64,000 nt of DNA from Streptomyces sp. NBC_01235. GTDB taxonomy: Bacteria; Actinomycetota; Actinomycetes; Streptomycetales; Streptomycetaceae. Shown here piece after piece: positions 1 through 64,000 of this stretch (the stretch's first letter is position 1; each line of letters begins with the position of its first letter). The notes beneath the pieces are model-generated. The model was not told where the DNA came from. It did no database searches and saw only the letters and a program-made list of their open reading frames with translations. Location: NCBI RefSeq assembly GCF_035989285.1, contig NZ_CP108513.1:2852001-2916000 (forward strand). Reading direction: 5' to 3'. The position numbers and the translations under genes are program-made.

Positions 1-22
1 ACCTGCCCCTGTCCCGGGTCCG

Positions 23-51
23 GTTCCCGTTCCCGTTCCCGTTCCCGTTCC
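23..51. repeat. GTTCCC hexamer microsatellite
   Basis: Four perfect GTTCCC units plus a partial fifth lie directly before the ribosome binding site (GAGGAG) of the decayed LPMO gene. The repeat is in the leader and not coding. It is a candidate slippage site but no function is evident. Confidence 0.8.
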
Positions 52-65
52 GAGGAGATCCCTCC

Positions 66-608
66 ATGTCCGCACGCCGCAAGGCCGCAGCCGTCGCCGC
101 CCTCGGTCCGGTCCCGCCGGCCCCGGCCACGCCGTGCACCGCGCCGGCGGCCGCGCACGGGTCGATGGGCGATCCGGTCAGCCGGGTGTCGCAGTGCTGT
201 GCGGAGGGTCCGGAGAGCCCGAGGCCGGACGCCTGCAGGGCGGCGGTCGCGGCGGGCGGGACGCAGGCGCCGTACGACCGGAACGGCGTCCGCACCGGCG
301 ACGCCGACGGACGCCTCCGGGAGCTGATCCCGGACGGCAGGCTGTGCAGCGCGGACAACGAGGAGTTCAAGGGCCTGGACCTGGCCCGCGCCGACCGGGC
401 GGCGACGGGCGTCGACAGCGGCTCGTGCACCTTCGGGTACCGCGTGACCGCCCCGCACAAGGTCACCTTCAAGGTCTGCCTCACCAAGGCCGGTTACGAC
501 CCGGTCGCGCAGGGCGTCTCCACATTCTCCGGGACTCTGCCCGAGCGGTCCGGCAGACAACTGCCGTATGCGATCCGGCAGCGCTCGGACAGCCACTCCG
601 GGGCCTGA
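66..608 (+). pseudogene. decayed AA10 lytic polysaccharide monooxygenase (chitin-binding protein)
   Basis: The reading frame resembles the secreted Streptomyces CHB1-type AA10 family, which oxidatively cleaves chitin or cellulose. A signal peptide ends at AAA and is followed by the mature HGSMGDPVSR start, so the copper-brace His1 is kept. The second brace His (TAPHK) is also kept. Several aromatic residues usual for the family look replaced: YDRNG for YDWNG, ADRAAT for ADWPAT, GSCTFGY for GSYTFKY. After GYDP about 25 residues that normally precede the FSGT block are missing. The protein stops just after QRSDS, so the C-terminal CSDVDF block with the axial Phe is gone. A clean start and ribosome binding site remain. 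It could still yield a folded fragment, but I infer a pseudogene with internal deletion and 3' truncation. Family wording is from memory. Confidence 0.75.
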
Positions 609-652
609 CCGGCGGCTCAGGCCGGACAGGCCCCGGCGGGCCGACCCGCGGG

Positions 653-1522
653 TCAGCTCAGGGCGGACGCGCAGGTGGTGGGGGTGGCGTGGGCCGGGTC
701 GAGCGCGTTGGCCACCTCGTGGAAGGCGATCCGGTCGAACAGCCCGATCGCCACGTGCTCGGAGAGGTCCAGCGGGCACAGGTCCTGGAGCAGGACGTTG
801 CGCACGTCGGATCCGCTGAGGTACTGGGTGCGCCACGGCGTGACCACCTCGTCGTACTTGGTGGCGATGACCGTGTAGTGGACGCCGACGACGGTGTCGC
901 CGCCCGCGTTGAGCCCGGTGAGGAAGTCCGACCCGACGATCTGGTCGGCGAGGCCGGGGGTGGCGGCCGAGAGCAGGTCCTCGGCGCCCGGGAAGTAGGG
1001 CAACAGGTTGGTGAGTCCGCCGAGTGTGGTGCCGTGGTTGCTGGGGGCGAGGCCGACGAGCGCGTTCACCTTGGCGGCTCCGCCGAGGAACTTCAGGTAG
1101 TGGCGGGGCATCATGCCGCCCTGCGAGTGACCGACGAGGTCGGCCTTGGCGGCGCCGGTCGCGGCGAGCACCTTGTCGACGAAGGCGGAGAGCTGCCCGG
1201 CCGACTTGCCGATGGGGCCGAGGCCGTGGAAGAGGGGGACGCCCGGCAGTTGGCCGTAGTCGAGAGAGAAGACGCAGTAGCCGCGGACCTCGAGGTAGGG
1301 GGCGAGGCCGAGCCAGTTGTCGATCGAGTTCCCGAGGGTGCCGTGGACCAGGACGACGGGGCGGGGATGGGCGGCGGAGGGCTTGCAGTCGTAGTCGTTC
1401 CAGCCACTCGACGAGGTCGCGGCGGCGGAGGAGGCGTGGGCGGCGGTGGCGGGGACGGTGGCGGCCGCGGCGGCCAGCAGCAGTGCGGCGAGCGGTCTGA
1501 GCACGCGCTTCCAGGGCAGCAT
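653..1522 (-). CDS. secreted triacylglycerol lipase / esterase (alpha/beta hydrolase)
   Basis: This is a 289-residue exported lipase with an N-terminal signal peptide of about 30 residues (basic start, Leu/Ala-rich core, ending near AHA). The fold signatures are the oxyanion strand VVLVHGTLGN near residues 56-65 and the nucleophile elbow GHSQGG, with Ser133. The Asp is probably in TKYDEVV and the His in SEHVAIG. Length and motifs fit the class-2 (LipA/EstA-like) lipases common in Streptomyces, which hydrolyse extracellular acylglycerols. AAGGAG lies 8 nt before the ATG. It is monocistronic, with its 3' end facing the LPMO remnant. Substrate chain length cannot be read from sequence. Confidence 0.88.
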   Translation of the reverse strand: MLPWKRVLRPLAALLLAAAAATVPATAAHASSAAATSSSGWNDYDCKPSAAHPRPVVLVHGTLGNSIDNWLGLAPYLEVRGYCVFSLDYGQLPGVPLFHGLGPIGKSAGQLSAFVDKVLAATGAAKADLVGHSQGGMMPRHYLKFLGGAAKVNALVGLAPSNHGTTLGGLTNLLPYFPGAEDLLSAATPGLADQIVGSDFLTGLNAGGDTVVGVHYTVIATKYDEVVTPWRTQYLSGSDVRNVLLQDLCPLDLSEHVAIGLFDRIAFHEVANALDPAHATPTTCASALS

Positions 1523-1696
1523 CGTGTGATCTCCTTGCGGCTCAAGGGAGGTGCGATGGCCTTACGCCCTGTGATCCGGATCACGAGGATGCTGTTCACT
1601 CGTCAAGTTACGGTTGAGTAGCTGAAGTGTGAAGTTACGCGTCAGTAAAAACTTCCAGTGGTAGTCAGCGGCGACACCGAGGCCGCTGACATTCCG

Positions 1697-2143
1697 TCAC
1701 CAGGTGGGCCTGATGGGACCGTAGGGGGCAATGCGCCCCAATTGGTCGCACAACACGCGAACTCCACCCTCGCCGAGCACATCGACCCACGGCCGCACCG
1801 CCTCGGCGGCAGCCTCCTCCGCCGCGCGGGTGCACTCCCAGCCGCGCTCGGTGAGCACGATCAGCCGGGCCCGCGCGTCGTGGGGATGCGCCCGCCGCTC
1901 GACGTACCCCTTCCGCACGATCTCCTCCACGAGCTGACTGGCCGCCTGTTTGGTGACCCCGAGATGGGCGGCGAGGTCGGTGACCGTCGCCCCGCCCGGG
2001 GCGAGCCGCGCGAAGGCGAAGCCATGGGCGGGCCGGACCCCTTCGAAGCCGCGAGCGACAACACCCTCATGGATACGTTGCGTGAGCTCACCCGCGACGG
2101 CGAGCAGGGCGGCTGACAGGGCAATGGCCTCGGAATTCTGCAC
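1697..2143 (-). CDS. MarR-family transcriptional regulator
   Basis: This 148-residue protein has a winged helix-turn-helix of the MarR type: TVTDLAAHLGVTKQAASQLVEEIVRKGYVERRAHPHDARARL contains the recognition helix, and the DxRA/R wing motif is present. MarR proteins are dimeric repressors usually relieved by small aromatic ligands. It is divergent from the cupin gene, and the 94-bp space between them holds two palindromes fitting its operators, so autoregulation and control of the cupin gene are likely. The GTG start at 2143 has no clear ribosome binding site. Confidence 0.88.
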   Translation of the reverse strand: MQNSEAIALSAALLAVAGELTQRIHEGVVARGFEGVRPAHGFAFARLAPGGATVTDLAAHLGVTKQAASQLVEEIVRKGYVERRAHPHDARARLIVLTERGWECTRAAEEAAAEAVRPWVDVLGEGGVRVLCDQLGRIAPYGPIRPTW

Positions 2144-2169
2144 GGAGGCATTGAAACACCATTGACAAG

Positions 2170-2190
2170 ATGGTCAAGCAGCTTGACCAT
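2170..2190. promoter_or_regulatory. putative MarR operator 1 (perfect palindrome)
   Basis: ATGGTCAAGC-A-GCTTGACCAT is a perfect 10-1-10 inverted repeat between the divergent MarR and cupin genes. It includes a TTGACC that may overlap promoter elements. Binding by the adjacent MarR protein is inferred from position and symmetry. Confidence 0.75.
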
Positions 2191-2198
2191 AAGGGGAA

Positions 2199-2219
2199 AT
2201 AGTCAAGCTACTTGACCAT
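2199..2219. promoter_or_regulatory. putative MarR operator 2 (imperfect palindrome)
   Basis: ATAGTCAAGC-T-ACTTGACCAT matches operator 1 at 8 of 10 arm pairs. Its centre lies 29 bp from that of operator 1, about three helical turns, so two dimers could bind the same face. Confidence 0.7.
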
Positions 2220-2237
2220 CTGGAATCGGAGTCACTC

Positions 2238-2612
2238 ATGCCCGTCATCCGCTCGTCCGAAGCCGTCACCCACGAGACCCACGGCGCCCGCTTCGTCTCG
2301 TACGCCTCCCCGCTCGTCGGCAGCAAGGAGCTTTGCGCCTGGCGCGGCGAGATCCCCGCGGGAACCAAGGCCCCGGCGCACACCGTGAACCGCGAGGAGA
2401 TCTTCCATCTGCTCGTCGGCGAACTCCTGATCACCCTGGACGGCCGTACCGACCGCGTCACGGCCGGCGACACTGTGATCGTCAATCCGGGTGCGACCCT
2501 GGCCGTCGAGAACCCGACCGACCACACCGCGCTCTCCTGGGTCACCACATCCATCGGGCTGGAGGCGGAGCTGGCCGACGGAACCCGGATCACTCCCCCG
2601 TGGGCCAACTGA
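2238..2612 (+). CDS. small cupin-domain protein
   Basis: This is a single-domain cupin of 124 residues. Cupin motif 1 covers roughly residues 43-62 (APAHTVNREEIFHLLVGEL) and motif 2 follows around ITLDGRTDRVTAGDTVIVNPG. The metal ligands of motif 1 look reduced (H-x-N-x-E-E), so a metal centre is uncertain. The ATG has GGAG 9 nt upstream. It is divergent from a MarR gene with shared operators, which suggests a small-molecule-inducible role such as binding or modifying a phenolic or quinone compound. The substrate is unknown. Confidence 0.8.
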   Translation: MPVIRSSEAVTHETHGARFVSYASPLVGSKELCAWRGEIPAGTKAPAHTVNREEIFHLLVGELLITLDGRTDRVTAGDTVIVNPGATLAVENPTDHTALSWVTTSIGLEAELADGTRITPPWAN

Positions 2613-2615
2613 CCG

Positions 2616-3060
2616 TCACGCCGCCGACATCGCCGGCCTCACCGCGCCCGGGCCGAACTTCGCCCGCACCCCGTCGGTCACCTCCTCGGTACGGCGGATC
2701 TTCTCGTCGCCGGGGCCGAAGGCGAGCCGGCAGGAGGCCTGCCCGGCGGGACCGAGGGCCTGCGTGCACAGGGCGATCGCACTGACCGCGGGGCCGAGGG
2801 CCTGCGCGCAGGGCGATCGCACGGACCCGGGCGCGCTGGAGGCCGAGCGCCTCGTACAGGCCGTACGCCGTCCCCGTCAGGGCAGCGGAGTGCGCGGTCG
2901 ACTCCTCCAGGGTGCGGGTGACGGAGGAGCGGTCGGGGTGACGGACGGTCAGAGTCAGGGTGCGGCAGACCTTCCCCACGGCGCGCAGCCGGGCTCCAGT
3001 TCCCCTGCCGCCGAAACCTGGTCGCCGCACCACGTGGGTGCGACAGAACTCGGCGGCGAC
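2616..3060 (-). pseudogene. Y-family DNA polymerase (ImuB/DinB-like) C-terminal remnant
   Basis: Only the little-finger end survives. In one frame it reads LTLTVRHPDRSSVTRTLEE ... LGLQRARVRAIALRA, then in another frame FGPGDEKIRR ... VRAKFGPGAVRP up to a stop at 2616. The same blocks occur in the intact ImuB-like gene at 7198-8178 (LTLTVRYADRSSTTRT, LGLQRARVRAFVIRA, RRRFGPEVVRPAAL). A near-duplicated 29-31 bp segment marks where the frame changes. There is no palm domain. It runs on from DUF805 sequence without a stop, so the upstream boundary is approximate. Confidence 0.75.
2752..2822. repeat. imperfect tandem duplication causing a frameshift
   Basis: A segment beginning CCGAGGGCCTGCG and ending GGGCGATCGCAC occurs twice (2752-2782 and 2794-2822). 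The copies differ mainly by a 2-nt length change. They lie where the polymerase remnant switches frame and look like the lesion or a later scar. Confidence 0.75.
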
Positions 3061-3094
3061 GCCGGCCCACTTGCCGACGAGGTGGCCGGCGGTC

Positions 3095-3447
3095 TCAGGT
3101 GAGGGGCCGTACCGATTGGCACCTGGAGCGCTGTCCGCCATCATGCCCACGAGGTAGACGATCGGACCGGCGACCGGCCCCAGACCGATGAGCATCCTCC
3201 AGCCGGACCTCCCGGTGTCGTGCAACCGGCGGACGGAGACGGACAGCATGGGTACGAGGAACGGCTGCAGGAGGACGCCCAACAGTGGGACCTCGAACAC
3301 CCAGCCGATTTCGACGAGCGCGACGGCAGCGATCATGTACACCACCGAGAACCACCAGTACTCCGAGCGCCGGGCGCGACCGGAGAACGTGGCGTACTTG
3401 ACCGTGAGGCACACGCGTGCCCTGGAGACACCGCGCCCCGCACCCAT
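3095..3447 (-). pseudogene. DUF805 membrane protein, probably disrupted
   Basis: The frame shows the DUF805 signature: YATFSGRARRSEYWWF, several hydrophobic stretches, VRRLHDTGRSGWRMLIGL and PGANRYGPSP. These are small multi-pass inner-membrane proteins of unknown function. The ATG at 3447 precedes an atypical N-terminus (MGAGRGVSRARV). Family members usually have a short motif before KYATFSGR, so the 5' end may be replaced. At the 3' end there is no stop after the domain and the frame continues into the polymerase remnant to 2590. It could still be expressed as a chimera, but a remnant is more likely given its neighbours. Confidence 0.6.
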
Positions 3448-3470
3448 CGGCTTCGACGAGAACACATCAG

Positions 3471-3779
3471 TCAGAGCATCGTGGGTCGCCGCCACTGCCG
3501 CCCGAGAACATGGTGGTCGAGGAAGTTCAGCACCGTCTCGTACATGATTCGGATGTGGTTCGGCGCCCCGATGGTGTGACCCTCGGTCGGAAAGTGCAGG
3601 AATCCGACCGGCACGCCGAGCCGCTCGAGATCGCTGTGCAGGCTCAGCGCCTGGCCCATCGGCACGTGGTAGTCCTTGCCACCGTGCACGATCAGCATCG
3701 GTGTTGTCATCTTCTCCGCGTCGAGGTGGGGCGAGTTGGCCTCGTACCGTTCTCGCTTCGTCCGCGGATCGCCGAAGAT
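3471..3779 (-). pseudogene. S9 prolyl-oligopeptidase-family C-terminal remnant
   Basis: About 100 residues of the S9 catalytic domain end survive: TPMLIVHGGKDYHVP (catalytic Asp), FPTEGHTI (catalytic His), and a tail NHIRIMYETVLNFLDHHVLG typical of dipeptidyl/acylaminoacyl peptidases. The GxSxGG nucleophile half and everything upstream are absent. Homology starts at IFGDP (3779) and ends at a stop at 3471. Its truncated 5' edge abuts, within about 2 bp, the truncated 5' edge of the aspartase remnant on the other strand. Confidence 0.8.
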
Positions 3780-3780
3780 C

Positions 3781-4029
3781 ATCACCGCCAACCGTGAGCA
3801 CCTCCACGACACAGTCCACCGCTCCATAGGGCTGGTCACGGCCCTCGCACCGCACATCGGTTACGCCGCCGGCACCACCCTCGCCCGACAGGCCCTGGCC
3901 AACGGCCGCGCCGTCAAGGACCTCGCCGCCGAAGCCGGCCTGCTCACCACCGGCCAACTGGACACGATCCTGCGACCCGAGAGCCTGACTCGACCCTTCG
4001 GGCGGCCCTCATCGGCAGTCACTCCGTGA
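3781..4029 (+). pseudogene. aspartate ammonia-lyase C-terminal remnant
   Basis: The frame from ITANREHLHDTVHRSIG through VTALAPHIGYAAGTTLARQ, EAGLLTTGQLDTIL and SLTRP matches the fumarase-C-type C-terminal domain of aspartase (L-aspartate to fumarate plus ammonia). No catalytic core precedes it. Upstream the frame runs into the antisense of the S9 remnant. There is no start or ribosome binding site at the boundary, so this is a 5'-truncated remnant. Confidence 0.78.
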
Positions 4030-4050
4030 ACGTCAGCCCGCCACCCGCCA

Positions 4051-4072
4051 AGCAATCGGATCGCCCTATCCA
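4051..4072. promoter_or_regulatory. putative TetR operator upstream of the SDR gene
   Basis: AGCAATCGGAT followed by CGCCCTATCCA is almost the same 22 bp as found upstream of the TetR gene at 6091-6112 (two differences). The GGAT...ATCC symmetry fits a TetR-family dimer site. Confidence 0.7.
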
Positions 4073-4127
4073 GTTCCGTGGTACGGTGGCGACGCCGAAC
4101 CGGAAAGCCTTATCCGAATCAAGAACC

Positions 4128-4141
4128 GGATAGATCTATCC
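4128..4141. promoter_or_regulatory. perfect palindrome, second putative TetR operator
   Basis: GGATAGATCTATCC is a perfect 14-bp palindrome about 50 bp before the SDR start. It shares CTATCC with the sites at 4051 and 6091 and is likely bound by the same TetR protein. Confidence 0.7.
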
Positions 4142-4191
4142 AGATCACCCCTGAGGCTTCCAGTGCCATGTCTTCCCGAAAGGACTTTGCC

Positions 4192-4869
4192 GTGACCAGC
4201 ATCGCCATCGTCGGAGCCGGACCCCAGCTGGGCCTGGCCATCGCCCGCACCTTCGGCTCCCAGGGCTTCGACGTCGCTCTGATCTCCCGCAACCGCGAGA
4301 AGCTCGACGCTCTCGTCGGCACGCTGACCGCCGAGGGCATCACCGCCGCCGCGTTCCCCGCGGACGTACTCGACCGCGACGCGCTCACCCAGGCACTCAA
4401 GGACGCCGCCGCCCAGTTCGGCGGCATCGACGTGCTGGAGTACTCCCCGGTGGGGACGCTCGGCTCCACCGCTCTGACCACTCCGGCCGACACCGAACCG
4501 TCCCATGTGCAGCACGAGATCGAGTTCCAGCTGTACGGGGCCATCGCCGCCACCCAGGCGGTGCTGCCCGCGATGCGCGAGGCCGGCGCGGGCACCCTGC
4601 TCTACACCACCGGCGCCGGCTCCCTCGACCCCGTGCCGCAGGTCGGCAACGTCAACGCCGCCGCCGCGGCCCTGCGCAACTGGGCGGTCAACCTGCACAA
4701 GGAACTGGACGGCACCGGCATCCAGGCCGCCCACGTCGGCATCGACGTGTCGATCGGTATGTCGGTCGTCCCCGGATTCCCGACAGCCGAGCCCGAGCAG
4801 ATCTCCCCCGTCTACTGGGAGCTGCACACCACCAAGCGCGACCAGGCCGAACTCGTCTTCGGTCTCTGA
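4192..4869 (+). CDS. short-chain dehydrogenase/reductase
   Basis: This is an SDR of 225 residues from the GTG at 4192 (start chosen because AAAGGA lies 7 nt upstream; an in-frame ATG lies at 4168). The Rossmann motif is atypical, GAGPQLGLAIA, in place of TGxxxGIG. A PADVLD block and later NVNAAAAALRNWAVNLHKEL follow. The canonical YxxxK is not evident: the region after the serine strand (YTTGAGS) reads VPQVGNVNAAAAALR, with Asn where Tyr is expected. It is therefore an atypical or divergent SDR, and NAD(P)H-dependent activity is uncertain. Two operator-like sites precede it that match one before the TetR gene at 5384-6079, so it is likely induced by that regulator's ligand. Confidence 0.82.
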   Translation: MTSIAIVGAGPQLGLAIARTFGSQGFDVALISRNREKLDALVGTLTAEGITAAAFPADVLDRDALTQALKDAAAQFGGIDVLEYSPVGTLGSTALTTPADTEPSHVQHEIEFQLYGAIAATQAVLPAMREAGAGTLLYTTGAGSLDPVPQVGNVNAAAAALRNWAVNLHKELDGTGIQAAHVGIDVSIGMSVVPGFPTAEPEQISPVYWELHTTKRDQAELVFGL

Positions 4870-4882
4870 CACCGGACCGGCT

Positions 4883-4922
4883 TTCGCCTTCGCCCTTCGC
4901 CCTTCGCCCTTCGCCCTTCGCC
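4883..4922. repeat. TTCGCCC heptamer tandem repeat
   Basis: Four perfect TTCGCCC units are bordered by two TTCGCC units, starting 14 nt after the SDR stop. It has no hairpin symmetry and is probably a slippage-derived microsatellite. Confidence 0.85.
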
Positions 4923-5023
4923 GAACCTCGATCGCGCCGTGGCGTTCCGGGCCGCGGCGCGATCGGGGAGAAGGGCTCCGCTCCGTTGACCACTGCCGAC
5001 CGCGACGTCCGGGGCCTCGGGTG

Positions 5024-5300
5024 ATGCAAGCTCAGCGGCAAGACCGCTCTCGTCACCGGTTCCAGCCGGGGCATCGGCCGGGCACGGCCCTCGGCCTGGT
5101 CCGGGAGGGAGCCCTGGTCGCCGTGCGCTTCGCACGCAACGAGCAAGCCGCTCGGGAAACCGTCGAACTCATCGGGAAGGGCGGCTGCCAGGCCTTCACA
5201 GTCGGCGCGGAACTGGGCGTGCCCGGCGACATCGACCGGCTGTTCCGCAGCCTGGAGGCCGACCTGAAGGGAGCACACCGGGCGGACTCGACCTGCGCCA
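5024..5300 (+). pseudogene. frameshifted second SDR remnant
   Basis: Out of frame with the ATG at 5024, the sequence from 5028 reads KLSGKTALVTGSSRGIGRA, a classical SDR start with a TGxxxGIG cofactor motif. A 1-nt deletion then shifts to ALGLVREGALVAVRFARNE and QAARETVELI. Similarity fades after LEADLKG near 5280; the NNAG and YxxxK parts are absent. It is unrelated in detail to the atypical SDR upstream. It is a broken gene between the SDR and TetR genes. Confidence 0.78.
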
Positions 5301-5383
5301 CCAGCAACCAAGCCGGTGCCTGGGCACTCTCCGCCGAGTGTTGCTGTCGTGCCGCGCCGCGGCACGGTGATCCGGCCCTGAGG

Positions 5384-6079
5384 TCAGCTGCTCCTGCCCG
5401 GCGGCGGTGCGGTGGTGCCCTGGCCGGCGCGGAGCATGGCCTTGTAAAGGGCTTCGTGCCCGGGTGAGGCGGGCAGGGGGCCACCCGCCGGGGCCTCAAG
5501 GGACTGGATGAACAGGGCGACGACGCGCCGCCAGGCGTCCGGGGCGGCGTCGCCGGCGGCGTTGACGACGCCGGCGTTGGCCATGTGGATCAGTACCAGG
5601 TCCGAGGGGTCGAAGTCCTCGCGCAGGCGGCCGGTGGCCTTGGCGCGGTCGATGAGGCGCAGCATGGCCCCGTACGCCTCGTTGCGGCGTTGCTCCAGGA
5701 CCTTGGCGGTGGGGAAGGTCATGGTCAGGACGTCGGCGAAGCCGTTGTCGGCGGCCTGCATCGCGCAGGCGGCCTCGATGTAACCGACGAAACCGTTCCA
5801 GGGGTCGGGGTCCTCCAAGGCGACCGTGACCGCGTCGGCGTAGGCGCCCATGCGGTCGGAGAAGACGGCGTCGACCAGTTCCTCCTTCGTGGGGAAGCGA
5901 CGGAACATGGTGGCAATCCCCACGCCCGCCTCGCGGGCCACGGAGGCCATGGAGGCGCTCAGGCCGTCGCGCGCGAACACCGTGCGCGCGGCGGCGATGA
6001 TCCGCTCCCGGTTGCGCTCGGCGTCACTGCGCAGAGGCTGAGCGGCGGGACCGTCGGTGTGCCGGGCGCCAGGGTTCAT
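5384..6079 (-). CDS. TetR-family transcriptional regulator
   Basis: This 231-residue protein has an N-terminal TetR DNA-binding domain: RERIIAAARTVFARDGLSAS, VAREAGVGIATMFRRFPTKEELVDAV. The C-terminal ligand domain resembles regulators of SDR/oxidoreductase genes. A 22-bp motif 12-33 bp before its ATG recurs before the SDR gene at 4192, so it probably represses both itself and that gene. The frameshifted SDR remnant between them was probably once part of the unit. The ribosome binding site is weak. Confidence 0.88.
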   Translation of the reverse strand: MNPGARHTDGPAAQPLRSDAERNRERIIAAARTVFARDGLSASMASVAREAGVGIATMFRRFPTKEELVDAVFSDRMGAYADAVTVALEDPDPWNGFVGYIEAACAMQAADNGFADVLTMTFPTAKVLEQRRNEAYGAMLRLIDRAKATGRLREDFDPSDLVLIHMANAGVVNAAGDAAPDAWRRVVALFIQSLEAPAGGPLPASPGHEALYKAMLRAGQGTTAPPPGRSS

Positions 6080-6090
6080 ACCGGCAGTCT

Positions 6091-6112
6091 AGCAATCGGA
6101 TTGACCTATCCA
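6091..6112. promoter_or_regulatory. putative TetR operator in its own promoter
   Basis: AGCAATCGGAT followed by TGACCTATCCA sits just upstream of the TetR start codon. It matches 20 of 22 positions of the site at 4051-4072, supporting autorepression. Confidence 0.72.
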
Positions 6113-6311
6113 TTTTTTGCCGTTGGGCTGACCCCGGCAAGCCGGAGAGCGCTGTCCTGACGCCGGGCACCGGGGGCACGACTTCACGGGGCGCGATTCG
6201 CCACCGCCAAACGCCGCGACCAACGACCAAGGGGCTCCGGCCGCGGTGATCGGCTCCGGAGCCGGAAGGGCGCCCCTCAACCATTGCAGGCTCACAGAAA
6301 ATGGCACATGC

Positions 6312-6330
6312 TTCTGACGCTACGTCAGAA
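6312..6330. promoter_or_regulatory. inverted repeat upstream of the PPOX gene
   Basis: TTCTGACG-CTA-CGTCAGAA has perfect 8-bp arms with a 3-bp spacer, 62 bp before the PPOX start codon. The geometry suits a dimeric repressor. The binding protein is unknown. Confidence 0.55.
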
Positions 6331-6340
6331 ACTGGCCCCA

Positions 6341-6372
6341 CCCTGACGCCCTGACGCCCTGACGCCCTGACG
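6341..6372. repeat. CCCTGACG octamer, four perfect copies
   Basis: Four contiguous CCCTGACG units end just before the GGAGAAGAGAGG ribosome binding region of the PPOX gene. The TGACG core also occurs in the inverted repeat at 6312-6330. Confidence 0.85.
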
Positions 6373-6391
6373 CAGGAGAAGAGAGGCCCGC

Positions 6392-6850
6392 ATGGCTGCA
6401 ACTCAGCGCAGGAGCCGGAAGATCATGATGACGCCGGACGAGCTGGACGAGTTCCTCACCACCCAGCGCACCTGCCGGATCGCTACCGTCTCGAGCGACG
6501 GCGCCCCGCATGTCAGCGCCCTCTGGTTCGCATGGGACGGCACGTCGTTGTGGCTGTACTCCATCGTGCGCAGCAAGCGTTGGGCCGATCTTCGTCACGA
6601 CCCGCGCGTCGCGATCGTCGTCGACTCCGGCGAGGGGTACGGGGAACTGTGCGGGGCCGAACTGTCAGGCACGGTGGAGTTCGTGGGCGAGATCCCCCGC
6701 ACCGGTGAACCGTGCACCGAACTCGACGCGCTGGAACCGCTGTTCGCCCGCAAGAACTTCGGTCTGGAGGCAATGCCGCACGATGGCCGGCATGCGTGGA
6801 TCCGCCTGACCCCGTCGAAGACGGTCTCCTGGGACTTCCGCAAGTTTTGA
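6392..6850 (+). CDS. pyridoxamine 5'-phosphate-oxidase-fold (PPOX/FDOR) protein
   Basis: This 152-residue split-barrel flavoprotein family member reads TQRTCRIATVSSDGAPHVSALWFAWDGTSLWLYS, the typical first half, then KRWADLRHDPRVAIVVDSGE, a flavin/F420-contacting segment. Family members bind FMN or F420 and reduce diverse substrates; the sequence does not tell which. The start is set by the strong GGAGAAGAGAGG 9 nt upstream; an internal Met pair at residue 12 has no such site. A small hairpin follows the stop. Confidence 0.85.
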   Translation: MAATQRRSRKIMMTPDELDEFLTTQRTCRIATVSSDGAPHVSALWFAWDGTSLWLYSIVRSKRWADLRHDPRVAIVVDSGEGYGELCGAELSGTVEFVGEIPRTGEPCTELDALEPLFARKNFGLEAMPHDGRHAWIRLTPSKTVSWDFRKF

Positions 6851-6856
6851 CGTGCT

Positions 6857-6876
6857 CCCTGGCCGAAAGTCCAGGG
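6857..6876 (+). terminator. small hairpin after the PPOX gene
   Basis: CCCTGG-CCGAAAGT-CCAGGG lies 7 nt after the stop. The stem is short, so it is a weak terminator candidate. Confidence 0.45.
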
Positions 6877-7197
6877 ATTCCGGCCTGGGTCGTCCGACCC
6901 TTCCGGGGGCTTCCTGCTTCAACGCGCGGTGCGGGCACGTGTGCCCGTCTGACCCCGAACCGACGAGTGAGGGTCTTTTCGTGTATCGACACACGGCCCC
7001 ATCGTGTCGGCCGGACTCCGCCCAGGTTTTCCGGCAGACCTTCCGCCTGACAGAAGCCGCCTTGCCGAGCCACCGCAAGCGTCGCGCCCCTGACTCCGAC
7101 CCCGGCACGCGGGGTGACGACGCCCCGCTCTCAGGGACGGAAACGCCACCTCACGTGACCGCCTTCGCCGAAAACCAGTGGTTCTTGGCACAAGCGG
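6877..7197. other. intergenic, no gene recognised
   Basis: About 320 bp between two convergent genes. A palindrome GGGCACGTGTGCCC lies at 6933-6946. No frame here has recognisable similarity or a ribosome binding site. Confidence 0.5.
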
Positions 7198-8178
7198 TCA
7201 GTTCGCCAGAGCGGCTGGGCGTACGACCTCCGGTCCGAAGCGCCGACGGGCGCGGTCCGCGGCGGCTTCAGCCGCGCGGGCGCGGGCATCGCCGGGGTCC
7301 AGGGAGAGCTGGCGGTAGGCCCTGTCGGTCGGCAGCAGGCTGTCTGCGCGGATCACGAAGGCGCGTACTCTCGCTCGCTGCAACCCGAGACCGGCCAGCA
7401 GGCTCAGCGCGGCCGTGGCGAGGGCGGGCGAGTGGTCGGTGGGTTCCGGCAGGGTGCTGGTACGCGTGGTGGAGCTGCGGTCGGCGTACCGCACCGTGAG
7501 GGTGAGCCGGCTCGCGATCTGGCTTTCGCCGCGCAGGCGCCCGCCGATCTGGTCGGCAAGTCCCAGAACTGCGCGGTGGTGCTGTGCCGGGTCGAGGCAG
7601 TCCCGCTCCAGCACGAGGTCGGCGACCAGGTGCGCTGCCGGTTCCGCGGGGACGACCGGACGGGGATCGTGGCCGCGGGCGCGCTCGGCCAACAGCCGTG
7701 CCTGGCCTGCGCCGAGGAGCCGCTGCAGGGTTGCCGAGGGCAGGTCGGTGATCTGGCCGATGGTGTGCAGGCCGTATCGGTGAAGCGTTTCCGCCGTGGC
7801 GCGGCCGACGCCGGGCAGCGCGGTGACCGGCCGCGGGTACAGCCAGTCGGCCACGTGACTGGTGGGGACCCAGGTGGTGTCTCCCGGCGCGGACGCGTCG
7901 GCCGCCATGGCCGCCAGCATGCGGTTGTTCGCGAGCCCGGCGCTGCTGTCAACGCCAAAGAGAGCCTTCAACCTGAGCTTCGCCAACTGAACGACGTCGT
8001 AGGGAGACAGGTCGAAGTATCGGAGCGCCGAGGTCAGGTCGAGCTGAACGGCGTTGGGCGGGACAGCCTGGACGTGAGGCGTGATACCAGACATCAGTTC
8101 GATTACGTCGCCATACTGGGCCTCACTCAGTCCGGCGTGCAGATGGAGGTGGGCGATGTGCCGCTGACGTGTGGTCAT
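7198..8178 (-). CDS. ImuB-like inactive Y-family DNA polymerase
   Basis: This 326-residue protein has Y-family fingers, thumb and little-finger parts: GVDSSAGLANNRMLAAMAA, the helix-hairpin-helix ALPGVGRATAETLHRYGLHTIGQI, and C-terminal LTLTVRYADRSSTTRT. The N-terminal palm lacks the DxD catalytic pair (it starts RHIAHLHLHAGLSEAQYG), as in ImuB proteins, which act as adaptors between the beta clamp and DnaE2 in translesion mutagenesis. Its ATG overlaps the dnaE2 stop (ATGA at 8175-8178), so translation is coupled. No ImuA-like gene lies beside it. A second, decayed copy of its C-terminus lies at 2616-3060. Confidence 0.85.
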   Translation of the reverse strand: MTTRQRHIAHLHLHAGLSEAQYGDVIELMSGITPHVQAVPPNAVQLDLTSALRYFDLSPYDVVQLAKLRLKALFGVDSSAGLANNRMLAAMAADASAPGDTTWVPTSHVADWLYPRPVTALPGVGRATAETLHRYGLHTIGQITDLPSATLQRLLGAGQARLLAERARGHDPRPVVPAEPAAHLVADLVLERDCLDPAQHHRAVLGLADQIGGRLRGESQIASRLTLTVRYADRSSTTRTSTLPEPTDHSPALATAALSLLAGLGLQRARVRAFVIRADSLLPTDRAYRQLSLDPGDARARAAEAAADRARRRFGPEVVRPAALAN

Positions 8179-11100
8179 CCCGCGCTCCCCGGACTGCGAT
8201 GACCGAACTTCTTCAGGTCGGCCGAGCGGCTGCCGGCGGGCTGGAGGTCGGCGTACGGGTGCAGCCGGGCGCCGGTGGTGCCGTTGGCCAGGGTCCGCTG
8301 CGGCTGGGCGGGGGTCGGGGACGGACGGTCGGCGCCGAGGAGGGCGAGCGCGGCCTCGGGGCCGTGGTCGCGGCGGGCCGCGGCGATCTCGTCCAGGTCC
8401 CAGGCCATGGTGCCGACGACGGTGCGGCGGGTGCCGCGCACCTGGACCGTGCCGCGCACCAGCAGCAGTCCGCTGTGGAAGACGGTGTGTGCGCACGCCG
8501 GGTGGGAGTCCTCGAAGAACGCCAGGTCGACCAGGCCGGAGCCGTCCTCCAGGGTGACGAAGATGATGCGCCTGCCGCTGGCGATCGGCGGGGTCTGGGT
8601 GGAGGCCCGCACGCCGGCGACGAGGACCTGCTGACCGGCGCGCAGGGCGGCCAGGTGGGCCGCGTCGGTCGCGCCGATCTCGCGCAGCAGCCGGTGGTGG
8701 TGCTCCATCAGGTGCTTGGAGACGTCGATGCCGAGGGTGCTCAGCTCGGCGCTCAGGGCTTCGCGTCCGGTCATCTCCGGCAGACCGCTCGGCTCCGCCC
8801 CGCCGACGGCGCCCGCATCGATGGGCAACTGGCCCTTGCCCGCGGATCGGGTGCGGGAGGCCCGGTGGAGTTCGGCGATCTGCAGAAGCAGGTCGCGTCG
8901 CGTAAGGCGTCCGTCGTGGAGACAGTTCAGGGCGCCGATTTCCGCCAGACGTTCGGCGACCGGCCTGCTGGGACGGGCTCGCTGCCAGAAGTCCGACAGC
9001 GATCCGTACGGCTGGCCCTCCTCGATCCGTGCGCACTCCTCCTCGCTGATGCCGTGCACCGCGGACAGTGCGAGCCGCACGCCCCACTGCTCCCCGTCGG
9101 CCTTCTCCACGGTGTGCTTCACCTGGGAGTGGTTGATGTCGACCGGCAGCACCGGCACGCCACGCCGACGGGCGTCGGAGACGAGAACGCGCTTGGGCCA
9201 CATACCGGGGTCGTGTTCGAGCAGGCCGGCCAGCAGGTACGCCGGGTGATGCGCCTTGAGCCAGGCGCTCTGCAGGGCCGGTACGGCGAAGGCGACCGCG
9301 TGGGCGCGGCAGAAGCCGTAGGCACCGAAGGCCTCGACGGTCTTCCAGACCTCGTCCCGGACGGACGCGCTGTAGCCACGCGCACGTGCCAGGCTGTGGA
9401 ACCAGTCCCTGATCTTCGGCAGCCGGTCCTTCTCACCGAGCGCTCGCCGGGCGATCTCCGCCAGCGCGTAGTCGCAGCCGGTCATCACCGACAGGGTCTC
9501 GATGATCTGCTCGTGCCAGATGGTCACGCCGTAGGTGTCGGCGAGCACCGGTTCCAGGTCCGGATGGGCGTACGACGGCGGGCCGCCATGGCGGGCGGCG
9601 ATGTACCGCTCGGGCATGCCGCCGGCGACCGGGCCGGGGCGGAAGAGGCTGATGTCGGCGATGACGTCCTGCGGGTCGCGAGGCTGAAGCCGGGACAGAA
9701 GATCCTGCTGGCCGGGCGACTCGAGCTGGAAGAGGCCCAGGGTCTGGCTCTCCTGGATGAGCTTGAAGGCGAAGACGTCGTCGAGCGGCACCTGGCGCGG
9801 GTCGTCGAGGTCGATGTGGTCGCCGGTGGTCCGTTCTATCTCGGCGACGGCATGGGCCATCGCGGACTGCATCCGCACTCCCAGGACGTCGAGTTTGATG
9901 TTGCCCAGCGCCTCGATCTCCTCCTTCGCCGCCATCGCCATGGGGTAGTCGCCCTGTGGCGTGGGCTGCACCGGCAGCCGGTCCAGGAGGGTCGCGTCGC
10001 TGATCACCACGCCGCAGGGGTGCATGGCCATGCCGTGGACCAGGGAGTCGAGACCTTCCGCCAGTTCCCACAGCGGTCCGAACCGGGGTGCCTCGGCCGC
10101 CAGTTGCCGCAGTTCGGGCAGCTCGGCAAGGGCGCCGGTGATGTCGGACGCCCGCAAGTGCGGGAAGCTCTTGGCGATCCGGTCGACCTCCGCGGGCGCG
10201 ATACCGAGGGCGAGGCCGGTGTCGCGCAGGGCGCGGCGGGCCCGGTAGGTCTCGGGCATCGCGGTGACCGCCACCCGCTCCTTGCCGAACCGGTCGAAGA
10301 TCGCGTCGTAGCACTCGAGCCGCCTGGCGGATTCCACGTCGATGTCGATGTCGGGCAGCGAGGCCCGGCGCACACTGAGGAAACGTTCGAACAGCAGGCG
10401 GTGGTCGAGCGGGTTGGCCGTGGCGATGCCCAGCGCGTGGCAGACCATCGAGCCGGCGCCCGAGCCGCGGGCCGCGACCCGGATGCCCTTGGCCCGGATG
10501 TCGGCCACGACCTGGCCGACAGCGAGGAAGTACGAGTCGTAGTCCAGCGTGGAAATCACGTGGAGCTCTTCGTCCAGCCGGTCGAGCGCACCTCGGTCGC
10601 GGTCGAGGCCACGTCGGGCCATCCCGGCCTCGCACTGCCGGCGCAACAGGTGTGCCGCTCCGCCCGCTCCGGGTTCGGCGCCGAAGAGCGACGGTTCCGG
10701 AAAGTGCCGGGTGCCGAGTCCGAGGTCCGACACCGGGTCGACGATGCACGCGGCCGCCGTGTCCGCGGTGTCCGTCATCAGGCGGCGTGCGCGCCGGACG
10801 TCCGCTCCGGCGCATTCGGAGATCATCTGCGCGATGACCGTCATCGCCCTTTCGTTCTTGAGCCAGCGCTGCCCGCTGTCCAGGCGGCGCCGGTCGATCG
10901 GTCGCAGCAGTCTCGCGGCGTCCAGGACATCAGCGAGTCGGTGTTGGTCCGGGTCGGCGTAGCGGACGGCGTTGGAGAGCACCGCGGTGGTCTGGGCGCG
11001 GTCGGCCAGCGCCAGTGTCCGGGCAGCCAGCCGAAGCGACCCCGGCCCGACGCTGAAACGTTTCTGCGCAACAGCCTCCAACCGGACTCCGCTCCCGAAG

Positions 11101-11630
11101 ATCTCCCGCCACGGCGCCAGCAGCTTCATCGCGATGTCTTCCCGGCCGGCCGCCAGGGCCCGCACCGGCTCCGAGAGCGGCCCGAGCAGTACGGTCAGGC
11201 CGGGACCGCCGTACTCACGCAGCGCCTCCCACGGCACCACCACCGGTGCCGCGCCGGACGCGGTACCGGCGTGGGCGGCCGAGGTGATACGGCACAGCCG
11301 CGCCCATCCCGCCCGGTCCTGTGCGAGCAGCACGAACCGCAGCGGCGGCTCGACGACGTGCGCGCCACCGCGCGCCGGGGTGCGGCGCCGCTGGGCGGGC
11401 GGCGGAGGCGCCAGGGCCTCCACCGCCAGGTCGACACCGAAAACCGGCCGCACCCCGGCTCCGGCGCACGCCTGCGCGAACCGGACGACACCAGTGACCG
11501 TGTCCCGGTCGGTGAGCGCGAGCACCGTCATGCCCCGCTCGGCCGCCCGCCGGACGAGATGCTCGGGGTGGGCGGCGCCATAGCGGACGGAGTAACCGGA
11601 CGCGACGTGCAGATGGGCGAAGCCCGCCAT
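8175..11630 (-). CDS. dnaE2: error-prone DNA polymerase III alpha subunit DnaE2
   Basis: This is a 1151-residue C-family polymerase. The N-terminal PHP domain reads FAHLHVASGYSVRYG and TVLALTDRDTVTGV. The palm carries VAARGSGAGSMVCHALGI and catalytic LPDIDIDVES, then GLFQLESPGQQDLLSRLQP, FRPGPVAGGMPERYI, an HhH region and a C-terminal OB fold (RRIIFVTLEDGSGLVDLAFF). The length and lack of the replicative C-terminal tail fit DnaE2 rather than the essential DnaE1. It acts in damage-induced translesion synthesis with ImuB. GGAGG lies 6 nt before the ATG, and a LexA-like box lies 52 bp upstream, so SOS induction is likely. It is followed with a 4-nt overlap by the ImuB-like gene. Confidence 0.93.
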   Translation of the reverse strand: MAGFAHLHVASGYSVRYGAAHPEHLVRRAAERGMTVLALTDRDTVTGVVRFAQACAGAGVRPVFGVDLAVEALAPPPPAQRRRTPARGGAHVVEPPLRFVLLAQDRAGWARLCRITSAAHAGTASGAAPVVVPWEALREYGGPGLTVLLGPLSEPVRALAAGREDIAMKLLAPWREIFGSGVRLEAVAQKRFSVGPGSLRLAARTLALADRAQTTAVLSNAVRYADPDQHRLADVLDAARLLRPIDRRRLDSGQRWLKNERAMTVIAQMISECAGADVRRARRLMTDTADTAAACIVDPVSDLGLGTRHFPEPSLFGAEPGAGGAAHLLRRQCEAGMARRGLDRDRGALDRLDEELHVISTLDYDSYFLAVGQVVADIRAKGIRVAARGSGAGSMVCHALGIATANPLDHRLLFERFLSVRRASLPDIDIDVESARRLECYDAIFDRFGKERVAVTAMPETYRARRALRDTGLALGIAPAEVDRIAKSFPHLRASDITGALAELPELRQLAAEAPRFGPLWELAEGLDSLVHGMAMHPCGVVISDATLLDRLPVQPTPQGDYPMAMAAKEEIEALGNIKLDVLGVRMQSAMAHAVAEIERTTGDHIDLDDPRQVPLDDVFAFKLIQESQTLGLFQLESPGQQDLLSRLQPRDPQDVIADISLFRPGPVAGGMPERYIAARHGGPPSYAHPDLEPVLADTYGVTIWHEQIIETLSVMTGCDYALAEIARRALGEKDRLPKIRDWFHSLARARGYSASVRDEVWKTVEAFGAYGFCRAHAVAFAVPALQSAWLKAHHPAYLLAGLLEHDPGMWPKRVLVSDARRRGVPVLPVDINHSQVKHTVEKADGEQWGVRLALSAVHGISEEECARIEEGQPYGSLSDFWQRARPSRPVAERLAEIGALNCLHDGRLTRRDLLLQIAELHRASRTRSAGKGQLPIDAGAVGGAEPSGLPEMTGREALSAELSTLGIDVSKHLMEHHHRLLREIGATDAAHLAALRAGQQVLVAGVRASTQTPPIASGRRIIFVTLEDGSGLVDLAFFEDSHPACAHTVFHSGLLLVRGTVQVRGTRRTVVGTMAWDLDEIAAARRDHGPEAALALLGADRPSPTPAQPQRTLANGTTGARLHPYADLQPAGSRSADLKKFGHRSPGSAG

Positions 11631-11681
11631 GCCGCACCTCCATCACTCCACCCCTTTTATACGATAAGCCCGATATGTTCA

Positions 11682-11697
11682 TCGCACGCCCGTTCGA
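11682..11697 (-). promoter_or_regulatory. LexA-like SOS box upstream of dnaE2
   Basis: On the minus strand the site is TCGAACGGGCGTGCGA. It differs at one position from the actinobacterial LexA consensus TCGAAC-N4-GTTCGA. It lies about 52 bp before the dnaE2 start. A weaker half site TCGAAC lies about 40 bp further out. Confidence 0.7.
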
Positions 11698-12206
11698 TTA
11701 CTCTAACCCCATCAGCCCCGGTCAGCGACTAGATTCGAACACATCAGCGATTCTTTGGCGAGGTGAGCCGTGCCCGAAAAGGCGTCAGCCCCTCACCTCG
11801 CCCCCGGGCAGACCAGTTGGGGGAACCACCCCCGTGGCACGCACCATGCCGGCCGTCATTCGGCGACTCGGGGCGGGCGGATCGGCAACGGTTCGCAGCG
11901 CGACCAGCACGTTCCGTGACGGGTCGAATGCCCAGGCCGGTCACGTCGGCTCCAGGGCTTCACGTCACCGCCGGACCCTCCGACTGCCGAGGAGTCCGCG
12001 TGCGTCGCAAGGCAGAGGGCGGCCGGCCGCAGCGACTGGTCGCCTGCGCCCACCCGGCCACCTCTCGCCCTACGCGGCGCCCGGTCAGCAGCGCTCCTGC
12101 GGCCTGGGCGCGCGGGAGGCTGAGAAAACAACACACCGTCGAGGATCCGGACGGCCACCTCCCTGCCGGCAGAACCCGCAGCAGCCGACGCTCCGCGGAG
12201 CCACCG
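11698..12206. other. intergenic, no intact gene recognised
   Basis: About 500 bp between dnaE2 and a transposase remnant. All long frames lack family motifs and ribosome binding sites. The first 60 bp are relatively AT-rich and belong to the dnaE2 promoter. Confidence 0.5.
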
Positions 12207-12346
12207 CGCCCCTGGCTTCTCGAACGGCGCCGGCGGGCCGAGCAGGCCCTGATCTCGGTGGTGGTCCCCGCCTCCCTGCTCGGTGTCTTCACCCGCCGGG
12301 TCGAGATGCTCGTGCACGGCGCGTACCGCCGAGCCCTGTCGCTCCC
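12207..12346 (+). pseudogene. IS256/Mutator-family transposase fragment
   Basis: One frame reads PWLLERRRRAEQALISVV, VPASLLGVFTRRVEMLV, matching the IS256-type stretch WLLERRRRAEQAL...YLLGVSTRRVEKLV before the first catalytic domain. Only about 45 residues are recognisable. No DDE residues, stop-to-stop gene or terminal inverted repeats were found. It is a relic marking past mobile-element activity at the edge of the protease/Pks13-like region. Assignment is from remembered family sequence. Confidence 0.55.
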
Positions 12347-12414
12347 GTGGTCGGAAGCGCAGCGGTGCCGGCTCAGCCGCTCTGGTTCCGACCGAGGCAC
12401 TCCGTCTCACAACG

Positions 12415-12449
12415 GAGGTCCCGCCCCCTCGCGCGTGGGGCGGGACCTC
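12415..12449 (-). terminator. terminator of the streptogrisin-like gene
   Basis: GAGGTCCCGCCCC and GGGGCGGGACCTC form a perfect 13-bp stem with a 9-nt loop, 36 bp downstream of the protease stop. Confidence 0.85.
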
Positions 12450-12484
12450 ATCTGTTCGAAATCTGTCCAAAGACGCCGGAGCCG

Positions 12485-13567
12485 TCAGCCGATCTGTGTG
12501 CCCGTCGCCGACAGTGCTTCCGTCACCGGCTGGAAGAACGTCTCTCCGCCGGAGGTGCAGTCGCCGCTGCCGCCCGAGGTCAGGCCGACGGCGCTGCTGC
12601 CCGAGAAGAGGGAGCCGCCGCTGTCGCCGGGCTCGGCGCAGACGTCGGTCTGGATGAGGCCGTTGACGATGTCGCCGTTGCCGTAGTTCACCGTGGCGTC
12701 CAGGCCGGTGACCGTGCCCGAGTGGACCTGGGTGGTCGAGCCGCTGCGGGTGACCTTCATGCCGACGGTGGCCTCGGCCGCGCCGGTGATCTGCTGGGCC
12801 GAGCCGTTGTAAAGGTCGACCTCGCTCGGGTGGTCGACGTCGGCGGTGTACTTGACCAGGCCGTAGTCGTTGCCCGGGAAGCTGGAGGTCTCGTTGGTGC
12901 CGATCTCGGTGCCGGAGGAGTCCGACCAGGTGGAGATGGCGTCGGTGCAGTGCCCGGCGGTCAGGAAGTACGGCTCGCCGCCCTTGACCACGTTGAAGCC
13001 GAGCGAGCAGCGCCCGCTGCCGCCGGTGATGGCGTCGCCGCCGGCGATGAAGGGCTTGAACTCCCCCTTGGTGCGCTGGAGTTCGGCCACCTTGCCGAGC
13101 CGGTCGACGACCTTGGTGAGCTTGGCCCACTCGGCGTCGGAGACGGTGCGGTCGGCGGTGACGACGACCTTGTCGGCGGTCGGGTCGGTCACCCAGGCGG
13201 TGCCCGGGATGGTCGCGTCCGCCTTGAGCGTCGCATGGGCGCCGGTCAGTTCGGCGAGGGAGTTCTCGACGATTCTGGCCTTCGCTCCGGCCGCCTCGAC
13301 GGTCTTCGCGGCGACCTCGTCGAGGACGTTCACCACGAGGCTCTTGCTCTTCGCGTCGTAGTACGTGCCCGCCGCGTCGGCACCGAGGTCCTCGCCGAGC
13401 GTCGAGGCGAGCCTTCCGGCCGCGAGGGCCGAGAGGGCGGTGGGCTGCGGGGTCTTCGCGGGCTCGCTGGCGTTCGCGGTCTGGAAGGTGACTCCCGCCG
13501 CGACGAGCGCGGCGACACCCGCCCCCGCCATGACCGCCCGCCGCCTGGATATACGTCGGTGCTTCAA
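12485..13567 (-). CDS. secreted S1-family serine protease with alpha-lytic-type propeptide (streptogrisin-like)
   Basis: From a TTG start (AGGAGG 7 nt upstream) the protein is 360 residues. Its N-terminus [20 protein letters not shown] is a basic, possibly Tat-type signal peptide. A pro-region of about 150 residues follows ([27 protein letters not shown]), as needed for folding of this family. The catalytic domain begins near [19 protein letters not shown]. The triad is His in TAGHC, Asp in PGNDYGLV and Ser in EPGDSGGS. The tail [15 protein letters not shown] is typical of streptogrisins, which digest extracellular protein in mycelium. No in-frame ATG fits a signal peptide better. Substrate preference was not determined. 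Confidence 0.9.
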
Positions 13568-14083
13568 CTCGCGTCCTCCTGTGGGGGGTCGGCCCGGACG
13601 GTTGTGGGGACCGCGGCGGGCCGGAAGGCCAGGACCTGTCCGGTCGGTCAGGGCGGAGGAAACAACGGCACCCCCGTCGATGCCGGTGAGCGGGGTGGGG
13701 TGCGTGCGGCTGTGAGGCGGAGGGGTGCGTCGACGCGGAGCGTCGGCAGCCGACGACAACGCCGCTGGGTCCCCCTCTGGGGGAGTGCGCGCACACCCCG
13801 CGTCTCCGCCGTGATCGAGCGGACAGGTCCTGGTTGACGGGCGCCCACTCTTCCGAACGGCACAGGGAGCACACAAGGTCGACTTCAGGACGCGCACAGG
13901 GTGAGCACCGCACGCCCTCCGCTCCTTCACCACCTCGGTACCCGCCGTGCGTCGGCAGGCGGTCTCTTGTCACCCAGGGACGAACCCGGTTCCCAGGAGA
14001 CTCATCTCGCGCACACAGAACGGCGATCCACCCGGTACTCCCCCTGGCCGCTGCCATATTCGAAGCCACTTTCGGAGGTGGCT
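13568..14083. other. divergent promoter region between protease and carboxylase genes
   Basis: These 516 bp serve the leftward protease gene and the rightward cassette. Short symmetric elements are CGTCGGC-A-GCCGACG (13741-13755), a CCCCC-TCT-GGGGG hairpin (13771-13783), GTGCGCGCAC nearby and GAACCCGGTTC (13982-13992). No conserved promoter is obvious. No gene is recognised inside. Confidence 0.5.
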
Positions 14084-15658
14084 GTGACGCGAGAGGCGAC
14101 AACTTCCCGAGTGAGGCAGACCGCGACGCGCGTGCCCGACGGCACCGCCGAACGCCTCGCCGGTCTGGAGAGCCGTCGGGCCCGGGCCGCGGCTCCGGGC
14201 GGGCCGCGACGGCGCGGGGAGCACGGCGCCCGCGAGCGGATCGACCTGCTGCTGGACGCGGGCTCGTTCACCGAGACCGGCCTGTTCGTCCGGGGCCGGC
14301 CCACCGGGGACGGCGCCCGTCGACCGTACGGCGACGGCGTGATCACCGGTTACGGCACCGTCGACGGGCGTCCGGTCTGTGTGTTCTCCCAGGACTCCAC
14401 GGTCTTCGGCGGCAGCATGGGCGAGGCGTTCGGTGAGAAGACGATCGCCCTGATGGACCTCGCCCTGAAGACCGGCTGCCCGGTCGTGGGGCTCAACGAC
14501 GGCGGCGGCGCCCGCATCCAGGAGGGCGTCGCCTCGCTCGCCCTCTACGCCGAGCTGGTGCGCCGCAACGTCAAGGCGTCCGGCGTGATCCCGCAGATCT
14601 CGGTCGTCCTGGGGCCGTGCGCCGGCGGAGCCGCGTACTCGCCGGCCATCACCGACTTCACCGTGATGGTGGACGGCGCCTCGCACATGTTCGTCACCGG
14701 ACCCGACGTCATCGAGGCGGTCACCGGCGAACGCACCGGCGCCGAGGAGCTGGGCGGCGCCCGCACCAGCAACACCGTCAACGGCAACGCCCACTTCCTC
14801 GCCGCCGACGAGGTGGACGCCCTCGACACCGTACGCGACCTGCTGTCGTACCTGCCCGCCAACAACCTGGAGCGGCCCCCGCAGTACGCGCCGGCGGCCG
14901 CGGGCGTCGGCGCGCGGCTCGACGAGGTCGTCCCGGACCGGCTCGCGCAGGCCTACGACATGCGGGACATCCTGCGGGCGGTCGTCGACAACGGCGAACT
15001 GCTGGAGATCCAGGAGCTGTTCGCACCCAACATCATCTGTGCGCTGGCCCTCGTCGAGGGCGCGCCCGTCGGGGTCGTCGCCAACCAGCCGCTGCACGCC
15101 GCCGGGGTCCTCGACATAGACGCCTCCGAGAAGGCCGCGCGCTTCGTGCGGTTCTGCGACGCGTTCGGCATCCCGCTGCTGACCTTCGCCGACGTCCCCG
15201 GCTATCTCTCCGGGGTCCGTCAGGAGCAGGCCGGGATCATCCGGCGCGGCGCCAAACTGCTGTACGCCTACGCCGAGGCGACCGTTCCGAAGGTCACCGT
15301 GGTGGTGCGCAAGGCCTACGGCGGCGGGTACGCGGTGATGGGCTCCAAGCATCTGGGCGCCGACATCAACCTCGCCTGGCCCACGGCCCGGATCGCGGTC
15401 ATGGGCGCCGAGGGCGCCGTCGGCGTCCTGCACCGGCGCGAACTCGCCGCCGCCGACGACCCGGAGGCGTTGCGCGCCCGCCTCGTCGCCGCGTACGAGA
15501 GCACGTACGGCACCCCCTATCCCGCCGCCGAGCGCGGATACGTCGACGCCGTCATCGCCCCGAGCGACACCCGCGCCCAGGTCTGCCGTGCCCTGCGGGC
15601 GCTGCGCGGCAAACGCGCCCCGATGCCGGAACGCCGGCACGGCAACATCCCCCTCTGA
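14084..15658 (+). CDS. acyl-CoA carboxylase beta (carboxyltransferase) subunit, AccD/PccB-like
   Basis: This 524-residue carboxyltransferase transfers CO2 from carboxybiotin to acyl-CoA. Signatures: LNDGGGARIQEGVASL, GPCAGGAAYSPAITDFTVMV, HMFVTGPDVIEAVTGE, DVPGYLSGVRQEQAGIIRRGAKLLYAYAEATVPKV. The conserved AYGGAYD segment reads AYGGGYAVMGSK, with Ala417 where PccB-type enzymes usually have Asp, a position I recall as affecting acyl-chain choice. The GTG at 14084 is chosen for GGAGGT 4 nt before it. It needs a biotin-carrying alpha subunit encoded elsewhere. As first gene of the cassette it probably supplies the carboxyacyl-CoA extender for the Pks13-like synthase, the role AccD4 has in mycobacteria. 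Confidence 0.92.
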   Translation: MTREATTSRVRQTATRVPDGTAERLAGLESRRARAAAPGGPRRRGEHGARERIDLLLDAGSFTETGLFVRGRPTGDGARRPYGDGVITGYGTVDGRPVCVFSQDSTVFGGSMGEAFGEKTIALMDLALKTGCPVVGLNDGGGARIQEGVASLALYAELVRRNVKASGVIPQISVVLGPCAGGAAYSPAITDFTVMVDGASHMFVTGPDVIEAVTGERTGAEELGGARTSNTVNGNAHFLAADEVDALDTVRDLLSYLPANNLERPPQYAPAAAGVGARLDEVVPDRLAQAYDMRDILRAVVDNGELLEIQELFAPNIICALALVEGAPVGVVANQPLHAAGVLDIDASEKAARFVRFCDAFGIPLLTFADVPGYLSGVRQEQAGIIRRGAKLLYAYAEATVPKVTVVVRKAYGGGYAVMGSKHLGADINLAWPTARIAVMGAEGAVGVLHRRELAAADDPEALRARLVAAYESTYGTPYPAAERGYVDAVIAPSDTRAQVCRALRALRGKRAPMPERRHGNIPL

Positions 15659-15676
15659 CCCCGCCCCTCCCCGCCC

Positions 15677-15708
15677 CACACACCTGCCCGCCCCCACACA
15701 CCTGCCCG
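15677..15708. repeat. 14-bp direct repeat in the accD-FAAL spacer
   Basis: CACACACCTGCCCG occurs at 15677-15690 and 15695-15708. A second pair, CCGTCCCGCG-TTGTGA / CCGTCCCGCG-ATGTGA, follows. The spacer is 93 bp with no hairpin terminator, so read-through into the ligase gene is likely. Confidence 0.75.
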
Positions 15709-15751
15709 TCCCGCGTTGTGACCCGTCCCGCGATGTGAGGAGCCGTCTCCG

Positions 15752-17521
15752 ATGGACACCCCCCGCCCCCCGCTCGCGCCCGTGCACCGGAACCTGCCGG
15801 AGTACGTGCGGCACTGGGCCGAGACCGCCCCCGACCGCCGGGCGTTCACCTTCGTCGACCATCCCGCTCCGCACGTGCGGGGCGTCCACCGCACCCTGAC
15901 CTGGCGCCGCCTGGACCTGCGCGTACGGGCTCTGGCCGCCCGCCTCGCCGAGGAGGCCGCGCCCGGAGCGCGGGTCGCGCTGCTGTGCCCGCAGGGCAGC
16001 GAGTACGTCACCGCGTTCCTCGCGACGCTCGCCGCCGGGCTGGTCGCCGTGCCGCTGTATCCGCCCGGTCTGCCCGGGCACGGCGACCGTCTCTCCGCTG
16101 TTCTCGCCGACGCGCGTCCGGCCGCCGTCGTGACGACGAGCCGCGCCCTCGACGAGGTGCGGGAGTTCTGCGCGGGCGCCGCGATGACGATCGCCGCCGC
16201 CGACCAGGTGCCCGACGCCGCCGCCGAGGACTGGCGGCCGGTCGTGCCGGACGACACCGCGGTCGCCTACCTCCAGTACACCTCCGGTTCGACCCGCACC
16301 CCGGCGGGCGTGGAGATCACCCACGCCAACGTCGTCGCCAACGCCCGTCAGGCACTGACCGCCTACGGTGCCGACGACCGTCCCATCACGTGTGTGGGCT
16401 GGTTGCCGCTGTACCACGACATGGGGCTCGTGCTGAGTGTCGCCGCACCGGTGACGCGGGGTCTGCTGTCGGTGCTCATGGACCCGGTCGCGTTCCTGCA
16501 CGAGCCCGTGCGCTGGCTGCGGCTGCTCGCCGCGCATCCGCGCGCGGTGAGCGCCGCGCCCAACTTCGCCTACGACTACTGCGCCTCGGCCGTGACCGGC
16601 GCGCAGAAGGAGGGCCTGCGGCTGGACGGTGTCGCCGCGCTGATCAACGGCAGCGAGCCCGTCCGCCCCGGCACGGCCGACGCCTTCCACGCCGCCTTCG
16701 CCGCCCAGGGACTCGCACCGGACACCCACTGTCCGTCGTACGGGCTCGCCGAAGCCACCGTGTTCGTCAGTGCCGCCCGGCCCTGGGAGCCGTTGCGCCG
16801 GTTCGCGCTCGACCGCGACGCCCTGGCCACCGGGAAGGCCCTGCCCGCCCGGCCCGACGATGCCACGGCCGTGCTGCTCGCGGGCTGCGGTACCCCGGCC
16901 GGCCAGCAGGTCCGCATCGCCGATCCCGTGTCCCGCGCCGCGTTGTCCGAGGGGGAGGTGGGTGAGATCTGGGTGCGGGGCCCCAACGTCGGGCGCGGCT
17001 ACCGGAACCAGGACCGGCTGACGGAGCGCGTCTTCGGTGCCGCGTTCGCCGACGCGGCCGGCGACACGGCGGACGACGCGCACGGCTCGGGCGGCTGGCT
17101 GCGCACCGGTGACCTCGGGACGGTCCTGGACGGCCAGTTGATCGTCACCGGCCGGCTGAAGGACCTCATCGTCGTCGACGGCCGCAACCACTATCCGCAG
17201 GACGTGGAGGCGACGGTCCAGGAGGCGCATCCGGCCGTGCGGCGCGACCGGCTCGCCGCCTTCGCCGTGGCGGGACCCGAGGGTGAACGCGTGGCCGTCG
17301 TGGCGGAGCACGTACGGAGCACGGGCCTCGCCGGGATCGACGTACCGGCGCTGGTGCGCGCGGTACGGGCGGCCGTGTCCGCCCGGCACGGGCTGCGGCT
17401 CGCCGACGTCGTCCTCGTGGAGCCGGGCACCGTGCCCCGTACGTCCAGCGGCAAGGTGTCGCGGTCGCTGACCCGCGAGCGGTATCTGGCGGGCGCCTAT
17501 GCGGCGGGGACGGCCGAATGA
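15752..17521 (+). CDS. FadD32-like fatty acyl-AMP ligase
   Basis: This 589-residue ANL-superfamily enzyme has the FAAL rather than CoA-ligase character: AYLQYTSGSTRTPAGVEITH (P-loop, nearly the FadD32 wording), CVGWLPLYHDMGLVLS, YGLAEATVFVS, and GRLKDLIVVDGRNHYPQDVE with RTSSGKVSR (catalytic Lys) at the end. FAALs activate a fatty acid as acyl-adenylate and load it onto a carrier protein. Its stop overlaps the synthase start by ATGA (17518-17521), so the partner is most likely the N-terminal ACP of that synthase. GAGGAG precedes the ATG. The chain length accepted is unknown. Confidence 0.93.
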   Translation: MDTPRPPLAPVHRNLPEYVRHWAETAPDRRAFTFVDHPAPHVRGVHRTLTWRRLDLRVRALAARLAEEAAPGARVALLCPQGSEYVTAFLATLAAGLVAVPLYPPGLPGHGDRLSAVLADARPAAVVTTSRALDEVREFCAGAAMTIAAADQVPDAAAEDWRPVVPDDTAVAYLQYTSGSTRTPAGVEITHANVVANARQALTAYGADDRPITCVGWLPLYHDMGLVLSVAAPVTRGLLSVLMDPVAFLHEPVRWLRLLAAHPRAVSAAPNFAYDYCASAVTGAQKEGLRLDGVAALINGSEPVRPGTADAFHAAFAAQGLAPDTHCPSYGLAEATVFVSAARPWEPLRRFALDRDALATGKALPARPDDATAVLLAGCGTPAGQQVRIADPVSRAALSEGEVGEIWVRGPNVGRGYRNQDRLTERVFGAAFADAAGDTADDAHGSGGWLRTGDLGTVLDGQLIVTGRLKDLIVVDGRNHYPQDVEATVQEAHPAVRRDRLAAFAVAGPEGERVAVVAEHVRSTGLAGIDVPALVRAVRAAVSARHGLRLADVVLVEPGTVPRTSSGKVSRSLTRERYLAGAYAAGTAE

Positions 17522-20500
17522 GCGCCGTCGACGAAGGAGCGCTGCGCCGGCTGATCGCCGGACGGGTGGCCTCCTGGAACGGCACGCCTGCGGCGGACGT
17601 CCCCATGGACCGGCCGCTGGCGGACCTCGGCATGTCCTCGCGGGACGCGGTGGTCCTGGCCGGGGAGCTCTCCGGGGCCACGGGTCGTGAGCTGCCCGCG
17701 ACACTGCTGTGGGAGGCGTCCACCGGCGACGCCCTGGTGGCGCACCTGTGCGCCGGCACGGCGACACAGGCCGATCCCCCGGCCGTGCTCCCGGCCGTTC
17801 CGGGGCTGCCCGGTGAGCCCGTCGCGGTCATCGGGGTCGGCTGCCGACTGCCGGGGGGTGTGCACGGTCCAGGCGACTACTGGCGGCTGCTGAGCGAGGG
17901 CGTCGACGCGATCCGGCGGGTTCCGCAGGACCGGTGGCGTGACTTCACCGCCTTCCCTCCCGCCGACGCTCCCCTGTACGGCGGCTACCTCGACGACATC
18001 GCCGGGTTCGACGCGGACTTCTTCCGGATCACACCGCGCGAGGCCGCGGTGATGGACCCGCAGCAGCGGATCCTGCTGGAGGTCGTCCACGAGACCCTCG
18101 ACCACGCGGCCGTCCCCGCCGCGTCCCTCGCCGGCACCGCCACCGGCGTCTTCGTCGGCGTCTCCGCCCCGGAGTACGGCGCTCTGACCGGCGCGGACCC
18201 CGCCGCCGTCGACCCCTGGGCGCCGGCCGGCGGGGCGTTGAGCGTGACCGCGGGGCGGCTGGCGTACGTGCTGGACACGCGGGGGCCGAGCATGGCCGTC
18301 GACACCGCCTGTTCGTCCTCGCTGGTCGCCGTGCACCACGCCTGCGTCAGTCTGCGCACGGGCGAGGTCGACACGGCGATCGCCGCCGGCGTCAACGTGC
18401 TGCTCTCCCCCGCAGTCACCGTCGCGTTCCGGCGAGCCGGTGCCCTCGCCCCGGACGGACGGTGCAAGCCGTTCTCCGCGGCGGCCGACGGCATCGGGCG
18501 CGGCGAGGGCTGCGCGGCCGTGCTGCTGAAGCGGGTGTCCGACGCCGAGCGGGACGGCGACCGCGTCCTCGCCGTCGTCCGGGCCACGGCCGTCAACTCC
18601 GACGGCCGCTCGGGCGGGCTCCTGGCACCCAACCCGGCGGCCCAGCGAGCCCTGTTGACCACGGCCTACGCGCGGGCCGGGCTCGATCCGGCGCACATCG
18701 ACCTCGTCGAGGCGCACGGCACCGGTACCCCGCTCGGCGACCCGATCGAGGCGGGCGCCCTCGGCGCCGTGCTCGGTGCGGGCCGCGACGCCGACCAGCC
18801 GCTGCTCCTCGGCTCCGTCAAGGGCAACCTCGGCCACCTGGAGTCCGCCGCGGGCATCGCCGGGCTGGTGAAGACGGTGCTCGCGCTGCACCACGACCGC
18901 GTTCCGCCGTCCCTGCACTGCGCGGAGGGCAGCGCCCTGGACGACATACGGCTGCGGGTGGTGAGCGAGCCGGAGCCGTGGCCGCGCTACGGCGGCACGG
19001 CCACCGCCGGGGTCTCCGGATTCGGCTTCGGCGGCACCAACGCCCATGCGGTGCTGGAGGAATGGCGACCGGGCGGCCCGCCGCCCCAGGCTCCGGCCGA
19101 GGAGCCGGCCGCCCGTCTCCATCTCCTCTCCGACCTCGACACCGCACGCGTCCGGGACACCGCGGCCCGGCTGGCCGAGTGGCTCCGTACGCCCGAGGGG
19201 AGTGCCGCGCGCCCCGCAGACGTGGCGCGCACGCTCGCGGGGCGGGCCGGGCGCGGCCGCGTGCGGGCCGCCGTCGCCGCCCGCGACCGTCACGAACTCG
19301 CCGACGCCCTGGCCGCGTTGGCGCAGGGGCGGCCCCACCCCCAGGTCGTCACCGACGACCGCGGGCTCGCCGGGCGGGGGCCGGTGTGGGTCTTCTCGGG
19401 GTACGGCAGCCAGTGGGCCGGCATGGGGCGTCGTCTGCTGGCCGAGGAGCCCGTCTTCGCCGCGGCAGTGGAGAAGCTCGACGCCCAGCTGGCCCCGGAG
19501 TGCGGTCTGTCCTTGTACGACTGTCTGGCCTGCGGTGCGGCCCTCGATCGCGTGGAGGTCGCCCAACCAGTGCTGTTCGGCACTCAGTTGGCGCTCGCCG
19601 AGCTGTGGCGCGCCCAGGGGGTCGAGCCCGCCGCCGTCATCGGGCACTCGCTGGGCGAAGTGGCCGCCGCGGTGTGCGCGGGCGCGCTGGACGTGTCGGA
19701 CGCGGCCCGGGTCGTCGCCGTACGGGCCCGGCTGCTCGGCGGGCTGCGCGGCGGCGCCATGGCTGTGGTCGACCTCGAGGACGATGAACTCGACGCTCTG
19801 GAACGGGAGTTCCCCGACGTCCAGGTCGCCGTCCACTCCTCGCCCGTCCAGAAGGTCGTCACCGGCGAGGAGCCGGCGGTCGCCCGGCTGGTGCGAAGGC
19901 TGGAGCGGCAGGGGCGGGCCGCCCGCGCCATGCGGGTCGTCGGCGCCGGGCACTCGCCCCAGGTCGACCCGCTTCTGCCGGAGTTGACCGAGGCCCTGGC
20001 CGAGGTCCGGGGCGGACGGCCGCGCGTCCCGGTGTACTCCACCGTCCTGGACGACCCGCGTGGCGACGGGGTGTTCGACGCCGCCCACTGGGCCGCGAAC
20101 CTGCGCCGGCCCGTGCGCCTGGACCGGGCCGTCGCGGCCGCCGCGGCCGACGGCCACACCGCCTTCGTCGAGATCTCACCCCACCCGGTCCTGACCCGGG
20201 CCGTCACCGACACCGCGCCCGGCTCCCTCGTCCTCGGCACGCTGCGCCGCGACGCCGACGACCGCACCGCGTTCCTCACGCGGGTGGGTGCCCTGTACGC
20301 CGCCGGCGGACGCCTGCCGCTGCCGTCCGGCCGTGTCATCGACCTGCCGGCACCGCGCTGGCGGCACGGGCGGCACTGGTGGACGGACGGGCGTCCGACG
20401 GCCGTGGCGGTCCCGGCGTCCGTACCGGCGGCGGTTCCGGCGGCGGTTCCGGCGGCGGTTCCGGCGGCGGTTCCGGCCGGGGAGGGGGAGACGCCGCAGG

Positions 20501-21555
20501 ACGTCTCCGCCTTCGCCCGCCTGCGTCACGCCATCACCGCGGTCACCGGCCACCCGGCGGCCCGCATCCTGCCCACCACGACCCTGGCCGACCTCGGCCT
20601 GGACTCCCTGATGGCCGTCCGCATCCGCACCGCCCTCGAACGCGAGTTCGGGATCGAACTGCCCCTGCGCGAACTGCTCGGCGCCGGCACCGTCGGGAAG
20701 GTGGCCGATCACATCCGACGGGCGCTCGCCCCAAGGGAGGCGGACTCGCCCTTGCGACCCCTGCGCGCCGGCGGTTCGCGGGCCCCGCTCTTCCTCCTGC
20801 ACGCCGCCGGCGGCACGACCGACGTCTACGGGGCGCTCACCGGACGGCTCGGGGACGACCGGCCGGTGTACGGGCTGGAGCGAATCGAAGAGGCCCGGAC
20901 GGTGACCGCGAAGGCGCGCCGCTACGCCGAGGCGATCACCGCCGTCCATCCCGACGGCCCTTGCCTGCTGGGCGGTTGGTCCTTCGGCGGGTTCGTCGCC
21001 CAGGAGACCGCACGGCAACTCACCGCCGCCGGACGGGACGTGGAGCTGGTCGTGCTCCTCGACTCCGTACGGCCCCTCCCCCGGCCCGGCGTGACACCGG
21101 CCGACCGGATCCGCGCCCACTTCAGGGGCTTCGCACAGCACGTCGCCGACGCCTACGGGGTCCGGCTGGAGCTGCCGTACGACGAGCTCGTCGCGATGGA
21201 CGACGACGGCGACCGTATCGACGCCGTGCTGCGGGCCCTGCGCGAGGCAGCCGACGTGCCGGCCGCCGCCCTGGAGCACCAGCGGACGTCCTACCTGGAC
21301 CTCAGGATCGGCGAGGCCCATCGACCGGGGCCCTACGACGGGCGGGTGGTCCTGTACCGGGCCACCGGGCCCGCTCCGCACACCGTGCGCGACCCCGCCT
21401 ACGAACGGGACGACGAGGCGCTGGGCTGGGACGAGGTGTGCCCGTGCCTGACGGTCGTCCGGGTCGCGGGCCACCATCTGTCGCTGCTCGACCCACCGCA
21501 CGTCGACGAGATCGCCGCCCATCTGCGGCACGCGCTCGCCGAGCAGAGCCGCTGA
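17518..21555 (+). CDS. Pks13-like condensing synthase (ACP-KS-AT-ACP-TE)
   Basis: This 1345-residue single-module type I synthase has the Pks13 domain order. The N-terminal ACP (residues about 1-85) has [16 protein letters not shown], Ser41, very like the Pks13 N-ACP. KS spans about 98-520 with Cys265 (DTACSSS), His400 (EAHGTG) and His440 (NLGHLES). AT (about 620-930) has Ser711 (GHSLGE). A VPAA-repeat linker is followed by the C-terminal ACP (Ser1030, [10 protein letters not shown]) and a thioesterase with Ser1155 (GWSFGG) and His1320 (GHHLSLLD). [14 protein letters not shown] and [11 protein letters not shown] in the TE also echo Pks13. There are no KR, DH or ER domains. Predicted reaction: FAAL-loaded acyl on N-ACP is condensed with a carboxyacyl chain on C-ACP, giving an alpha-alkyl beta-keto ester released by TE onto an acceptor alcohol or water. 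The acceptor is unknown (trehalose in mycobacteria). Confidence 0.93.
20431..20478. repeat. 12-bp in-frame repeat encoding the VPAA linker
   Basis: Four copies of GCGGTTCCGGCG (the last with one change) encode alternating Ala-Val-Pro-Ala between the AT and C-terminal ACP domains. It is a flexible linker prone to copy-number change. Confidence 0.85.
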
Positions 21556-21576
21556 ACCGTACGACGAGGAGCCGCC

Positions 21577-22515
21577 ATGTCCCACCCCACCACCGGAGTG
21601 TCCCGACGGGCCGTCACCAAAGCCGCGGCGGCCGTCGGTCTGACCGCGCTGTTCGGCGCCCGGACCGCCCCGGCCCGGGCCTCGACCCGGCTCGGACCAC
21701 GCACCCTGGACGTCACCGTGTCCTCCGCCGCACTCGGCCGCAGCGCACCGGTACGGCTGATCCTGCCGTCGGACTTCGACACCCGGCCCGGGCGGACCTA
21801 TCCCGTCCTGTACCTGCTGCACGGCGCCCACGACGACTACACCTCCTGGACCCGGGAGACGGACATCGAGGCCTTCACCGAGGGCCGGGAGCTGATCGTG
21901 GCGATCCCGGACGCGGGCCCCACCGGCATCCCCACCGCCTGGCGCGGCGGTCCCGACTACGAGACCTTCCAGCTCCAGGAGATCCCGGCACTGCTCGCCC
22001 GGGACTACCGGGCGTCCGGCGTGCGGGCCGTCGCCGGGGTCTCCACCGGCGGCTACGGCGCGATGGCGCACGCGGCACGCCACCCGGGCATGTTCGCCGC
22101 GGCCGCCTCCTACAGCGGCATCCTCGACACCACGGCGCCGGGCGTGCCGCCGATCGTGGACGCCATCGTCGCCCGCGAGAACCTGCTGCCCCACTCCCTC
22201 TGGGGCAACCCGGTGCTGAACCTCCTCACCTGGCGCGACTTCAACCCCCGCGCACGGGCCGCCGGGCTGCGCGGCACCGGCCTGTACGTCTCCAGCGGCA
22301 GCGGTGTGGCCGGCGGGACCGGTGACTGGCTGCCCGAGGCCCTGGAGAGCGCCCTGTGGCCCTCCGCCCACGGGTTCACCGACACGCTCGCGCTGCTCGG
22401 CATCCCGGTCACCACCCACTACTACACGGGAGGAGGACACAGCTGGACCTACTGGAAGCGGGAGTTCACCGCGTCGTGGCCGATGCTCGCCCGTGCGCTG
22501 GGGGTGCCGGAGTGA
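21577..22515 (+). CDS. antigen-85/esterase-D-family exported acyltransferase or esterase
   Basis: This 312-residue protein has a twin-arginine signal (VSRRAVTKAAAAVGLTAL ... APARA). The hydrolase domain resembles mycobacterial Ag85 mycolyltransferases: LYLLHGAHDDYTSW, nucleophile GVSTGGYGAM (Ser156) and C-terminal GGGHSWTYW (His288, matching the GTHSWEYW block). Ag85 proteins move mycoloyl groups between trehalose and wall arabinan; relatives hydrolyse simple esters. It starts 21 bp after the synthase stop with GAGGAG before the ATG, so it is part of the operon and probably handles the exported synthase product. Transferase versus esterase activity cannot be decided from sequence. Confidence 0.88.
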   Translation: MSHPTTGVSRRAVTKAAAAVGLTALFGARTAPARASTRLGPRTLDVTVSSAALGRSAPVRLILPSDFDTRPGRTYPVLYLLHGAHDDYTSWTRETDIEAFTEGRELIVAIPDAGPTGIPTAWRGGPDYETFQLQEIPALLARDYRASGVRAVAGVSTGGYGAMAHAARHPGMFAAAASYSGILDTTAPGVPPIVDAIVARENLLPHSLWGNPVLNLLTWRDFNPRARAAGLRGTGLYVSSGSGVAGGTGDWLPEALESALWPSAHGFTDTLALLGIPVTTHYYTGGGHSWTYWKREFTASWPMLARALGVPE

Positions 22516-22637
22516 TGTCGGTGCCGTCGGGGCACGGAACGGAGCGCAGGGGACGTCCGTCCAACACGGGACAGTCCCCTCGCCCCACGGGCAACGGCCC
22601 GCGGGTGAGCCGCTTCCGGGTGAAAGGAGGGTCCGCC

Positions 22638-23867
22638 GTGGCTTCCCCCACCCCGCACGAGGTGCCGGACGAGCTCGGAGCCGCACCGGTGCCGCCGGGT
22701 CTGGCCGAGCTGCTGCGCGCCGAACTCGAGGCCGTCGCCGACGACGTGGAGGAGGAAGTCCGCAGACAGGTCCCCGAGTACGCGCGGCCGGCCGACGGCG
22801 CGTACGGCAAGAACCTCAGGTCCGCAGTGGTGCAGGCGCTGACCCTGTTCGTCGACCACATCGCTGACCCGCGCCGGCAGGCCGGCTCGATCGCCGCCAC
22901 GTACTACGAGCTCGGGCGCGGCGAGGCGCTGGAGGGCCGCAGCCTGGACGCGCTGCAGTCGGCGCTGCGGATCGGCGGGCTGCACGCCTGGCGGCGGCTG
23001 GGCCGTACGGCGGAGGAGCTCGGGCTGGACTCCACGGTCGTGGCCGCGCTGGGCGAACTGAGCATGCGGACGGTCCACGAGGTCGCGGAGGCGGCCGCGG
23101 CCGGGTACGCGGAGGCCCAGCTGCGCAGTACGGACGAGCTGGAGCGCCGCCGCAGGCGCCTGCTCGACCTGCTCCTGGAGGAGGGGCCGGTGTCCCTGGA
23201 GGCCGTACAGGGGATGGCGCACGGCGCTCGCTGGTCGGTGCCGCGGCACGTCGCGGTCGTCGCGCTCGCGGCGACCCCGGAACAGCGGGAGGAGGACCGG
23301 CCGCTCGCCGCGGCCGGGGCGTTGGTGGACATGGAGTCCCGGCCGCCCCGGATGCTGGTGCCCGACCCGGACGGTTCGGGCCGCTTCGGCGGGCGGGCGT
23401 TCGCCCTCGCGCTGCGCGGCCGTCCGGCGGCGGTCGGCCCGACGGTGCCGCTCACCGAGGCCGCCCAGTCGCTGCGCTGGGCCACCCGGGCCCTGGGGCT
23501 GATGGGCCGCGGGGTGCTTCCCGGGCAGGGCGTGGTGCGGTGCGCCGACCATCTGTCGACCCTGCTGCTGCACGGCGACGAGCCGCTGCTCGCCCGGTTG
23601 GAGGCACGGGTCCTCGCGCCGCTCGACGCCGTCTCCGAGGGGCAGCGCCCCCGGCTCGCCGAGACGCTGCTGGCCTGGCTGCTCTGCGGCAGCAACGTGC
23701 CCGACGTCGCCACCCGGCTGCACGTCCACCCACAGACGGTCCGCTACCGCCTGCGCCAGCTGGAGAAGCTGTTCGGCGACGTGCTGCACGACCCCGGCAC
23801 CCGGCTGGACCTCATCCTGGCGCTGCGCGCCGAGGAACTGCGGGGCCTGAGCGACTGTGCCACGTGA
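22638..23867 (+). CDS. PucR/CdaR-type transcriptional regulator
   Basis: From a GTG with AAAGGAGGG 7 nt upstream it is 409 residues. The N-terminal half is helical (LRAELEAVADDVEEEVRRQVPEY, SLDALQSALRIGG). The C-terminus has the PucR helix-turn-helix: LAETLLAWLLCGSNVPDVATRLHVHPQTVRYRLRQLEKLFGDVL. Such regulators act as activators or repressors of metabolic operons. It sits between the Ag85-like and cutinase genes on the same strand, with a 122-bp gap before it, and is the likely cluster-situated regulator. Confidence 0.85.
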   Translation: MASPTPHEVPDELGAAPVPPGLAELLRAELEAVADDVEEEVRRQVPEYARPADGAYGKNLRSAVVQALTLFVDHIADPRRQAGSIAATYYELGRGEALEGRSLDALQSALRIGGLHAWRRLGRTAEELGLDSTVVAALGELSMRTVHEVAEAAAAGYAEAQLRSTDELERRRRRLLDLLLEEGPVSLEAVQGMAHGARWSVPRHVAVVALAATPEQREEDRPLAAAGALVDMESRPPRMLVPDPDGSGRFGGRAFALALRGRPAAVGPTVPLTEAAQSLRWATRALGLMGRGVLPGQGVVRCADHLSTLLLHGDEPLLARLEARVLAPLDAVSEGQRPRLAETLLAWLLCGSNVPDVATRLHVHPQTVRYRLRQLEKLFGDVLHDPGTRLDLILALRAEELRGLSDCAT

Positions 23868-24031
23868 GGTAATTCCCCGCTCACTCCGGTGCGCACATCG
23901 GGGCTCACGTCGGCAACAAAAAGCCGGGAGTTTCTGAATTCCCGTCCATAACACCCCGCCGGTGAATGCCAATACGTTCGGGACGTCCTTTTCCCAGGCG
24001 CGTCATCGCGCCCCACCCGCAAAGGATCCCC

Positions 24032-24673
24032 ATGCGTATGCGCTTGTGCCTCGCCGTGCTCTCGCTGCTCGGCGGGGCCGGAATGGCCACCCTCACGGCG
24101 CCCACGGCATCCGCCGCCGCCTGCTCGGACATCGACGTCGTGGCAGCCCGTGGCACCTTCGAACCGGGCACGCTCGGCCTGATCGTCGGCGACCCGGTGT
24201 ATTCGGCCCTGCAGAAGAAACTGGCGGGCAAGAGCCTCTCCAGCTACAAGGTGAACTACCCCGCGGACCTTTCTCTCACGTCGGCCGCGCAGGGCAACGC
24301 GGATCTGGTGAACCACGTCAACAGCCAGGCGGCCGCCTGCCCGAATCAGCGATTCGTCCTCGTCGGCTATTCGCAGGGCGCGAACGTCGTCGACAACTCC
24401 ATCGGCATCAGCAGCGCCGGCGCGGTGGTCGGCAGCCCCATCGTCGCCACCATCCCCGCCGCTCTCGAACCGAGGGTCGCCGCGGTGCTGCTGTTCGGCA
24501 ACCCGATCCGGGCCCTCGGCAAGAACGTCACCGGCACCTACCAGAGCCGCACCATCGACTTCTGCGCCCAGGGCGACCCCATCTGCGAGAACGGCGGCGA
24601 CGACGTGCTGGCGCACCTCGGCTACACCGCGAACGCCGACGCGGCGGCCGTCTTCGCCGCGGGCAAGGTCTGA
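24032..24673 (+). CDS. secreted cutinase-family serine esterase
   Basis: This 213-residue protein has a signal peptide of about 29 residues (ends ASAAA). Cutinase signatures: CSDIDVVAARGTFEPG, nucleophile LVGYSQGANV (Ser114), CAQGDPIC (Asp182) and HLGY (His195). Cysteines fit the family disulfides. Cutinases hydrolyse cutin, triacylglycerols or phospholipids; the mycobacterial homologue Rv3802c lies in the mycolate locus and acts as a lipase/thioesterase. AAAGGA lies before the ATG. As the last gene of the cassette, followed by a strong hairpin, it may remodel the lipid product or the envelope. It could also be a plain plant-polymer cutinase. Confidence 0.92.
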   Translation: MRMRLCLAVLSLLGGAGMATLTAPTASAAACSDIDVVAARGTFEPGTLGLIVGDPVYSALQKKLAGKSLSSYKVNYPADLSLTSAAQGNADLVNHVNSQAAACPNQRFVLVGYSQGANVVDNSIGISSAGAVVGSPIVATIPAALEPRVAAVLLFGNPIRALGKNVTGTYQSRTIDFCAQGDPICENGGDDVLAHLGYTANADAAAVFAAGKV

Positions 24674-24690
24674 GCCGCCACCCCACGCTG

Positions 24691-24722
24691 AAGGGCCCGG
24701 GAGGAGCTCCTCCCGGGCCCTT
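24691..24722. terminator. bidirectional terminator, cutinase / alpha-beta hydrolase
   Basis: AAGGGCCCGGGAGGAG is followed directly by its exact reverse complement, a perfect 32-bp palindrome between two convergent genes, with a pyrimidine run after it. It marks the end of the Pks13-like operon. Confidence 0.9.
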
Positions 24723-24749
24723 CTTCCGTGCGGGTGCGGCCGGCGCCGG

Positions 24750-26480
24750 CTACCGGGGATCCCGTGCGAACTCCGTGAGGCCGGCCGAGACGGGCTCGGG
24801 CCGGCCGTTGTTCTGCACCGGCGCGGCGGTCAGCACGTCGAGGTGCTGGTAGCCGTCGGCGACGATCGGGTGCAGGTCGGCCGGGATGCGGCCGGCCAGC
24901 AGCCCGTCGCCCGCGAGCACGGTGAGCGTCGGGTTGGCGGTGAGCCCCTCCGGGTGCGCGACGAGCCGCTTCACCTGCGGCGAGTCGGCCAGTTCGAGAT
25001 CGGTGACGAGCTTGGTCGGGAAGTACTGCTCGGTGAAGTCCAGCGGCTGCTCGGCGAGGCTGCGGGCCAGCTCCCGAAGGTCGGTGACCTCCTTGTCGGC
25101 GGCGGTGAACGGGGTGCCGTCGGCGGACCGGTACCCCGGGTCGTCGGGGTCGCCGACGCGGTCGTAGTCGCGCCAGGTGTACAGCGGCCCGTGCGGCCGG
25201 TCCGGGATGGCCTTGTACGCGACGCCGAACAGCCCGGGCTGCCGGTCACCGCCGTTGGCGACGGGGAAGCTCTTGTCGGCGACCGGCCCGCCGTCGAAGA
25301 AGCCGACGCTGCTCTGCAGGAACGCCAGCGGTACGGAGTTGTCGTCCAGCAGCGCTCCGAGCACCGCCGCGTTGGTGAGCCGGAAGTCCTTCACCGCGGG
25401 TGAGCCGGTGAGGAAGGCGGCGGTGTCCTTGGAGAACAGGAACCGGTTGGTCGCCTCGATGTTGGTGGTGGAGGGGAGATAGGCCGGCAGGTCGGCCTCG
25501 CCGCCCGGATCCCGTACGGCGCCCACGCCGGCGATGGCCAGCAGCGTCATGGTCTCGGGGTTGAGCAGGACCGGCGCGGACAGCGAGCGCGACAGCAATC
25601 CGCTGTCGAGCCCGGCCTGGACGACACCGTAACCGAGGCCGATGTCGGGCAGGTTGGTGTCGTCCGGGATGCTGCCGCTGAGGTCGGCGAGCGAGGTGGA
25701 GACGGTGGTGTCGAGGGCGAAGTAGCCGGCGCACTGGTTGTAACCGGCGTCGGCGGTGGTGGCCCGGTCGCCGTCGAAGTCGGCTGCCGCGAAGTAGCCG
25801 GTGACGACCCCGCCGAGCGAGTGGCCGCCGCACAGCACCTTCCGCTTGCGCACGCCCTGGTCGGGCAACTCTGCGGCGAGCAGGTCGTACTGGTCGCGGA
25901 CGGTCTGCTCGATGCCGAGCTTCGCCATCCACCCCAGGCGCTCGTTGCCGACGAAGCCGGCGAAGGTGCGCCCGTCGACCTGCCTGCCCCGGTAGTAGTA
26001 GTCGACGGCCGTGTGCTGGTCGCCGGAGTCGGTGCCGGTGTGGTCCTCCAGACAGTTGGAGCGCCGGTCCAGGGCCCAGAACTCGATGTGCCGGCCCTGC
26101 TCGGCGGCGCGTGCCACGGTGTTGCGGGCGACGCCGTCGAACGCTCCGGCTCCCTCCAGGATGCCCGGCTGGGCGAGAAGGATCCGGTCCGCGTCGGCCG
26201 AGGCCGCGGGGCCGTCGGCGGAGCGGTAGCGCAGGTACGACAGCCAGTCGCACGCCGCCGGACGCGCCCCGAAGGAGGCCGGCAACGGCGCCTTCACCCG
26301 CACCACCGACTCCGTCACCCCGGCGACCGGACCCGTCGACGCCACGGGCGTCTCGGTCCTCCCGGTCTCCCCCTGGGCGCTCGGGGCGGCGGCGGTGAGG
26401 GTCCCGGTGGCCAGCAGCACCGCCAGCACGGCGCTGCGCAGGGCTTTCGCGGTTCTTCCTCTGCTGCGACTCGTGTTCAT
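24750..26480 (-). CDS. large secreted alpha/beta hydrolase of unknown substrate
   Basis: From the ATG at 26480 the protein is 576 residues with a signal peptide (SRSRGRTAKALRSAVLAVLLATG ... AAAPSAQG in two parts). The nucleophile elbow is LCGGHSLGGVVTGYF. The other triad members are likely Asp and His in the C-terminal half (TVLAGDGLLAG, DGYQHLDVL). It contains many DPGY/ADGTPF loops and no cell-wall anchor. It faces the cutinase gene across a shared terminator and adds a third exported ester-hydrolase-like protein to the neighbourhood. I do not recognise a characterised family member, so calling it a lipase would be a guess. The ribosome binding site is weak. Confidence 0.75.
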   Translation of the reverse strand: MNTSRSRGRTAKALRSAVLAVLLATGTLTAAAPSAQGETGRTETPVASTGPVAGVTESVVRVKAPLPASFGARPAACDWLSYLRYRSADGPAASADADRILLAQPGILEGAGAFDGVARNTVARAAEQGRHIEFWALDRRSNCLEDHTGTDSGDQHTAVDYYYRGRQVDGRTFAGFVGNERLGWMAKLGIEQTVRDQYDLLAAELPDQGVRKRKVLCGGHSLGGVVTGYFAAADFDGDRATTADAGYNQCAGYFALDTTVSTSLADLSGSIPDDTNLPDIGLGYGVVQAGLDSGLLSRSLSAPVLLNPETMTLLAIAGVGAVRDPGGEADLPAYLPSTTNIEATNRFLFSKDTAAFLTGSPAVKDFRLTNAAVLGALLDDNSVPLAFLQSSVGFFDGGPVADKSFPVANGGDRQPGLFGVAYKAIPDRPHGPLYTWRDYDRVGDPDDPGYRSADGTPFTAADKEVTDLRELARSLAEQPLDFTEQYFPTKLVTDLELADSPQVKRLVAHPEGLTANPTLTVLAGDGLLAGRIPADLHPIVADGYQHLDVLTAAPVQNNGRPEPVSAGLTEFARDPR

Positions 26481-26602
26481 AGCCGGACCGTAGAACCGTG
26501 CGGAGCGTTCGATCGCGCAGTGCTCACAAGAACTCAAGCCCGGGCGGCGCCTTTGTCAGAGCCGGACGAACGGGTTCCGAACCGCCGTGCTCCCGGACGG
26601 GA

Positions 26603-26639
26603 GCGAGCCCCCGCACGCCGGTCGCGTACGGGGGCTCGC
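26603..26639 (-). terminator. terminator of the streptogrisin B-like gene
   Basis: GCGAGCCCCCG and CGGGGGCTCGC form a perfect 11-bp stem with a 15-nt loop, 34 bp after the protease stop. Confidence 0.82.
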
Positions 26640-26672
26640 CCCTTCAGTCGTGGAACTCGCCGGGCGGGACCG

Positions 26673-27581
26673 TCAGCCGACGCTCACGCCGTAGTAGCTC
26701 AGTGCCTCGGTGACCGGCTGGAAGAAGGTCGTGCCGCCGGAGGTGCAGTTGCCGCTGCCGCCGGAGGTCAGACCGTAGGCCACGGTGCCCGAGTACAGGG
26801 GGCCGCCGCTGTCGCCGCCCTCGGCGCAGACCGTGGTCTGGATCATGCCGTAGACGACGTCGCCGCTGCCGTAGTTGACCGTGGCGTTCAGGGCGGTGAC
26901 CCGGCCGCTGTGGGTACCCGTGGTGGAACCGCGGCGGTAGACCGTGGTGCCCACGCTCGGGGTGGCCGCGCTGGAGATCGTCTGACTGCCGACCGAGCTC
27001 GGGTGGGCGACGGACGTGTTGGTGTACCGCACCAGCGCGAAGTCGTTGGTCGGGAAGCTGTAGCTGACGTTCGTGCCCAGCGTCGAGCTCTGGCCCGAGT
27101 TGGAGTACCAGGTGGAGGCGACCTCACCGCAGTGACCGGCGGTCAGGAAGTAGTAGGTGCTCCCGCTGTGCACGTTGAAGCCGAGCGAGCAGCGGTAGCC
27201 GCCGCCGTAGATGGCGTCGCCGCCGGTGATCAGCTTCTTGAACTGGCCCGGGGTGTGCTTGATCGTGAGCGCGCCGGCGTTGCTGCCCGCCTGCTCCTTG
27301 ATCTTCGCGATCTCGGCCTTCGAGACCGTGCTGTCGACGGTGACGACGAGCCGGTTGGTGTTGCTGTCGACGGCCCAGGCGGTGCCCGGGACGTCCGCGT
27401 TGAGCACCGAGGTGCTCGCGCTCTTGAGCTGTGCGGTACTGAAGGTGGCGGTGTCCGCCGCGCTCGCGTTGGGGATCGCGATGGCGGCCGCGGCCACGAG
27501 TCCGGTGGCGACGGCGGTCAGCCGGGTCCGTCTCGAGATGCCGCTCGTGGGGGTGGTGGGGGTGGTGCGCTTGATCCTCAC
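26673..27581 (-). CDS. streptogrisin B-like secreted serine protease
   Basis: From a GTG (GGGAGGG about 8 nt upstream) it is 302 residues, the usual streptogrisin A/B length. Signal peptide and start resemble SprB (MRIKRT...). The pro-region has [20 protein letters not shown] and [16 protein letters not shown]. The mature enzyme starts near [18 protein letters not shown]; the triad is His in TAGHC, Asp in TNDFALV and Ser in GGDSGGPL. The residue before the active-site GDSGG is Gly rather than the usual Pro (EGGDSGG). It is shorter than the related protease at 12485-13567 because of a smaller pro-region. It is secreted and acts on extracellular proteins. Confidence 0.92.
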
Positions 27582-28034
27582 GTTTCGTTCCCTCCCAGGG
27601 GAAGTCGGGGGCCCGTCGTGTGGGGTCGGGGCCCGTGAGGCGCAGCCAGGACCGACGTTCGTCCGGATTCCGGACACGCCGTGACCCTGACAAGCGCTGA
27701 GGGGGAGTATTCGGCCGAACGGCCGGTCGGCGCAAGGGCGCCTTTCGGCCGTCAGACCTTGAACGAACTGCGTGAGTTGACCCCTCTCGCAGCCCTCTTT
27801 CCCCAGCTCGGACCAGGTTGCGCCGCCCTGCCTCGACCACCACGTCACAGGTGTTCCCCGACGGCGGGACGGGGCAGCTGAAAGCGTCGGCGAAGGTGCA
27901 CGAAGGCAGTACAGAAGGGTTGACGCGACCGTCGTGCGTCCGTCCGCGTCGGGTGCGCCGGGGCGCGGGACGCCGGATGTCCGGAAGTCGACCGTCCGGA
28001 TAGCCCTCCGCCCACGCTCGATCAGCTCTTCCCG
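27582..28034. other. intergenic, protease promoter region
   Basis: About 450 bp upstream of the streptogrisin B-like gene. It contains GGCCGAACGGCCGG symmetry near 27712. No gene was recognised. Confidence 0.45.
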
Positions 28035-28245
28035 TGGGGTCGGGCAGCCCGAGGCGCGGGCGCAGGGTGGTTCCCTCGTATTCCGTGCGGAACGCGCCGC
28101 GCCACTGGAGCAGCGGCACCACCCGGTCGACGAACTCGTCGAGCCCGCCGGGCCTGAGGTGCGGTACGAGGGTGAAGCCGTCGGCGGCACCCTGCCCCAC
28201 GAACGTCTCCAGTTCCGCGGCGACCGCCTCGGGCGTGCCGATGCG
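28035..28245 (-). pseudogene. luciferase-like FMN monooxygenase C-terminal remnant
   Basis: The frame [61 protein letters not shown] matches the C-terminus of bacterial flavin-dependent monooxygenases of the NtaA/SnaA/DszA type. No start or N-terminal barrel is present, and upstream sequence in the frame has no similarity. It is a 5'-truncated relic like those at 2.6-4.0 kb. Confidence 0.75.
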
Positions 28246-28518
28246 ACTGCCGGGGCACCCGCCTCGCTCACGGTCCGCCGGATCGACAGCCCGTTCTTCT
28301 TGGAGCGTGCCCGCCTCTTCTCGGCCCCCTCCGTCAGGGCCCGCCTCTTCTCGCACTTGGCCCAGGCATCCGCAGCAGTGGCTGGTCACCCGCTGCCACA
28401 TCGACTTCGGTCGCGTGTGGTCCTGTTCCTGTTGAGCCGACCCACTGCGCGGCCGTGTTCGGGGCGCCCCTTGACGTTCTCTCCTCGCCAGTTTCGCCTT
28501 CGCACCCGCGCCCTCCCC
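28246..28518. other. intergenic with short direct repeat
   Basis: The motif GCCCGCCTCTTCTCG occurs twice, about 29 bp apart (near 28309 and 28338). No gene was recognised; it separates the monooxygenase relic from the GTPase gene's 3' end. Confidence 0.45.
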
Positions 28519-29118
28519 TCACCCTCGCGCCACCGCCGACCGACGCCTGGGCGCGGCCCGGACCCCGATCACCCGATCCATCAAGGCACCCAGTACATCC
28601 CGAACGGACCCCCGCTCCCGCGCGTCGCACTCCAGCACGGGAATGTCCGCGCCGAGCCCCAACGCCTCCCGGACCTCCTCCAGTTCGAACCGTTCGGCCC
28701 CGTCGAAGCGGTTCACCGCGAGGACGAACGGCGCGCCCTGGGCCTCGAAGTAGTCGAGGGCGGGGAAACACTCCTCGATGCGCCGGGTGTCCGCGAGGAC
28801 CACTGTTCCCAGCGCGCCCTCCACCAGGTCGTCCCACAGGAACGAGAAGCGGTCCTGTCCGGGCGTCCCGAACAGATACAGCGCGATGGTCGGATCGAGT
28901 CTGATCCGCCCGAAGTCGAGCGCGACGGTGGTCGTCGTCTTGGACTCCACGCCCTCGAGCGAGTCGACGCCCACCGACACCTGGGTGATCGCCGCCTCCG
29001 TGTCGAGCGGTTCGATCTCGGAGACGGCCCCGATGAAGGTGGTCTTGCCGACGCCGAGGCCCCCGCTCACCACGATCTTCACGGCGAGCGGCACGGTCTT
29101 GTCAGAGCGCCCGGGCAT
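28519..29118 (-). CDS. conservon-type (CvnD-like) small GTPase / ATP-GTP binding protein
   Basis: This 199-residue protein has Walker A GGLGVGKTTFIGAVSE, a switch region with conserved TTTTVALDFGRI, DLFGTPGQ-type G3 reading LFGTPGQDRF, and NRFDG as the G4-like base motif. It matches the CvnD GTPases that pair with a roadblock protein in Streptomyces conservons. Here no histidine-kinase-like CvnA, roadblock CvnB or CvnC lies alongside, so it is an orphan. The ATG at 29118 has AGGACC upstream. It follows the DUF5685 gene by 123 bp on the same strand. Confidence 0.85.
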   Translation of the reverse strand: MPGRSDKTVPLAVKIVVSGGLGVGKTTFIGAVSEIEPLDTEAAITQVSVGVDSLEGVESKTTTTVALDFGRIRLDPTIALYLFGTPGQDRFSFLWDDLVEGALGTVVLADTRRIEECFPALDYFEAQGAPFVLAVNRFDGAERFELEEVREALGLGADIPVLECDARERGSVRDVLGALMDRVIGVRAAPRRRSAVARG

Positions 29119-29241
29119 GGGTCCTGGTCCTTTCGAGCGTCCGCATCCTTGGCGGGAGATACGGCCCAGGGATGCTCGCCGCTCACCGTGGCAGCGTCCG
29201 CCACGGACGATGAGCGCGTACACACGGCACGTGACGCCGCG

Positions 29242-30426
29242 TCAGCACGAGCAGTCGCAGGCGCAGCACTCACAGCACTCGCACGCGTCACAGCAGCCGC
29301 AGTCGCAGTCGCAGCCGTCGCTGCACCATCCCTCACGCCTCTTCCTCGACCACGGCCCCTCGAACTCGTCGGCACAGCACGCCTTGCAGGTGCAGCAGAG
29401 CCCGAGCGCGACCGCGCACCCGGCCCAGAAGCCCCGCTTGTCGGGGCGCGGCGGCTCACCGCCGAAGGGGTTGCCGGGAGCGCTCGGATCCGCCGGTCCC
29501 TGTGGGGCGTACGGCCCAGTGGGCGGCCCGAAGGCCCCTTCCGGCCCGTGTGCGTGCCCGCACGAGGAGGTCCCGAACGCCCGGTCCACCGACCGCTCCA
29601 GCTCGTGCGCGAGCAGCAGATGCGCGAGCCTGCTGTCGGCGAACTCCACGTCGCGCAGGGCGAGCCGGATGCCATGCAGGGCGTCGTCGGCGAGCCGGCG
29701 GGCCTCGGGGAGCGGGGTGCCCGTGGCCGTCAGCGGGTTCCAGGCACCCGCCGCCGCGTCCGCCGCCCTGTCCTCGACGGCGTCCAGGAGGTGGGCCAGC
29801 CGTCCGAAGAGGCGGCCCGCCTCGGCGAGCGGCGCGGCGTTGGCCGGCCGGCCCGCCAGGACCGCGGTGTGCGCGAAGGCGGCGGCGGTGGCTGTCTCGG
29901 TCGGCTCGGTGACCGTCAACAGCGGGGTGCCCGGTCCGGCGAGCGCCTCGATGCCGACCTGCCGGTCCACCGCGTCGACGAGGACGGCGGTGTCGAACCC
30001 GACGGCGGCCCCGCTCCGTTCCCCGGCCCGCCCCCAGCTCGCGGCGACCCGGCGCGCGGCGACGGCGACCGGCCGCCGCGCCAGCAGCCCGTCCCCGTCG
30101 GCGACGTGGTCGCGCACCTTGGCCGAGGCGAGCACCAGCGAGACGGCGGCCGCGAGCCGGGCGCCCTCACCCTGCGCGACGGACGCGGTGCGCATCCCGC
30201 GGAGCGGGCACGGTCCGGCCGTCCGCCGCCACCCTCCGGCTGCGGTGCGCTCGGCCTGAGCCTCCGTCAGAACCGATATGAGCAGCCCGTCGTAGTTGGT
30301 GACGACCCGCGCGAACTGCCCGTGGTCGCCGCGCAGCGCGAGACAGAGCCCGCACAGGTGCGCCATCCACTGGGTCTTGAGGCCCTCACCGAGCCGGTGA
30401 CTGCACGGCCTGACGATTCCGAACAC
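29242..30426 (-). CDS. DUF5685-family protein with Cys-rich C-terminal tail
   Basis: The start is placed at the GTG at 30426 (protein begins MFGIVRPCSHRLGE, with GGGGGA upstream), giving 394 residues. The conserved N-terminal part has MAHLCGLCLALRGDHGQFARVVTNYDGLL. A CPLRG motif adds to a cysteine pattern that could bind metal. The C-terminal region has a low-complexity Pro/Gly linker and ends in a dense cysteine run (CDCDCGCCDACECCECC and following), with about 20 Cys in the last 60 residues. Function is unknown; metal binding or post-translational modification of the tail is a guess. It is upstream of, and co-directional with, the orphan GTPase. Confidence 0.8.
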   Translation of the reverse strand: MFGIVRPCSHRLGEGLKTQWMAHLCGLCLALRGDHGQFARVVTNYDGLLISVLTEAQAERTAAGGWRRTAGPCPLRGMRTASVAQGEGARLAAAVSLVLASAKVRDHVADGDGLLARRPVAVAARRVAASWGRAGERSGAAVGFDTAVLVDAVDRQVGIEALAGPGTPLLTVTEPTETATAAAFAHTAVLAGRPANAAPLAEAGRLFGRLAHLLDAVEDRAADAAAGAWNPLTATGTPLPEARRLADDALHGIRLALRDVEFADSRLAHLLLAHELERSVDRAFGTSSCGHAHGPEGAFGPPTGPYAPQGPADPSAPGNPFGGEPPRPDKRGFWAGCAVALGLCCTCKACCADEFEGPWSRKRREGWCSDGCDCDCGCCDACECCECCACDCSC

Positions 30427-30738
30427 GACATCCCCCGTCGTCATCGAGACATTGAGCTGCCGCATGCTATCGACCGATTGTCACGCCGGATCGGGGGCAC
30501 TCGGTTCACCCGGACGCACCGTCCGTCACCCATCCGCCACGAAGAATCATATTTCACTCACAGTCAGCAGCCGTACGCGGTACGACCCTTGGGAGACGCG
30601 GGCTCTCGACGGATTCGCTGTGCACCAGTACCGTCACAAACCCCCCGCGCGGCGTCTATCCACTTGGCGCGACATCCGCATCATGGACGACCATGGGGAA
30701 TGCGGAAAGCAGAATGACCGCTGTGAGAGGAGGCGTCC
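30427..30738. other. divergent promoter region, DUF5685 gene / sepF-like gene
   Basis: 312 bp, relatively AT-rich around 30480-30560. It ends in a very strong ribosome binding site, GAGAGGAGG, for the SepF-like gene. No further gene seen. Confidence 0.5.
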
Positions 30739-31176
30739 ATGGGATCGGTGCGCAAGGCGAGTGCCTGGCTTGGCCTCGTCGACGACAACGATGACGAGCG
30801 TTACTACGACGACGACTATTCCGAGGGGACCGACTCCGGGGACGCCTGGGTCACCGACCCCCGCGTGAAGGTGGCCACGGACACGGCCGAGGAGAAGGGC
30901 CGCCGGATCGGCACCGTCACCCCGGACAGTTTCCGGGACGCGCGGGCGATCGGTGAGCTGTTCCGCGAGGGTGTGCCGGTGATCATGAACCTCACGGCCA
31001 TGGAGGCCGGGGACGCCAAGCGCGTCGTCGACTTCGCGGCCGGGCTGATCTTCGGCCTGCGGGGTTCGATCGAGCGGGTGTCCACCCGGGTGTTCCTGCT
31101 GTCCCCCGCCAACACGGAGATCGTGAACGGAGACCCGTCCGCGCATCGGACGGACGGTTTCTTCAACCAGAGCTGA
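30739..31176 (+). CDS. sflA: SepF-like protein (SflA type)
   Basis: This 145-residue SepF-domain protein has a short N-terminal amphipathic start ([16 protein letters not shown]), an acidic linker, and the SepF core [73 protein letters not shown]. SepF binds FtsZ and membrane. Streptomyces has extra paralogues, SflA and SflB, that stop ectopic FtsZ/DivIVA assembly. Its position next to an acyl-CoA dehydrogenase and away from ftsZ suits SflA; the symbol is inferred from remembered synteny. A terminator overlaps its stop codon. Confidence 0.85.
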
Positions 31177-31203
31177 GGCAGGGCCGCTCACCGGCCCTGC
31201 CTC
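31175..31203. terminator. bidirectional terminator, sepF-like / acyl-CoA dehydrogenase
   Basis: GAGGCAGGGCCG-CTCAC-CGGCCCTGCCTC is a perfect 12-bp stem with a 5-nt loop between convergent genes. It begins inside the SepF-like stop codon. Confidence 0.88.
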
Positions 31204-31218
31204 GGCCCCCGGGCCGGG

Positions 31219-32409
31219 TCAGCGGAAGGCGTCGAGTCCGGTGAGCGCCTTGCCCAGCACGAGCTGGTGCATCTCGACGGTGCCCTCGTAGGTGAGGACC
31301 GACTCGAGGTTGGTCGCGTGCCGCATGACGGGGTATTCGAGCGAGATCCCGTTGGCGCCGAGGACGGTACGGGCGGTCCGGCAGATCTCGATCGCCTCCC
31401 GTACGTTGTTGAGCTTGCCGAAGCTGACCTGCTCGGGACGCAGGCGGCCGGCGTCCATGCGCCGCCCCAGATGATGGGCGAGCAGAATCCCCTTGTGCAG
31501 CTCGACCGCCATGTCGGCGAGCTTGGCCTGGGTGAGCTGGAAACCCCCGATGGGCCGCCCGAACTGCTCGCGGGTCTTCGCGTACTCGACGGCGGTCTCG
31601 AAGCAGGAGCGCGCCGCTCCCATCGCGCCCCACACGATGCCGTAGCGCGCGTGGGACAGACAGCTGAGCGGTCCGCGCAGCCCGGTGACCTCCGGCAGGA
31701 CGGCGTCCGCGGGCAACCGCACGTCGTCGAGCACGAGCTCGCTGGTCACGCTGGCCCGCAGGGACCACTTGTGCTTGATCTCGGGCGCCGAGAACCCCGG
31801 AGTGCCGGCGGGCACCACGAAGCCGCGGATCCCGTCGTCGCTCTGCGCCCAGACGACGGCCACCCCGGCGACGGACCCGTTGGTGATCCACATCTTGCGG
31901 CCGTTGAGCACCCAGTCGGAGCCGTCCCGCTTGGCGTACGTCCGCATGCCCGCCGGGTCGGAGCCGTGATCGGGTTCGGTGAGCCCGAAGCACCCGATGA
32001 TCTCGCCCGCGGCCATCCCCGGCAGCCAGGTCCGCTTCTGCTCCTCGCTGCCGAAGCGGTGCAGGGCGTACATGGCGAGGGAACCCTGCACGGAGACCAG
32101 GGACCGGATGCCGGAGTCGGCGGCCTCGAGTTCGAGACAGGCGAGGCCGTACTGCACGGCACTGGCGCCGGCGCACCCGTATCCGCTGAGCGACATCCCG
32201 AGCGCCCCGATGGCGCCGAGCTCGCGCGCCAGCTCCCGGATGACCGGCAGCTCCCCGCGCTCGTACCACTCGGCGACATACGGCAGCACCCGGTCCGCCG
32301 CCCAGCCGCGCACGGTGTCACGGATCGCGAGATCCTCCGGCTCCAGCAGTTCGTCGATCCCGAGCGGATCGGCGGGGTCGAAGGGGGGCAACTTCGAGGA
32401 CGCGGACAT
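31219..32409 (-). CDS. acyl-CoA dehydrogenase, glutaryl-CoA dehydrogenase type
   Basis: This 396-residue flavoenzyme has CFGLTEPDHGSDPAGM (FAD/substrate loop), WVLNGRKMWITNGSVA, AKTREQFGRPIGGFQLTQAKLADM, and TYEGTVEMHQLVLGKAL, whose Glu is the catalytic base at the position used by glutaryl-CoA dehydrogenase. That enzyme oxidises and decarboxylates glutaryl-CoA to crotonyl-CoA in lysine/tryptophan catabolism. GGAGG is 7 nt before the ATG at 32409. A palindrome covers the promoter. Other acyl-CoA dehydrogenases cannot be excluded. Confidence 0.88.
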   Translation of the reverse strand: MSASSKLPPFDPADPLGIDELLEPEDLAIRDTVRGWAADRVLPYVAEWYERGELPVIRELARELGAIGALGMSLSGYGCAGASAVQYGLACLELEAADSGIRSLVSVQGSLAMYALHRFGSEEQKRTWLPGMAAGEIIGCFGLTEPDHGSDPAGMRTYAKRDGSDWVLNGRKMWITNGSVAGVAVVWAQSDDGIRGFVVPAGTPGFSAPEIKHKWSLRASVTSELVLDDVRLPADAVLPEVTGLRGPLSCLSHARYGIVWGAMGAARSCFETAVEYAKTREQFGRPIGGFQLTQAKLADMAVELHKGILLAHHLGRRMDAGRLRPEQVSFGKLNNVREAIEICRTARTVLGANGISLEYPVMRHATNLESVLTYEGTVEMHQLVLGKALTGLDAFR

Positions 32410-32435
32410 ACGACAGCCTCCGGCAGGAACCAAAA

Positions 32436-32450
32436 ACTAGCACCGCTAGT
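32436..32450. promoter_or_regulatory. ACTAGC-N3-GCTAGT palindrome upstream of acyl-CoA dehydrogenase
   Basis: ACTAGC-ACC-GCTAGT is a perfect 6-3-6 inverted repeat 27 bp before the start codon. It is a good candidate for a TetR- or GntR-type operator controlling the gene. No regulator gene is adjacent. Confidence 0.65.
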
Positions 32451-32628
32451 CACGGTGCCCCGGCGACGTTACGACGCGACGCCCCACACGTCCAGTACAC
32501 GCCCGACACATCCCGTGCGCGCACGGCACGTGCATACGCGCCCCGCAAGGCGCAGCCGCCGACGGCGCGCCCCACGGGCGACGCCCACCTCCTGTCCAAG
32601 AGTCACGGGCAGCACGCGGGTGGGGGAC

Positions 32629-34224
32629 TCACACGGAGACGCGGGACTCCGCGGCCTCCCTGGGCCCCGGCAGCTCCACCGAAGGGGCCTCGCACTGCAT
32701 GACCCGCGGCAACCGCAACGCCATCAACGCCCCCAGCAGCAACAACCCCGCACTCACCAACAGCGTGACATGCAGTCCGTGCACGAAGGAGTCCCGAGCC
32801 GCCCGACGCAGGGCGCCCCCGGCCGACCCCCCGAGCCGCCCGGCGACCTCGTAGGCCTCGCCCAGCGAATGCCCCGCCGCGGAGGACGCCGGCGCCGGCA
32901 CGCCCGGCACGGACGCGAGTCCAGGCGCGTACGCCGCGTTCATCACACTGCCCAGCAGCGCGATCCCGATCCCCGCCCCCAACTGGTACGACGTCTCCCC
33001 GATCGCCGCCGCCCCGCCCGCCTGCTCCGGCGGAGCCTCGCTCAGCATCGACTCGTACGCCGCGAACAACGTCGTCTCCAGGCCGAAGCCCAGCAGCACG
33101 AACCCGGCCAGCAGCAGCCCCGCGTTGTCCGACCCGCCCATCGCGGTGAGCGTCAGCACCGCGACCGCGGTGAGCACGAACCCCCCGCACACCATCCTTC
33201 GCGGCCCGAACTGCCGAAGCAGCCGCGCCCCGGCCAGCCCCGCCGCCATCGCGGCGAAGGTCAGGGGCAGCAGTCGTAGGCCCGTCTCCAGAGGGGACAG
33301 TCCCAGCACCAGCTGCAGGTACTGCGCCGCGATCAGCTCCAGGCCGACCAGCGCCAGCATCGCCAGCACGATGCACCCCACCGACGTACTGAACGCCGGC
33401 CGCCCGAACATCCGCAGGTCCACCAGAGGATGGACGCGACGCCGCTGACGTCGTACGAACACCACGATCAGCACCGCGCCCACCGCCAGCGGCACCACGG
33501 TGAACGGCCCCAGTTCCCCGCCGCCCAGCCGCTTCACGCCCAGCACGACGGCGAACAGCCCCACCGCCGCCGTCAGCGCGCCGACCACGTCCCACGGGCC
33601 GTCCCCCGCGCCCCGCGACTCGGGCAGCAGCATCCGGCCCACCGGCAGGCTGACCAGCATCAGCGGGATGTTGACGAGGAAGACCGAGCCCCACCAGAAG
33701 TGTTCGAGCAGGAAGCCGCCGAGCAGCGGACCCACCGCCGCGCCCACCGCGGCCACCGCGCTCCAGATGCCTATCGCCAGCGCCCGCTCCCGCCGGTCCG
33801 GGAACACCTGCCGCAGGATCGACAGCGTCGCCGGCATGATCATCGCGCCGCCCACGCCCAGCAGCGCCCGCGCCACGATGAGCACCTGCGCGCTCCCGGC
33901 GAACGCCGCCAGCGCGGAGGCGACGCCGAACAGGGCGTATCCGAGCAGCAGGATCCGTCTGCGGCCGACCTTGTCGCCGAGCGTGCCGAAGAGGATCAGC
34001 AGCGAGGCGCAGACCAGCGGATAGGTGTCGACGATCCAGAGCAGCTCGATCGCGCCGGGCCGCAGGTCCTCGGTGACGGCGGGCACCGCCACGTGCAGCA
34101 CGGTCGCGTCGACGGCGACCAGGAGCAGGCTGACGCACAGCACCACCAGGACGACCCAGCGGTTGGCACCGGCCCCGGCCGCCCGACGGCGCAACCCAGC
34201 GGCGGCCATGGTCGTCCCGGACAT
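32629..34224 (-). CDS. MFS drug:H+ antiporter, DHA2 (14-TM) family
   Basis: This 531-residue membrane protein has about 14 hydrophobic segments. Family motifs: WIVDTYPLVCASLLILFGTLGDKVGRRRILL (motif A between TM2 and TM3), ARALLGVGGAMIMPATLS (motif C-like region) and GPLLGGFLLEHFWWGSVFLVNIP. It exports hydrophobic drugs or antibiotics by proton exchange, probably at the cytoplasmic membrane. GGGAGGT 6 nt before the ATG at 34224 sets the start. It is divergent from the glycosyltransferase gene with a 294-bp promoter region and no adjacent regulator. Confidence 0.9.
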   Translation of the reverse strand: MSGTTMAAAGLRRRAAGAGANRWVVLVVLCVSLLLVAVDATVLHVAVPAVTEDLRPGAIELLWIVDTYPLVCASLLILFGTLGDKVGRRRILLLGYALFGVASALAAFAGSAQVLIVARALLGVGGAMIMPATLSILRQVFPDRRERALAIGIWSAVAAVGAAVGPLLGGFLLEHFWWGSVFLVNIPLMLVSLPVGRMLLPESRGAGDGPWDVVGALTAAVGLFAVVLGVKRLGGGELGPFTVVPLAVGAVLIVVFVRRQRRRVHPLVDLRMFGRPAFSTSVGCIVLAMLALVGLELIAAQYLQLVLGLSPLETGLRLLPLTFAAMAAGLAGARLLRQFGPRRMVCGGFVLTAVAVLTLTAMGGSDNAGLLLAGFVLLGFGLETTLFAAYESMLSEAPPEQAGGAAAIGETSYQLGAGIGIALLGSVMNAAYAPGLASVPGVPAPASSAAGHSLGEAYEVAGRLGGSAGGALRRAARDSFVHGLHVTLLVSAGLLLLGALMALRLPRVMQCEAPSVELPGPREAAESRVSV

Positions 34225-34518
34225 GTACGTACCTCCCAGGTGATCCCTCGGTTCGGCGGGCTCACGGAGTGGGGACTCCCCGCGACTCGGCCGGAGAGGA
34301 GCGGTGGTCTCCGGCCCGCGCAAACGAACACGAGTGGAACGCAGCGTACGCGAGTTCGCGCCAGGGCCACGTGGCGGACCTCTCACCGTCCACAGGCAAC
34401 CCGTGTGGCGTACGCCACTTCCCAGGCGGCTTCCGGTGTCACTTCCCGCGCATTTCCGGCGCCGGCCCGCACTCCCCGGCGGTCCCCGTCGCCGAGCACC
34501 CCGTCGATAATCGAGCCC

Positions 34519-35724
34519 GTGACCGATCTTGAGACGCGCGTGACGCCCCCCGGCTCCACGGCCCTGCGCCGGGCGGCCCCCGCCCTCCTGGGGTACGCGG
34601 CCGTACGCGCCCTGGGCCTGCTCGCCCTCTTCCTGTGGAGCGCCGCCCGCGACAAGAACGCGTACACGCTGCTGACCGCCCGCTGGGACGCCCTCTGGTA
34701 CACGAGGGTCGCCGAGCTGGGATACGGGTACGAGGTCCGCCTGCCGAACGGCGACGTCCACTCCAACCTCGCCTTCTTCCCGCTGCTGCCCTGGCTGGAA
34801 AGACTTCTGCACGCGGTGACCCCGCTGTCGTACGCCGACGCCGGTTTCGTCGTGTCCCTGCTCGCCTCGCTCGCCGCGGCCTGGGGGATCTTCGCGGTCG
34901 CCGGTCACGTGTACGGGCACCGGGCCGGGGTGTGCGCGGTGCTGGTGTGGGCCGTCCTGCCCGTCGGGATCGTGCAGTCGATGGCGTACAGCGAGTCGCT
35001 CTTCACCGCGCTGGCCGCCTGGTCGCTGTACGCGGTGCTCACCGGCCGGTGGGTGACCGCGGGGGTACTCGCGTCATTGTCCGGGCTGACCCGCCCGGTG
35101 GGGCTCGCGGTGGTCGCGGCGGTATGGACGGCGGGCGTGACGTCCTTCCTCCGTCACCGGAAGCCCTCCTCCTCGGCGGCCTCGATCGCGCGAACCCGCA
35201 GCACGGCGCCCGAGCCCGGCGCGCATGCCGCCAGGCGCGCCCTCGGCATGTTTCTCGCGCCCCTCGGCGCCGTCGGATACGTCCTGTGGGTCGGCCACCG
35301 CACCGGTAAGGGCCCCCTCGGCTACCTCGACGTCCAGGCGGGCTGGCGCAACGGCTTCGACGGCGGGTACGCCTTCGCCCGCTTCGTCGCCGACAAGTTC
35401 ACGTCGTTCCCGTCGGCCCTCGCCGGCCTCGGACTGATCATCGGCGTCGGCCTGCTGCTGTGGCTGTACGCCGTCTGCGTACGGCAGCGCCAGCCGCTCC
35501 CGCTGCTGGTGTACGCGGGTGCCGTCCTCGCGCTCGCCCTGTGCGCGTCGAGCTACTTCGGCTCCAAGCCGCGCCTGCTGCTGCCCGCCTTCCCCCTGCT
35601 GCTGCCGCTCGCCCTGGCCCTGGCCCGGCTGCGGACGTCCAGGTCGGCACTGGTGGTGGGGTGCGTCGCGGTGGCTTCCGCCGTGTACGGCGCGTGGTGG
35701 CTGAACGGCTCGGGTCCTCCGTAA
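34519..35724 (+). CDS. PIG-V-like membrane mannosyltransferase
   Basis: This 401-residue polytopic protein has ARWDALWYTRVAELGYGYEV after the first TM segment, the GT-C signature with acidic residues seen in bacterial PIG-V homologues, followed by LAFFPLLPWLERLL. Around 8-9 hydrophobic segments follow. GT-C enzymes use polyprenyl-phosphate sugars to glycosylate lipids or proteins on the outer face of the membrane. The GTG at 34519 (MTDLETRV) is chosen as the first start placing the motif after one TM. The ribosome binding site is poor. Acceptor unknown. Confidence 0.8.
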   Translation: MTDLETRVTPPGSTALRRAAPALLGYAAVRALGLLALFLWSAARDKNAYTLLTARWDALWYTRVAELGYGYEVRLPNGDVHSNLAFFPLLPWLERLLHAVTPLSYADAGFVVSLLASLAAAWGIFAVAGHVYGHRAGVCAVLVWAVLPVGIVQSMAYSESLFTALAAWSLYAVLTGRWVTAGVLASLSGLTRPVGLAVVAAVWTAGVTSFLRHRKPSSSAASIARTRSTAPEPGAHAARRALGMFLAPLGAVGYVLWVGHRTGKGPLGYLDVQAGWRNGFDGGYAFARFVADKFTSFPSALAGLGLIIGVGLLLWLYAVCVRQRQPLPLLVYAGAVLALALCASSYFGSKPRLLLPAFPLLLPLALALARLRTSRSALVVGCVAVASAVYGAWWLNGSGPP

Positions 35725-35930
35725 GAGATGTCCTGCTTTTCGGTGAACCTTTTCATAAGTTCCCTAAAACTATCCCCTGGAATGATCAAAGGAATTGCAG
35801 GGAACGGCCCTCGATGATTAGTGATTCCAGAGGAATTAACACCCCCCTGAGAGCAATCCCACATCACATCGTCATCACAAACCGACGGAATCAGCCGGGT
35901 CTCGAGCTCACTCGCTGTAACGTCGTTTAG

Positions 35931-36977
35931 GTGCGTACCGAACAAAACCTCACCCGTCTGGACCGGGTGTTCGCGAGGCTCGACCGTGAGCCGGAACGAC
36001 CGGCCCACATCGATGTGCCGAAGATGAGCAGGCACCGGGTCGCCCTGCTCGTCGCGACTCTGGCCTTCTACCTGGCGATCGTGTGGCTCGTGGTGATCAC
36101 CTCGTGGCTGGTCCGCCTCGACTGGCAGGTCATGTTCTTCCGGCCGTACCAGCAGTGGCCGGAGATCCACGCGTTCCTCGACTACTACGTCGTCCTGGGC
36201 CAGCGCGGTCCGACCGCCGTGATGGTCGCCGCCTGGCTCGGCTGGAGATCCTGGCGGCAGCACACCCTGCGCCCGATGCTCACCCTGGGCGCCTCGCTGC
36301 TGCTGCTGAACATCACCGTCGGCGCCGCGAAGCTCGGCATGGGCCGGCTCGGACCGCACTACGCGACCACCATCGGCTCGAACGAGATGGGCCTGGGCGG
36401 CGATATATTTCCCAGCGGCCACACCGCCAACGCCGTCGTGACCTGGGGAATTCTGGCGTATCTGGCCTCCACGCCGAGGGCGCGCCGCTGGCTGTCCGCC
36501 GTGTCCGCGGTGGTCTCGCTCGGCGTCGGCCTCACCACCGTCTACCTCGGTACGCACTGGCTGAGCGACGTGGTGCTCGGCTGGGCCGCGGGTCTGCTGG
36601 TGCTGCTCGCGCTGCCCTGGTGCGAGCCGCTGATCGCCCGCGCCGAGGTCTCGATCTTCGCCCTGCGCGACCGCCGGCGTGCGCGTCGCGCCGGGACGGT
36701 CCCCGCTCCGGCTCCGGTTCCGGCGGCGCCCGTCGCCGTACCCGTGGCGCTCAAGCCGCGCGTCACGGCGCAGGACGAGGCGCCCGCGGCCCACGAGCCG
36801 GTCGCTCCGGCCCGTTCGCCGCGTGCCCCGGTCTACCTGGCCCCCGGCCCGCACACGACCCGCTCGGAGCGCACCCCGGTCACCCCGGTCGGCAGCCGCC
36901 GCCCACCGCACTCCGACCGCCTCCCGCGCGGCACGACGGCCTCGACGGCGGCCGCCCGCCCCCTGACGGGCGGCTGA
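35931..36977 (+). CDS. PAP2-superfamily phosphatase, membrane
   Basis: This 348-residue protein has about six TM segments. PAP2 motifs are KLGMGRLGPHY (motif 1), PSGHTANAV (motif 2, His) and GTHWLSDVVLGWAAG (motif 3, catalytic His). Such enzymes dephosphorylate phosphatidic acid or undecaprenyl pyrophosphate outside the membrane. A disordered Pro/Ala/Arg tail of about 110 residues follows. The GTG start has no ribosome binding site; TAACGT lies about 10 bp upstream, so the mRNA may be leaderless. Confidence 0.88.
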   Translation: MRTEQNLTRLDRVFARLDREPERPAHIDVPKMSRHRVALLVATLAFYLAIVWLVVITSWLVRLDWQVMFFRPYQQWPEIHAFLDYYVVLGQRGPTAVMVAAWLGWRSWRQHTLRPMLTLGASLLLLNITVGAAKLGMGRLGPHYATTIGSNEMGLGGDIFPSGHTANAVVTWGILAYLASTPRARRWLSAVSAVVSLGVGLTTVYLGTHWLSDVVLGWAAGLLVLLALPWCEPLIARAEVSIFALRDRRRARRAGTVPAPAPVPAAPVAVPVALKPRVTAQDEAPAAHEPVAPARSPRAPVYLAPGPHTTRSERTPVTPVGSRRPPHSDRLPRGTTASTAAARPLTGG

Positions 36978-37037
36978 CCTCCGCGAACACGCCCCACCAC
37001 GGCGGGCCCCGGTACGCACCGCCCGGTCCCGCGCACG

Positions 37038-37072
37038 AAGGCCCCGGTTCCCGAAGCAGGAACCGGGGCCTT
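37038..37072. terminator. bidirectional terminator, PAP2 / I78 inhibitor
   Basis: AAGGCCCCGGTTCC-CGAAGCA-GGAACCGGGGCCTT is a perfect 14-bp stem with a 7-nt loop between convergent genes. Confidence 0.9.
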
Positions 37073-37083
37073 CGCCGTACCTC

Positions 37084-37127
37084 TCAGCCCTTCGTACCCT
37101 TCAGCCCTTCGTACCTCTCAGCCCTTC
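37084..37127. repeat. 17-bp period direct repeat over the I78 stop codon
   Basis: TCAGCCCTTCGTACC occurs at 37084 and 37101, and its first 10 bases again at 37118, where TCA is the stop codon of the leftward I78 gene. The extra copies look like duplication of the gene's 3' end. Confidence 0.8.
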
Positions 37128-37333
37128 CAGGCGCGGGCCACGTGACCTTCGCGCACCTCGAAGTTCAGCCGCCCGAAGCGGTACTCCATGGTGACGATCG
37201 TGCCGGGCGCCAGCGAGCGCACCGTCGACCACCCCCGTTCGCGCGCGAGCCGCTCGGCCCGTGCGGCCTCCAGGCCGACGTACCCGTCCGGATTGTCCTG
37301 GGGCTCCGCTGGCGGAGTGGGATTCGGTGCCAT
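37118..37333 (-). CDS. peptidase inhibitor I78-family protein
   Basis: This 71-residue protein contains RAERLARERGWSTVRSLAPGTIVTMEYRFGRLNFEV and ends REGHVARAWKG, the I78 inhibitor fold (serine-protease inhibitor family; potato inhibitor I relatives). No signal peptide is seen, so it would act in the cytoplasm. A possible physiological role is protection against stray serine protease activity, but this is inference. Confidence 0.8.
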   Translation of the reverse strand: MAPNPTPPAEPQDNPDGYVGLEAARAERLARERGWSTVRSLAPGTIVTMEYRFGRLNFEVREGHVARAWKG

Positions 37334-37720
37334 ACCGCCACGCTAGGCCGCGAGCCGCGTCCCGGGAACCCCGAACCGATGCCGTGGATCACTCCGGTCA
37401 CACTTCTGTCACAGGATCACGACACGTGTTTCGACCGCCATGACATCAGTCGCCGCACAGCGGATCGTCACAGGTACGAGCGGTTTCGTACGCCTTACGC
37501 GTGTATTCGAACGCAATTCCCGCGCGTCGTCCGGCCATCCCGAATATCGCCGTGGAAAGCGCACGGAGAACCGCACCCGGACCCCGTCGCATTCCCATTC
37601 CGCGCGGATCACGGGAGCTGACTGCTCATAGGAAATACACGACTCCCCCCCACACCCTCCGTACGCCCCGTACGTCCCTGTACGCCCCCGGTCGGCGAGC
37701 GCGGCGGGACCCCGGGTGTC
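37334..37720. other. intergenic, no gene recognised
   Basis: 387 bp upstream of the I78 gene and downstream of the binding-protein gene. It is less GC-rich than its neighbours in parts. No family motif or good ribosome binding site in any frame. Confidence 0.5.
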
Positions 37721-38998
37721 TCACGGCGTGTAGGCCAGTTGCGGTACGTCGAAGCAGGTGGTGGTCATCTCCCCCTGGGTGACCCACCCCTTGCCGTCCT
37801 GCCAGCGGGCGACCGACAGACAGGTCCGCCTCGTCCCGGGCGGCTCGGCGAGCCGTTCGAACCGCACGGGGAGCAGCAGCCCGTCGGCGTCGTACCCCTG
37901 GCTGCGGTTCATGAAGGCGTCGACGCACGCGCGCGTGACGCCGTTCTCCGCGCACGACCTCGCCGCCTGTGTGAACCATCTCGCGGCCGCCCACCCCTCC
38001 AGTTGCCACTGGGAGTGCGTCTTCAGGCCCTTGGTGGCGTCCCGGAACTCCCGTACGGCCGGCTGCGAGGTGTCCTCGTGGTTGCGGCTCGCTCCGGTGG
38101 CCCACAGGACATTGCGGCAGTTCGGGGAGTCCCTGTAGTCCTCGGGGACGGTGGAGGTCCAGTTCTGTACGTTCGTCACCTTGGCGGTGACCTTGGCGGT
38201 GACCTGGTCCATCGCCTCGCACAGCCGGGCGTTGCCGTGCGTGTCGAGGGCGTCGAAGACGAGGTCGGCGCCCTGCTCCTTCAGGTCGGCCGCGGCGGCG
38301 CGGAAGTTGGGCAGCGCGAAGTCGACCTGCTCGCTCACCACCTTGTACCCCTCGGCCGAAAGGCCCCGCTCCACGAGCCGGGCGTAGGCGGCGGACGCGG
38401 ACTGGTTGTACGAGACGACGGCGGCCGTACGGGCGCCGTGCTCGCGCTTGAAGTAGCGGTAGACCTCGGTGCCGCCGTACAGCTTCCCGTCCCACCCCGG
38501 GGTGCCGTCGCGAGGCGCCAGGCTGCCGTAGATGCCGTACAGGTGCGGCCAGGTGTCGTAGGCCGCGCCGATGGGCTGGCCGCCGATGTCGGGCACGCGC
38601 GCGTGGGAGACACGGGAGGCGCCCGCGTAGTCCAGGGCGGTGGTCGCGACCAGGGCGACGACCTTGTCCTCGTCGAGCAGCCGGTGTACGCACGTGTTGT
38701 TGCCGACGCCGCTCCCGCCGTCGTCGCACAGCCGCACCTCCACGCGGCGGCCGTCGATGCCCCCGCGCGCGTTGAGGCGGTCGAAGTACGCCTGGGCGCC
38801 GTCGCGGGGGCCGGTGAAGGCGCTGCCGCCGACCGGGCTGGTGGCGCTGGTGATGATGCCGACGCGGACGGCCGCCTGTGCGGGCGTCGGGGAGCGCTCG
38901 AAGTCGCTCTGCGGCAGCCGGCTGCCGCAGGCCGCGCTCAGCAGGAGCAGCAGCGCGGCGCCGGCGGTCTCAGCAGCCCGGAACCGACGACGAGCCAT
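37721..38998 (-). CDS. ABC transporter substrate-binding lipoprotein (branched-chain amino acid/amide type)
   Basis: This 425-residue lipoprotein has a lipobox LLLLLSAAC with Cys24. The type-I periplasmic binding fold reads VRVGIITSATSPVGGSAFTGPRDGAQAYFDRLNARGGIDGRRVEV, close to LivJ-like proteins (HAAT family). The likely partner is the Liv-type transporter at 40106-44163 on the other strand. It overlaps the upstream MTB12-like gene by 29 bp. Ligand unknown. Confidence 0.87.
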   Translation of the reverse strand: MARRRFRAAETAGAALLLLLSAACGSRLPQSDFERSPTPAQAAVRVGIITSATSPVGGSAFTGPRDGAQAYFDRLNARGGIDGRRVEVRLCDDGGSGVGNNTCVHRLLDEDKVVALVATTALDYAGASRVSHARVPDIGGQPIGAAYDTWPHLYGIYGSLAPRDGTPGWDGKLYGGTEVYRYFKREHGARTAAVVSYNQSASAAYARLVERGLSAEGYKVVSEQVDFALPNFRAAAADLKEQGADLVFDALDTHGNARLCEAMDQVTAKVTAKVTNVQNWTSTVPEDYRDSPNCRNVLWATGASRNHEDTSQPAVREFRDATKGLKTHSQWQLEGWAAARWFTQAARSCAENGVTRACVDAFMNRSQGYDADGLLLPVRFERLAEPPGTRRTCLSVARWQDGKGWVTQGEMTTTCFDVPQLAYTP

Positions 38999-39503
38999 CG
39001 CCGCTCAGCCGGACCAGCGCGCAGAGCGCGGTGACGGACACCTTCCAGGTGCCGTTCTGGAGGACGGCCTTGCCGGAGGCGTTCGGCAGGGCGGTCGCAC
39101 CGTTGAGGGTGAGGGTGTACGTCACGGTCGCCTCGGTCGGTGAGGTGAACTCGACCTTCCCGACCTTCGCCGCGACCTGTCCCCCTCGCTGGTCGCCGCT
39201 GTAGGCATGCAGCATCGGGCCCATCTGCTCGCCGTTCTCCAGGACGGCCTGCTTGTCCTTGGTGGAGGTGGCCGGGTCGAAGAACTTCTGCCAGTTCTGC
39301 CGGATCTGCTGCTCGGCCGCCGCCCGGTCGGCGGGCGCGGAGGCCGGCGCGCTCGTCGTCGCCGCCGGGGGCGTACTGGAACTGCCCCCACCGCCGTCGT
39401 CGCCGCAGGCCGCGAGGACCGGACCGAAGAGGAGGACGAGGGCGGTCGCCAGTGCCGCGCCCCACCGTGCGTTCCCCCGCCTGAGGTCACTCCCGAGAAC
39501 CAT
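38970..39503 (-). CDS. MTB12-like lipoprotein
   Basis: From the ATG at 39503 (GGTGAG upstream) it is 177 residues with lipobox VLAAC, Cys33, then a Gly/Ser-rich linker. The domain resembles the mycobacterial CFP-2/Mtb12 antigen family: IRQNWQKFFDPATSTKDKQAVLENGEQM. The function of that family is unknown; it looks like an extracytoplasmic NTF2-like fold. Its 3' end overlaps the binding-protein gene by 29 bp, so the two are coupled. Confidence 0.78.
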   Translation of the reverse strand: MVLGSDLRRGNARWGAALATALVLLFGPVLAACGDDGGGGSSSTPPAATTSAPASAPADRAAAEQQIRQNWQKFFDPATSTKDKQAVLENGEQMGPMLHAYSGDQRGGQVAAKVGKVEFTSPTEATVTYTLTLNGATALPNASGKAVLQNGTWKVSVTALCALVRLSGDGSSSVPGC

Positions 39504-39638
39504 CTGGCTCACCACCGGGTGTCGGTCCGGGCGTGCGCGCCCGGTCCTTTCAGGGTCAGCTTGCAGAAGGCATAGTGCAAGCCATAGGCCGACATGGACA
39601 GCCGACGTGGACAGACGCATGACATGTGGGAGCCGTAG

Positions 39639-40106
39639 ATGCGGACAGGACGACTGCGGACCGTACACCCCGTCCTGTGGGCCGGCTGGGCCTCACTGGC
39701 CGCGGGGGCGGTGCTGTGCGTGGTCGGCTGGTACGGCGTCTCGGGCGAGCGTTTCGCCGAACGGCAGCTGCCCTACCTCGCCTCCTGCACGATCCCGGGC
39801 GCCGCGCTGATCGTGGCCGGGGCGGTCCTGCTGACGCACGGGCGCGCGTACGCCGCCACCGCGCGCGTGGAGGAGCTGTACGGCCTGCTGGTGGCCGCCG
39901 AACCCGAGGCCGAGGAGTCGGTGACGGCCGCGCCCATCGCCGTCAGCGGCGAGCTGCGGATGGTGCCGGGCGGCACGCTGTGGCACCGCGCGGACTGCCC
40001 GCTGGTCGCCGGGAAGGCGGCGGCGGTCCCGGTGGACGGCAAGCTGCTGGCGAGCGGCGACCTCGATCCGTGCCCCATCTGCGAGCCGGACGCGGCGGAC
40101 TCCTGA
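39639..40106 (+). CDS. small membrane protein with C-terminal Cys/His motif
   Basis: This 155-residue protein has two predicted TM segments (WAGWASLAAGAVLCVVGWY and SCTIPGAALIVAGAVLL) and a cytoplasmic C-terminus ending WHRADCPLV ... DLDPCPICEPD, a HxxxC ... CxxC pattern that could bind zinc. Its stop shares one base with the start of the fused Liv permease (TGATG), so it is coupled to that transporter. Role not known; an accessory or sensory subunit is possible. Confidence 0.72.
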   Translation: MRTGRLRTVHPVLWAGWASLAAGAVLCVVGWYGVSGERFAERQLPYLASCTIPGAALIVAGAVLLTHGRAYAATARVEELYGLLVAAEPEAEESVTAAPIAVSGELRMVPGGTLWHRADCPLVAGKAAAVPVDGKLLASGDLDPCPICEPDAADS

Positions 40107-43100
40107 TGTCCTCCCTCCCCTACGACCTCACGCTCGCCGGCCTCTCGGTCGGCAGCGCCGCGGCACTGACCGGGATCGGCCTGATCGTCACCTACCGGGC
40201 GACCGGCGTGCTCAACTTCGCGCACGGGGCGATCGCGATGGTGAGCGCGTACGTACTGCGGCAGTGCGTGGTGGGGTGGGGCTGGCCGTTGTGGCCGGCA
40301 GCGGTGGTCACGCTGCTGGTGTTCGCGCCGGGCGTCGGGGTGCTGCTGGAACGGTTCGTCTTCCGTCCCCTGGCGGTCCTCGGCGACGACCCGGCCCAGA
40401 CCCTCGTCGCGTCCATCGGGGTGTTCGTGCTGCTGGTCGGCGGGGCGGCGCTGGTGTGGGGGCAGGGGGCGCGGGACGACGTTCCGGAGCTGGTGTCGGC
40501 GGATCCGTGGGGGCAGCTGACCGTGGTGCTGGTCCTGGCGGTCGGCGTCGGTGCGGTGATCCGCCGGACGCGCTTCGGGCGGGAGCTGCGGGCCGTGGTC
40601 GACGACCGGGAGCTGGCCGTGCTCGGCGGGATCGACGCGGACCGGGTGGCCGCGGCGGGCTGGGCGTTCGGGGCGTTCACGGCCGGTCTGACGGGCGTGC
40701 TGCTGGCGCCGTACGTGCGTCTGGACCCGTACGGGCTGCCGCTGCTGGTGATGGAGGTCGTGGCGGTCGCGGTGGCGGCGCGGATGCGCAGCCTGCCGAT
40801 CGCGGTGGTGGTCGCCCTGGGCATCGGGATCGCGCAGAGCCAGCTGACCCGGCTGCACCCGGCGGGCTGGGGCGCGCCGCTGCTACAGGCGGTCGGCGCG
40901 AACCTGTTCGTGGTCGCCCTCCTGATCGCCGCGCTGGTCCTGCCCGGCGTCGGCGCCCGCGACGCGTTGCCGCGCCCGGCCACCGTCCGGGTAGCGGCTC
41001 CGCCGGGCGCCTGGATCGTGGCCGGGGTGCTGTTCCTGCTGCCGCTCGGCCTGGCGGGCCCGGACCTGCACACGGCGGTCCAGGTGCCCGCGCTGGGCGT
41101 GGTCCTGCTGTCCCTGGTGGTGGTCACCGGCCGCGGCGGGCAGATCTCCCTCGGGCAGGCGGCGTACGCGGGACTGGGTGCCCTGTTCACGGCGCTGCTC
41201 GCGGCCGGACGCTTCCCGGGTCTGCCCCGCCTCCCCGAACTGCCGGCGCTGGCCGTGGCGGTCCTCCTGGTCGCTCCGCTGGGCCTCCTGACCGGTTGGC
41301 CCGCGATCCGCCGCCACGGCCTCGCCCTGGCCCTGGCGACCTTCGCGGTGGGCGTCGGGGTGAGCCGCTTCGTCTTCGCCCAGCCGTATGCCACGTCCGG
41401 CCTCGCCCTCGGCCGCCCCGCGGGCTTCGACGAGGACCGCGCGTACTACGTCCTGGAACTCGCCCTGCTGACGGCCGCGCTGCTGGCGACCCGGGCACTG
41501 CGCCGGGGCCGCACCGGACGGGCCCTGGCGGCGATGCGCGACCACGAACCGGGCGCCTCCGCGGCGGGCGTACGGGTCCCGTCCCTGAAGCTCCTGGCCT
41601 TCGTCTCGGGCGCCGCCCTGGCCGCACTGGGCGGCGCCCTGCTCGGCATGGGCCTCCGGGCCTTCGACGCGGCCGCGTACGACCCTGTACGCGGCCTGCT
41701 GTGGTTCGCGGCCGTGATCGTCCTGGGCGCCGACAGCCCCCTGGGCGCCCTGACCGCGGCGGCCCTCCTGGTGGGCCTGGACGCGGGCGCCCGGGGCGGA
41801 GTGGCGGCGGCACTGGTGGGGCTCCTGGCGGTGCTGACAGGCCGGTTCCCGGGCGGCCCGTACGAGGTGGTGCGGGCGGTGGGTGAGCGGGTGGGCCTGG
41901 GAGCCGGCGCGGGGGTGCGGCGGGGCGCGGTGCTGACGCCGACGGGGGTGCGGGTGCGGGCGAGGCTGAGGCGGGCGGGGGCCGGGGGCCTGCGGCACGG
42001 GGGCGGCACGGGAACCGGCGCGGGTGGCGGGGGTACGGCGGGCGGTCGTGGCGGTGCGCGTACGGAGGGCACACGCGGCGACACGGGGCCGACCACCCCA
42101 CCGGACAGCGAAAGCACAGAAGGCGCACGCAGCCACACCGGCCCGACCACCCCACCGGACAGCGAAAGCACAGAAGGCGCACGCAGCCACACCGGCCCGA
42201 CCACCCCACCGGACAGCGAAAGCACAGAAGGCGCACGCAGCCACACCGGCCCGACCACCCCACCGGACAGCGAAAGCACAAGAGGCGCACGCGGCCACAC
42301 CGGGCCGACCACCCCACCGGACAGCGAAAGCACAGAAGGCGCACGCAGCCACACCGGCCCGACCACCCCACCGGACAGCGAAAGCACAGAAGGCGCACGC
42401 GGCCACACCGGCCCGACCACCCCACCGGGCAGCGAAAGCGCGCGGGGCAGCACAGACCCCAACACCACGCCCCGCGACGACAGCCCGACGATCGCACCCG
42501 GCAGCACCGGCCCCGCCACCGCACCCGGCAGCGCGAGTGCGGCGGGCCCTCCGCGCAGTGCCCGACCGGCCGCCGCACCGGGCCGTTCTGGTGCGGCCTC
42601 CTCGCCGGAGCGTGCGGGCGCGGTCGTCCCGGAACGGGCGGGCCCTGTCCGTGGTCCCGCGGCCGCGGCCGGTGGGCGGAGCAGCGGTCCCGGCACGGCA
42701 CCGGTCGGATCGGCGGCGGACGCCGCGGCGCGGCGGGTGGGCGCCTCGCCCGGACCGACGCACTCCGCAGTCACCGCACACCTTCCGCCGCCCTCCCCAC
42801 CGACCCGCGAGCCCCTCCTCACCGCCCGTCATCTCCGCGCCCGCTACGGCGGTTTCACCGCGCTGGACGGGGTCGGGCTCGACGTCTCGGCCGGGCGGAC
42901 CGTCGCCGTCGTCGGGCCGAACGGCGCCGGGAAGAGCACGCTGTTCCACTGTCTCGCCGGCACCCTGCGTCCCGCGCGCGGGCGGGTGCTGTTCGAGGGG
43001 CGGGACATCACCCGGCTCCCCGCGCACGCCCGCACCCGGCTCGGGATCGCGCGGACCTTCCAGCAGTTGGCCGTCTTCCCGTCAATGACCGTCGCCGAGA

Positions 43101-43507
43101 ACGTCCGGGTCGGCGCCGAGCAGGGGCGGGTCGCCGATCCGGCGGCCGTGGAGCGGGCGTTGGCGCTGTTCGGGCTCGACGGGCCGGTCCGGTCCCTGCC
43201 CGCCGCCGGGCTGCCCACCGGCACGCTGCGCCGGGTCGAGCTGGCCCGCGCGTTCGCGGGAAGCCCGCGTGTGCTGCTGCTCGACGAGCCCGCCGCCGGT
43301 CTCGACACCGCCGAGGTGACCGCGCTCGCCCGGGTGCTGGGCGCGCTGGCCGCCGAGGGCACCGCCCTGCTCGTCGTCGAGCACGACCTCGACCTGGTCG
43401 CCGGCCTCGCCGACGTCGTACACGTGATGGCGGCCGGCCGGATCGTCGCCTCGGGCCCGCCCGACCGCGTCCTCGACGCCCTGCCCGCGCGGGAGGCCCC
43501 CGCATGA
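40106..43507 (+). CDS. LivH-LivM-LivG fusion: two permease domains plus ATPase of a branched-chain-type ABC importer
   Basis: One 1133-residue reading frame carries LivH (about 1-285: IVTYRATGVLNFAHGAIAMV), LivM (about 300-600: GRGGQISLGQAAYAGLGAL), a low-complexity linker of about 300 residues, and a LivG-type ATPase (about 902-1133). The ATPase has Walker A VGPNGAGKSTLFH, RLGIARTFQQLAVFPSMTVAENV, Walker B VLLLDEPAAGLD and H-loop VVEHDLD; its signature is the unusual LPTGTLRRVELARA. The linker contains seven copies of an 18-residue repeat. Normally these are three genes. Translation couples to the neighbours by TGATG upstream and ATGA downstream. It imports an amino-acid-like ligand delivered by the SBP at 37721. 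Confidence 0.88.
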   Translation: MSSLPYDLTLAGLSVGSAAALTGIGLIVTYRATGVLNFAHGAIAMVSAYVLRQCVVGWGWPLWPAAVVTLLVFAPGVGVLLERFVFRPLAVLGDDPAQTLVASIGVFVLLVGGAALVWGQGARDDVPELVSADPWGQLTVVLVLAVGVGAVIRRTRFGRELRAVVDDRELAVLGGIDADRVAAAGWAFGAFTAGLTGVLLAPYVRLDPYGLPLLVMEVVAVAVAARMRSLPIAVVVALGIGIAQSQLTRLHPAGWGAPLLQAVGANLFVVALLIAALVLPGVGARDALPRPATVRVAAPPGAWIVAGVLFLLPLGLAGPDLHTAVQVPALGVVLLSLVVVTGRGGQISLGQAAYAGLGALFTALLAAGRFPGLPRLPELPALAVAVLLVAPLGLLTGWPAIRRHGLALALATFAVGVGVSRFVFAQPYATSGLALGRPAGFDEDRAYYVLELALLTAALLATRALRRGRTGRALAAMRDHEPGASAAGVRVPSLKLLAFVSGAALAALGGALLGMGLRAFDAAAYDPVRGLLWFAAVIVLGADSPLGALTAAALLVGLDAGARGGVAAALVGLLAVLTGRFPGGPYEVVRAVGERVGLGAGAGVRRGAVLTPTGVRVRARLRRAGAGGLRHGGGTGTGAGGGGTAGGRGGARTEGTRGDTGPTTPPDSESTEGARSHTGPTTPPDSESTEGARSHTGPTTPPDSESTEGARSHTGPTTPPDSESTRGARGHTGPTTPPDSESTEGARSHTGPTTPPDSESTEGARGHTGPTTPPGSESARGSTDPNTTPRDDSPTIAPGSTGPATAPGSASAAGPPRSARPAAAPGRSGAASSPERAGAVVPERAGPVRGPAAAAGGRSSGPGTAPVGSAADAAARRVGASPGPTHSAVTAHLPPPSPPTREPLLTARHLRARYGGFTALDGVGLDVSAGRTVAVVGPNGAGKSTLFHCLAGTLRPARGRVLFEGRDITRLPAHARTRLGIARTFQQLAVFPSMTVAENVRVGAEQGRVADPAAVERALALFGLDGPVRSLPAAGLPTGTLRRVELARAFAGSPRVLLLDEPAAGLDTAEVTALARVLGALAAEGTALLVVEHDLDLVAGLADVVHVMAAGRIVASGPPDRVLDALPAREAPA
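42080..42451 (+). repeat. 54-bp tandem repeat, seven copies, in the LivM-LivG linker
   Basis: Six full copies and one partial 54-bp copy encode HTGPTTPPDSESTEGARS with changes at three positions. Copies start at 42080, 42134, 42188, 42242, 42296, 42350 and 42404. DNA identity is almost complete, implying recent expansion, so copy number may vary between strains. Confidence 0.93.
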
Positions 43508-44163
43508 CGATCTCCCTGCGGCACGCGCGCGTGCGCTACGGCCCCCTCGAAGCCCTGCACGGTGTCACCCTCACCGCCCCTGCCCCCGGCCTCACCGTCC
43601 TGCTGGGCCGCAACGGGTCCGGCCGTACGACGACACTGCGGGCGCTGGCCGGGGTCGTCCCGCTCTCCGCGGGCGCGGTGATCTGGGACGGGGCGGACGT
43701 GACCCGGATGCCCGCGTTCGAGCGGGCGCGCCGCGGACTGTGCCTGGTTCCCGAACGGCGGGCGGTGTTCGCTTCGCTGACCGTGCGGGAGAACCTGGAG
43801 CTCGTCGCGGCGGACCTCCCGGACCACCTCCCCTACCCCGAACTCGAGCCCCTGCTCACGCGCCGCGCCGGCACCCTCTCCGGTGGAGAGCAGCGCATGC
43901 TCGCCCTCTCCCGTGCCCTGGCACTGTCGGCACGCGCGCGCGTGGTCCTCGTCGACGAGCCGACCCAGGGCTTGGCCCCGGCGGTCGCGGCCCGTACCTA
44001 CGACCTGCTGGCCTCGCTCGACGCGTGCGTGGTCCTCGCCGAGCAGCGACTGCCGCCCGCGCTCCACGGCCGACGGGTCCTCGTCCACGAACTGGGGCGC
44101 GGCGCGGTCGTGTTCAGCGGCGAGGCGGCCGAGAGGCCGGCACGGACAGCACGAACGAGATAG
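43504..44163 (+). CDS. LivF-type ABC ATPase with altered Walker A
   Basis: This 219-residue ATPase has Walker A GRNGSGRTTTL in which the invariant Lys is Arg41, LSGGEQRMLALSRAL as an intact signature, Walker B VVLVDEPTQGLAP and an EQ-type H-loop (VVLAEQRLPPAL). LivF normally pairs with LivG. Loss of the P-loop Lys usually abolishes hydrolysis, so the heterodimer may have one degenerate site. Overlaps the fused gene by ATGA. Confidence 0.88.
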   Translation: MTISLRHARVRYGPLEALHGVTLTAPAPGLTVLLGRNGSGRTTTLRALAGVVPLSAGAVIWDGADVTRMPAFERARRGLCLVPERRAVFASLTVRENLELVAADLPDHLPYPELEPLLTRRAGTLSGGEQRMLALSRALALSARARVVLVDEPTQGLAPAVAARTYDLLASLDACVVLAEQRLPPALHGRRVLVHELGRGAVVFSGEAAERPARTARTR

Positions 44164-44197
44164 ACGGGACAGACAGGACAGACGGGACAGCCGTAGC

Positions 44198-44228
44198 GGC
44201 CCCACCCGGTCGCGAACCGGATGGGGCC
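44198..44228. terminator. bidirectional terminator, livF / rpf-like
   Basis: GGCCCCACCCGGT-CGCGA-ACCGGATGGGGCC forms a 13-bp stem with one mismatch between convergent genes. Confidence 0.85.
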
Positions 44229-44252
44229 ACCTTGTCCCGGAGGGGGAACGGA

Positions 44253-45497
<1,245 letters not shown>

Positions 45498-46280
45498 GTG
45501 CCGCGCATGCTCGACGTCAGCGACGAGGTACGCGCCGAGATCGGCGACGAAGAAGCCGACCGGCTGCTCGCCGGAAACAACGCCCCGGGCAGTTACGACT
45601 GCACGTCCTGCCGCACCCCGGGCGACTCCGAGAACGAGCGCACCAGCACCGTCCTGTTCATCGGGGACGAGACCGCCGTCCTCGCCTTCGCCCACGCCAC
45701 CTGCCTGCCCTCCCAGATCGTCCAGGTCACCGAGGAACAGCTCCAGGGCGCGGTCCGCTCCATCAGCGGCGACACCGTCGACCTGGACCCCGACAAGGTC
45801 GTACCCGAGCAGGCCGTGCTCGGCGTGACCAGCGGACTCGTCCTGATCGCCGGGGAGTTGCACCCGGCCCTGGTCGTCGAGCCGACCGCGCCCATCGTGC
45901 GGCCCGGCACGACCGGCGCCGGCGACGACTTCCTCCCCCTCCTCATCGAGCAGGGCTTCATGCCGCTGAGCGAGCTGACCGAGGTGCCGCCGGTGCAGCA
46001 CGGCTGGTCCGTGCTGCTGGCGATGGGGCAGCTGCACGCCGTCCTGCAGCCCTCGGCGAACGGCGGGCAGCCGGTCGCATGGTGGCAGGCGCATCAGCCG
46101 CTGCAGGTGACGGAGGGGTGGCGGGCCGCCGCCAACAAGCACCAGCAGGTGCTGATGTTCGCAGCGCCGGTGGGCTCGATCGGGCGCCAGCCCAGGGAGG
46201 ACCTGCTGCGGGACGCGCTCGACAAGGCCGCGGCGAACGGGCAGTTGGTGGGAGCCGCTCTCCCTCTCGCCGGTATCTGA
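45498..46280 (+). CDS. conserved Streptomyces protein of unknown function
   Basis: This 260-residue protein is soluble with no signal peptide. A near-N-terminal Cys pair CTSCRTPGDSEN and a later HATC suggest a metal site, as in small Zn-binding folds. The rest is a mixed alpha/beta domain (VTSGLVLIAGELHPALVVEP, GDDFLPLLIEQGFMPLSEL). I do not recognise a named family. GGGAG lies 6 nt before the GTG. The gene lies between the rpf-like and the 46441 gene. Confidence 0.7.
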   Translation: MPRMLDVSDEVRAEIGDEEADRLLAGNNAPGSYDCTSCRTPGDSENERTSTVLFIGDETAVLAFAHATCLPSQIVQVTEEQLQGAVRSISGDTVDLDPDKVVPEQAVLGVTSGLVLIAGELHPALVVEPTAPIVRPGTTGAGDDFLPLLIEQGFMPLSELTEVPPVQHGWSVLLAMGQLHAVLQPSANGGQPVAWWQAHQPLQVTEGWRAAANKHQQVLMFAAPVGSIGRQPREDLLRDALDKAAANGQLVGAALPLAGI

Positions 46281-46440
46281 GAGCGCCTTGGGGACGGGGA
46301 CTGCGGGTTGCACGGCGGCCACAGGTTCGTTCGTGGCTTGTCGCGCCCACGCGGCGGAGCCGCATATGAACGCAGCCCCGCGCCCCTTCGGGCAGGCCGC
46401 ACAACCGCATCTCTTCACGGCACGCGTCGTTTGGACATAC

Positions 46441-46848
46441 GTGCACACCTACGACGTTCCCCGCCGCCCGTCCTACCAGTCGATCCCGTCCGCGCGACCG
46501 GCTCAGGAATCCTCGGGCGGCCCATCGGCCACGCCGATCTACGACGCTCTCTACTCCGAGTACGTCAAGACGTTCCGCTCGCTGCCGGGTGACCGCAGCG
46601 GCGAGGAAGAGCTGGGCTTCACCGCCTTCGGGAACATCCCGTACAGCACGGGCTCGTACGCACCACCCCGCCCGGGATCGTTCAGCAGCTCCTACAGCGC
46701 CTACAGCGCGGGGGCGCAGAGCGCGCGCCACGGGATCGGACAGCAGTCCCAGTGGCAGCGGGTCGGGCAGATCGGCCAGCAGCAGACGCCCACCACGACG
46801 CACCACATCCCGGCGGCACTCCCGCCGGCGCCCCGAAGGGCCTTCTGA
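46441..46848 (+). CDS. small uncharacterised protein, Ser/Gln-rich tail
   Basis: From a GTG at 46441 it is 135 residues. The conserved-looking part is TPIYDALYSEYVKTFRSLPGDRSGEEELGF, followed by Tyr/Ser/Gln-rich low complexity. The sequence upstream of this start in the same frame looks like non-conserved leader. The ribosome binding site is weak (GGA). A very strong terminator follows. Function unknown; I recall similar small proteins in Streptomyces. Confidence 0.62.
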   Translation: MHTYDVPRRPSYQSIPSARPAQESSGGPSATPIYDALYSEYVKTFRSLPGDRSGEEELGFTAFGNIPYSTGSYAPPRPGSFSSSYSAYSAGAQSARHGIGQQSQWQRVGQIGQQQTPTTTHHIPAALPPAPRRAF

Positions 46849-46857
46849 CGGGTCCGC

Positions 46858-46906
46858 ACATGGCTGGAGGGCGGCACCCGTGACGGGTGCCGCCCTCCAG
46901 CCATGT
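46858..46906. terminator. bidirectional terminator with 24-bp stem
   Basis: ACATGGCTGGAGGGCGGCAC continues CCGT, then a single G, then its exact reverse complement: a 24-1-24 palindrome between convergent genes and the longest perfect hairpin-terminator in the window. Confidence 0.92.
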
Positions 46907-46946
46907 CGCCGTCGCCGCTACGTCTTCGTCGCCGCTACTTCTTCTT

Positions 46947-48428
46947 CTACTTCTTCTTCGCGCCGCGCTTCTCGCGCACCCGCACCGAGATATGGATCGG
47001 AGTGCCCTCGAAGCCGAACTCCTCGCGCAGCCGGCGCTCGATGAAGCGCCGGTAGCCCGCCTCGATGAACCCGGAGGCGAACAGGACGAAGCGCGGGGGC
47101 TTGGTGCCGGCCTGGGTGCCGAAGAGGATGCGCGGCTGCTTGCCGCCCCGGACCGGGTGCGGGTGGGCCGCGACCAGCTCGCCGAGGAAGGCGTTCAGCC
47201 GGCCCGTCGGCACGCGGGTCTCCCAGCCGGCGAGGGCGGTCTCGATCGCCGGGACGAGCTTCTCCATGTGCCGCCCGGTGCGCGCCGAGACGTTCACCCG
47301 CGGCGCCCACGCCACCTGAGCGAACTCGGTCTCGATCTCGCGCTCCAGGTAGTAGCGGCGCTCCTCGTCGAGGGTGTCCCACTTGTTGTAGGCGATGACG
47401 AGCGCGCGGCCCGCGTCGACGGCCATGGTGACGATCCGCTGGTCCTGGACCGAGATGGACTCGGAGGCGTCGATCAGGATGACCGCCACCTCGGCCTTCT
47501 CGACGGCGGCCGCGGTGCGCAGCGAGGCGTAGTAGTCGGCGCCCTGCTGGAGGTGGACACGCTTGCGGATGCCCGCCGTGTCGACGAACTTCCAGGTCAC
47601 GCCGCCCAGTTCGATCAGCTCGTCGACCGGGTCGCGGGTGGTGCCCGCGACCTCGTTGACGACGACGCGCTCCTCGTTCGCCACCTTGTTCAGCAGCGAG
47701 GACTTGCCGACGTTCGGGCGGCCGATGAGCGCGATGCGGCGCGGGCCGCCGACCGCGGTCCCGAAGCTCTGCTCGGGTGCCTCCGGCAGCGCCTCCAGGA
47801 CGGCGTCCAGCATGTCGCCGGTGCCGCGGCCGTGCAGAGCGGAGATCGGGTGCGGCTCGCCGAGTCCCAGGGACCACAGGTAGGCCGCGTCGGCCTCACC
47901 GCTCGGGCCGTCGACCTTGTTGGCGGCCAGCACGACGGGCTTGCCGGCCTTGCGCAGCAGACGTACGACCGCCTCGTCGGTGTCGGTCGCGCCGACCTTG
48001 GCGTCGACGACGAAGACGACGGCGTCGGCGGCCTCGATCGCGTACTCGGCCTGCGCGGCCACGGAGGCGTCGATGCCGAGGACGTCCTGCTCCCAGCCGC
48101 CGGTGTCGACGAGCTTGAAGCGGCGGCCCGCCCACTCGGCCTCGTAGGTGACGCGGTCGCGGGTGACGCCCGGCTTGTCCTCGACGACGGCCTCACGGCG
48201 GCCGATGATCCGGTTCACCAGGGTCGACTTGCCGACGTTCGGGCGGCCGATGACGGCGAGCACCGGCAGCGGCCCGTGGCCGGCGGCCTCGATCGCCCCC
48301 TCGACGTCCTCGAGGTCGAAGCCCTCTACCGCGGCGAGCTCCATGAACTCCGCGTACTCGGCGTCGCCGAGCGCCCCGTGATCGTGCTCGAAGCCGTCCG
48401 AGCCGTCGGGCTGGGTGTGGTCGTTCAT
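46947..48428 (-). CDS. der: ribosome-associated GTPase Der (EngA)
   Basis: This 493-residue protein has two tandem Era-like GTPase domains, each with GRPNVGKS ([13 protein letters not shown] and [13 protein letters not shown]), DTGG/DTAG and NKVD/NKWD motifs, then a C-terminal KH-like domain ([25 protein letters not shown]). Der is essential for 50S ribosome assembly. An acidic N-terminal extension of about 50 residues precedes domain 1, as usual in Streptomyces. It is downstream of plsC and cmk on the same strand. Confidence 0.95.
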
Positions 48429-48515
48429 GAAGTCCGTACCTCGTCGTTCATTCGTGGTGATCGGTGGAGCACCCGATTCGTTCGGGTTGATCCACTACTC
48501 GGTATTCAGTGTCGC

Positions 48516-49163
48516 TCAGCGCCCTGTCAGGCGCCTGGCGTTTTCCAGGTGGTCGGCCAGCTGCTTCTGGATGCGTTCGGTCGCCTCGTCGAGCGCCTTG
48601 CGGGTCCGCCGTCCGCTGCCGTCGCCCGCGTCGAAGGGGTCGCCGAAGACGACGTCGACCCGGGAGCGCAGCGGCGGCAGCGCCTTTATCAACCGTCCGC
48701 GCCGCTCGGAACTTCCCAGCACGGCGACGGGCACGATCGGCGCCCCGCCGCGGACGGCGAAGTAGGCGAGCCCGGCGCGCAGGGCGGCGAAGTCGCCCTC
48801 GCCCCGGGTGCCCTCCGGGAAGATCCCGAGGACCCCGCCGTTCTCCAGCACGCCCAGCGCGCGGGTGATCGCCTTGCGGTCGGTGGTCTCGCGGTCGACC
48901 TTGATCTGGCCGATGCGGGTCATGAACGGGTCGAGGGGGCCGACGAACGCCTCCTTCTTGACCAGGAAGTGCGAGGGCCGGGGCGCCACGCCGATGACCA
49001 TCGGGCCGTCGATGTTGTGGGAGTGGTTGACCGCGAAGATCACCGGGCCGCTCGCGGGCACCTTCCAGGCGCCCAGCACGCGCGGCTTCCACAGCCCGTA
49101 CATCAGGCCGACGCCGATCCGCCGCCCGACCTCGGCGCCCCTCTCGGAGGGCAGCTCGCTCAC
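48516..49163 (-). CDS. 1-acylglycerol-3-phosphate acyltransferase (PlsC family)
   Basis: This 215-residue protein has VNHSHNIDGPMVIG (HX4D motif), FLVKKEAFVGPL and FPEGTRGEGD (acyl-acceptor binding). It acylates lysophosphatidic acid in phospholipid synthesis. The GTG at 49163 overlaps the cmk stop (GTGA), so translation follows cmk. Other PlsC paralogues may exist, so its exact substrate is open. Confidence 0.9.
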   Translation of the reverse strand: MSELPSERGAEVGRRIGVGLMYGLWKPRVLGAWKVPASGPVIFAVNHSHNIDGPMVIGVAPRPSHFLVKKEAFVGPLDPFMTRIGQIKVDRETTDRKAITRALGVLENGGVLGIFPEGTRGEGDFAALRAGLAYFAVRGGAPIVPVAVLGSSERRGRLIKALPPLRSRVDVVFGDPFDAGDGSGRRTRKALDEATERIQKQLADHLENARRLTGR

Positions 49164-49846
49164 TTCGCGGCCCGCTTCTCCTCGACGAGGGTGACGACGC
49201 ACTCGATGACCTGGGTCAGCGTCAGCTCGGTGGTGTCCACCTCGACGGCGTCGTCCGCCTTGGCGAGCGGAGAGGTCTTGCGGGAGGAGTCGGCGGCGTC
49301 CCGCCGGATCAGCGCCTCACGGGTGCTGTGGACGTCCGTGCCCTTCAGCTCGCCACTGCGGCGGGCGGCACGGGCCTCCGGCGAGGCGGTGAGGAAGATC
49401 TTCAGATCGGCGTCGGGCAGCACGGTCGTACCGATGTCCCGCCCCTCGACGACGATCCCCCGCTCGGCGGAGGCCGCCAGCGATCGCTGGAGCTCGGTGA
49501 TCCGGGCCCGCACCTCCGGTACGGCGCTCACCGCGCTGACCTTGGCGGTGACCTCCTGGGTGCGGATGGGCCCGGCCACATCCGTCCCGTCGACCGTGAT
49601 GGTCGGGGCGGCCGGGTCGGTGCCGGAGAGGATCTCCGGCTTACCGGCGACGGCGGCGATCGCCGAGGGGTCCTCGATGTCGATCCCGTTGTTCACCATC
49701 CACCACGTGATCGCCCGGTACTGGGCGCCGGTGTCCAGGTAGCTCAGCCCGAGCCGGGCGGCCACGGCCTTGGACGTGCTCGACTTGCCCGTGCCGGAGG
49801 GGCCGTCGATGGCGACAATCACGGGCTGGGCGGCGCCGTTTTCCAC
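49160..49846 (-). CDS. cmk: cytidylate kinase
   Basis: This 228-residue enzyme phosphorylates CMP/dCMP. Motifs: IDGPSGTGKSSTSKAVA (P-loop), YLDTGAQYRAITWW, VVEGRDIGTTVLPDA and RDAADSSRKTSPL. The GTG has AAGG upstream. It is the first gene of a cmk-plsC-der unit, an order seen across actinobacteria. Confidence 0.95.
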   Translation of the reverse strand: MENGAAQPVIVAIDGPSGTGKSSTSKAVAARLGLSYLDTGAQYRAITWWMVNNGIDIEDPSAIAAVAGKPEILSGTDPAAPTITVDGTDVAGPIRTQEVTAKVSAVSAVPEVRARITELQRSLAASAERGIVVEGRDIGTTVLPDADLKIFLTASPEARAARRSGELKGTDVHSTREALIRRDAADSSRKTSPLAKADDAVEVDTTELTLTQVIECVVTLVEEKRAAK

Positions 49847-50083
49847 GGGGGGACACCTTCCTGGTGCGAGGCGGCGGATGTACGGGGCGCGACTGTGCCC
49901 CGCACAAGGTTACCGGGCACCGGTCACTCGTCCGGCCGCGCGTCGGGTGCCTGATCGGCGCCGGTGTGTTTCCAGCCCGTTGGGGGGTCCCACTCCGGGG
50001 AGCGGGGGACGACGCTCCTTCAGGGCCGAAACGGGGGTCTGGGGGCGGCAGCGCCCGGCAACGCCCACACCCACGCCGGGTGC

Positions 50084-51169
50084 CTACTGCCGGATCGCCC
50101 AGCCCCTCTCCCGCAACGCCGCCGAAAGAACGGGCGCCGACTTCGGCTCGACCAGCAACTGCACCAGACCCGCCTGCTGCCCCGTCGCGTGCTCGATGCG
50201 AACATCCTCGATGTTCACCCCCGCCAGACCGGCGTCGGCGAAGATGCGGGCCAGCTGCCCCGGCTGGTCGTCGATCAGCACCGCGACCACCTCGTACACC
50301 CGCGGAGCGGCCCCATGCTTGCCGGGCACGCGGACCTGGCCGGCGTTGCCGCGGCGCAGGACGTCCTCGATGCCGTCGGCGCCCTCGCGACGCTTGGCGT
50401 CGTCGGAGGACTGGAGGGCGCGCAGGGCCTGCACCGTCTCGTCCAGGTCGGCGGCGACGTCGGTGAGCAGGTCGGCGACCGGGCCGGGGTTCGCGGACAG
50501 GATGTCCATCCACATCCCGGGGTCGGAGGCGGCGATCCGGGTGACGTCCCGGATGCCCTGCCCGCACAGCCGTACGGCGGCCTCCTCGGCGTGCTCCAGG
50601 CGCGCCGCGACCATGCTGGAGACCAGGTGGGGCATGTGGGAGACCAGCGCCACCGCGCGGTCGTGGGCGTCCGCGTCCATGACCACCGGGACGGCCCGGC
50701 AGTGCGAGACCAGCTCCAGGGCCAGGTTCAGCACCTCGGTGTCGGTGTCCCGGGTCGGGGTGAGGACCCAGGGGCGTCCCTCGAACAGGTCGCCGGTCGC
50801 GGCCAGTGGCCCGGACTTCTCCCGCCCCGACATGGGGTGCGTGCCGATGTACGCCGACAGGTCGAGGCCGAGCGCCTGCAGCTCGCGGCGCGGCCCGCCC
50901 TTGACGCTGGCCACGTCGAGGTAGCCGCGGGCCGCTCCCCGGCGCATCGCGTCGGCGAGGACACCCGCCACGTGGGCGGGCGGGGCGGCGACGATCGCGA
51001 GGTCGACCGGGCCCTCGGGCTCCTCGTCGGTGCCGGCGCCGAGCGCGGCGGCCGTACGGGCCTGCTCGGGGTCGTGGTCGGCGAGGTGGACGACGACGCC
51101 GCGCTGGGCGAGGGCCAGGGCGGCGGAGGTGCCGATCAGCCCGGTTCCGATGACGAGCGCGGTCCTCAC
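50084..51169 (-). CDS. tyrA: prephenate dehydrogenase with ACT domain
   Basis: This 361-residue protein has Rossmann start TALVIGTGLIGTSAALALAQRG, prephenate-binding motifs GTHPMSGREKSGP and ALVSHMPHLVSS, and a C-terminal ACT domain (VYEVVAVLIDDQPGQLARIFADAG). It converts prephenate to 4-hydroxyphenylpyruvate in tyrosine synthesis, with feedback by the ACT domain. Its GTG overlaps the aroH stop (GTGA). Confidence 0.92.
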   Translation of the reverse strand: MRTALVIGTGLIGTSAALALAQRGVVVHLADHDPEQARTAAALGAGTDEEPEGPVDLAIVAAPPAHVAGVLADAMRRGAARGYLDVASVKGGPRRELQALGLDLSAYIGTHPMSGREKSGPLAATGDLFEGRPWVLTPTRDTDTEVLNLALELVSHCRAVPVVMDADAHDRAVALVSHMPHLVSSMVAARLEHAEEAAVRLCGQGIRDVTRIAASDPGMWMDILSANPGPVADLLTDVAADLDETVQALRALQSSDDAKRREGADGIEDVLRRGNAGQVRVPGKHGAAPRVYEVVAVLIDDQPGQLARIFADAGLAGVNIEDVRIEHATGQQAGLVQLLVEPKSAPVLSAALRERGWAIRQ

Positions 51170-51528
51170 TGGGCGATGTCCTTGCGCAGGGCGGCCGCGG
51201 CACCGAGGTAGACGTGGTTGATGTCGGCGCGCGGCCGGTCGGACTCGATGTGCGCGAGGATGCGGACGACCCGCGGCATGGCGCCCTCGATGTCGAGTTC
51301 CTGGGCGCAGATCAGCGGTACGTCGACGATGCCGAGCTTGCGCGCCGCGGCCGCCGGGAAATCGCTGTGCAGGTCGGGCGTGGCCGTGAACCAGATGCTG
51401 ATCAGGTCGTCGGCGCTGAGGGAGTTCCGCTCCAGGACTGCGGTGAGCAGGGCCCCGACCTGCTCGTCCATGTGCCCGGCCTCGTCGCGTTCCAGTTGGA
51501 CGGCTCCCCGGACCGCTCGTACCGCCAC
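51166..51528 (-). CDS. aroH: chorismate mutase (AroH class)
   Basis: This 120-residue enzyme belongs to the AroH-type trimeric chorismate mutases: VRAVRGAVQLERDEAGHM, LISIWFTATPDLHSDFPAAAAR, ICAQELDIEGAMPRVVRIL. The Arg in VRAVRGA and the HVYLGAAAALR strand fit the active site. It turns chorismate into prephenate for tyrA, with which it is coupled by a GTGA overlap. Confidence 0.95.
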   Translation of the reverse strand: MAVRAVRGAVQLERDEAGHMDEQVGALLTAVLERNSLSADDLISIWFTATPDLHSDFPAAAARKLGIVDVPLICAQELDIEGAMPRVVRILAHIESDRPRADINHVYLGAAAALRKDIAQ

Positions 51529-51741
51529 GGCGCTGCTCCTCGCTCAAGTGCTGATGTGCTGGGTGTTGGGTGGTGCTGATGTACGGCGCTTGCCGCATCC
51601 AGCGTAGTCAGCCCGGGTCGGTCCGGTGCGCGCCGCCCGCGTGCCGAGACGACAGCGCCCCCGTACGCCCTTTACGACGGGTGCGGCCTGCGCTCTCATG
51701 ACACTCTGACGGCAGGACACCCGCATCGGGGAAGGCCCGAC

Positions 51742-52401
51742 ATGAAGCGTCCAGGACCCCTGCTCACCCTTCTCGCGGGACTGGTGCTCGGCCTGTTCCT
51801 GCTGACGCTCGACGCGACGACGGGGACGAAGACCGCCTCGTCCCCGTACGAGGAGAAGTCACCGAGCCCGGCCCCCACCCGCAGCACGGTCTCCCCCTCC
51901 CCCTCCCCCACTCCCTCCCGGACCCCGGCCCCGGCCCCGAACGCCGACTACGCCGGGCGCACCGACGACGACGCGGCGGCGATCGCCGTCTCCGTCCGTG
52001 ACGGCAGGGCGATCGCGTACTTCTGCGACGGCCGCACCCAGGAGTCCTGGCTCAAGGGCGACGTGCAGGACGACGGCACACTGCGGCTGACGGGGAAGAA
52101 CGGCGCGAAGCTGGACGGCACGCTCCACGACAACAAGCGGATCGACGGCACGGTCGACGTCGGCGGCGGGCACCACGCGTTCACCGCGGACCGGGCGAAG
52201 AAGCCGTCCGGGCTGTGGCGGGCGACGGCCACGGTGCGCTCCGCGAAGATCGACGGCGGCTGGATCGTCCTGAAGGACGGCACCCAGGTCGGCATCCTCA
52301 CCCGCGACGGCAAGCCCTCCCCCGCGCCCCGCATCGACCCGGAGACCGGCACGGTGACGGTCGACGGACAGCAGCTCACGGCCCGCCCCGCCACCCCCTG
52401 A
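51742..52401 (+). CDS. membrane-anchored extracytoplasmic protein, unknown function
   Basis: This 219-residue protein has one N-terminal TM/signal segment (PLLTLLAGLVLGLFLLTL), a Ser/Pro linker (SPSPSPTPSRTP), then a beta-rich domain (VSVRDGRAIAYFCDGRTQESWLKG, GTLHDNKRIDGTVDV). It lies 51 bp upstream of the heme-b-type membrane gene and the Rieske gene on the same strand, suggesting one function. GGGGAAGG lies before the ATG. Confidence 0.7.
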   Translation: MKRPGPLLTLLAGLVLGLFLLTLDATTGTKTASSPYEEKSPSPAPTRSTVSPSPSPTPSRTPAPAPNADYAGRTDDDAAAIAVSVRDGRAIAYFCDGRTQESWLKGDVQDDGTLRLTGKNGAKLDGTLHDNKRIDGTVDVGGGHHAFTADRAKKPSGLWRATATVRSAKIDGGWIVLKDGTQVGILTRDGKPSPAPRIDPETGTVTVDGQQLTARPATP

Positions 52402-52452
52402 CCCTCGAACGCCTGACCCCTGACCCCTGACCCCTTCGAGCAGGGAGCCTTC

Positions 52453-53037
52453 ATGACCGTCGACCCGAACGCCGCCACCCAGGGTTTCCCCTCCCCCGAG
52501 CCCGCGCGGGGCGGCCCGCACCCGGCCCGCTACCTGGTCCCGGCGCTCGTCGCCGCCGCGGTGGCCGTCGCCCTGGGCGTGTACGGCAACGTCCACGACC
52601 CGGCCGGGACGGCCTTCAACCTGGCCGGCTTCAGCAGCACGGGCGCGGTGAAGTCCTGGCTGGCGACGGCCGCGATCTTCTTCGCGCTCGTCCAGCTCAC
52701 ATCGGCGCTGATGCTGTACGGGAAGCTGCCGGGCCCCGGCTGGTCCGGGACCCTGCACCGCTGGTCGGGCCGGGCGGCCTTCCTGATCGCCGTGCCGGTT
52801 GCGGTGCACTGCCTGTACGCGCTCGGCTTTCAGACATACGAGACGCGCGTCATGTGGCACTCCCTCCTGGGTTGCTTCTTCTTCGGCGCCTTCAGTGCCA
52901 AGATGCTGCTGCTCCGGTCGGAGCGACTCCCGGGATGGCTGCTGCCGATCGTCGGCGGACTCGTCTTCGCCGTCCTCACGATCATCTGGCTGACCTCGGC
53001 CCTCTGGTTCTTCCGCACCTTCGGAGTGACGACATGA
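52453..53037 (+). CDS. DUF6529-like polytopic protein, possible heme-b membrane protein
   Basis: This 194-residue protein has about five TM segments. Conserved His residues lie in TM positions: LHRWSGRAAFLIAVPVAVHCLYAL and MWHSLLGCFFFGAF. The spacing is what would be expected for axial ligands of a b-type cytochrome of the b561/ferric-reductase kind. Function not established. It overlaps the Rieske gene by ATGA, so the pair is co-translated. Confidence 0.75.
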   Translation: MTVDPNAATQGFPSPEPARGGPHPARYLVPALVAAAVAVALGVYGNVHDPAGTAFNLAGFSSTGAVKSWLATAAIFFALVQLTSALMLYGKLPGPGWSGTLHRWSGRAAFLIAVPVAVHCLYALGFQTYETRVMWHSLLGCFFFGAFSAKMLLLRSERLPGWLLPIVGGLVFAVLTIIWLTSALWFFRTFGVTT

Positions 53038-53453
53038 CCCTCCCCGCGACACGGCGCACGGTTCTCCTGGCGGCGGGCGGCGCGGCAGCGGCGCTCACGG
53101 CGGCTTGCAGCAACTACGGCGCCGACAACTCCTCGTCCTCGTCCGGGAAGTCGTCGGCGGCCGGCGGCCAGGAACTGGCGAAGACGACCGACATCCCCGT
53201 CGGCGGCGGCAAGATCTTCGCCGACGAGAAGGTCGTCGTCACCCAGCCGGCGAAGGACGACTTCAAGGCGTTCTCCGCGGTCTGCACGCACCAGGGCTGC
53301 ACGGTCGCCAGCATCGCCGACGGCATCATCCACTGCCCCTGCCACAAGAGCGAGTTCCGCATCGCCGACGGCTCGGTGGCCGGCGGCCCGGCACCGGGGC
53401 CGCTGCCCGCGAAACAGATCACGGTCACGGGCGGCACGATCAAGCTGGCCTGA
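53034..53453 (+). CDS. Rieske (2Fe-2S) lipoprotein
   Basis: This 139-residue protein starts with a Tat-like signal (TRRTVLLAAGGAAAALTAAC) whose lipobox gives Cys25. The Rieske motif is complete: Cys84-x-His86 and Cys101-x2-His104, with Cys89 and Cys103 able to form the stabilising disulfide. An exported, membrane-anchored cluster binder, it would take or donate electrons to the preceding membrane protein. It is too small to be the QcrA subunit. Confidence 0.9.
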   Translation: MTLPATRRTVLLAAGGAAAALTAACSNYGADNSSSSSGKSSAAGGQELAKTTDIPVGGGKIFADEKVVVTQPAKDDFKAFSAVCTHQGCTVASIADGIIHCPCHKSEFRIADGSVAGGPAPGPLPAKQITVTGGTIKLA

Positions 53454-53473
53454 GCCACTGACTCACCGTCGGC

Positions 53474-54496
53474 TCACTGGTCCCAGAGCGCCCCGAGCGT
53501 CACCAGTTCCCCCTGGTACTCGATCCGGTCCGACCACGCGGTCGGCCAGGCGTCCGCCCCCGCGTACGCGCCCGCGAAGGCGCCCGCCAGGCAGGCGATG
53601 GAGTCGGAGTCCCCGGACGAGCAGGCGGCCCGGCGCAGCACGGTCACCGGTTCGTCGGGGAAGAGCAGGAAGCACAGCAGGCCGGCGGCCATGGCCTCCT
53701 CGGCGATCCACCCCTCCCCCGCCGCCAGGCACGGGTCGGCCTCGGGCGAGGGATCGCGCAGCGCCTCCTCAAGACGCTCCAGCACGCCCAGGCAGTCGTC
53801 CCAGCCGCGCGCGATGAAGTGCTCCGGGGTCGGGTCCTGGCTGCGGGTCCACAGGTCGTCGAGCCAGCGGTGGTGGTAGCGGGAGCGGTTGTCCAGGGCG
53901 TACGTGCGCAGCAGCCCGAGCAGACCGGCCGGGTCGGCACCCTGCGCGAGCAGCCGCACGGCGTGGGCGGTGAGGTCGGAGGCGGCGAGCGCGGTGGGAT
54001 GCCCGTGGGTGAGGGCGGACTGGAGCTGAGCGGCACCGGCCCGCTGCTCGTCGCTGAGCCCGGGAACGAGGCCGACGGGGGCGACACGCATGTTGGCACC
54101 GCAGCCCTTGGAGCCGATCTGACTGGCGTCCTGCCAAAGGCGCTTGTCGTCCTCGAGCAGGTCGCAGGCGGTCAGGCAGGTCCGCCCGGGGGCCCGGTTG
54201 TTGTCCGGCGACCGGTACCAGTCCACGAACTCCGCGCGCAGCGGCCGCGCCAGCGCGGCCGGCACGAGCAGCCCCCGGTCCATGGCGGTCCGCAGGGCCC
54301 GCCCCACCGCGAGGGTCATCTGTGTGTCGTCGGAGACGAAGGCGCGCTTGGGCAGTTCCATCTCCCGCCACGGCCCGCACTTGGCGAGGATCGACGGGAC
54401 GTCGTTGAACTCGGTCGGAAACCCGAGCGCGTCCCCCAGTGCGAGCCCCAGCAGGGACCCGGTGGCGCGCTTCCTGACGGTGGTGGAGGTGGTCAT
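53474..54496 (-). CDS. ADP-ribosylglycohydrolase family protein
   Basis: This 340-residue protein has [15 protein letters not shown], metal-binding [11 protein letters not shown], and [19 protein letters not shown] at the C-terminus, the DraG-type dinuclear Mg/Mn site. Such enzymes remove ADP-ribose from proteins or related substrates. Its ATG overlaps the nrtR stop (ATGA), so it is translated with that regulator. Confidence 0.9.
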
Positions 54497-55212
54497 GCGG
54501 AACGTCCTTCCCGGGGCGGTCGCAGCAGGGGCGGGTGGAGCGCGGTGGCGGTGCCCGCGCGGTAGAGGGCGGCGGGCTTGCCGCGTCCGCCGGTCAGACG
54601 TGCGGCGCCGGGCACGGGCTCGACGAAGCCCGGGGTGGCGAGCACCTTGCGCCGGAAGTTGGGACGGTCGAGTCCGGTCCCCCACACCGTCTCGTAGACC
54701 TGCTGGAGCTCTCCGAGGGTGAACTCGGGCGGGCAGAAGGCGGTCGCGAGGCAGGTGTACTCGAGCTTGGCGCCGACCCGGTCGTGGGCGTCGGCCAGGA
54801 TCCTGTTGTGGTCGAAGGCGAGCGGCTTCACGTCGTCGTACGGCAGCCAGCGCGCCTGGGCCGCGTCGCCGCCGCCGGTCGGTTCGGGGGCGTCGGGCAG
54901 CAGGGCGGCGAAGGCGACGGAGACGACCCGCATCCTGGGATCGCGGTCGGGCTCGCTGTAGGTGCGCAGCTGTTCCAGGTGCAGCCCGGAGACGTCCTTC
55001 AGGCCGGTCTCCTCGGCGAGCTCGCGCCGGGCGGCCGTCTCCGCGGACTCGTCCGGCAGCACGAAGCCTCCGGGCAGCGCCCAGTGTCCGGCGTACGGCT
55101 CCTGGCCGCGTTCGACGAGCAGCACGTGCAGGGCGCCCGCGCGCAGGGTCAGGACGGCGAGGTCGACGGTGACGGCGAAGGGTTCGTGGGCGTACTTGTC
55201 GTAGCCGAGCAT
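54493..55212 (-). CDS. nrtR: NrtR-type NUDIX transcriptional regulator
   Basis: This 239-residue protein has an N-terminal NUDIX domain with an intact box ([23 protein letters not shown] matches Gx5Ex7REUxEExGU) and a C-terminal winged-helix domain ([29 protein letters not shown]), as in NrtR repressors of NAD biosynthesis, which respond to ADP-ribose. The start codon and AGGGAG ribosome binding site lie within a perfect inverted repeat whose centre (TATAGTC-N5-GACTATA) is the likely operator, so it is probably self-regulated. Coupled to an ADP-ribosylglycohydrolase gene. Confidence 0.87.
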
Positions 55213-55267
55213 GACCGCACTCCCTTTTTATAGTCACCACGACTATAAAAAGGGAGTGCGGTCATGC
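55209..55267. repeat. perfect 27-bp inverted repeat over the nrtR promoter and start
   Basis: The arms 55209-55235 and 55241-55267 are exact reverse complements separated by ACCAC. Each holds TATAGTC, CCTTTTT, the AGGGAG ribosome binding site and an ATG with 7-nt spacing. The left ATG starts nrtR; the right ATG (55264) faces antisense into the rluB 3' end. It may be both operator and, for rluB mRNA, a terminator. Confidence 0.92.
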
Positions 55268-55293
55268 ACAAGCCCTTGGAGCTTCAGGAGTCC

Positions 55294-56388
55294 CTAAAGG
55301 TCGACTTCCTTCATCAGCATGCCGACCTCGGTGTTGGACAGCCGGCGCAGCCAGCCCGACTTCTGGTCGCCCAGGGTGATCGGGCCGAAGGCGACGCGCA
55401 CCAGCTTGTCGACCGGGAAGCCGGCCTCGGCCAGCATCCGGCGCACGATGTGCTTGCGCCCCTCGTGCAGGGTCACCTCGACCAGGTAGTTCTTGCCGGT
55501 CTGCTCGACGACCCGGAAGTGGTCCGCCTTCGCGTACCCGTCGTCCAGCTGGATGCCGTCCTTGAGCTTCTTGCCCAGGTCGCGCGGGATCGGGCCGACG
55601 ATGTGCGCGAGGTAGACCTTCTTCACGCCGTACTTGGGGTGGGTCAGCCGGTGCGCCAGCTCGCCGTGGTTGGTGAGCAGGATGACACCCTCGGTCTCGG
55701 TGTCGAGCCGGCCCACGTGGAACAGCCGTGTCTCGCGGTTGGTCACGTAGTCGCCGAGGCACTGACGGCCCTCGTTGTCCTCCATCGTGGAGACGACGCC
55801 GGCCGGCTTGTTCAGCGAGAAGAACTGGTACGACTGCGTCGCGACCGTCAGGCCGTCGACCTTGACCTCGTCCTTCTCCGGGTCCACCCGCTTGCCCTGC
55901 TCGAGCACGATCTCGCCGTTGACCTCGACCCGCGCCTGCTCGATCAGCTCCTCGCAGGCCCGCCGGGAGCCGTAGCCCGCGCGCGCGAGGATCTTCTGCA
56001 GCCGCTCGCCCTCCTGCTCGGCGCCCGGGAAGGTCTTGGGCAGCTTGACGTCCTTCTTGCCCGCGTACCGCTCGCGGTTGCGCTCCTCGGCCCGCGCCTC
56101 GTACTCGCGCGAGGTCGCCGGGACCGAACGGCCGCGTCCGGTGCCCTGACCCTGCTTGGGCCCGCCCTTGGCACCGCCGCGCGCGGAGGCGCCGCGCCCG
56201 GACTTCGGGCCCTCATGGGTGCCGCTCGGCCCTACGTCGTAGCGGCGCTCCTCGGGGCGGGGCTTGCTCGGGCGCTGCGGCCTGTCGTCGCGCCCTCCCC
56301 CGCCCTTCGGCTGGGAGCCGCCCCCACCGGTTCCCCGGGGCTTGCCGCGCCCGCTGTTCCTGCCACTGCCGCTGCCACTGCTTCGCAT
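55294..56388 (-). CDS. rluB: 23S rRNA pseudouridine synthase (RluB/RsuA family)
   Basis: This 364-residue protein has an N-terminal basic Gly/Arg-rich extension of about 100 residues, an S4 domain (RLQKILARAGYGSRRACEELI), and the catalytic core with GRLDTETEGVILLTN (Asp) and the LHEGRKHIVRRML motif. It isomerises a specific rRNA uridine. Its ATG shares one base with the scpB stop (TGATG). Confidence 0.92.
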   Translation of the reverse strand: MRSSGSGSGRNSGRGKPRGTGGGGSQPKGGGGRDDRPQRPSKPRPEERRYDVGPSGTHEGPKSGRGASARGGAKGGPKQGQGTGRGRSVPATSREYEARAEERNRERYAGKKDVKLPKTFPGAEQEGERLQKILARAGYGSRRACEELIEQARVEVNGEIVLEQGKRVDPEKDEVKVDGLTVATQSYQFFSLNKPAGVVSTMEDNEGRQCLGDYVTNRETRLFHVGRLDTETEGVILLTNHGELAHRLTHPKYGVKKVYLAHIVGPIPRDLGKKLKDGIQLDDGYAKADHFRVVEQTGKNYLVEVTLHEGRKHIVRRMLAEAGFPVDKLVRVAFGPITLGDQKSGWLRRLSNTEVGMLMKEVDL

Positions 56389-57017
56389 CAAAGTTCCGTC
56401 GTCGTCGTGTCGTCTGCATCTGCGTCCGGTGCGTCCGGATCGAACGACGGGACCCCTTCCAGCGTCTCGGCCTCGATCGCCTCCGCCTCGGGGAGAAAGG
56501 GCGCGAGCTCCGGGAGCTCGTCCAGGCCTCGCAGGCCCATCCGCTCCAGAAAGTAGTTCGTCGTCCTGTACAGGATCGCACCTGTTTCGGGTTCCGCGCC
56601 CGCCTCCTCCACCAGACCGCGCTGGAGCAGCGTGCGCATGACGCCGTCACAGTTGACCCCGCGCACCGCGGAGACCCTGCTGCGGCTGACCGGCTGGCGG
56701 TACGCGACGACCGCCAGGGTCTCCAGCGCCGCCTGGGTGAGACGGGCCTGCTGCCCGTCCAGGACGAAGCCCTCCACGGCCGCCGCGTACTCGGGCCGGG
56801 TGTAGAACCGCCAGCCGCCCGCGATGAGCCTGAGCTCGAAGCCTCGCCCCTGCACGGTGTACTCGTCGGCCAGCTCGCGCAGGGCGTCGGTGATCTGCCG
56901 CCGGGGCCGCTGGAGGATCTTCGCGAGGTGCTCCTCGGTCGCGGGCTCGTCGACGACCATCAGGACGGCCTCCAGGGCCGGCTTGAGGTCCAGTGCGGCG
57001 ACGGTCTCCTCGCTCAC
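56388..57017 (-). CDS. scpB: segregation and condensation protein ScpB
   Basis: This 209-residue protein has two winged-helix domains: LKPALEAVLMVVDEPATEEHLAKIL and ARLTQAALETLAVVAYRQPVSR, SAVRGVNCDGVMRTLLQRGLVEE. It forms the kleisin-interacting part of the SMC complex with ScpA. The tail is acidic. GTGA overlap with scpA. Confidence 0.95.
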   Translation of the reverse strand: MSEETVAALDLKPALEAVLMVVDEPATEEHLAKILQRPRRQITDALRELADEYTVQGRGFELRLIAGGWRFYTRPEYAAAVEGFVLDGQQARLTQAALETLAVVAYRQPVSRSRVSAVRGVNCDGVMRTLLQRGLVEEAGAEPETGAILYRTTNYFLERMGLRGLDELPELAPFLPEAEAIEAETLEGVPSFDPDAPDADADDTTTTEL

Positions 57018-58075
57018 GTCTTCGTCTCCTTCTCGGGCTCCTCGGGCGGCCGGTCGAACTCGTCCGTGATCATCGGCTGCGCGTCCCCGTCCCCACCGGT
57101 CCAGCGCACCAGCAACTCCCCGAGCGCGGTCTCCTGGTCGAGCGCGACGGCCTTCTCCCGGTACAGCTCCAGCAGCGCCAGGAACCTGGCCACGACGGTG
57201 AGGGTGTCGTCGGTGTCCTCGACCAGCACCCGGAAGCTGGCCTCGCCGAGCTTCTTGAGCCGCGCGACGACGATCCCGGCCTGCTCCTGCACGCTCACCA
57301 GCGGCGCGTGGATGTGGTCGACGTAGACCTGCGGCTTGGCCTTGGGCTGCATCGCCTTGACCGCGAGCTTCGCGAACCCTTCCGCGCCGATGCTGATGAC
57401 CACCTCGGGCAGCAGCTCGGCGTGGTGCGGTTCGAGGCCGACGGTACGGGGGTAGCGCCGGGCCTCGCGCTCCAGCCGGTCCGTGAAGATGTCGGCGACC
57501 TGCTTGTAGGCCCGGTACTGGAGCAGGCGGGCGAACAGCAGGTCCCGGGCCTCCAGCAGTGCCAGGTCGGCCTCGTCCTCGACCTCCGCGGCGGGCAGCA
57601 GCCGGGCCGCCTTCAGATCGAGCAGCGTGGCGGCCACGACCAGGAACTCGGTCGTCTGGTCGAGGTCCCAGTCCGGCCCCATCGCCCGGATGTGCGCCAT
57701 GAACTCGTCGGTGACCTTCGACAGCGCCACCTCGGTGACGTCCAGCTTGTGCTTGGAGATCAGCTGGAGCAGCAGATCGAAGGGCCCCTCGAAGTTGGCG
57801 AGACGGACCTTGAAGACACCGTCGGGGATTTCCTGAGGCGTTTCCTCACGGGTTTCCCCGGTGGTTTCCGCGGCTTCCACCGGCGGCACGGCTTCAGGTA
57901 CCGGAGGCGGAACCGCCGGCACAACCGGCTCCACCGGCACAACCGGTTCCACGGACACAACCGGTTCCACCGGCTCGACCCGTTCCACCGGCTGAGCCGC
58001 CGGCCCCCGCCCCAGCACACGCCGGCGGCCGGCTGCTGCGCCGGGGCCGGGGGCTGGGACGTCGTTCGAGGTCAT
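57014..58075 (-). CDS. scpA: segregation and condensation protein ScpA (kleisin)
   Basis: This 353-residue protein has the kleisin core from FKVRLANFEGPFDLLLQLISKHKLDVTEVAL to the C-terminal EEPEKETKT. The N-terminal ~80 residues are a low-complexity run of VEPVV/VPAVPP repeats, encoded by 18-bp DNA repeats around 57920-57995. It bridges the SMC heads. scpA, scpB and rluB are coupled by overlaps. Confidence 0.95.
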   Translation of the reverse strand: MTSNDVPAPGPGAAAGRRRVLGRGPAAQPVERVEPVEPVVSVEPVVPVEPVVPAVPPPVPEAVPPVEAAETTGETREETPQEIPDGVFKVRLANFEGPFDLLLQLISKHKLDVTEVALSKVTDEFMAHIRAMGPDWDLDQTTEFLVVAATLLDLKAARLLPAAEVEDEADLALLEARDLLFARLLQYRAYKQVADIFTDRLEREARRYPRTVGLEPHHAELLPEVVISIGAEGFAKLAVKAMQPKAKPQVYVDHIHAPLVSVQEQAGIVVARLKKLGEASFRVLVEDTDDTLTVVARFLALLELYREKAVALDQETALGELLVRWTGGDGDAQPMITDEFDRPPEEPEKETKT

Positions 58076-58093
58076 GGCCCCCGCAGGCTACCG

Positions 58094-58681
58094 CTAGCGC
58101 CCGCGCAGCCGTCGTACGAGGATGCTCGCGTCCCCGCGGCTCTCCAGGTCGGCGAGGACCACGGCGACCGCCTCGCGGACGATGCGCCCCCGGTCCACGG
58201 CCAGCCCGTGTTCGCCGCGGAGCACCAGCCGGGCGTGCTCCAGGTCCATGAGCTCCTCTGCCGAGACATAGACGGTGATCTTCTCGTCGTGCCGCTCCCG
58301 GCCGCTGGGCCGACGGGCGGCCGCCCGGCCACGCTTTCGCGGCTGCCCCTCGGCGGAGGCGTCCGCGGCAGAACCTTCCTGCGCGCCCTGGCGCCGCTCG
58401 GAGCGCTCCCCGGTGACGCCCCGGGTGCGGGACTCCCCGGCGTCGCTCTGGCCCGCCTCGGCCGCCGCGTGCTCGGCACCCTCGCCGTCGCCGCCCCGCA
58501 CGGGCACGGCCTGCGGCGCGTCCTCCGCACCGCCGGCCGCCACCCCGTCGCTCTCGGCGGCCGGCGCGGGCACCCGGGCCTCGCCGTTGGCGGAGCGCCG
58601 GGGCGCGGACGGCTGAAGCGCCATTCCCCCTGTCGTACGGAAGAGTTCGTCGGCCCCCGGCAGACTCACTCGGCGTGACAC
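58094..58681 (-). CDS. disordered protein with C-terminal ribbon-helix-helix-like domain
   Basis: This 195-residue protein is mostly Ala/Gly/Glu-rich and disordered to about residue 130, then has KITVYVSAEELMDLEHARLVLRGEHGLAVDRGRIVREAVAVVLADLE, resembling a ribbon-helix-helix DNA-binding or ParA-associated module. It overlaps parA by 16 bp and lies between parA and scpA. It may be a ParB-like or CopG-like partner of ParA; this is inference. Confidence 0.65.
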   Translation of the reverse strand: MSRRVSLPGADELFRTTGGMALQPSAPRRSANGEARVPAPAAESDGVAAGGAEDAPQAVPVRGGDGEGAEHAAAEAGQSDAGESRTRGVTGERSERRQGAQEGSAADASAEGQPRKRGRAAARRPSGRERHDEKITVYVSAEELMDLEHARLVLRGEHGLAVDRGRIVREAVAVVLADLESRGDASILVRRLRGR

Positions 58682-59844
58682 CGGGCGAGCACCTCCCTGG
58701 CGAGCTGACGGTAGGCGGCGGCGCCGACGGAGTTGGAGGCGTACGTGGTGATCGGCTCACCGGCGACCGTGGTCTCCGGGAAGCGGACCGTGCGCCCGAT
58801 GACCGTGTGGTAGACGTGGTCGTCGAACGCCTCGACGACACGCGCGAGCACCTCACGGCTGTGCACGGTGCGCGAGTCGTACATGGTGGCGAGGATCCCG
58901 TCGAGCTCCAGCTCCGGGTTGAGCCGCTCCTGGACCTTCTCGATGGTCTCGGTCAGCAGCGCCACACCTCGGAGGGCGAAGAACTCGCACTCCAGCGGCA
59001 CTATCACCTTGTGCGCCGCCGTGAGCGCGTTGACGGTGAGCAGGCCGAGCGAGGGCTGACAGTCGATGACGATGTAGTCGTAGTCGGGCAGCAGCGGCTT
59101 GAGCGCCCGCTGGAGCGTCGACTCGCGCGCGACCTCGGACACCAGCTGGACCTCGGCGGCCGACAGGTCGATGTTGCTGGGCAGCAGGTCCATGTTGGGG
59201 ACCGCCGTCTTCAGGAGCACCTCGTCCGCCGCCATGCCCCGCTCCATGAGCAGGTTGTAGACGGTGAGGTCGAGCTCCATGGGATTGACACCGAGACCGA
59301 CCGACAGCGCGCCCTGCGGGTCGAAGTCCACGAGCAGTACGCGACGGCCGTACTCCGCGAGCGCGGCACCCAGGTTGATGGTCGACGTCGTCTTGCCCAC
59401 GCCGCCCTTCTGGTTGCACATCGCGATGATCGTCGCGGGACCGTGCTGGGTCAGCGGGCCCGGGATCGGGAAGTACGGCAGCGGGCGTCCGGTCGGACCG
59501 ACGCGCTCACGGCGCTGTCGGGCCGCGTCGGGCGCGAGCGTGGCCGCGTACTCCGGGTCGGGCTCGTACTCGGCGTCGGGATCGTAGAAGTGCCCGTCGG
59601 GCAGTTCGTCGTAGTCGGCGAAGTGGTTGTGGGGCGCGCCACTTCCGTCGCCGGCCATGGCGTTCACGTGATGGCCATCCATGCTCTGGGGTGCTGTCTG
59701 AGCCAATAGGGGACTGGTCTGGCTCTGATGGGCTGCGAAGGTTCGGACAGCGACGGAGCCGACAGCCTCGAGCCCCGCGGAACCCGTGCCCCGCGTAAGC
59801 ATTCCTGGATGACCACCCCCGGGAGAAAATGTCGACTCATTCAC
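58666..59844 (-). CDS. parA: ParA-family ATPase
   Basis: From the GTG at 59844 (AAGGAGG upstream) it is 392 residues. The N-terminal ~130 residues are disordered and start MNESTFSPGGGH. The ATPase has the deviant Walker A CNQKGGVGKTTSTINL, DFDPQGALSVGLG and DCQPSLGLLTVNAL. This is the paralogue that lies with scpAB, distinct from the oriC-proximal parA-parB pair. It probably moves or positions chromosome DNA with ScpAB. The disordered extension is a Streptomyces feature. Confidence 0.92.
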   Translation of the reverse strand: MNESTFSPGGGHPGMLTRGTGSAGLEAVGSVAVRTFAAHQSQTSPLLAQTAPQSMDGHHVNAMAGDGSGAPHNHFADYDELPDGHFYDPDAEYEPDPEYAATLAPDAARQRRERVGPTGRPLPYFPIPGPLTQHGPATIIAMCNQKGGVGKTTSTINLGAALAEYGRRVLLVDFDPQGALSVGLGVNPMELDLTVYNLLMERGMAADEVLLKTAVPNMDLLPSNIDLSAAEVQLVSEVARESTLQRALKPLLPDYDYIVIDCQPSLGLLTVNALTAAHKVIVPLECEFFALRGVALLTETIEKVQERLNPELELDGILATMYDSRTVHSREVLARVVEAFDDHVYHTVIGRTVRFPETTVAGEPITTYASNSVGAAAYRQLAREVLARCHAE

Positions 59845-60216
59845 AAGTCGTCTTACCTCCTTGGTGACCAGGAAACTTCTAGACAAGGTCAGCGTGGCAC
59901 CATGCCGACGGTTGGCGACTCTATGGCGTGTCGGGCGTCCGCAGCAACACAATCCGCCGGACCCGGCCCGATGTGTCGGCAATGAAACATCCGGCTGTCA
60001 AGGGCGTACGGCCGTCGCACGGCAGGTTTCACCGGTGTGCGAATCGGTCGAAGGGTTACGTTCGAGGCGAGTTGACCGAGAGCCGCAAAGTGACCATACA
60101 CACATCCGGCCGGACCTTGTCGGCAAGGTCCGGCCGGGTGTGCGCGGTTGACGAGCTGTGTTGACGTATCGCCTTTTTCCCAGCGCCGACTTGGCCGTCC
60201 GGTGGGGTGGATCGGC
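59845..60216. other. intergenic, parA promoter and ald terminator
   Basis: 372 bp upstream of parA. It contains the hairpin reported at 60101-60142. No gene recognised in the rest. Confidence 0.5.
60101..60142 (-). terminator. terminator of ald
   Basis: CACATCCGGCCGGACCTTG and CAAGGTCCGGCCGGGTGTG form a 19-bp stem with one G-U-type mismatch and a 4-nt loop, 75 bp after the ald stop. Confidence 0.88.
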
Positions 60217-61341
60217 TCAGCCGAGCAGGGAGTACAGCTCCACGTGCTCCAGTCCGTGCGCCTCGGCGACCTCGCGGTAAACGACCTTGCCGTCATGGGT
60301 GTTGAGGCCCTTGGCCAGCGCGGGATCGCGGCGCAGCGCCTCCACCCAGCCCCGGTCGGCGAGTTCGACGATGTACGGCAGCGTGGCGTTGGTGAGCGCG
60401 TAGGTGGAGGTGTTGGGGACCGCGCCGGGCATGTTGGCGACGCAGTAGAAGACCGAGTCGTGGACCGGGAAGGTCGGCTCGGCGTGGGTGGTCGGACGGG
60501 AGTCCTCGAAGCAGCCGCCCTGGTCGATCGCGATGTCGACAAGGACACTTCCCGGCTTCATCCGGGACACGAGCTCGTTGGTGACCAGCTTCGGGGCCTT
60601 GGCGCCCGGGACGAGGACGGCGCCGATCACGAGGTCGGCCTCGAGGCAGGCCTTCTCCAGCTCGAAGGCGTTGGAGACGACCGTCTGGATCTTCGTACCG
60701 AAGACCTTGTCCGCCTCCTTGAGCTTGTTGATGTCCTTGTCGAGCAGGGTCACGTGGAAGCCCATGCCGATGGCGATCTGCGCCGCGTTCCAGCCGGAGA
60801 CACCGCCGCCGATGACGACCGCCCTGGCGGCCAGCACGCCCGGGACGCCGCCGGGCAGCACACCGCGGCCGCCGTTGGCGCGCATCAGGTGGTAGGCGCC
60901 GACCTGGGGGGCCAGCCGGCCGGCCACCTCGGACATCGGGGCGAGCAACGGCAGCGCGCGGCTCGGCAGCTCGACGGTCTCGTAGGCGATCGCCGTGGTG
61001 CCGGACTCGATGAGGGCGTCCGTGCACTCCTTGGAGGCGGCCAGGTGCAGGTAGGTGAAGAGCGTCTGGTCCTTGCGCAGGCGGTGGTACTCCTCGGCGA
61101 TGGGCTCCTTGACCTTCAGCAGCAGGTCGGCGGTGGCCCAGACCTCGTCGGCCGTGTCCAGGATCCGCGCGCCCGCGGCCACGTACTCGTCGTCCGTGAT
61201 CGACGAGCCGACGCCGGCGCCTCGCTCGACGACGACCTGGTGGCCGTGGCGCACCAGCTCGTGCACTCCGGCGGGGGTGATGGCCACCCGGAACTCGTTG
61301 TTCTTGACCTCGCGGGGGATGCCGACCTTCACGTCGATCAC
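60217..61341 (-). CDS. ald: alanine dehydrogenase
   Basis: This 374-residue enzyme has [49 protein letters not shown] and the NAD motif [20 protein letters not shown]. It interconverts L-alanine with pyruvate plus ammonia. The GTG has AAGGACC just upstream. Monocistronic with its own terminator. Confidence 0.95.
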
Positions 61342-61477
61342 GGTCCTTGGCTCAGAGGGTGTGGGGGTACAGCGAAGACATACCCGGAGGTATAGGGCAC
61401 ACCGGGATGCACCGCAGGAGAACGTGCGGCAGAGCCAGTCTAATGAAGGTGTTCCCGCTGTCTAGCCTTTCATTGCA

Positions 61478-63544
61478 TCAATCTTCAGCGGATGTACTGC
61501 GGATTTCGCAGGTGTTAGCGCTGTGTTCCGGCCGTTCCGGCTCTGGATCGCGGTCCGGGAGCTCATTTCCCAGGATGCGCTCGGCCGCGTCCCGGTGCAG
61601 ACGGGCCGCCACCTGGTCGCCGAGGCGCTCCAGGGTGTCGGCCAGCCTCAGCTGCACGGCGGCCTGCAGACGCGTGTCCTCGGCCCGCCGGGCCCACTCC
61701 ACCGCCTCCTGGCAGGTGCGCAGCGATTCCTCGGGGCGGCCGGCGTACTCCTGGACCCGGGCCAGCTCGCTCAACGCCCGTGCGTGTGCGCCGACATCGC
61801 CGTTCTTGCGGTGCCCGGCGGCCGCGGCCCGCCAGGCCCGCTGTGCCTCGCCGTAGCGGCCCGCGTAGGTGTGCGCGGTGGCGATGCGGCCGTAGAGGCG
61901 GGCCGCGTCCGCGCGCTCGTCCCGGGCCAGGCGCTGGGCGAGGGCCCGGCCGAACCAGTCGGCGGCCCGGTCGTAGTCCCCGAGCTCCAGGTGCGCGCCG
62001 CCTACGGATTCCATCGCGCGGCCGATCGCGTACGGGTCGTTCGCCTCGCGTCCGGCGTCCAGCGCGGCCCGGTAGCGCACCAGCGCCTCCGCCGTACGGC
62101 CGGTCCTGGCGTCCACGTCGGCCAGGTTCAGCAGGGCGGCGGCCCTCTCGCGGGGCAGGTCGCGGCGCTCGGCCACGTCCAGGACGAGCTGGTGGATGCC
62201 GTACAGGTCGGGTGCGGCCGCCTGGGTGCCGAAATGCGCGACCATCGCCCTGACCAGCTGGGACATCAGGCGGCGGGCAAGGGTGTCCAGCTCCCCGTCG
62301 GCGACCGCCAGGCGGGCCGAGGCGAGCAGGGCCGGGCGGCGGACCCGCAGCCAGTCGGCGGCCGCGCGCGGAGTGGGGAAGCGCAGGGCGCGGGGCATGC
62401 CCTGGAGCTTCTCGCGGGCCTGGGGGTTGTCGGTCTCGGTGACGGCCCGGCAGGACTGCAGCAGCCGCACCGTCCGCTCCAGCATGCGGGCGCGGGCCAG
62501 CTGGAGCTCGGCCGGGCGGTCATGGGTCTCGGCGGCGGCGCGCAGCAGGGGGTACAGGCAGCCGGGGACCTCGTACTGCGGCAGCGGGGAGTCCACGGCC
62601 CGCAGCAGGCCCAGGGCGGTGAGGTCGTCCAGGATGGTGTGAGCGGCGCCCACCGAGCAGCCGGCGAGCGCGGAGGCGGTGTGCGGGTCGGCGAGGCCTG
62701 CCGGGGCGAGACAGAGCAGTCGCAGCATCCGGGCCGCGGGGGCGGGCAGCGCGGCGTGTGCGAGCCGGAAGACCCGGCTGAGCGGGGTGCCCTCGTCGCC
62801 CTCGGCGTTCAGCTGCTTGGCGAAGTCGGCGACGGCCGCCTGGGGGCGGGCGGCGAGCCAGCCCCCCGCCAGGATCAGCGCGGCGGGCTGGCCCTGGCAG
62901 GCCTCCACGAGGCCCTCGGCGGAGCGCGGGTCGACGGTGATGCGGACGGAGCCGGTGTACCGGGTCAGCAGGTCGAGGGCGGACTTGGTGTCCAGCCCGC
63001 CCAGAGTGCAGGGGCGGACGTCCGCGATGCCGGTGAGCGGTCCGGCGGAGACGGCGACGAGCAGGCACTCCGGGGTGTCCGGAAGCAGCGCGTCGACCTG
63101 TTCGGCGCCGGCCGCGTCGTCGAGCAGGAGCAGCGCGCGCCGCTCGGCGAGGGCCTCGCGCAGGAGGGCCGCGAGGTCGTCCTCGTCGGCGCCGGGCGGG
63201 GTCGGCACGTCCAGCGCGGCGAGCAGTTCACGGGCGGCGCGCTCGACCGGCACGGGCGTGCCGTCGGGCTCGGCGAGACGGGCGCGCAGCACGCCGTCCC
63301 GGTAGCGGTCGGCGACCTGCCGGACGAGCTCCTCGGCGAGCGCCGTACGCCCGGAGCCGGGCCGCCCGGCGATGAGCAGGACCCGCGCGCGCGGAGCCTT
63401 CCGCCCGGAGATGGTGTCCAGCCCGGCGCGCTCGATGTCGGCGCGCAGTTCCTTCAACTCCCGGGTACGGCCCAGGAAATGGCCCTCTGTCGCAGCGTGT
63501 CCCGACAGCTGCACGCCGCCTGTGTCCACTGCCTGATCCGTCAC
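61478..63544 (-). CDS. STAND-type ATPase with TPR repeats
   Basis: This protein is 688 residues from the GTG at 63544 (GGGAG upstream; an earlier GTG at 63553 is possible). The N-terminal NTPase has LIAGRPGSGRTALAEELV with Arg instead of the Walker A Lys, and ALLLLDDAAGAEQVDALLP as Walker B. A winged-helix region and TPR repeats follow (e.g. ALVRYRAALDAGREANDPYAIG, AADWFGRALAQRLARDERAD, LRTCQEAVEWARRAEDT). It has no output domain seen. Probably a signalling or scaffold protein as in AfsR-like architectures. No genes coupled. Confidence 0.83.
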   Translation of the reverse strand: MTDQAVDTGGVQLSGHAATEGHFLGRTRELKELRADIERAGLDTISGRKAPRARVLLIAGRPGSGRTALAEELVRQVADRYRDGVLRARLAEPDGTPVPVERAARELLAALDVPTPPGADEDDLAALLREALAERRALLLLDDAAGAEQVDALLPDTPECLLVAVSAGPLTGIADVRPCTLGGLDTKSALDLLTRYTGSVRITVDPRSAEGLVEACQGQPAALILAGGWLAARPQAAVADFAKQLNAEGDEGTPLSRVFRLAHAALPAPAARMLRLLCLAPAGLADPHTASALAGCSVGAAHTILDDLTALGLLRAVDSPLPQYEVPGCLYPLLRAAAETHDRPAELQLARARMLERTVRLLQSCRAVTETDNPQAREKLQGMPRALRFPTPRAAADWLRVRRPALLASARLAVADGELDTLARRLMSQLVRAMVAHFGTQAAAPDLYGIHQLVLDVAERRDLPRERAAALLNLADVDARTGRTAEALVRYRAALDAGREANDPYAIGRAMESVGGAHLELGDYDRAADWFGRALAQRLARDERADAARLYGRIATAHTYAGRYGEAQRAWRAAAAGHRKNGDVGAHARALSELARVQEYAGRPEESLRTCQEAVEWARRAEDTRLQAAVQLRLADTLERLGDQVAARLHRDAAERILGNELPDRDPEPERPEHSANTCEIRSTSAED

Positions 63545-63730
63545 GGGCCACACTCCCGTCCCACCGCACGCGCAAGCCCGCCGGGACTCCGGATCAGGCG
63601 ATTCCAGAGCCTAGTTCACGCTCTGCGACGTTCCGGGAGGAGTACGGCGGGGCACGGCCGGGACGTCCCCCGATCGGATCAGCCGATCGTCACACTGTCG
63701 ACGATCCGAGTGGGATCGGGCCCGGTGCGT

Positions 63731-64000
63731 TCAGGCCTCGAACGGACGCGCCGGCCAGGGCGCCTGCGCCGGACGCAACGCGTCGAGGCCGTCCCCGCCG
63801 CGGGCGGCCGCCAACGACAGCACGCCCACCACGAGGCAGTTGTTGTGCACGTCGCCCGCGAGGACGGCCCGGACGAGCTCGCCGACGGGCACGCGCGCGT
63901 GCTCCATGACGGCCTCCTCGTGCTCCACCTCGAAGCGCTGCCCGTCCGCCTCGGACAGGCCTCGGGCGAGGAAGACCCGCACGGACTCGTCACAGCCGCC
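63731..64000 (-). CDS. NUDIX hydrolase (ADP-ribose pyrophosphatase type), partial
   Basis: The C-terminal 89 residues lie in the window and the gene continues beyond 64000. RVFLARGLSEADGQRFEVEHEEAVMEHARVPVGELVRAVLAGDVHNNCLVVGVL is typical of the C-terminal part of bacterial ADP-ribose pyrophosphatases. The NUDIX box lies upstream outside the window. Confidence 0.8.
   Translation of the reverse strand, partial: GGCDESVRVFLARGLSEADGQRFEVEHEEAVMEHARVPVGELVRAVLAGDVHNNCLVVGVLSLAAARGGDGLDALRPAQAPWPARPFEA

Follow-up and report, generated by a model that had tools for sequence, protein, structure and literature searches.

The Mycobacteriales have mycolic acids as their textbook marker, and in Mycobacterium these are made and transferred by the products of the accD4-pks13-fadD32 genes, the adjacent cutinase gene Rv3802c and the fbp/Ag85 genes. 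To our knowledge, Streptomyces is classed as a genus without mycolates. In M. tuberculosis, Rv3799c–Rv3804c encode AccD4, Pks13, FadD32, the cutinase Rv3802, Ag85D and Ag85A (PMC2625445), and a Corynebacterium locus that we fetched holds an esterase, a cutinase, a fatty acyl-AMP ligase (FAAL), a PKS and an AccD together. As described in PMC2568869, beta-oxo mycolates formed without the reductase are still esterified to trehalose and the wall.

The window analysed here is a stretch of 64,000 nt from Streptomyces sp. NBC_01235 (contig NZ_CP108513.1, positions 2,852,001–2,916,000, forward strand). The six co-directional genes of the preliminary description are all present on the plus strand at 14084–24673, in the order AccD, FAAL, Pks13-type synthase, antigen-85-type (Ag85-like) protein, PucR regulator and cutinase (Table 1), and the ATGA coupling of ligase and synthase is seen as a four-base overlap of stop and start (17518–17521). 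The strong terminator placed 3' of the cutinase stands as a stable hairpin (folding energy with its surroundings −39.4 kcal/mol, z −6.46); it has no T run and drew no terminator call in the consensus scan. A seventh gene next to the hairpin, missed in that description, encodes a protein with no Pfam family above cut-off. The window holds no MmpL-type exporter, as had been stated, MMPL matches being confined to the rest of the genome (24 matching stretches). The statement that it holds no beta-keto reductase needs qualifying, a short-chain dehydrogenase being encoded at 4168–4869, although this gene is not conserved alongside the cassette in related loci.

Table 1. Features of the cassette and its 3' flank (window coordinates)
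Feature	Position	Strand	Evidence and remarks
accD, acyl-CoA carboxylase beta-subunit (carboxyltransferase), 524 aa	14084–15658	+	PF01039, 608 bits; pocket V159/G415/A417
Fatty acyl-AMP ligase (FAAL), 589 aa	15752–17521	+	Domain, NCBIfam and PDB matches
Pks13-type condensing synthase, 1345 aa, ACP-KS-AT-ACP-TE	17518–21555	+	
Synthase N-terminal ACP, Ser41	17542–17757	+	Alignment to Pks13, residue count
Synthase ketosynthase (KS) domain, C265/H400/H440	17815–19062	+	
Synthase acyltransferase (AT) domain, S711, R736, GAGH motif 809–812	19384–20292	+	
Synthase C-terminal ACP, S1030	20518–20715	+	
Synthase thioesterase (TE) domain, S1155/D1182/H1320	20785–21528	+	Homologous to Pks13 TE
Ag85/mycoloyltransferase-type protein, 312 aa, predicted secreted, S156/E257/H288	21577–22515	+	
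PucR-type regulator	22605–23867, start uncertain; longest ORF from 22356	+	PF13556
Cutinase, predicted secreted	24032–24673; longest ORF from 23966	+	PF01083, 139.5 bits; start 24032 inferred from the S. scabiei cassette cutinase protein
15-bp-stem hairpin between convergent cutinase and hydrolase-like genes	24690–24723	none	
Seventh gene, predicted secreted, GHSLGG serine-hydrolase motif	24750–26429	minus	

The proposed five-domain order of the synthase is borne out, with intact active sites, and its N-terminal ACP and TE align with those of Pks13; Ser41 of the N-terminal ACP is present in every one of the 74 readable rows. Pks13 is both the best NCBIfam family (1192.8 bits, against 984.8 for the best non-Pks13 family) and the best PDB relative (857.9 bits, against 657.3 for the best non-Pks13 structure). 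In a tree built without mycobacterial iterative PKSs, the KS and Pks13 form one clade (support 98/92), from which 19 further PKS KSs of this genome stand apart, i.e., within the sample used, the KS falls with Pks13 instead of with modular PKSs. The GAGH motif of the AT, which stands where methylmalonyl-type domains have YASH, is common to all five Corynebacteriales Pks13 proteins fetched, and Arg736 is, by analogy with Pks13, presumably the carboxylate site. The ligase carries the FadD32-type loop (YTSGSTRTPAGV) ascribed to it, an AMP-binding domain and a DIP2-like C-terminal domain, and its top-scoring models are FAALs. The two PDB chains that score highest carry the name Acyl-CoA synthase (419 bits), and two FadD32 chains come next (392 and 391 bits); we take the first two to be FadD32 orthologues. 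Both proteins score below the curated NCBIfam cut-offs: the synthase misses the 2100 bits of NF040607 (Pks13 equivalog), and the ligase, at 509.5 bits, misses the 975 bits of NF038339 (FadD32 equivalog). Because these cut-offs are missed, the cassette is, as judged by sequence, a relative of the Pks13/FadD32 systems and not a member of them.

The carboxyltransferase combines an overall resemblance to PccB with an altered pocket. It is 65% identical to the PccB of its own genome and scores 706 bits against a PccB structure, and its top PDB match, 3IBB, is the D422A mutant of PccB. PMC5187497 ties acyl-chain length to Phe161 and Asp422 of PccB; at the equivalent positions the cassette AccD has the smaller Val159 and Ala417, i.e., AccD4-type residues under that rule. 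Valine occupies the first position in 74 of 74 cassettes and alanine the second in all 73 that are readable, and five AccD4 proteins compared have Ala or Ser at the first and Ala at the second. Four other AccDs found in the same genome keep Phe, the short-chain residue. A tree tentatively groups the cassette AccD with AccD4 rather than PccB, at 93/93 and so short of the firm mark of 95/80. MccB of the stambomycin pathway is described as another carboxyltransferase close to PccB and altered at both positions (PMC5187497); unlike the cassette enzyme, it feeds a modular PKS and carries Gly in place of the cassette Val.

The Ag85-like protein is predicted to be secreted and has a twin-arginine-like SRRAVTK sequence, read by eye. 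Its Ser-Glu-His residues align with those of corynebacterial mycoloyltransferases on a CE1 fold; the glutamate we take to be the Ag85 catalytic acid (E228), in agreement with the entry title of 4qdz. Corynebacterial mycoloyltransferases fill Foldseek ranks 1–7, the best fold matches being A (PS1) and C of Corynebacterium glutamicum, at about a third identity or less. By sequence, PS1 is the best PDB match (136 bits, esterases at most 77), whereas the scores of Cmt1 and Ag85 do not exceed those of esterases. Ferulic acid esterases also appear among the close fold matches, and their sequence scores are like that of Cmt1. The enzyme encoded beside a Corynebacterium pks13 has C-terminal LGFP repeats, which the Streptomyces protein lacks.

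The cutinase passes the PF01083 cut-off of 25.9 bits with ease and scores 25 bits against the Culp6/Rv3802c model NF050160 (cut-off 570 bits). Its S. scabiei counterpart, encoded in the cassette copy read in strain 87.22, is matched by both published sub1 cloning primers, which were designed on strain EF-35. Of their gene-matching parts, one fits exactly and the other has one mismatch, which lies in the stop codon; carrying these primer sites, the S. scabiei cassette cutinase is therefore, by sequence, the characterised suberinase Sub1. BGC#27a of S. scabiei 87-22 (SCAB_78881–79041) is described as a cryptic type 1 PKS cluster without a similar known cluster, with SCAB_78961 as its representative in the expression table. 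Since SCAB_78931, named as an extracellular cutinase gene, falls inside this tag range, the cassette region appears from its locus tags to be BGC#27a; Sub1 is presumably SCAB_78931. Sub1 acts on cutin, suberin and PET as a hydrolase, and suberin is reported to induce it (PMC7104285, PMC5158115); it has been studied as a plant-polymer hydrolase, and the passages on Sub1 are silent on a location in a PKS cassette. The cassette had been called undescribed. This no longer holds for the S. scabiei cutinase or, apparently, for the region, but within the literature searched no text joins Sub1, BGC#27a and the cassette, and none proposes a mycolate-type lipid.

A search of other genomes found the gene set again: the order and strand of the six genes are kept in 61 of the 61 related loci that span the whole block, which excludes chance. 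Gene by gene, accD and FAAL are each kept in 72/72 loci, the Ag85-like, PucR and cutinase genes each in 63/63, and the seventh gene adjoins the cassette in 58/62. The neighbours outside the block differ from locus to locus, which suggests that the cassette is passed on as one unit. Among 150 Streptomyces genomes screened, the cassette Ag85 is present in 17, its own included (about one genome in nine), and all 17 have a strong cutinase 1.5–1.7 kb downstream on the same strand; the cassette is accessory, not core, in Streptomyces. We note that in a second locus of the NBC_01235 genome a related FAAL-PKS stands together with genes for a glycosyltransferase and an Ag85-like protein.

The resemblance to the mycolate locus claimed at the outset holds in most sequence tests run, with five enzyme families, AccD, FAAL, PKS, Ag85 and cutinase, common to both. 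The ACP-KS-AT-ACP-TE synthase, the KS clade and the small AccD pocket residues are shared with Mycobacterium and Corynebacterium, and the aligned Ag85-type triad with corynebacterial mycoloyltransferases. However, the gene order differs, identities over the best segments are 40–42%, the synthase is shorter than Pks13 (1733 aa, 9f48), the cutinases are only distantly related, the Streptomyces block includes a PucR and a seventh hydrolase-like gene, and it is accessory in a genus not known to have mycolates.

On these homologies, and by a modest balance of probability, the cassette product is likely an alpha-alkyl beta-keto fatty acyl ester, which would be exported and then passed to an acceptor beyond the membrane. 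The FAAL would activate a free fatty acid as acyl-AMP and load the N-terminal ACP, while AccD with a housekeeping biotin subunit would carboxylate a second acyl-CoA, longer than propionyl, which the AT would place on the C-terminal ACP. The KS would join both chains by Claisen condensation, and the TE would release the chain or, by analogy with Pks13, transfer it to a polyol, for example trehalose. The beta-keto group may be acted on by a reductase whose gene lies elsewhere, and the product may carry that group or its reduced form; transfer would need no reduction, because mycobacterial beta-oxo mycolates are still esterified (PMC2568869). After export by a putative carrier, the Tat-type Ag85-like protein would move the acyl chain to the acceptor, and the cutinase, perhaps with the seventh hydrolase-like protein, would trim or recycle the ester. 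Local control would likely fall to PucR.

The second chain could instead be short: were AccD to make methylmalonyl-CoA, the product would be an alpha-methyl beta-keto (or hydroxy) fatty acid ester. The overall identity of AccD to PccB favours this, yet both reported chain-length residues are altered in every readable cassette, the top PDB match is itself the D422A mutant of PccB and the AT motif is not of the methylmalonyl type, and we regard such a product as quite improbable. A secreted or diffusible secondary metabolite, i.e., a single beta-keto lipid, its decarboxylated ketone or a cyclised product, bioactive and without envelope attachment, seems somewhat unlikely. The patchy distribution, the locally encoded PucR and the apparent listing as a cryptic PKS cluster in S. 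scabiei fit it, the second locus resembles glycolipid metabolite synthesis, and free beta-keto acids are described as decarboxylating to ketones (PMC2568869). The hydrolases would then serve in tailoring or self-protection, but three predicted secreted hydrolase-like proteins kept with the synthase would be unusual for a simple metabolite cluster, and neighbourhood comparison of related loci finds no dedicated efflux pump within the block.

Sub1 itself invites the idea of a suberin/cutin utilisation unit, in which the Sub1-type cutinase and the seventh protein would break the polymer down extracellularly to long hydroxy and dicarboxylic fatty acids, the FAAL would activate these directly as free acids, the synthase would build a storage or surface lipid from them and the Ag85-like protein would act on plant material as an esterase. 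FAALs accept free fatty acids, and the substrates and reported induction of Sub1 and the esterase-like features of the Ag85-like protein point the same way. Against this, mycolate bacteria are not known to live on plant polyester. Their loci also have a cutinase-family gene beside the synthase (PMC2625445), and by sequence the Ag85-like protein matches PS1 best, well above the esterases. A stand-alone Streptomyces cutinase occurs without the cassette, and salvage would leave an AccD of long-chain pocket type without an obvious function; a cassette for plant-polyester salvage is unlikely.

Returning to the exported alpha-alkyl ester, Sub1 may originally serve the cassette lipid. A wider proposal, possible but doubtful, is that a subset of a mycolate-free genus makes a mycolate-type surface or secreted lipid via a complete acquired or ancient cassette, Sub1 having evolved as its turnover enzyme with plant-polymer attack secondary. 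If the cassette works as proposed, Sub1 would gain a context in lipid metabolism, which would alter the way to test what induces it and what it acts on in nature. Mycolate-style chemistry would then be separable from the mycomembrane, and the cassette could show how that chemistry arose and offer a harmless, tractable system for the Pks13, AccD4 and Ag85 enzymes, which are tuberculosis drug targets.

The genome of the strain is a single contig of 11.09 Mb, of which the window covers bases 2,852,001-2,916,000. As claimed in the preliminary description, the six cassette genes are co-directional, all lying on the forward strand, and the ligase and synthase genes are coupled through an ATGA overlap. 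The strong terminator ascribed to the end of the block stands in part: a hairpin with a 15-bp stem lies 3' of the cutinase gene, but it lacks a T run and is not listed by a consensus scan.

Coordinates of the cassette and of related or neighbouring features (window positions unless marked otherwise; L, fetched loci)
Feature	Position	Strand	Remark
accD, fatty acyl-AMP ligase (FAAL), 1345-aa synthase, Ag85-like, PucR, cutinase	14084-24673	+	six genes
ATGA overlap of ligase and synthase	17518-17521
Seventh cassette gene	24750-26429	-	in 58/62 loci
Y-family (impB/mucB/samB) polymerase-type gene	7198-8178	-
DNA polymerase III alpha-type gene	8175-11630	-
Short-chain dehydrogenase and TetR regulator	4168-6079	+ and -, respectively
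Alpha-lytic-type secreted serine protease	12485-13531	-
Related FAAL and 2241-aa synthase	genome 4,828,592-4,837,153
Second FAAL-PKS locus including glycosyltransferase and Ag85-like gene	genome 4,828,592-4,841,153; L119 2592-9317; L023 2411-8153	- (L119, L023)
Third own Ag85-like paralogue (L111/L120)	genome 2,261,461-2,262,300
Stand-alone cutinase of genome G109	L130 12479-13108	+

Relatives of the synthase were sought in one genome per species. Among the best 80 of the 122 found, 75 are loci of the cassette kind, 74 of them titled Streptomyces and one 'Actinobacteria bacterium OV320', and five are Corynebacteriales (four Corynebacterium and one Mycobacteriaceae MAG); the named close relatives of the window synthase are Streptomyces. 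Carriers of the cassette include S. coeruleorubidus ATCC 13740 (L065) and S. canus DSM 40017 (L095), neither of which is known to be pathogenic. The search for the same gene set elsewhere, proposed earlier, found all six genes in identical order and strand in 61/61 cassette loci of sufficient length on both sides, and any other neighbour family, as counted with our own simple gene caller, reaches at most 14 of 76 loci, the window being one of these. The block thus holds together in changing surroundings, and the conserved order and strand in related loci led us to reject a chance neighbourhood of these genes. No plasmid-borne copy was matched at E 1e-200 in 72,556 plasmid records. In an evenly drawn sample of 150 Streptomyces genomes, the cassette Ag85-like gene is present in 17, our own genome counted. 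The secreted protease gene just upstream of the cassette is not a conserved neighbour; also upstream are the two adjoining polymerase-type genes and the pair of a TetR regulator and a short-chain dehydrogenase, a possible reductase unlinked to the cassette.

The best NCBIfam family for the synthase is Pks13 (1192.8 bits, below the 2100-bit cut-off), and among solved structures it again matches Pks13 best (857.9 bits), ahead of MAS (657.3) and the erythromycin-synthase modules (~617). When it is aligned with Pks13, as the preliminary description had suggested, the N-ACP, KS, AT and TE are each alignable. Grouping with ordinary modular PKSs had been named there as the result that would count against a mycolate-like cassette. 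The KS tree has 37 rows: 12 of the 76 cassette rows, five Corynebacteriales Pks13, one row for the second own PKS, and 19 KSs taken from further PKS places of the same genome. In it, a branch with support 98/92 separates the cassette, the second own PKS and Pks13 from the rest. An ordinary modular PKS is disfavoured by this tree together with the best-family scores. Judged by curated cut-offs, the cassette enzymes fall outside Pks13 and FadD32 proper and count as their relatives.

Over the readable rows of the window and the 75 loci, the KS residues C265, H400 and H440 are conserved in 75/75, the AT residues S711 and R736 in 74/74, and the TE residues S1155, D1182 and H1320 in 69/69, 68/69 and 68/68, respectively. 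R736 is aligned with an Arg conserved in five of five Corynebacteriales Pks13, which we take to be the carboxylate-binding R826 of Pks13. The AT motif GAGH (73/73 readable rows) is also found in these five proteins, and the solved Pks13 chain 9f48 has GASH; YASH marks methylmalonyl ATs and HAFH malonyl ATs (PMC6164871).

In the tree, the cassette KSs have their closest relative in the KS of the second FAAL-PKS locus, whose synthase has the domain order ACP-KS-AT-DH(N)-KR-ACP-TE. Close to it are an EryCIII-like glycosyltransferase gene and an Ag85-like gene (43%), so the pairing with an Ag85-like protein recurs. This second locus has a built-in ketoreductase and probably glycosylates its product, which may be a glycosylated beta-hydroxy lipid; synthesis of a glucolipsin-type glycolipid was considered. 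In the Ag85-like tree, the cassette group has support 87/76, and the two own paralogues are not firmly placed, one of them on a long branch. The third Ag85-like paralogue of the genome is 38% identical and retains the Ser and His motifs.

By overall identity, the cassette AccD is PccB-like (65% to the own PccB), and its top PDB match, 3IBB, is the D422A mutant of PccB (PMC5187497). PccB with this Asp replaced by Ala binds longer chains such as butyryl-CoA; MccB has a natural Ala at this position plus Gly161; and Phe161 is universal among carboxylases whose known substrates have at most four carbons (PMC5187497). In the cassette AccD, the Phe161 position is Val in 74/74 rows and the Asp422 position is Ala in 73/73 readable rows. 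A search at E 1e-20 finds four further carboxyltransferases in the genome; all carry Phe at the Phe161 position, with Asp, Ile, Tyr and Tyr at the Asp422 position. In the five AccD4 rows the former is Ala or Ser and the latter Ala. Of all the evidence, these pocket residues argue most strongly for a predicted second chain longer than propionyl; since Val takes up more space than the Gly, Ala or Ser found in the other proteins, they do not fix the length beyond that. The cassette AccD also groups with AccD4 in the AccD tree (93/93), which is suggestive only.

The cassette cutinase is the only match to PF01083 in its genome at E 0.001. All 17 of the 150 genomes with the cassette Ag85-like gene carry a strong cutinase match of 131-145 bits, located on the same strand at a distance of 1.5-1.7 kb downstream. 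Cutinase matches in the absence of this Ag85-like gene come from two genomes, G109 (146 bits) and G089 (94 bits); the other matches listed score no higher than 71 bits and were not classed as strong. The G109 cutinase is a different, stand-alone protein (44% identical), with no other cassette gene within the 18 kb compared.

In S. scabiei 87.22, the cassette cutinase gene is matched exactly by the gene-specific portion of the forward primer for sub1; the corresponding portion of the reverse primer has one mismatch, within the stop codon. Judging by these primer sites, the S. scabiei cassette cutinase is Sub1 (suberinase). Its gene is presumably SCAB_78931. The primers were designed for strain EF-35, and the suberin-induced Sub1 acts on p-nitrophenyl esters, cutin, suberin and PET; its role as an essential pathogenicity factor is doubted in the same paper (PMC7104285). 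SCAB_78931 has been named an extracellular cutinase gene (PMC3388780). The cryptic type 1 PKS cluster BGC#27a (SCAB_78881-79041), for which no similar cluster is known, is represented by SCAB_78961, which is unresponsive to cello-oligosaccharides (PMC8914351). From the locus-tag spacing, we infer that SCAB_78961 is the cassette synthase. In the available part of the suberin secretome reported in PMC4098958, no other cassette protein was seen.

The seventh gene encodes a predicted secreted protein with an N-terminal signal-peptide-like stretch (read by eye) and a GHSLGG motif, and its homologues in 22 aligned loci share 81-91% identity with that of the window. Neither Pfam nor PDB sequence searches give it a name, and no Pfam family scores above cut-off; its database names are in part alpha/beta hydrolase or fungal-lipase-like. 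The AlphaFold model (mean pLDDT 37.6) is excluded from the argument.

The mycobacterial arrangement invoked in the preliminary description, accD4-pks13-fadD32 with cutinase and Ag85 neighbours, is borne out by Rv3799c-Rv3804c, listed as AccD4, Pks13, FadD32, Rv3802, Ag85D and Ag85A and conserved in mycobacteria, corynebacteria, nocardia and rhodococci (PMC2625445). A Corynebacterium locus (L101) carries genes for an LGFP-repeat esterase, a small DUF732 protein, a cutinase, a FAAL, a Pks13-type synthase and an AccD. The mycolate locus has the same five families as the Streptomyces cassette; the gene order differs in Streptomyces, and the two cutinases are only distantly related (21% over 113 residues). 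The 24 stretches matching MMPL proteins in the genome all lie outside the window, in agreement with the earlier statement that it holds no MmpL-type exporter. The absence of a reductase from the block is not fatal to a mycolate-type reading, because beta-oxo mycolates are attached as esters to trehalose and the wall even in M. smegmatis lacking its reductase; free beta-oxo mycolates yield ketones by decarboxylation (PMC2568869). We found no description of the cassette as a mycolate-type system in the literature, subscription papers and preprints being outside the search. In sum, a predicted mycolate-style condensation with extracellular transfer fits the anatomy of the cassette better than any rival considered.
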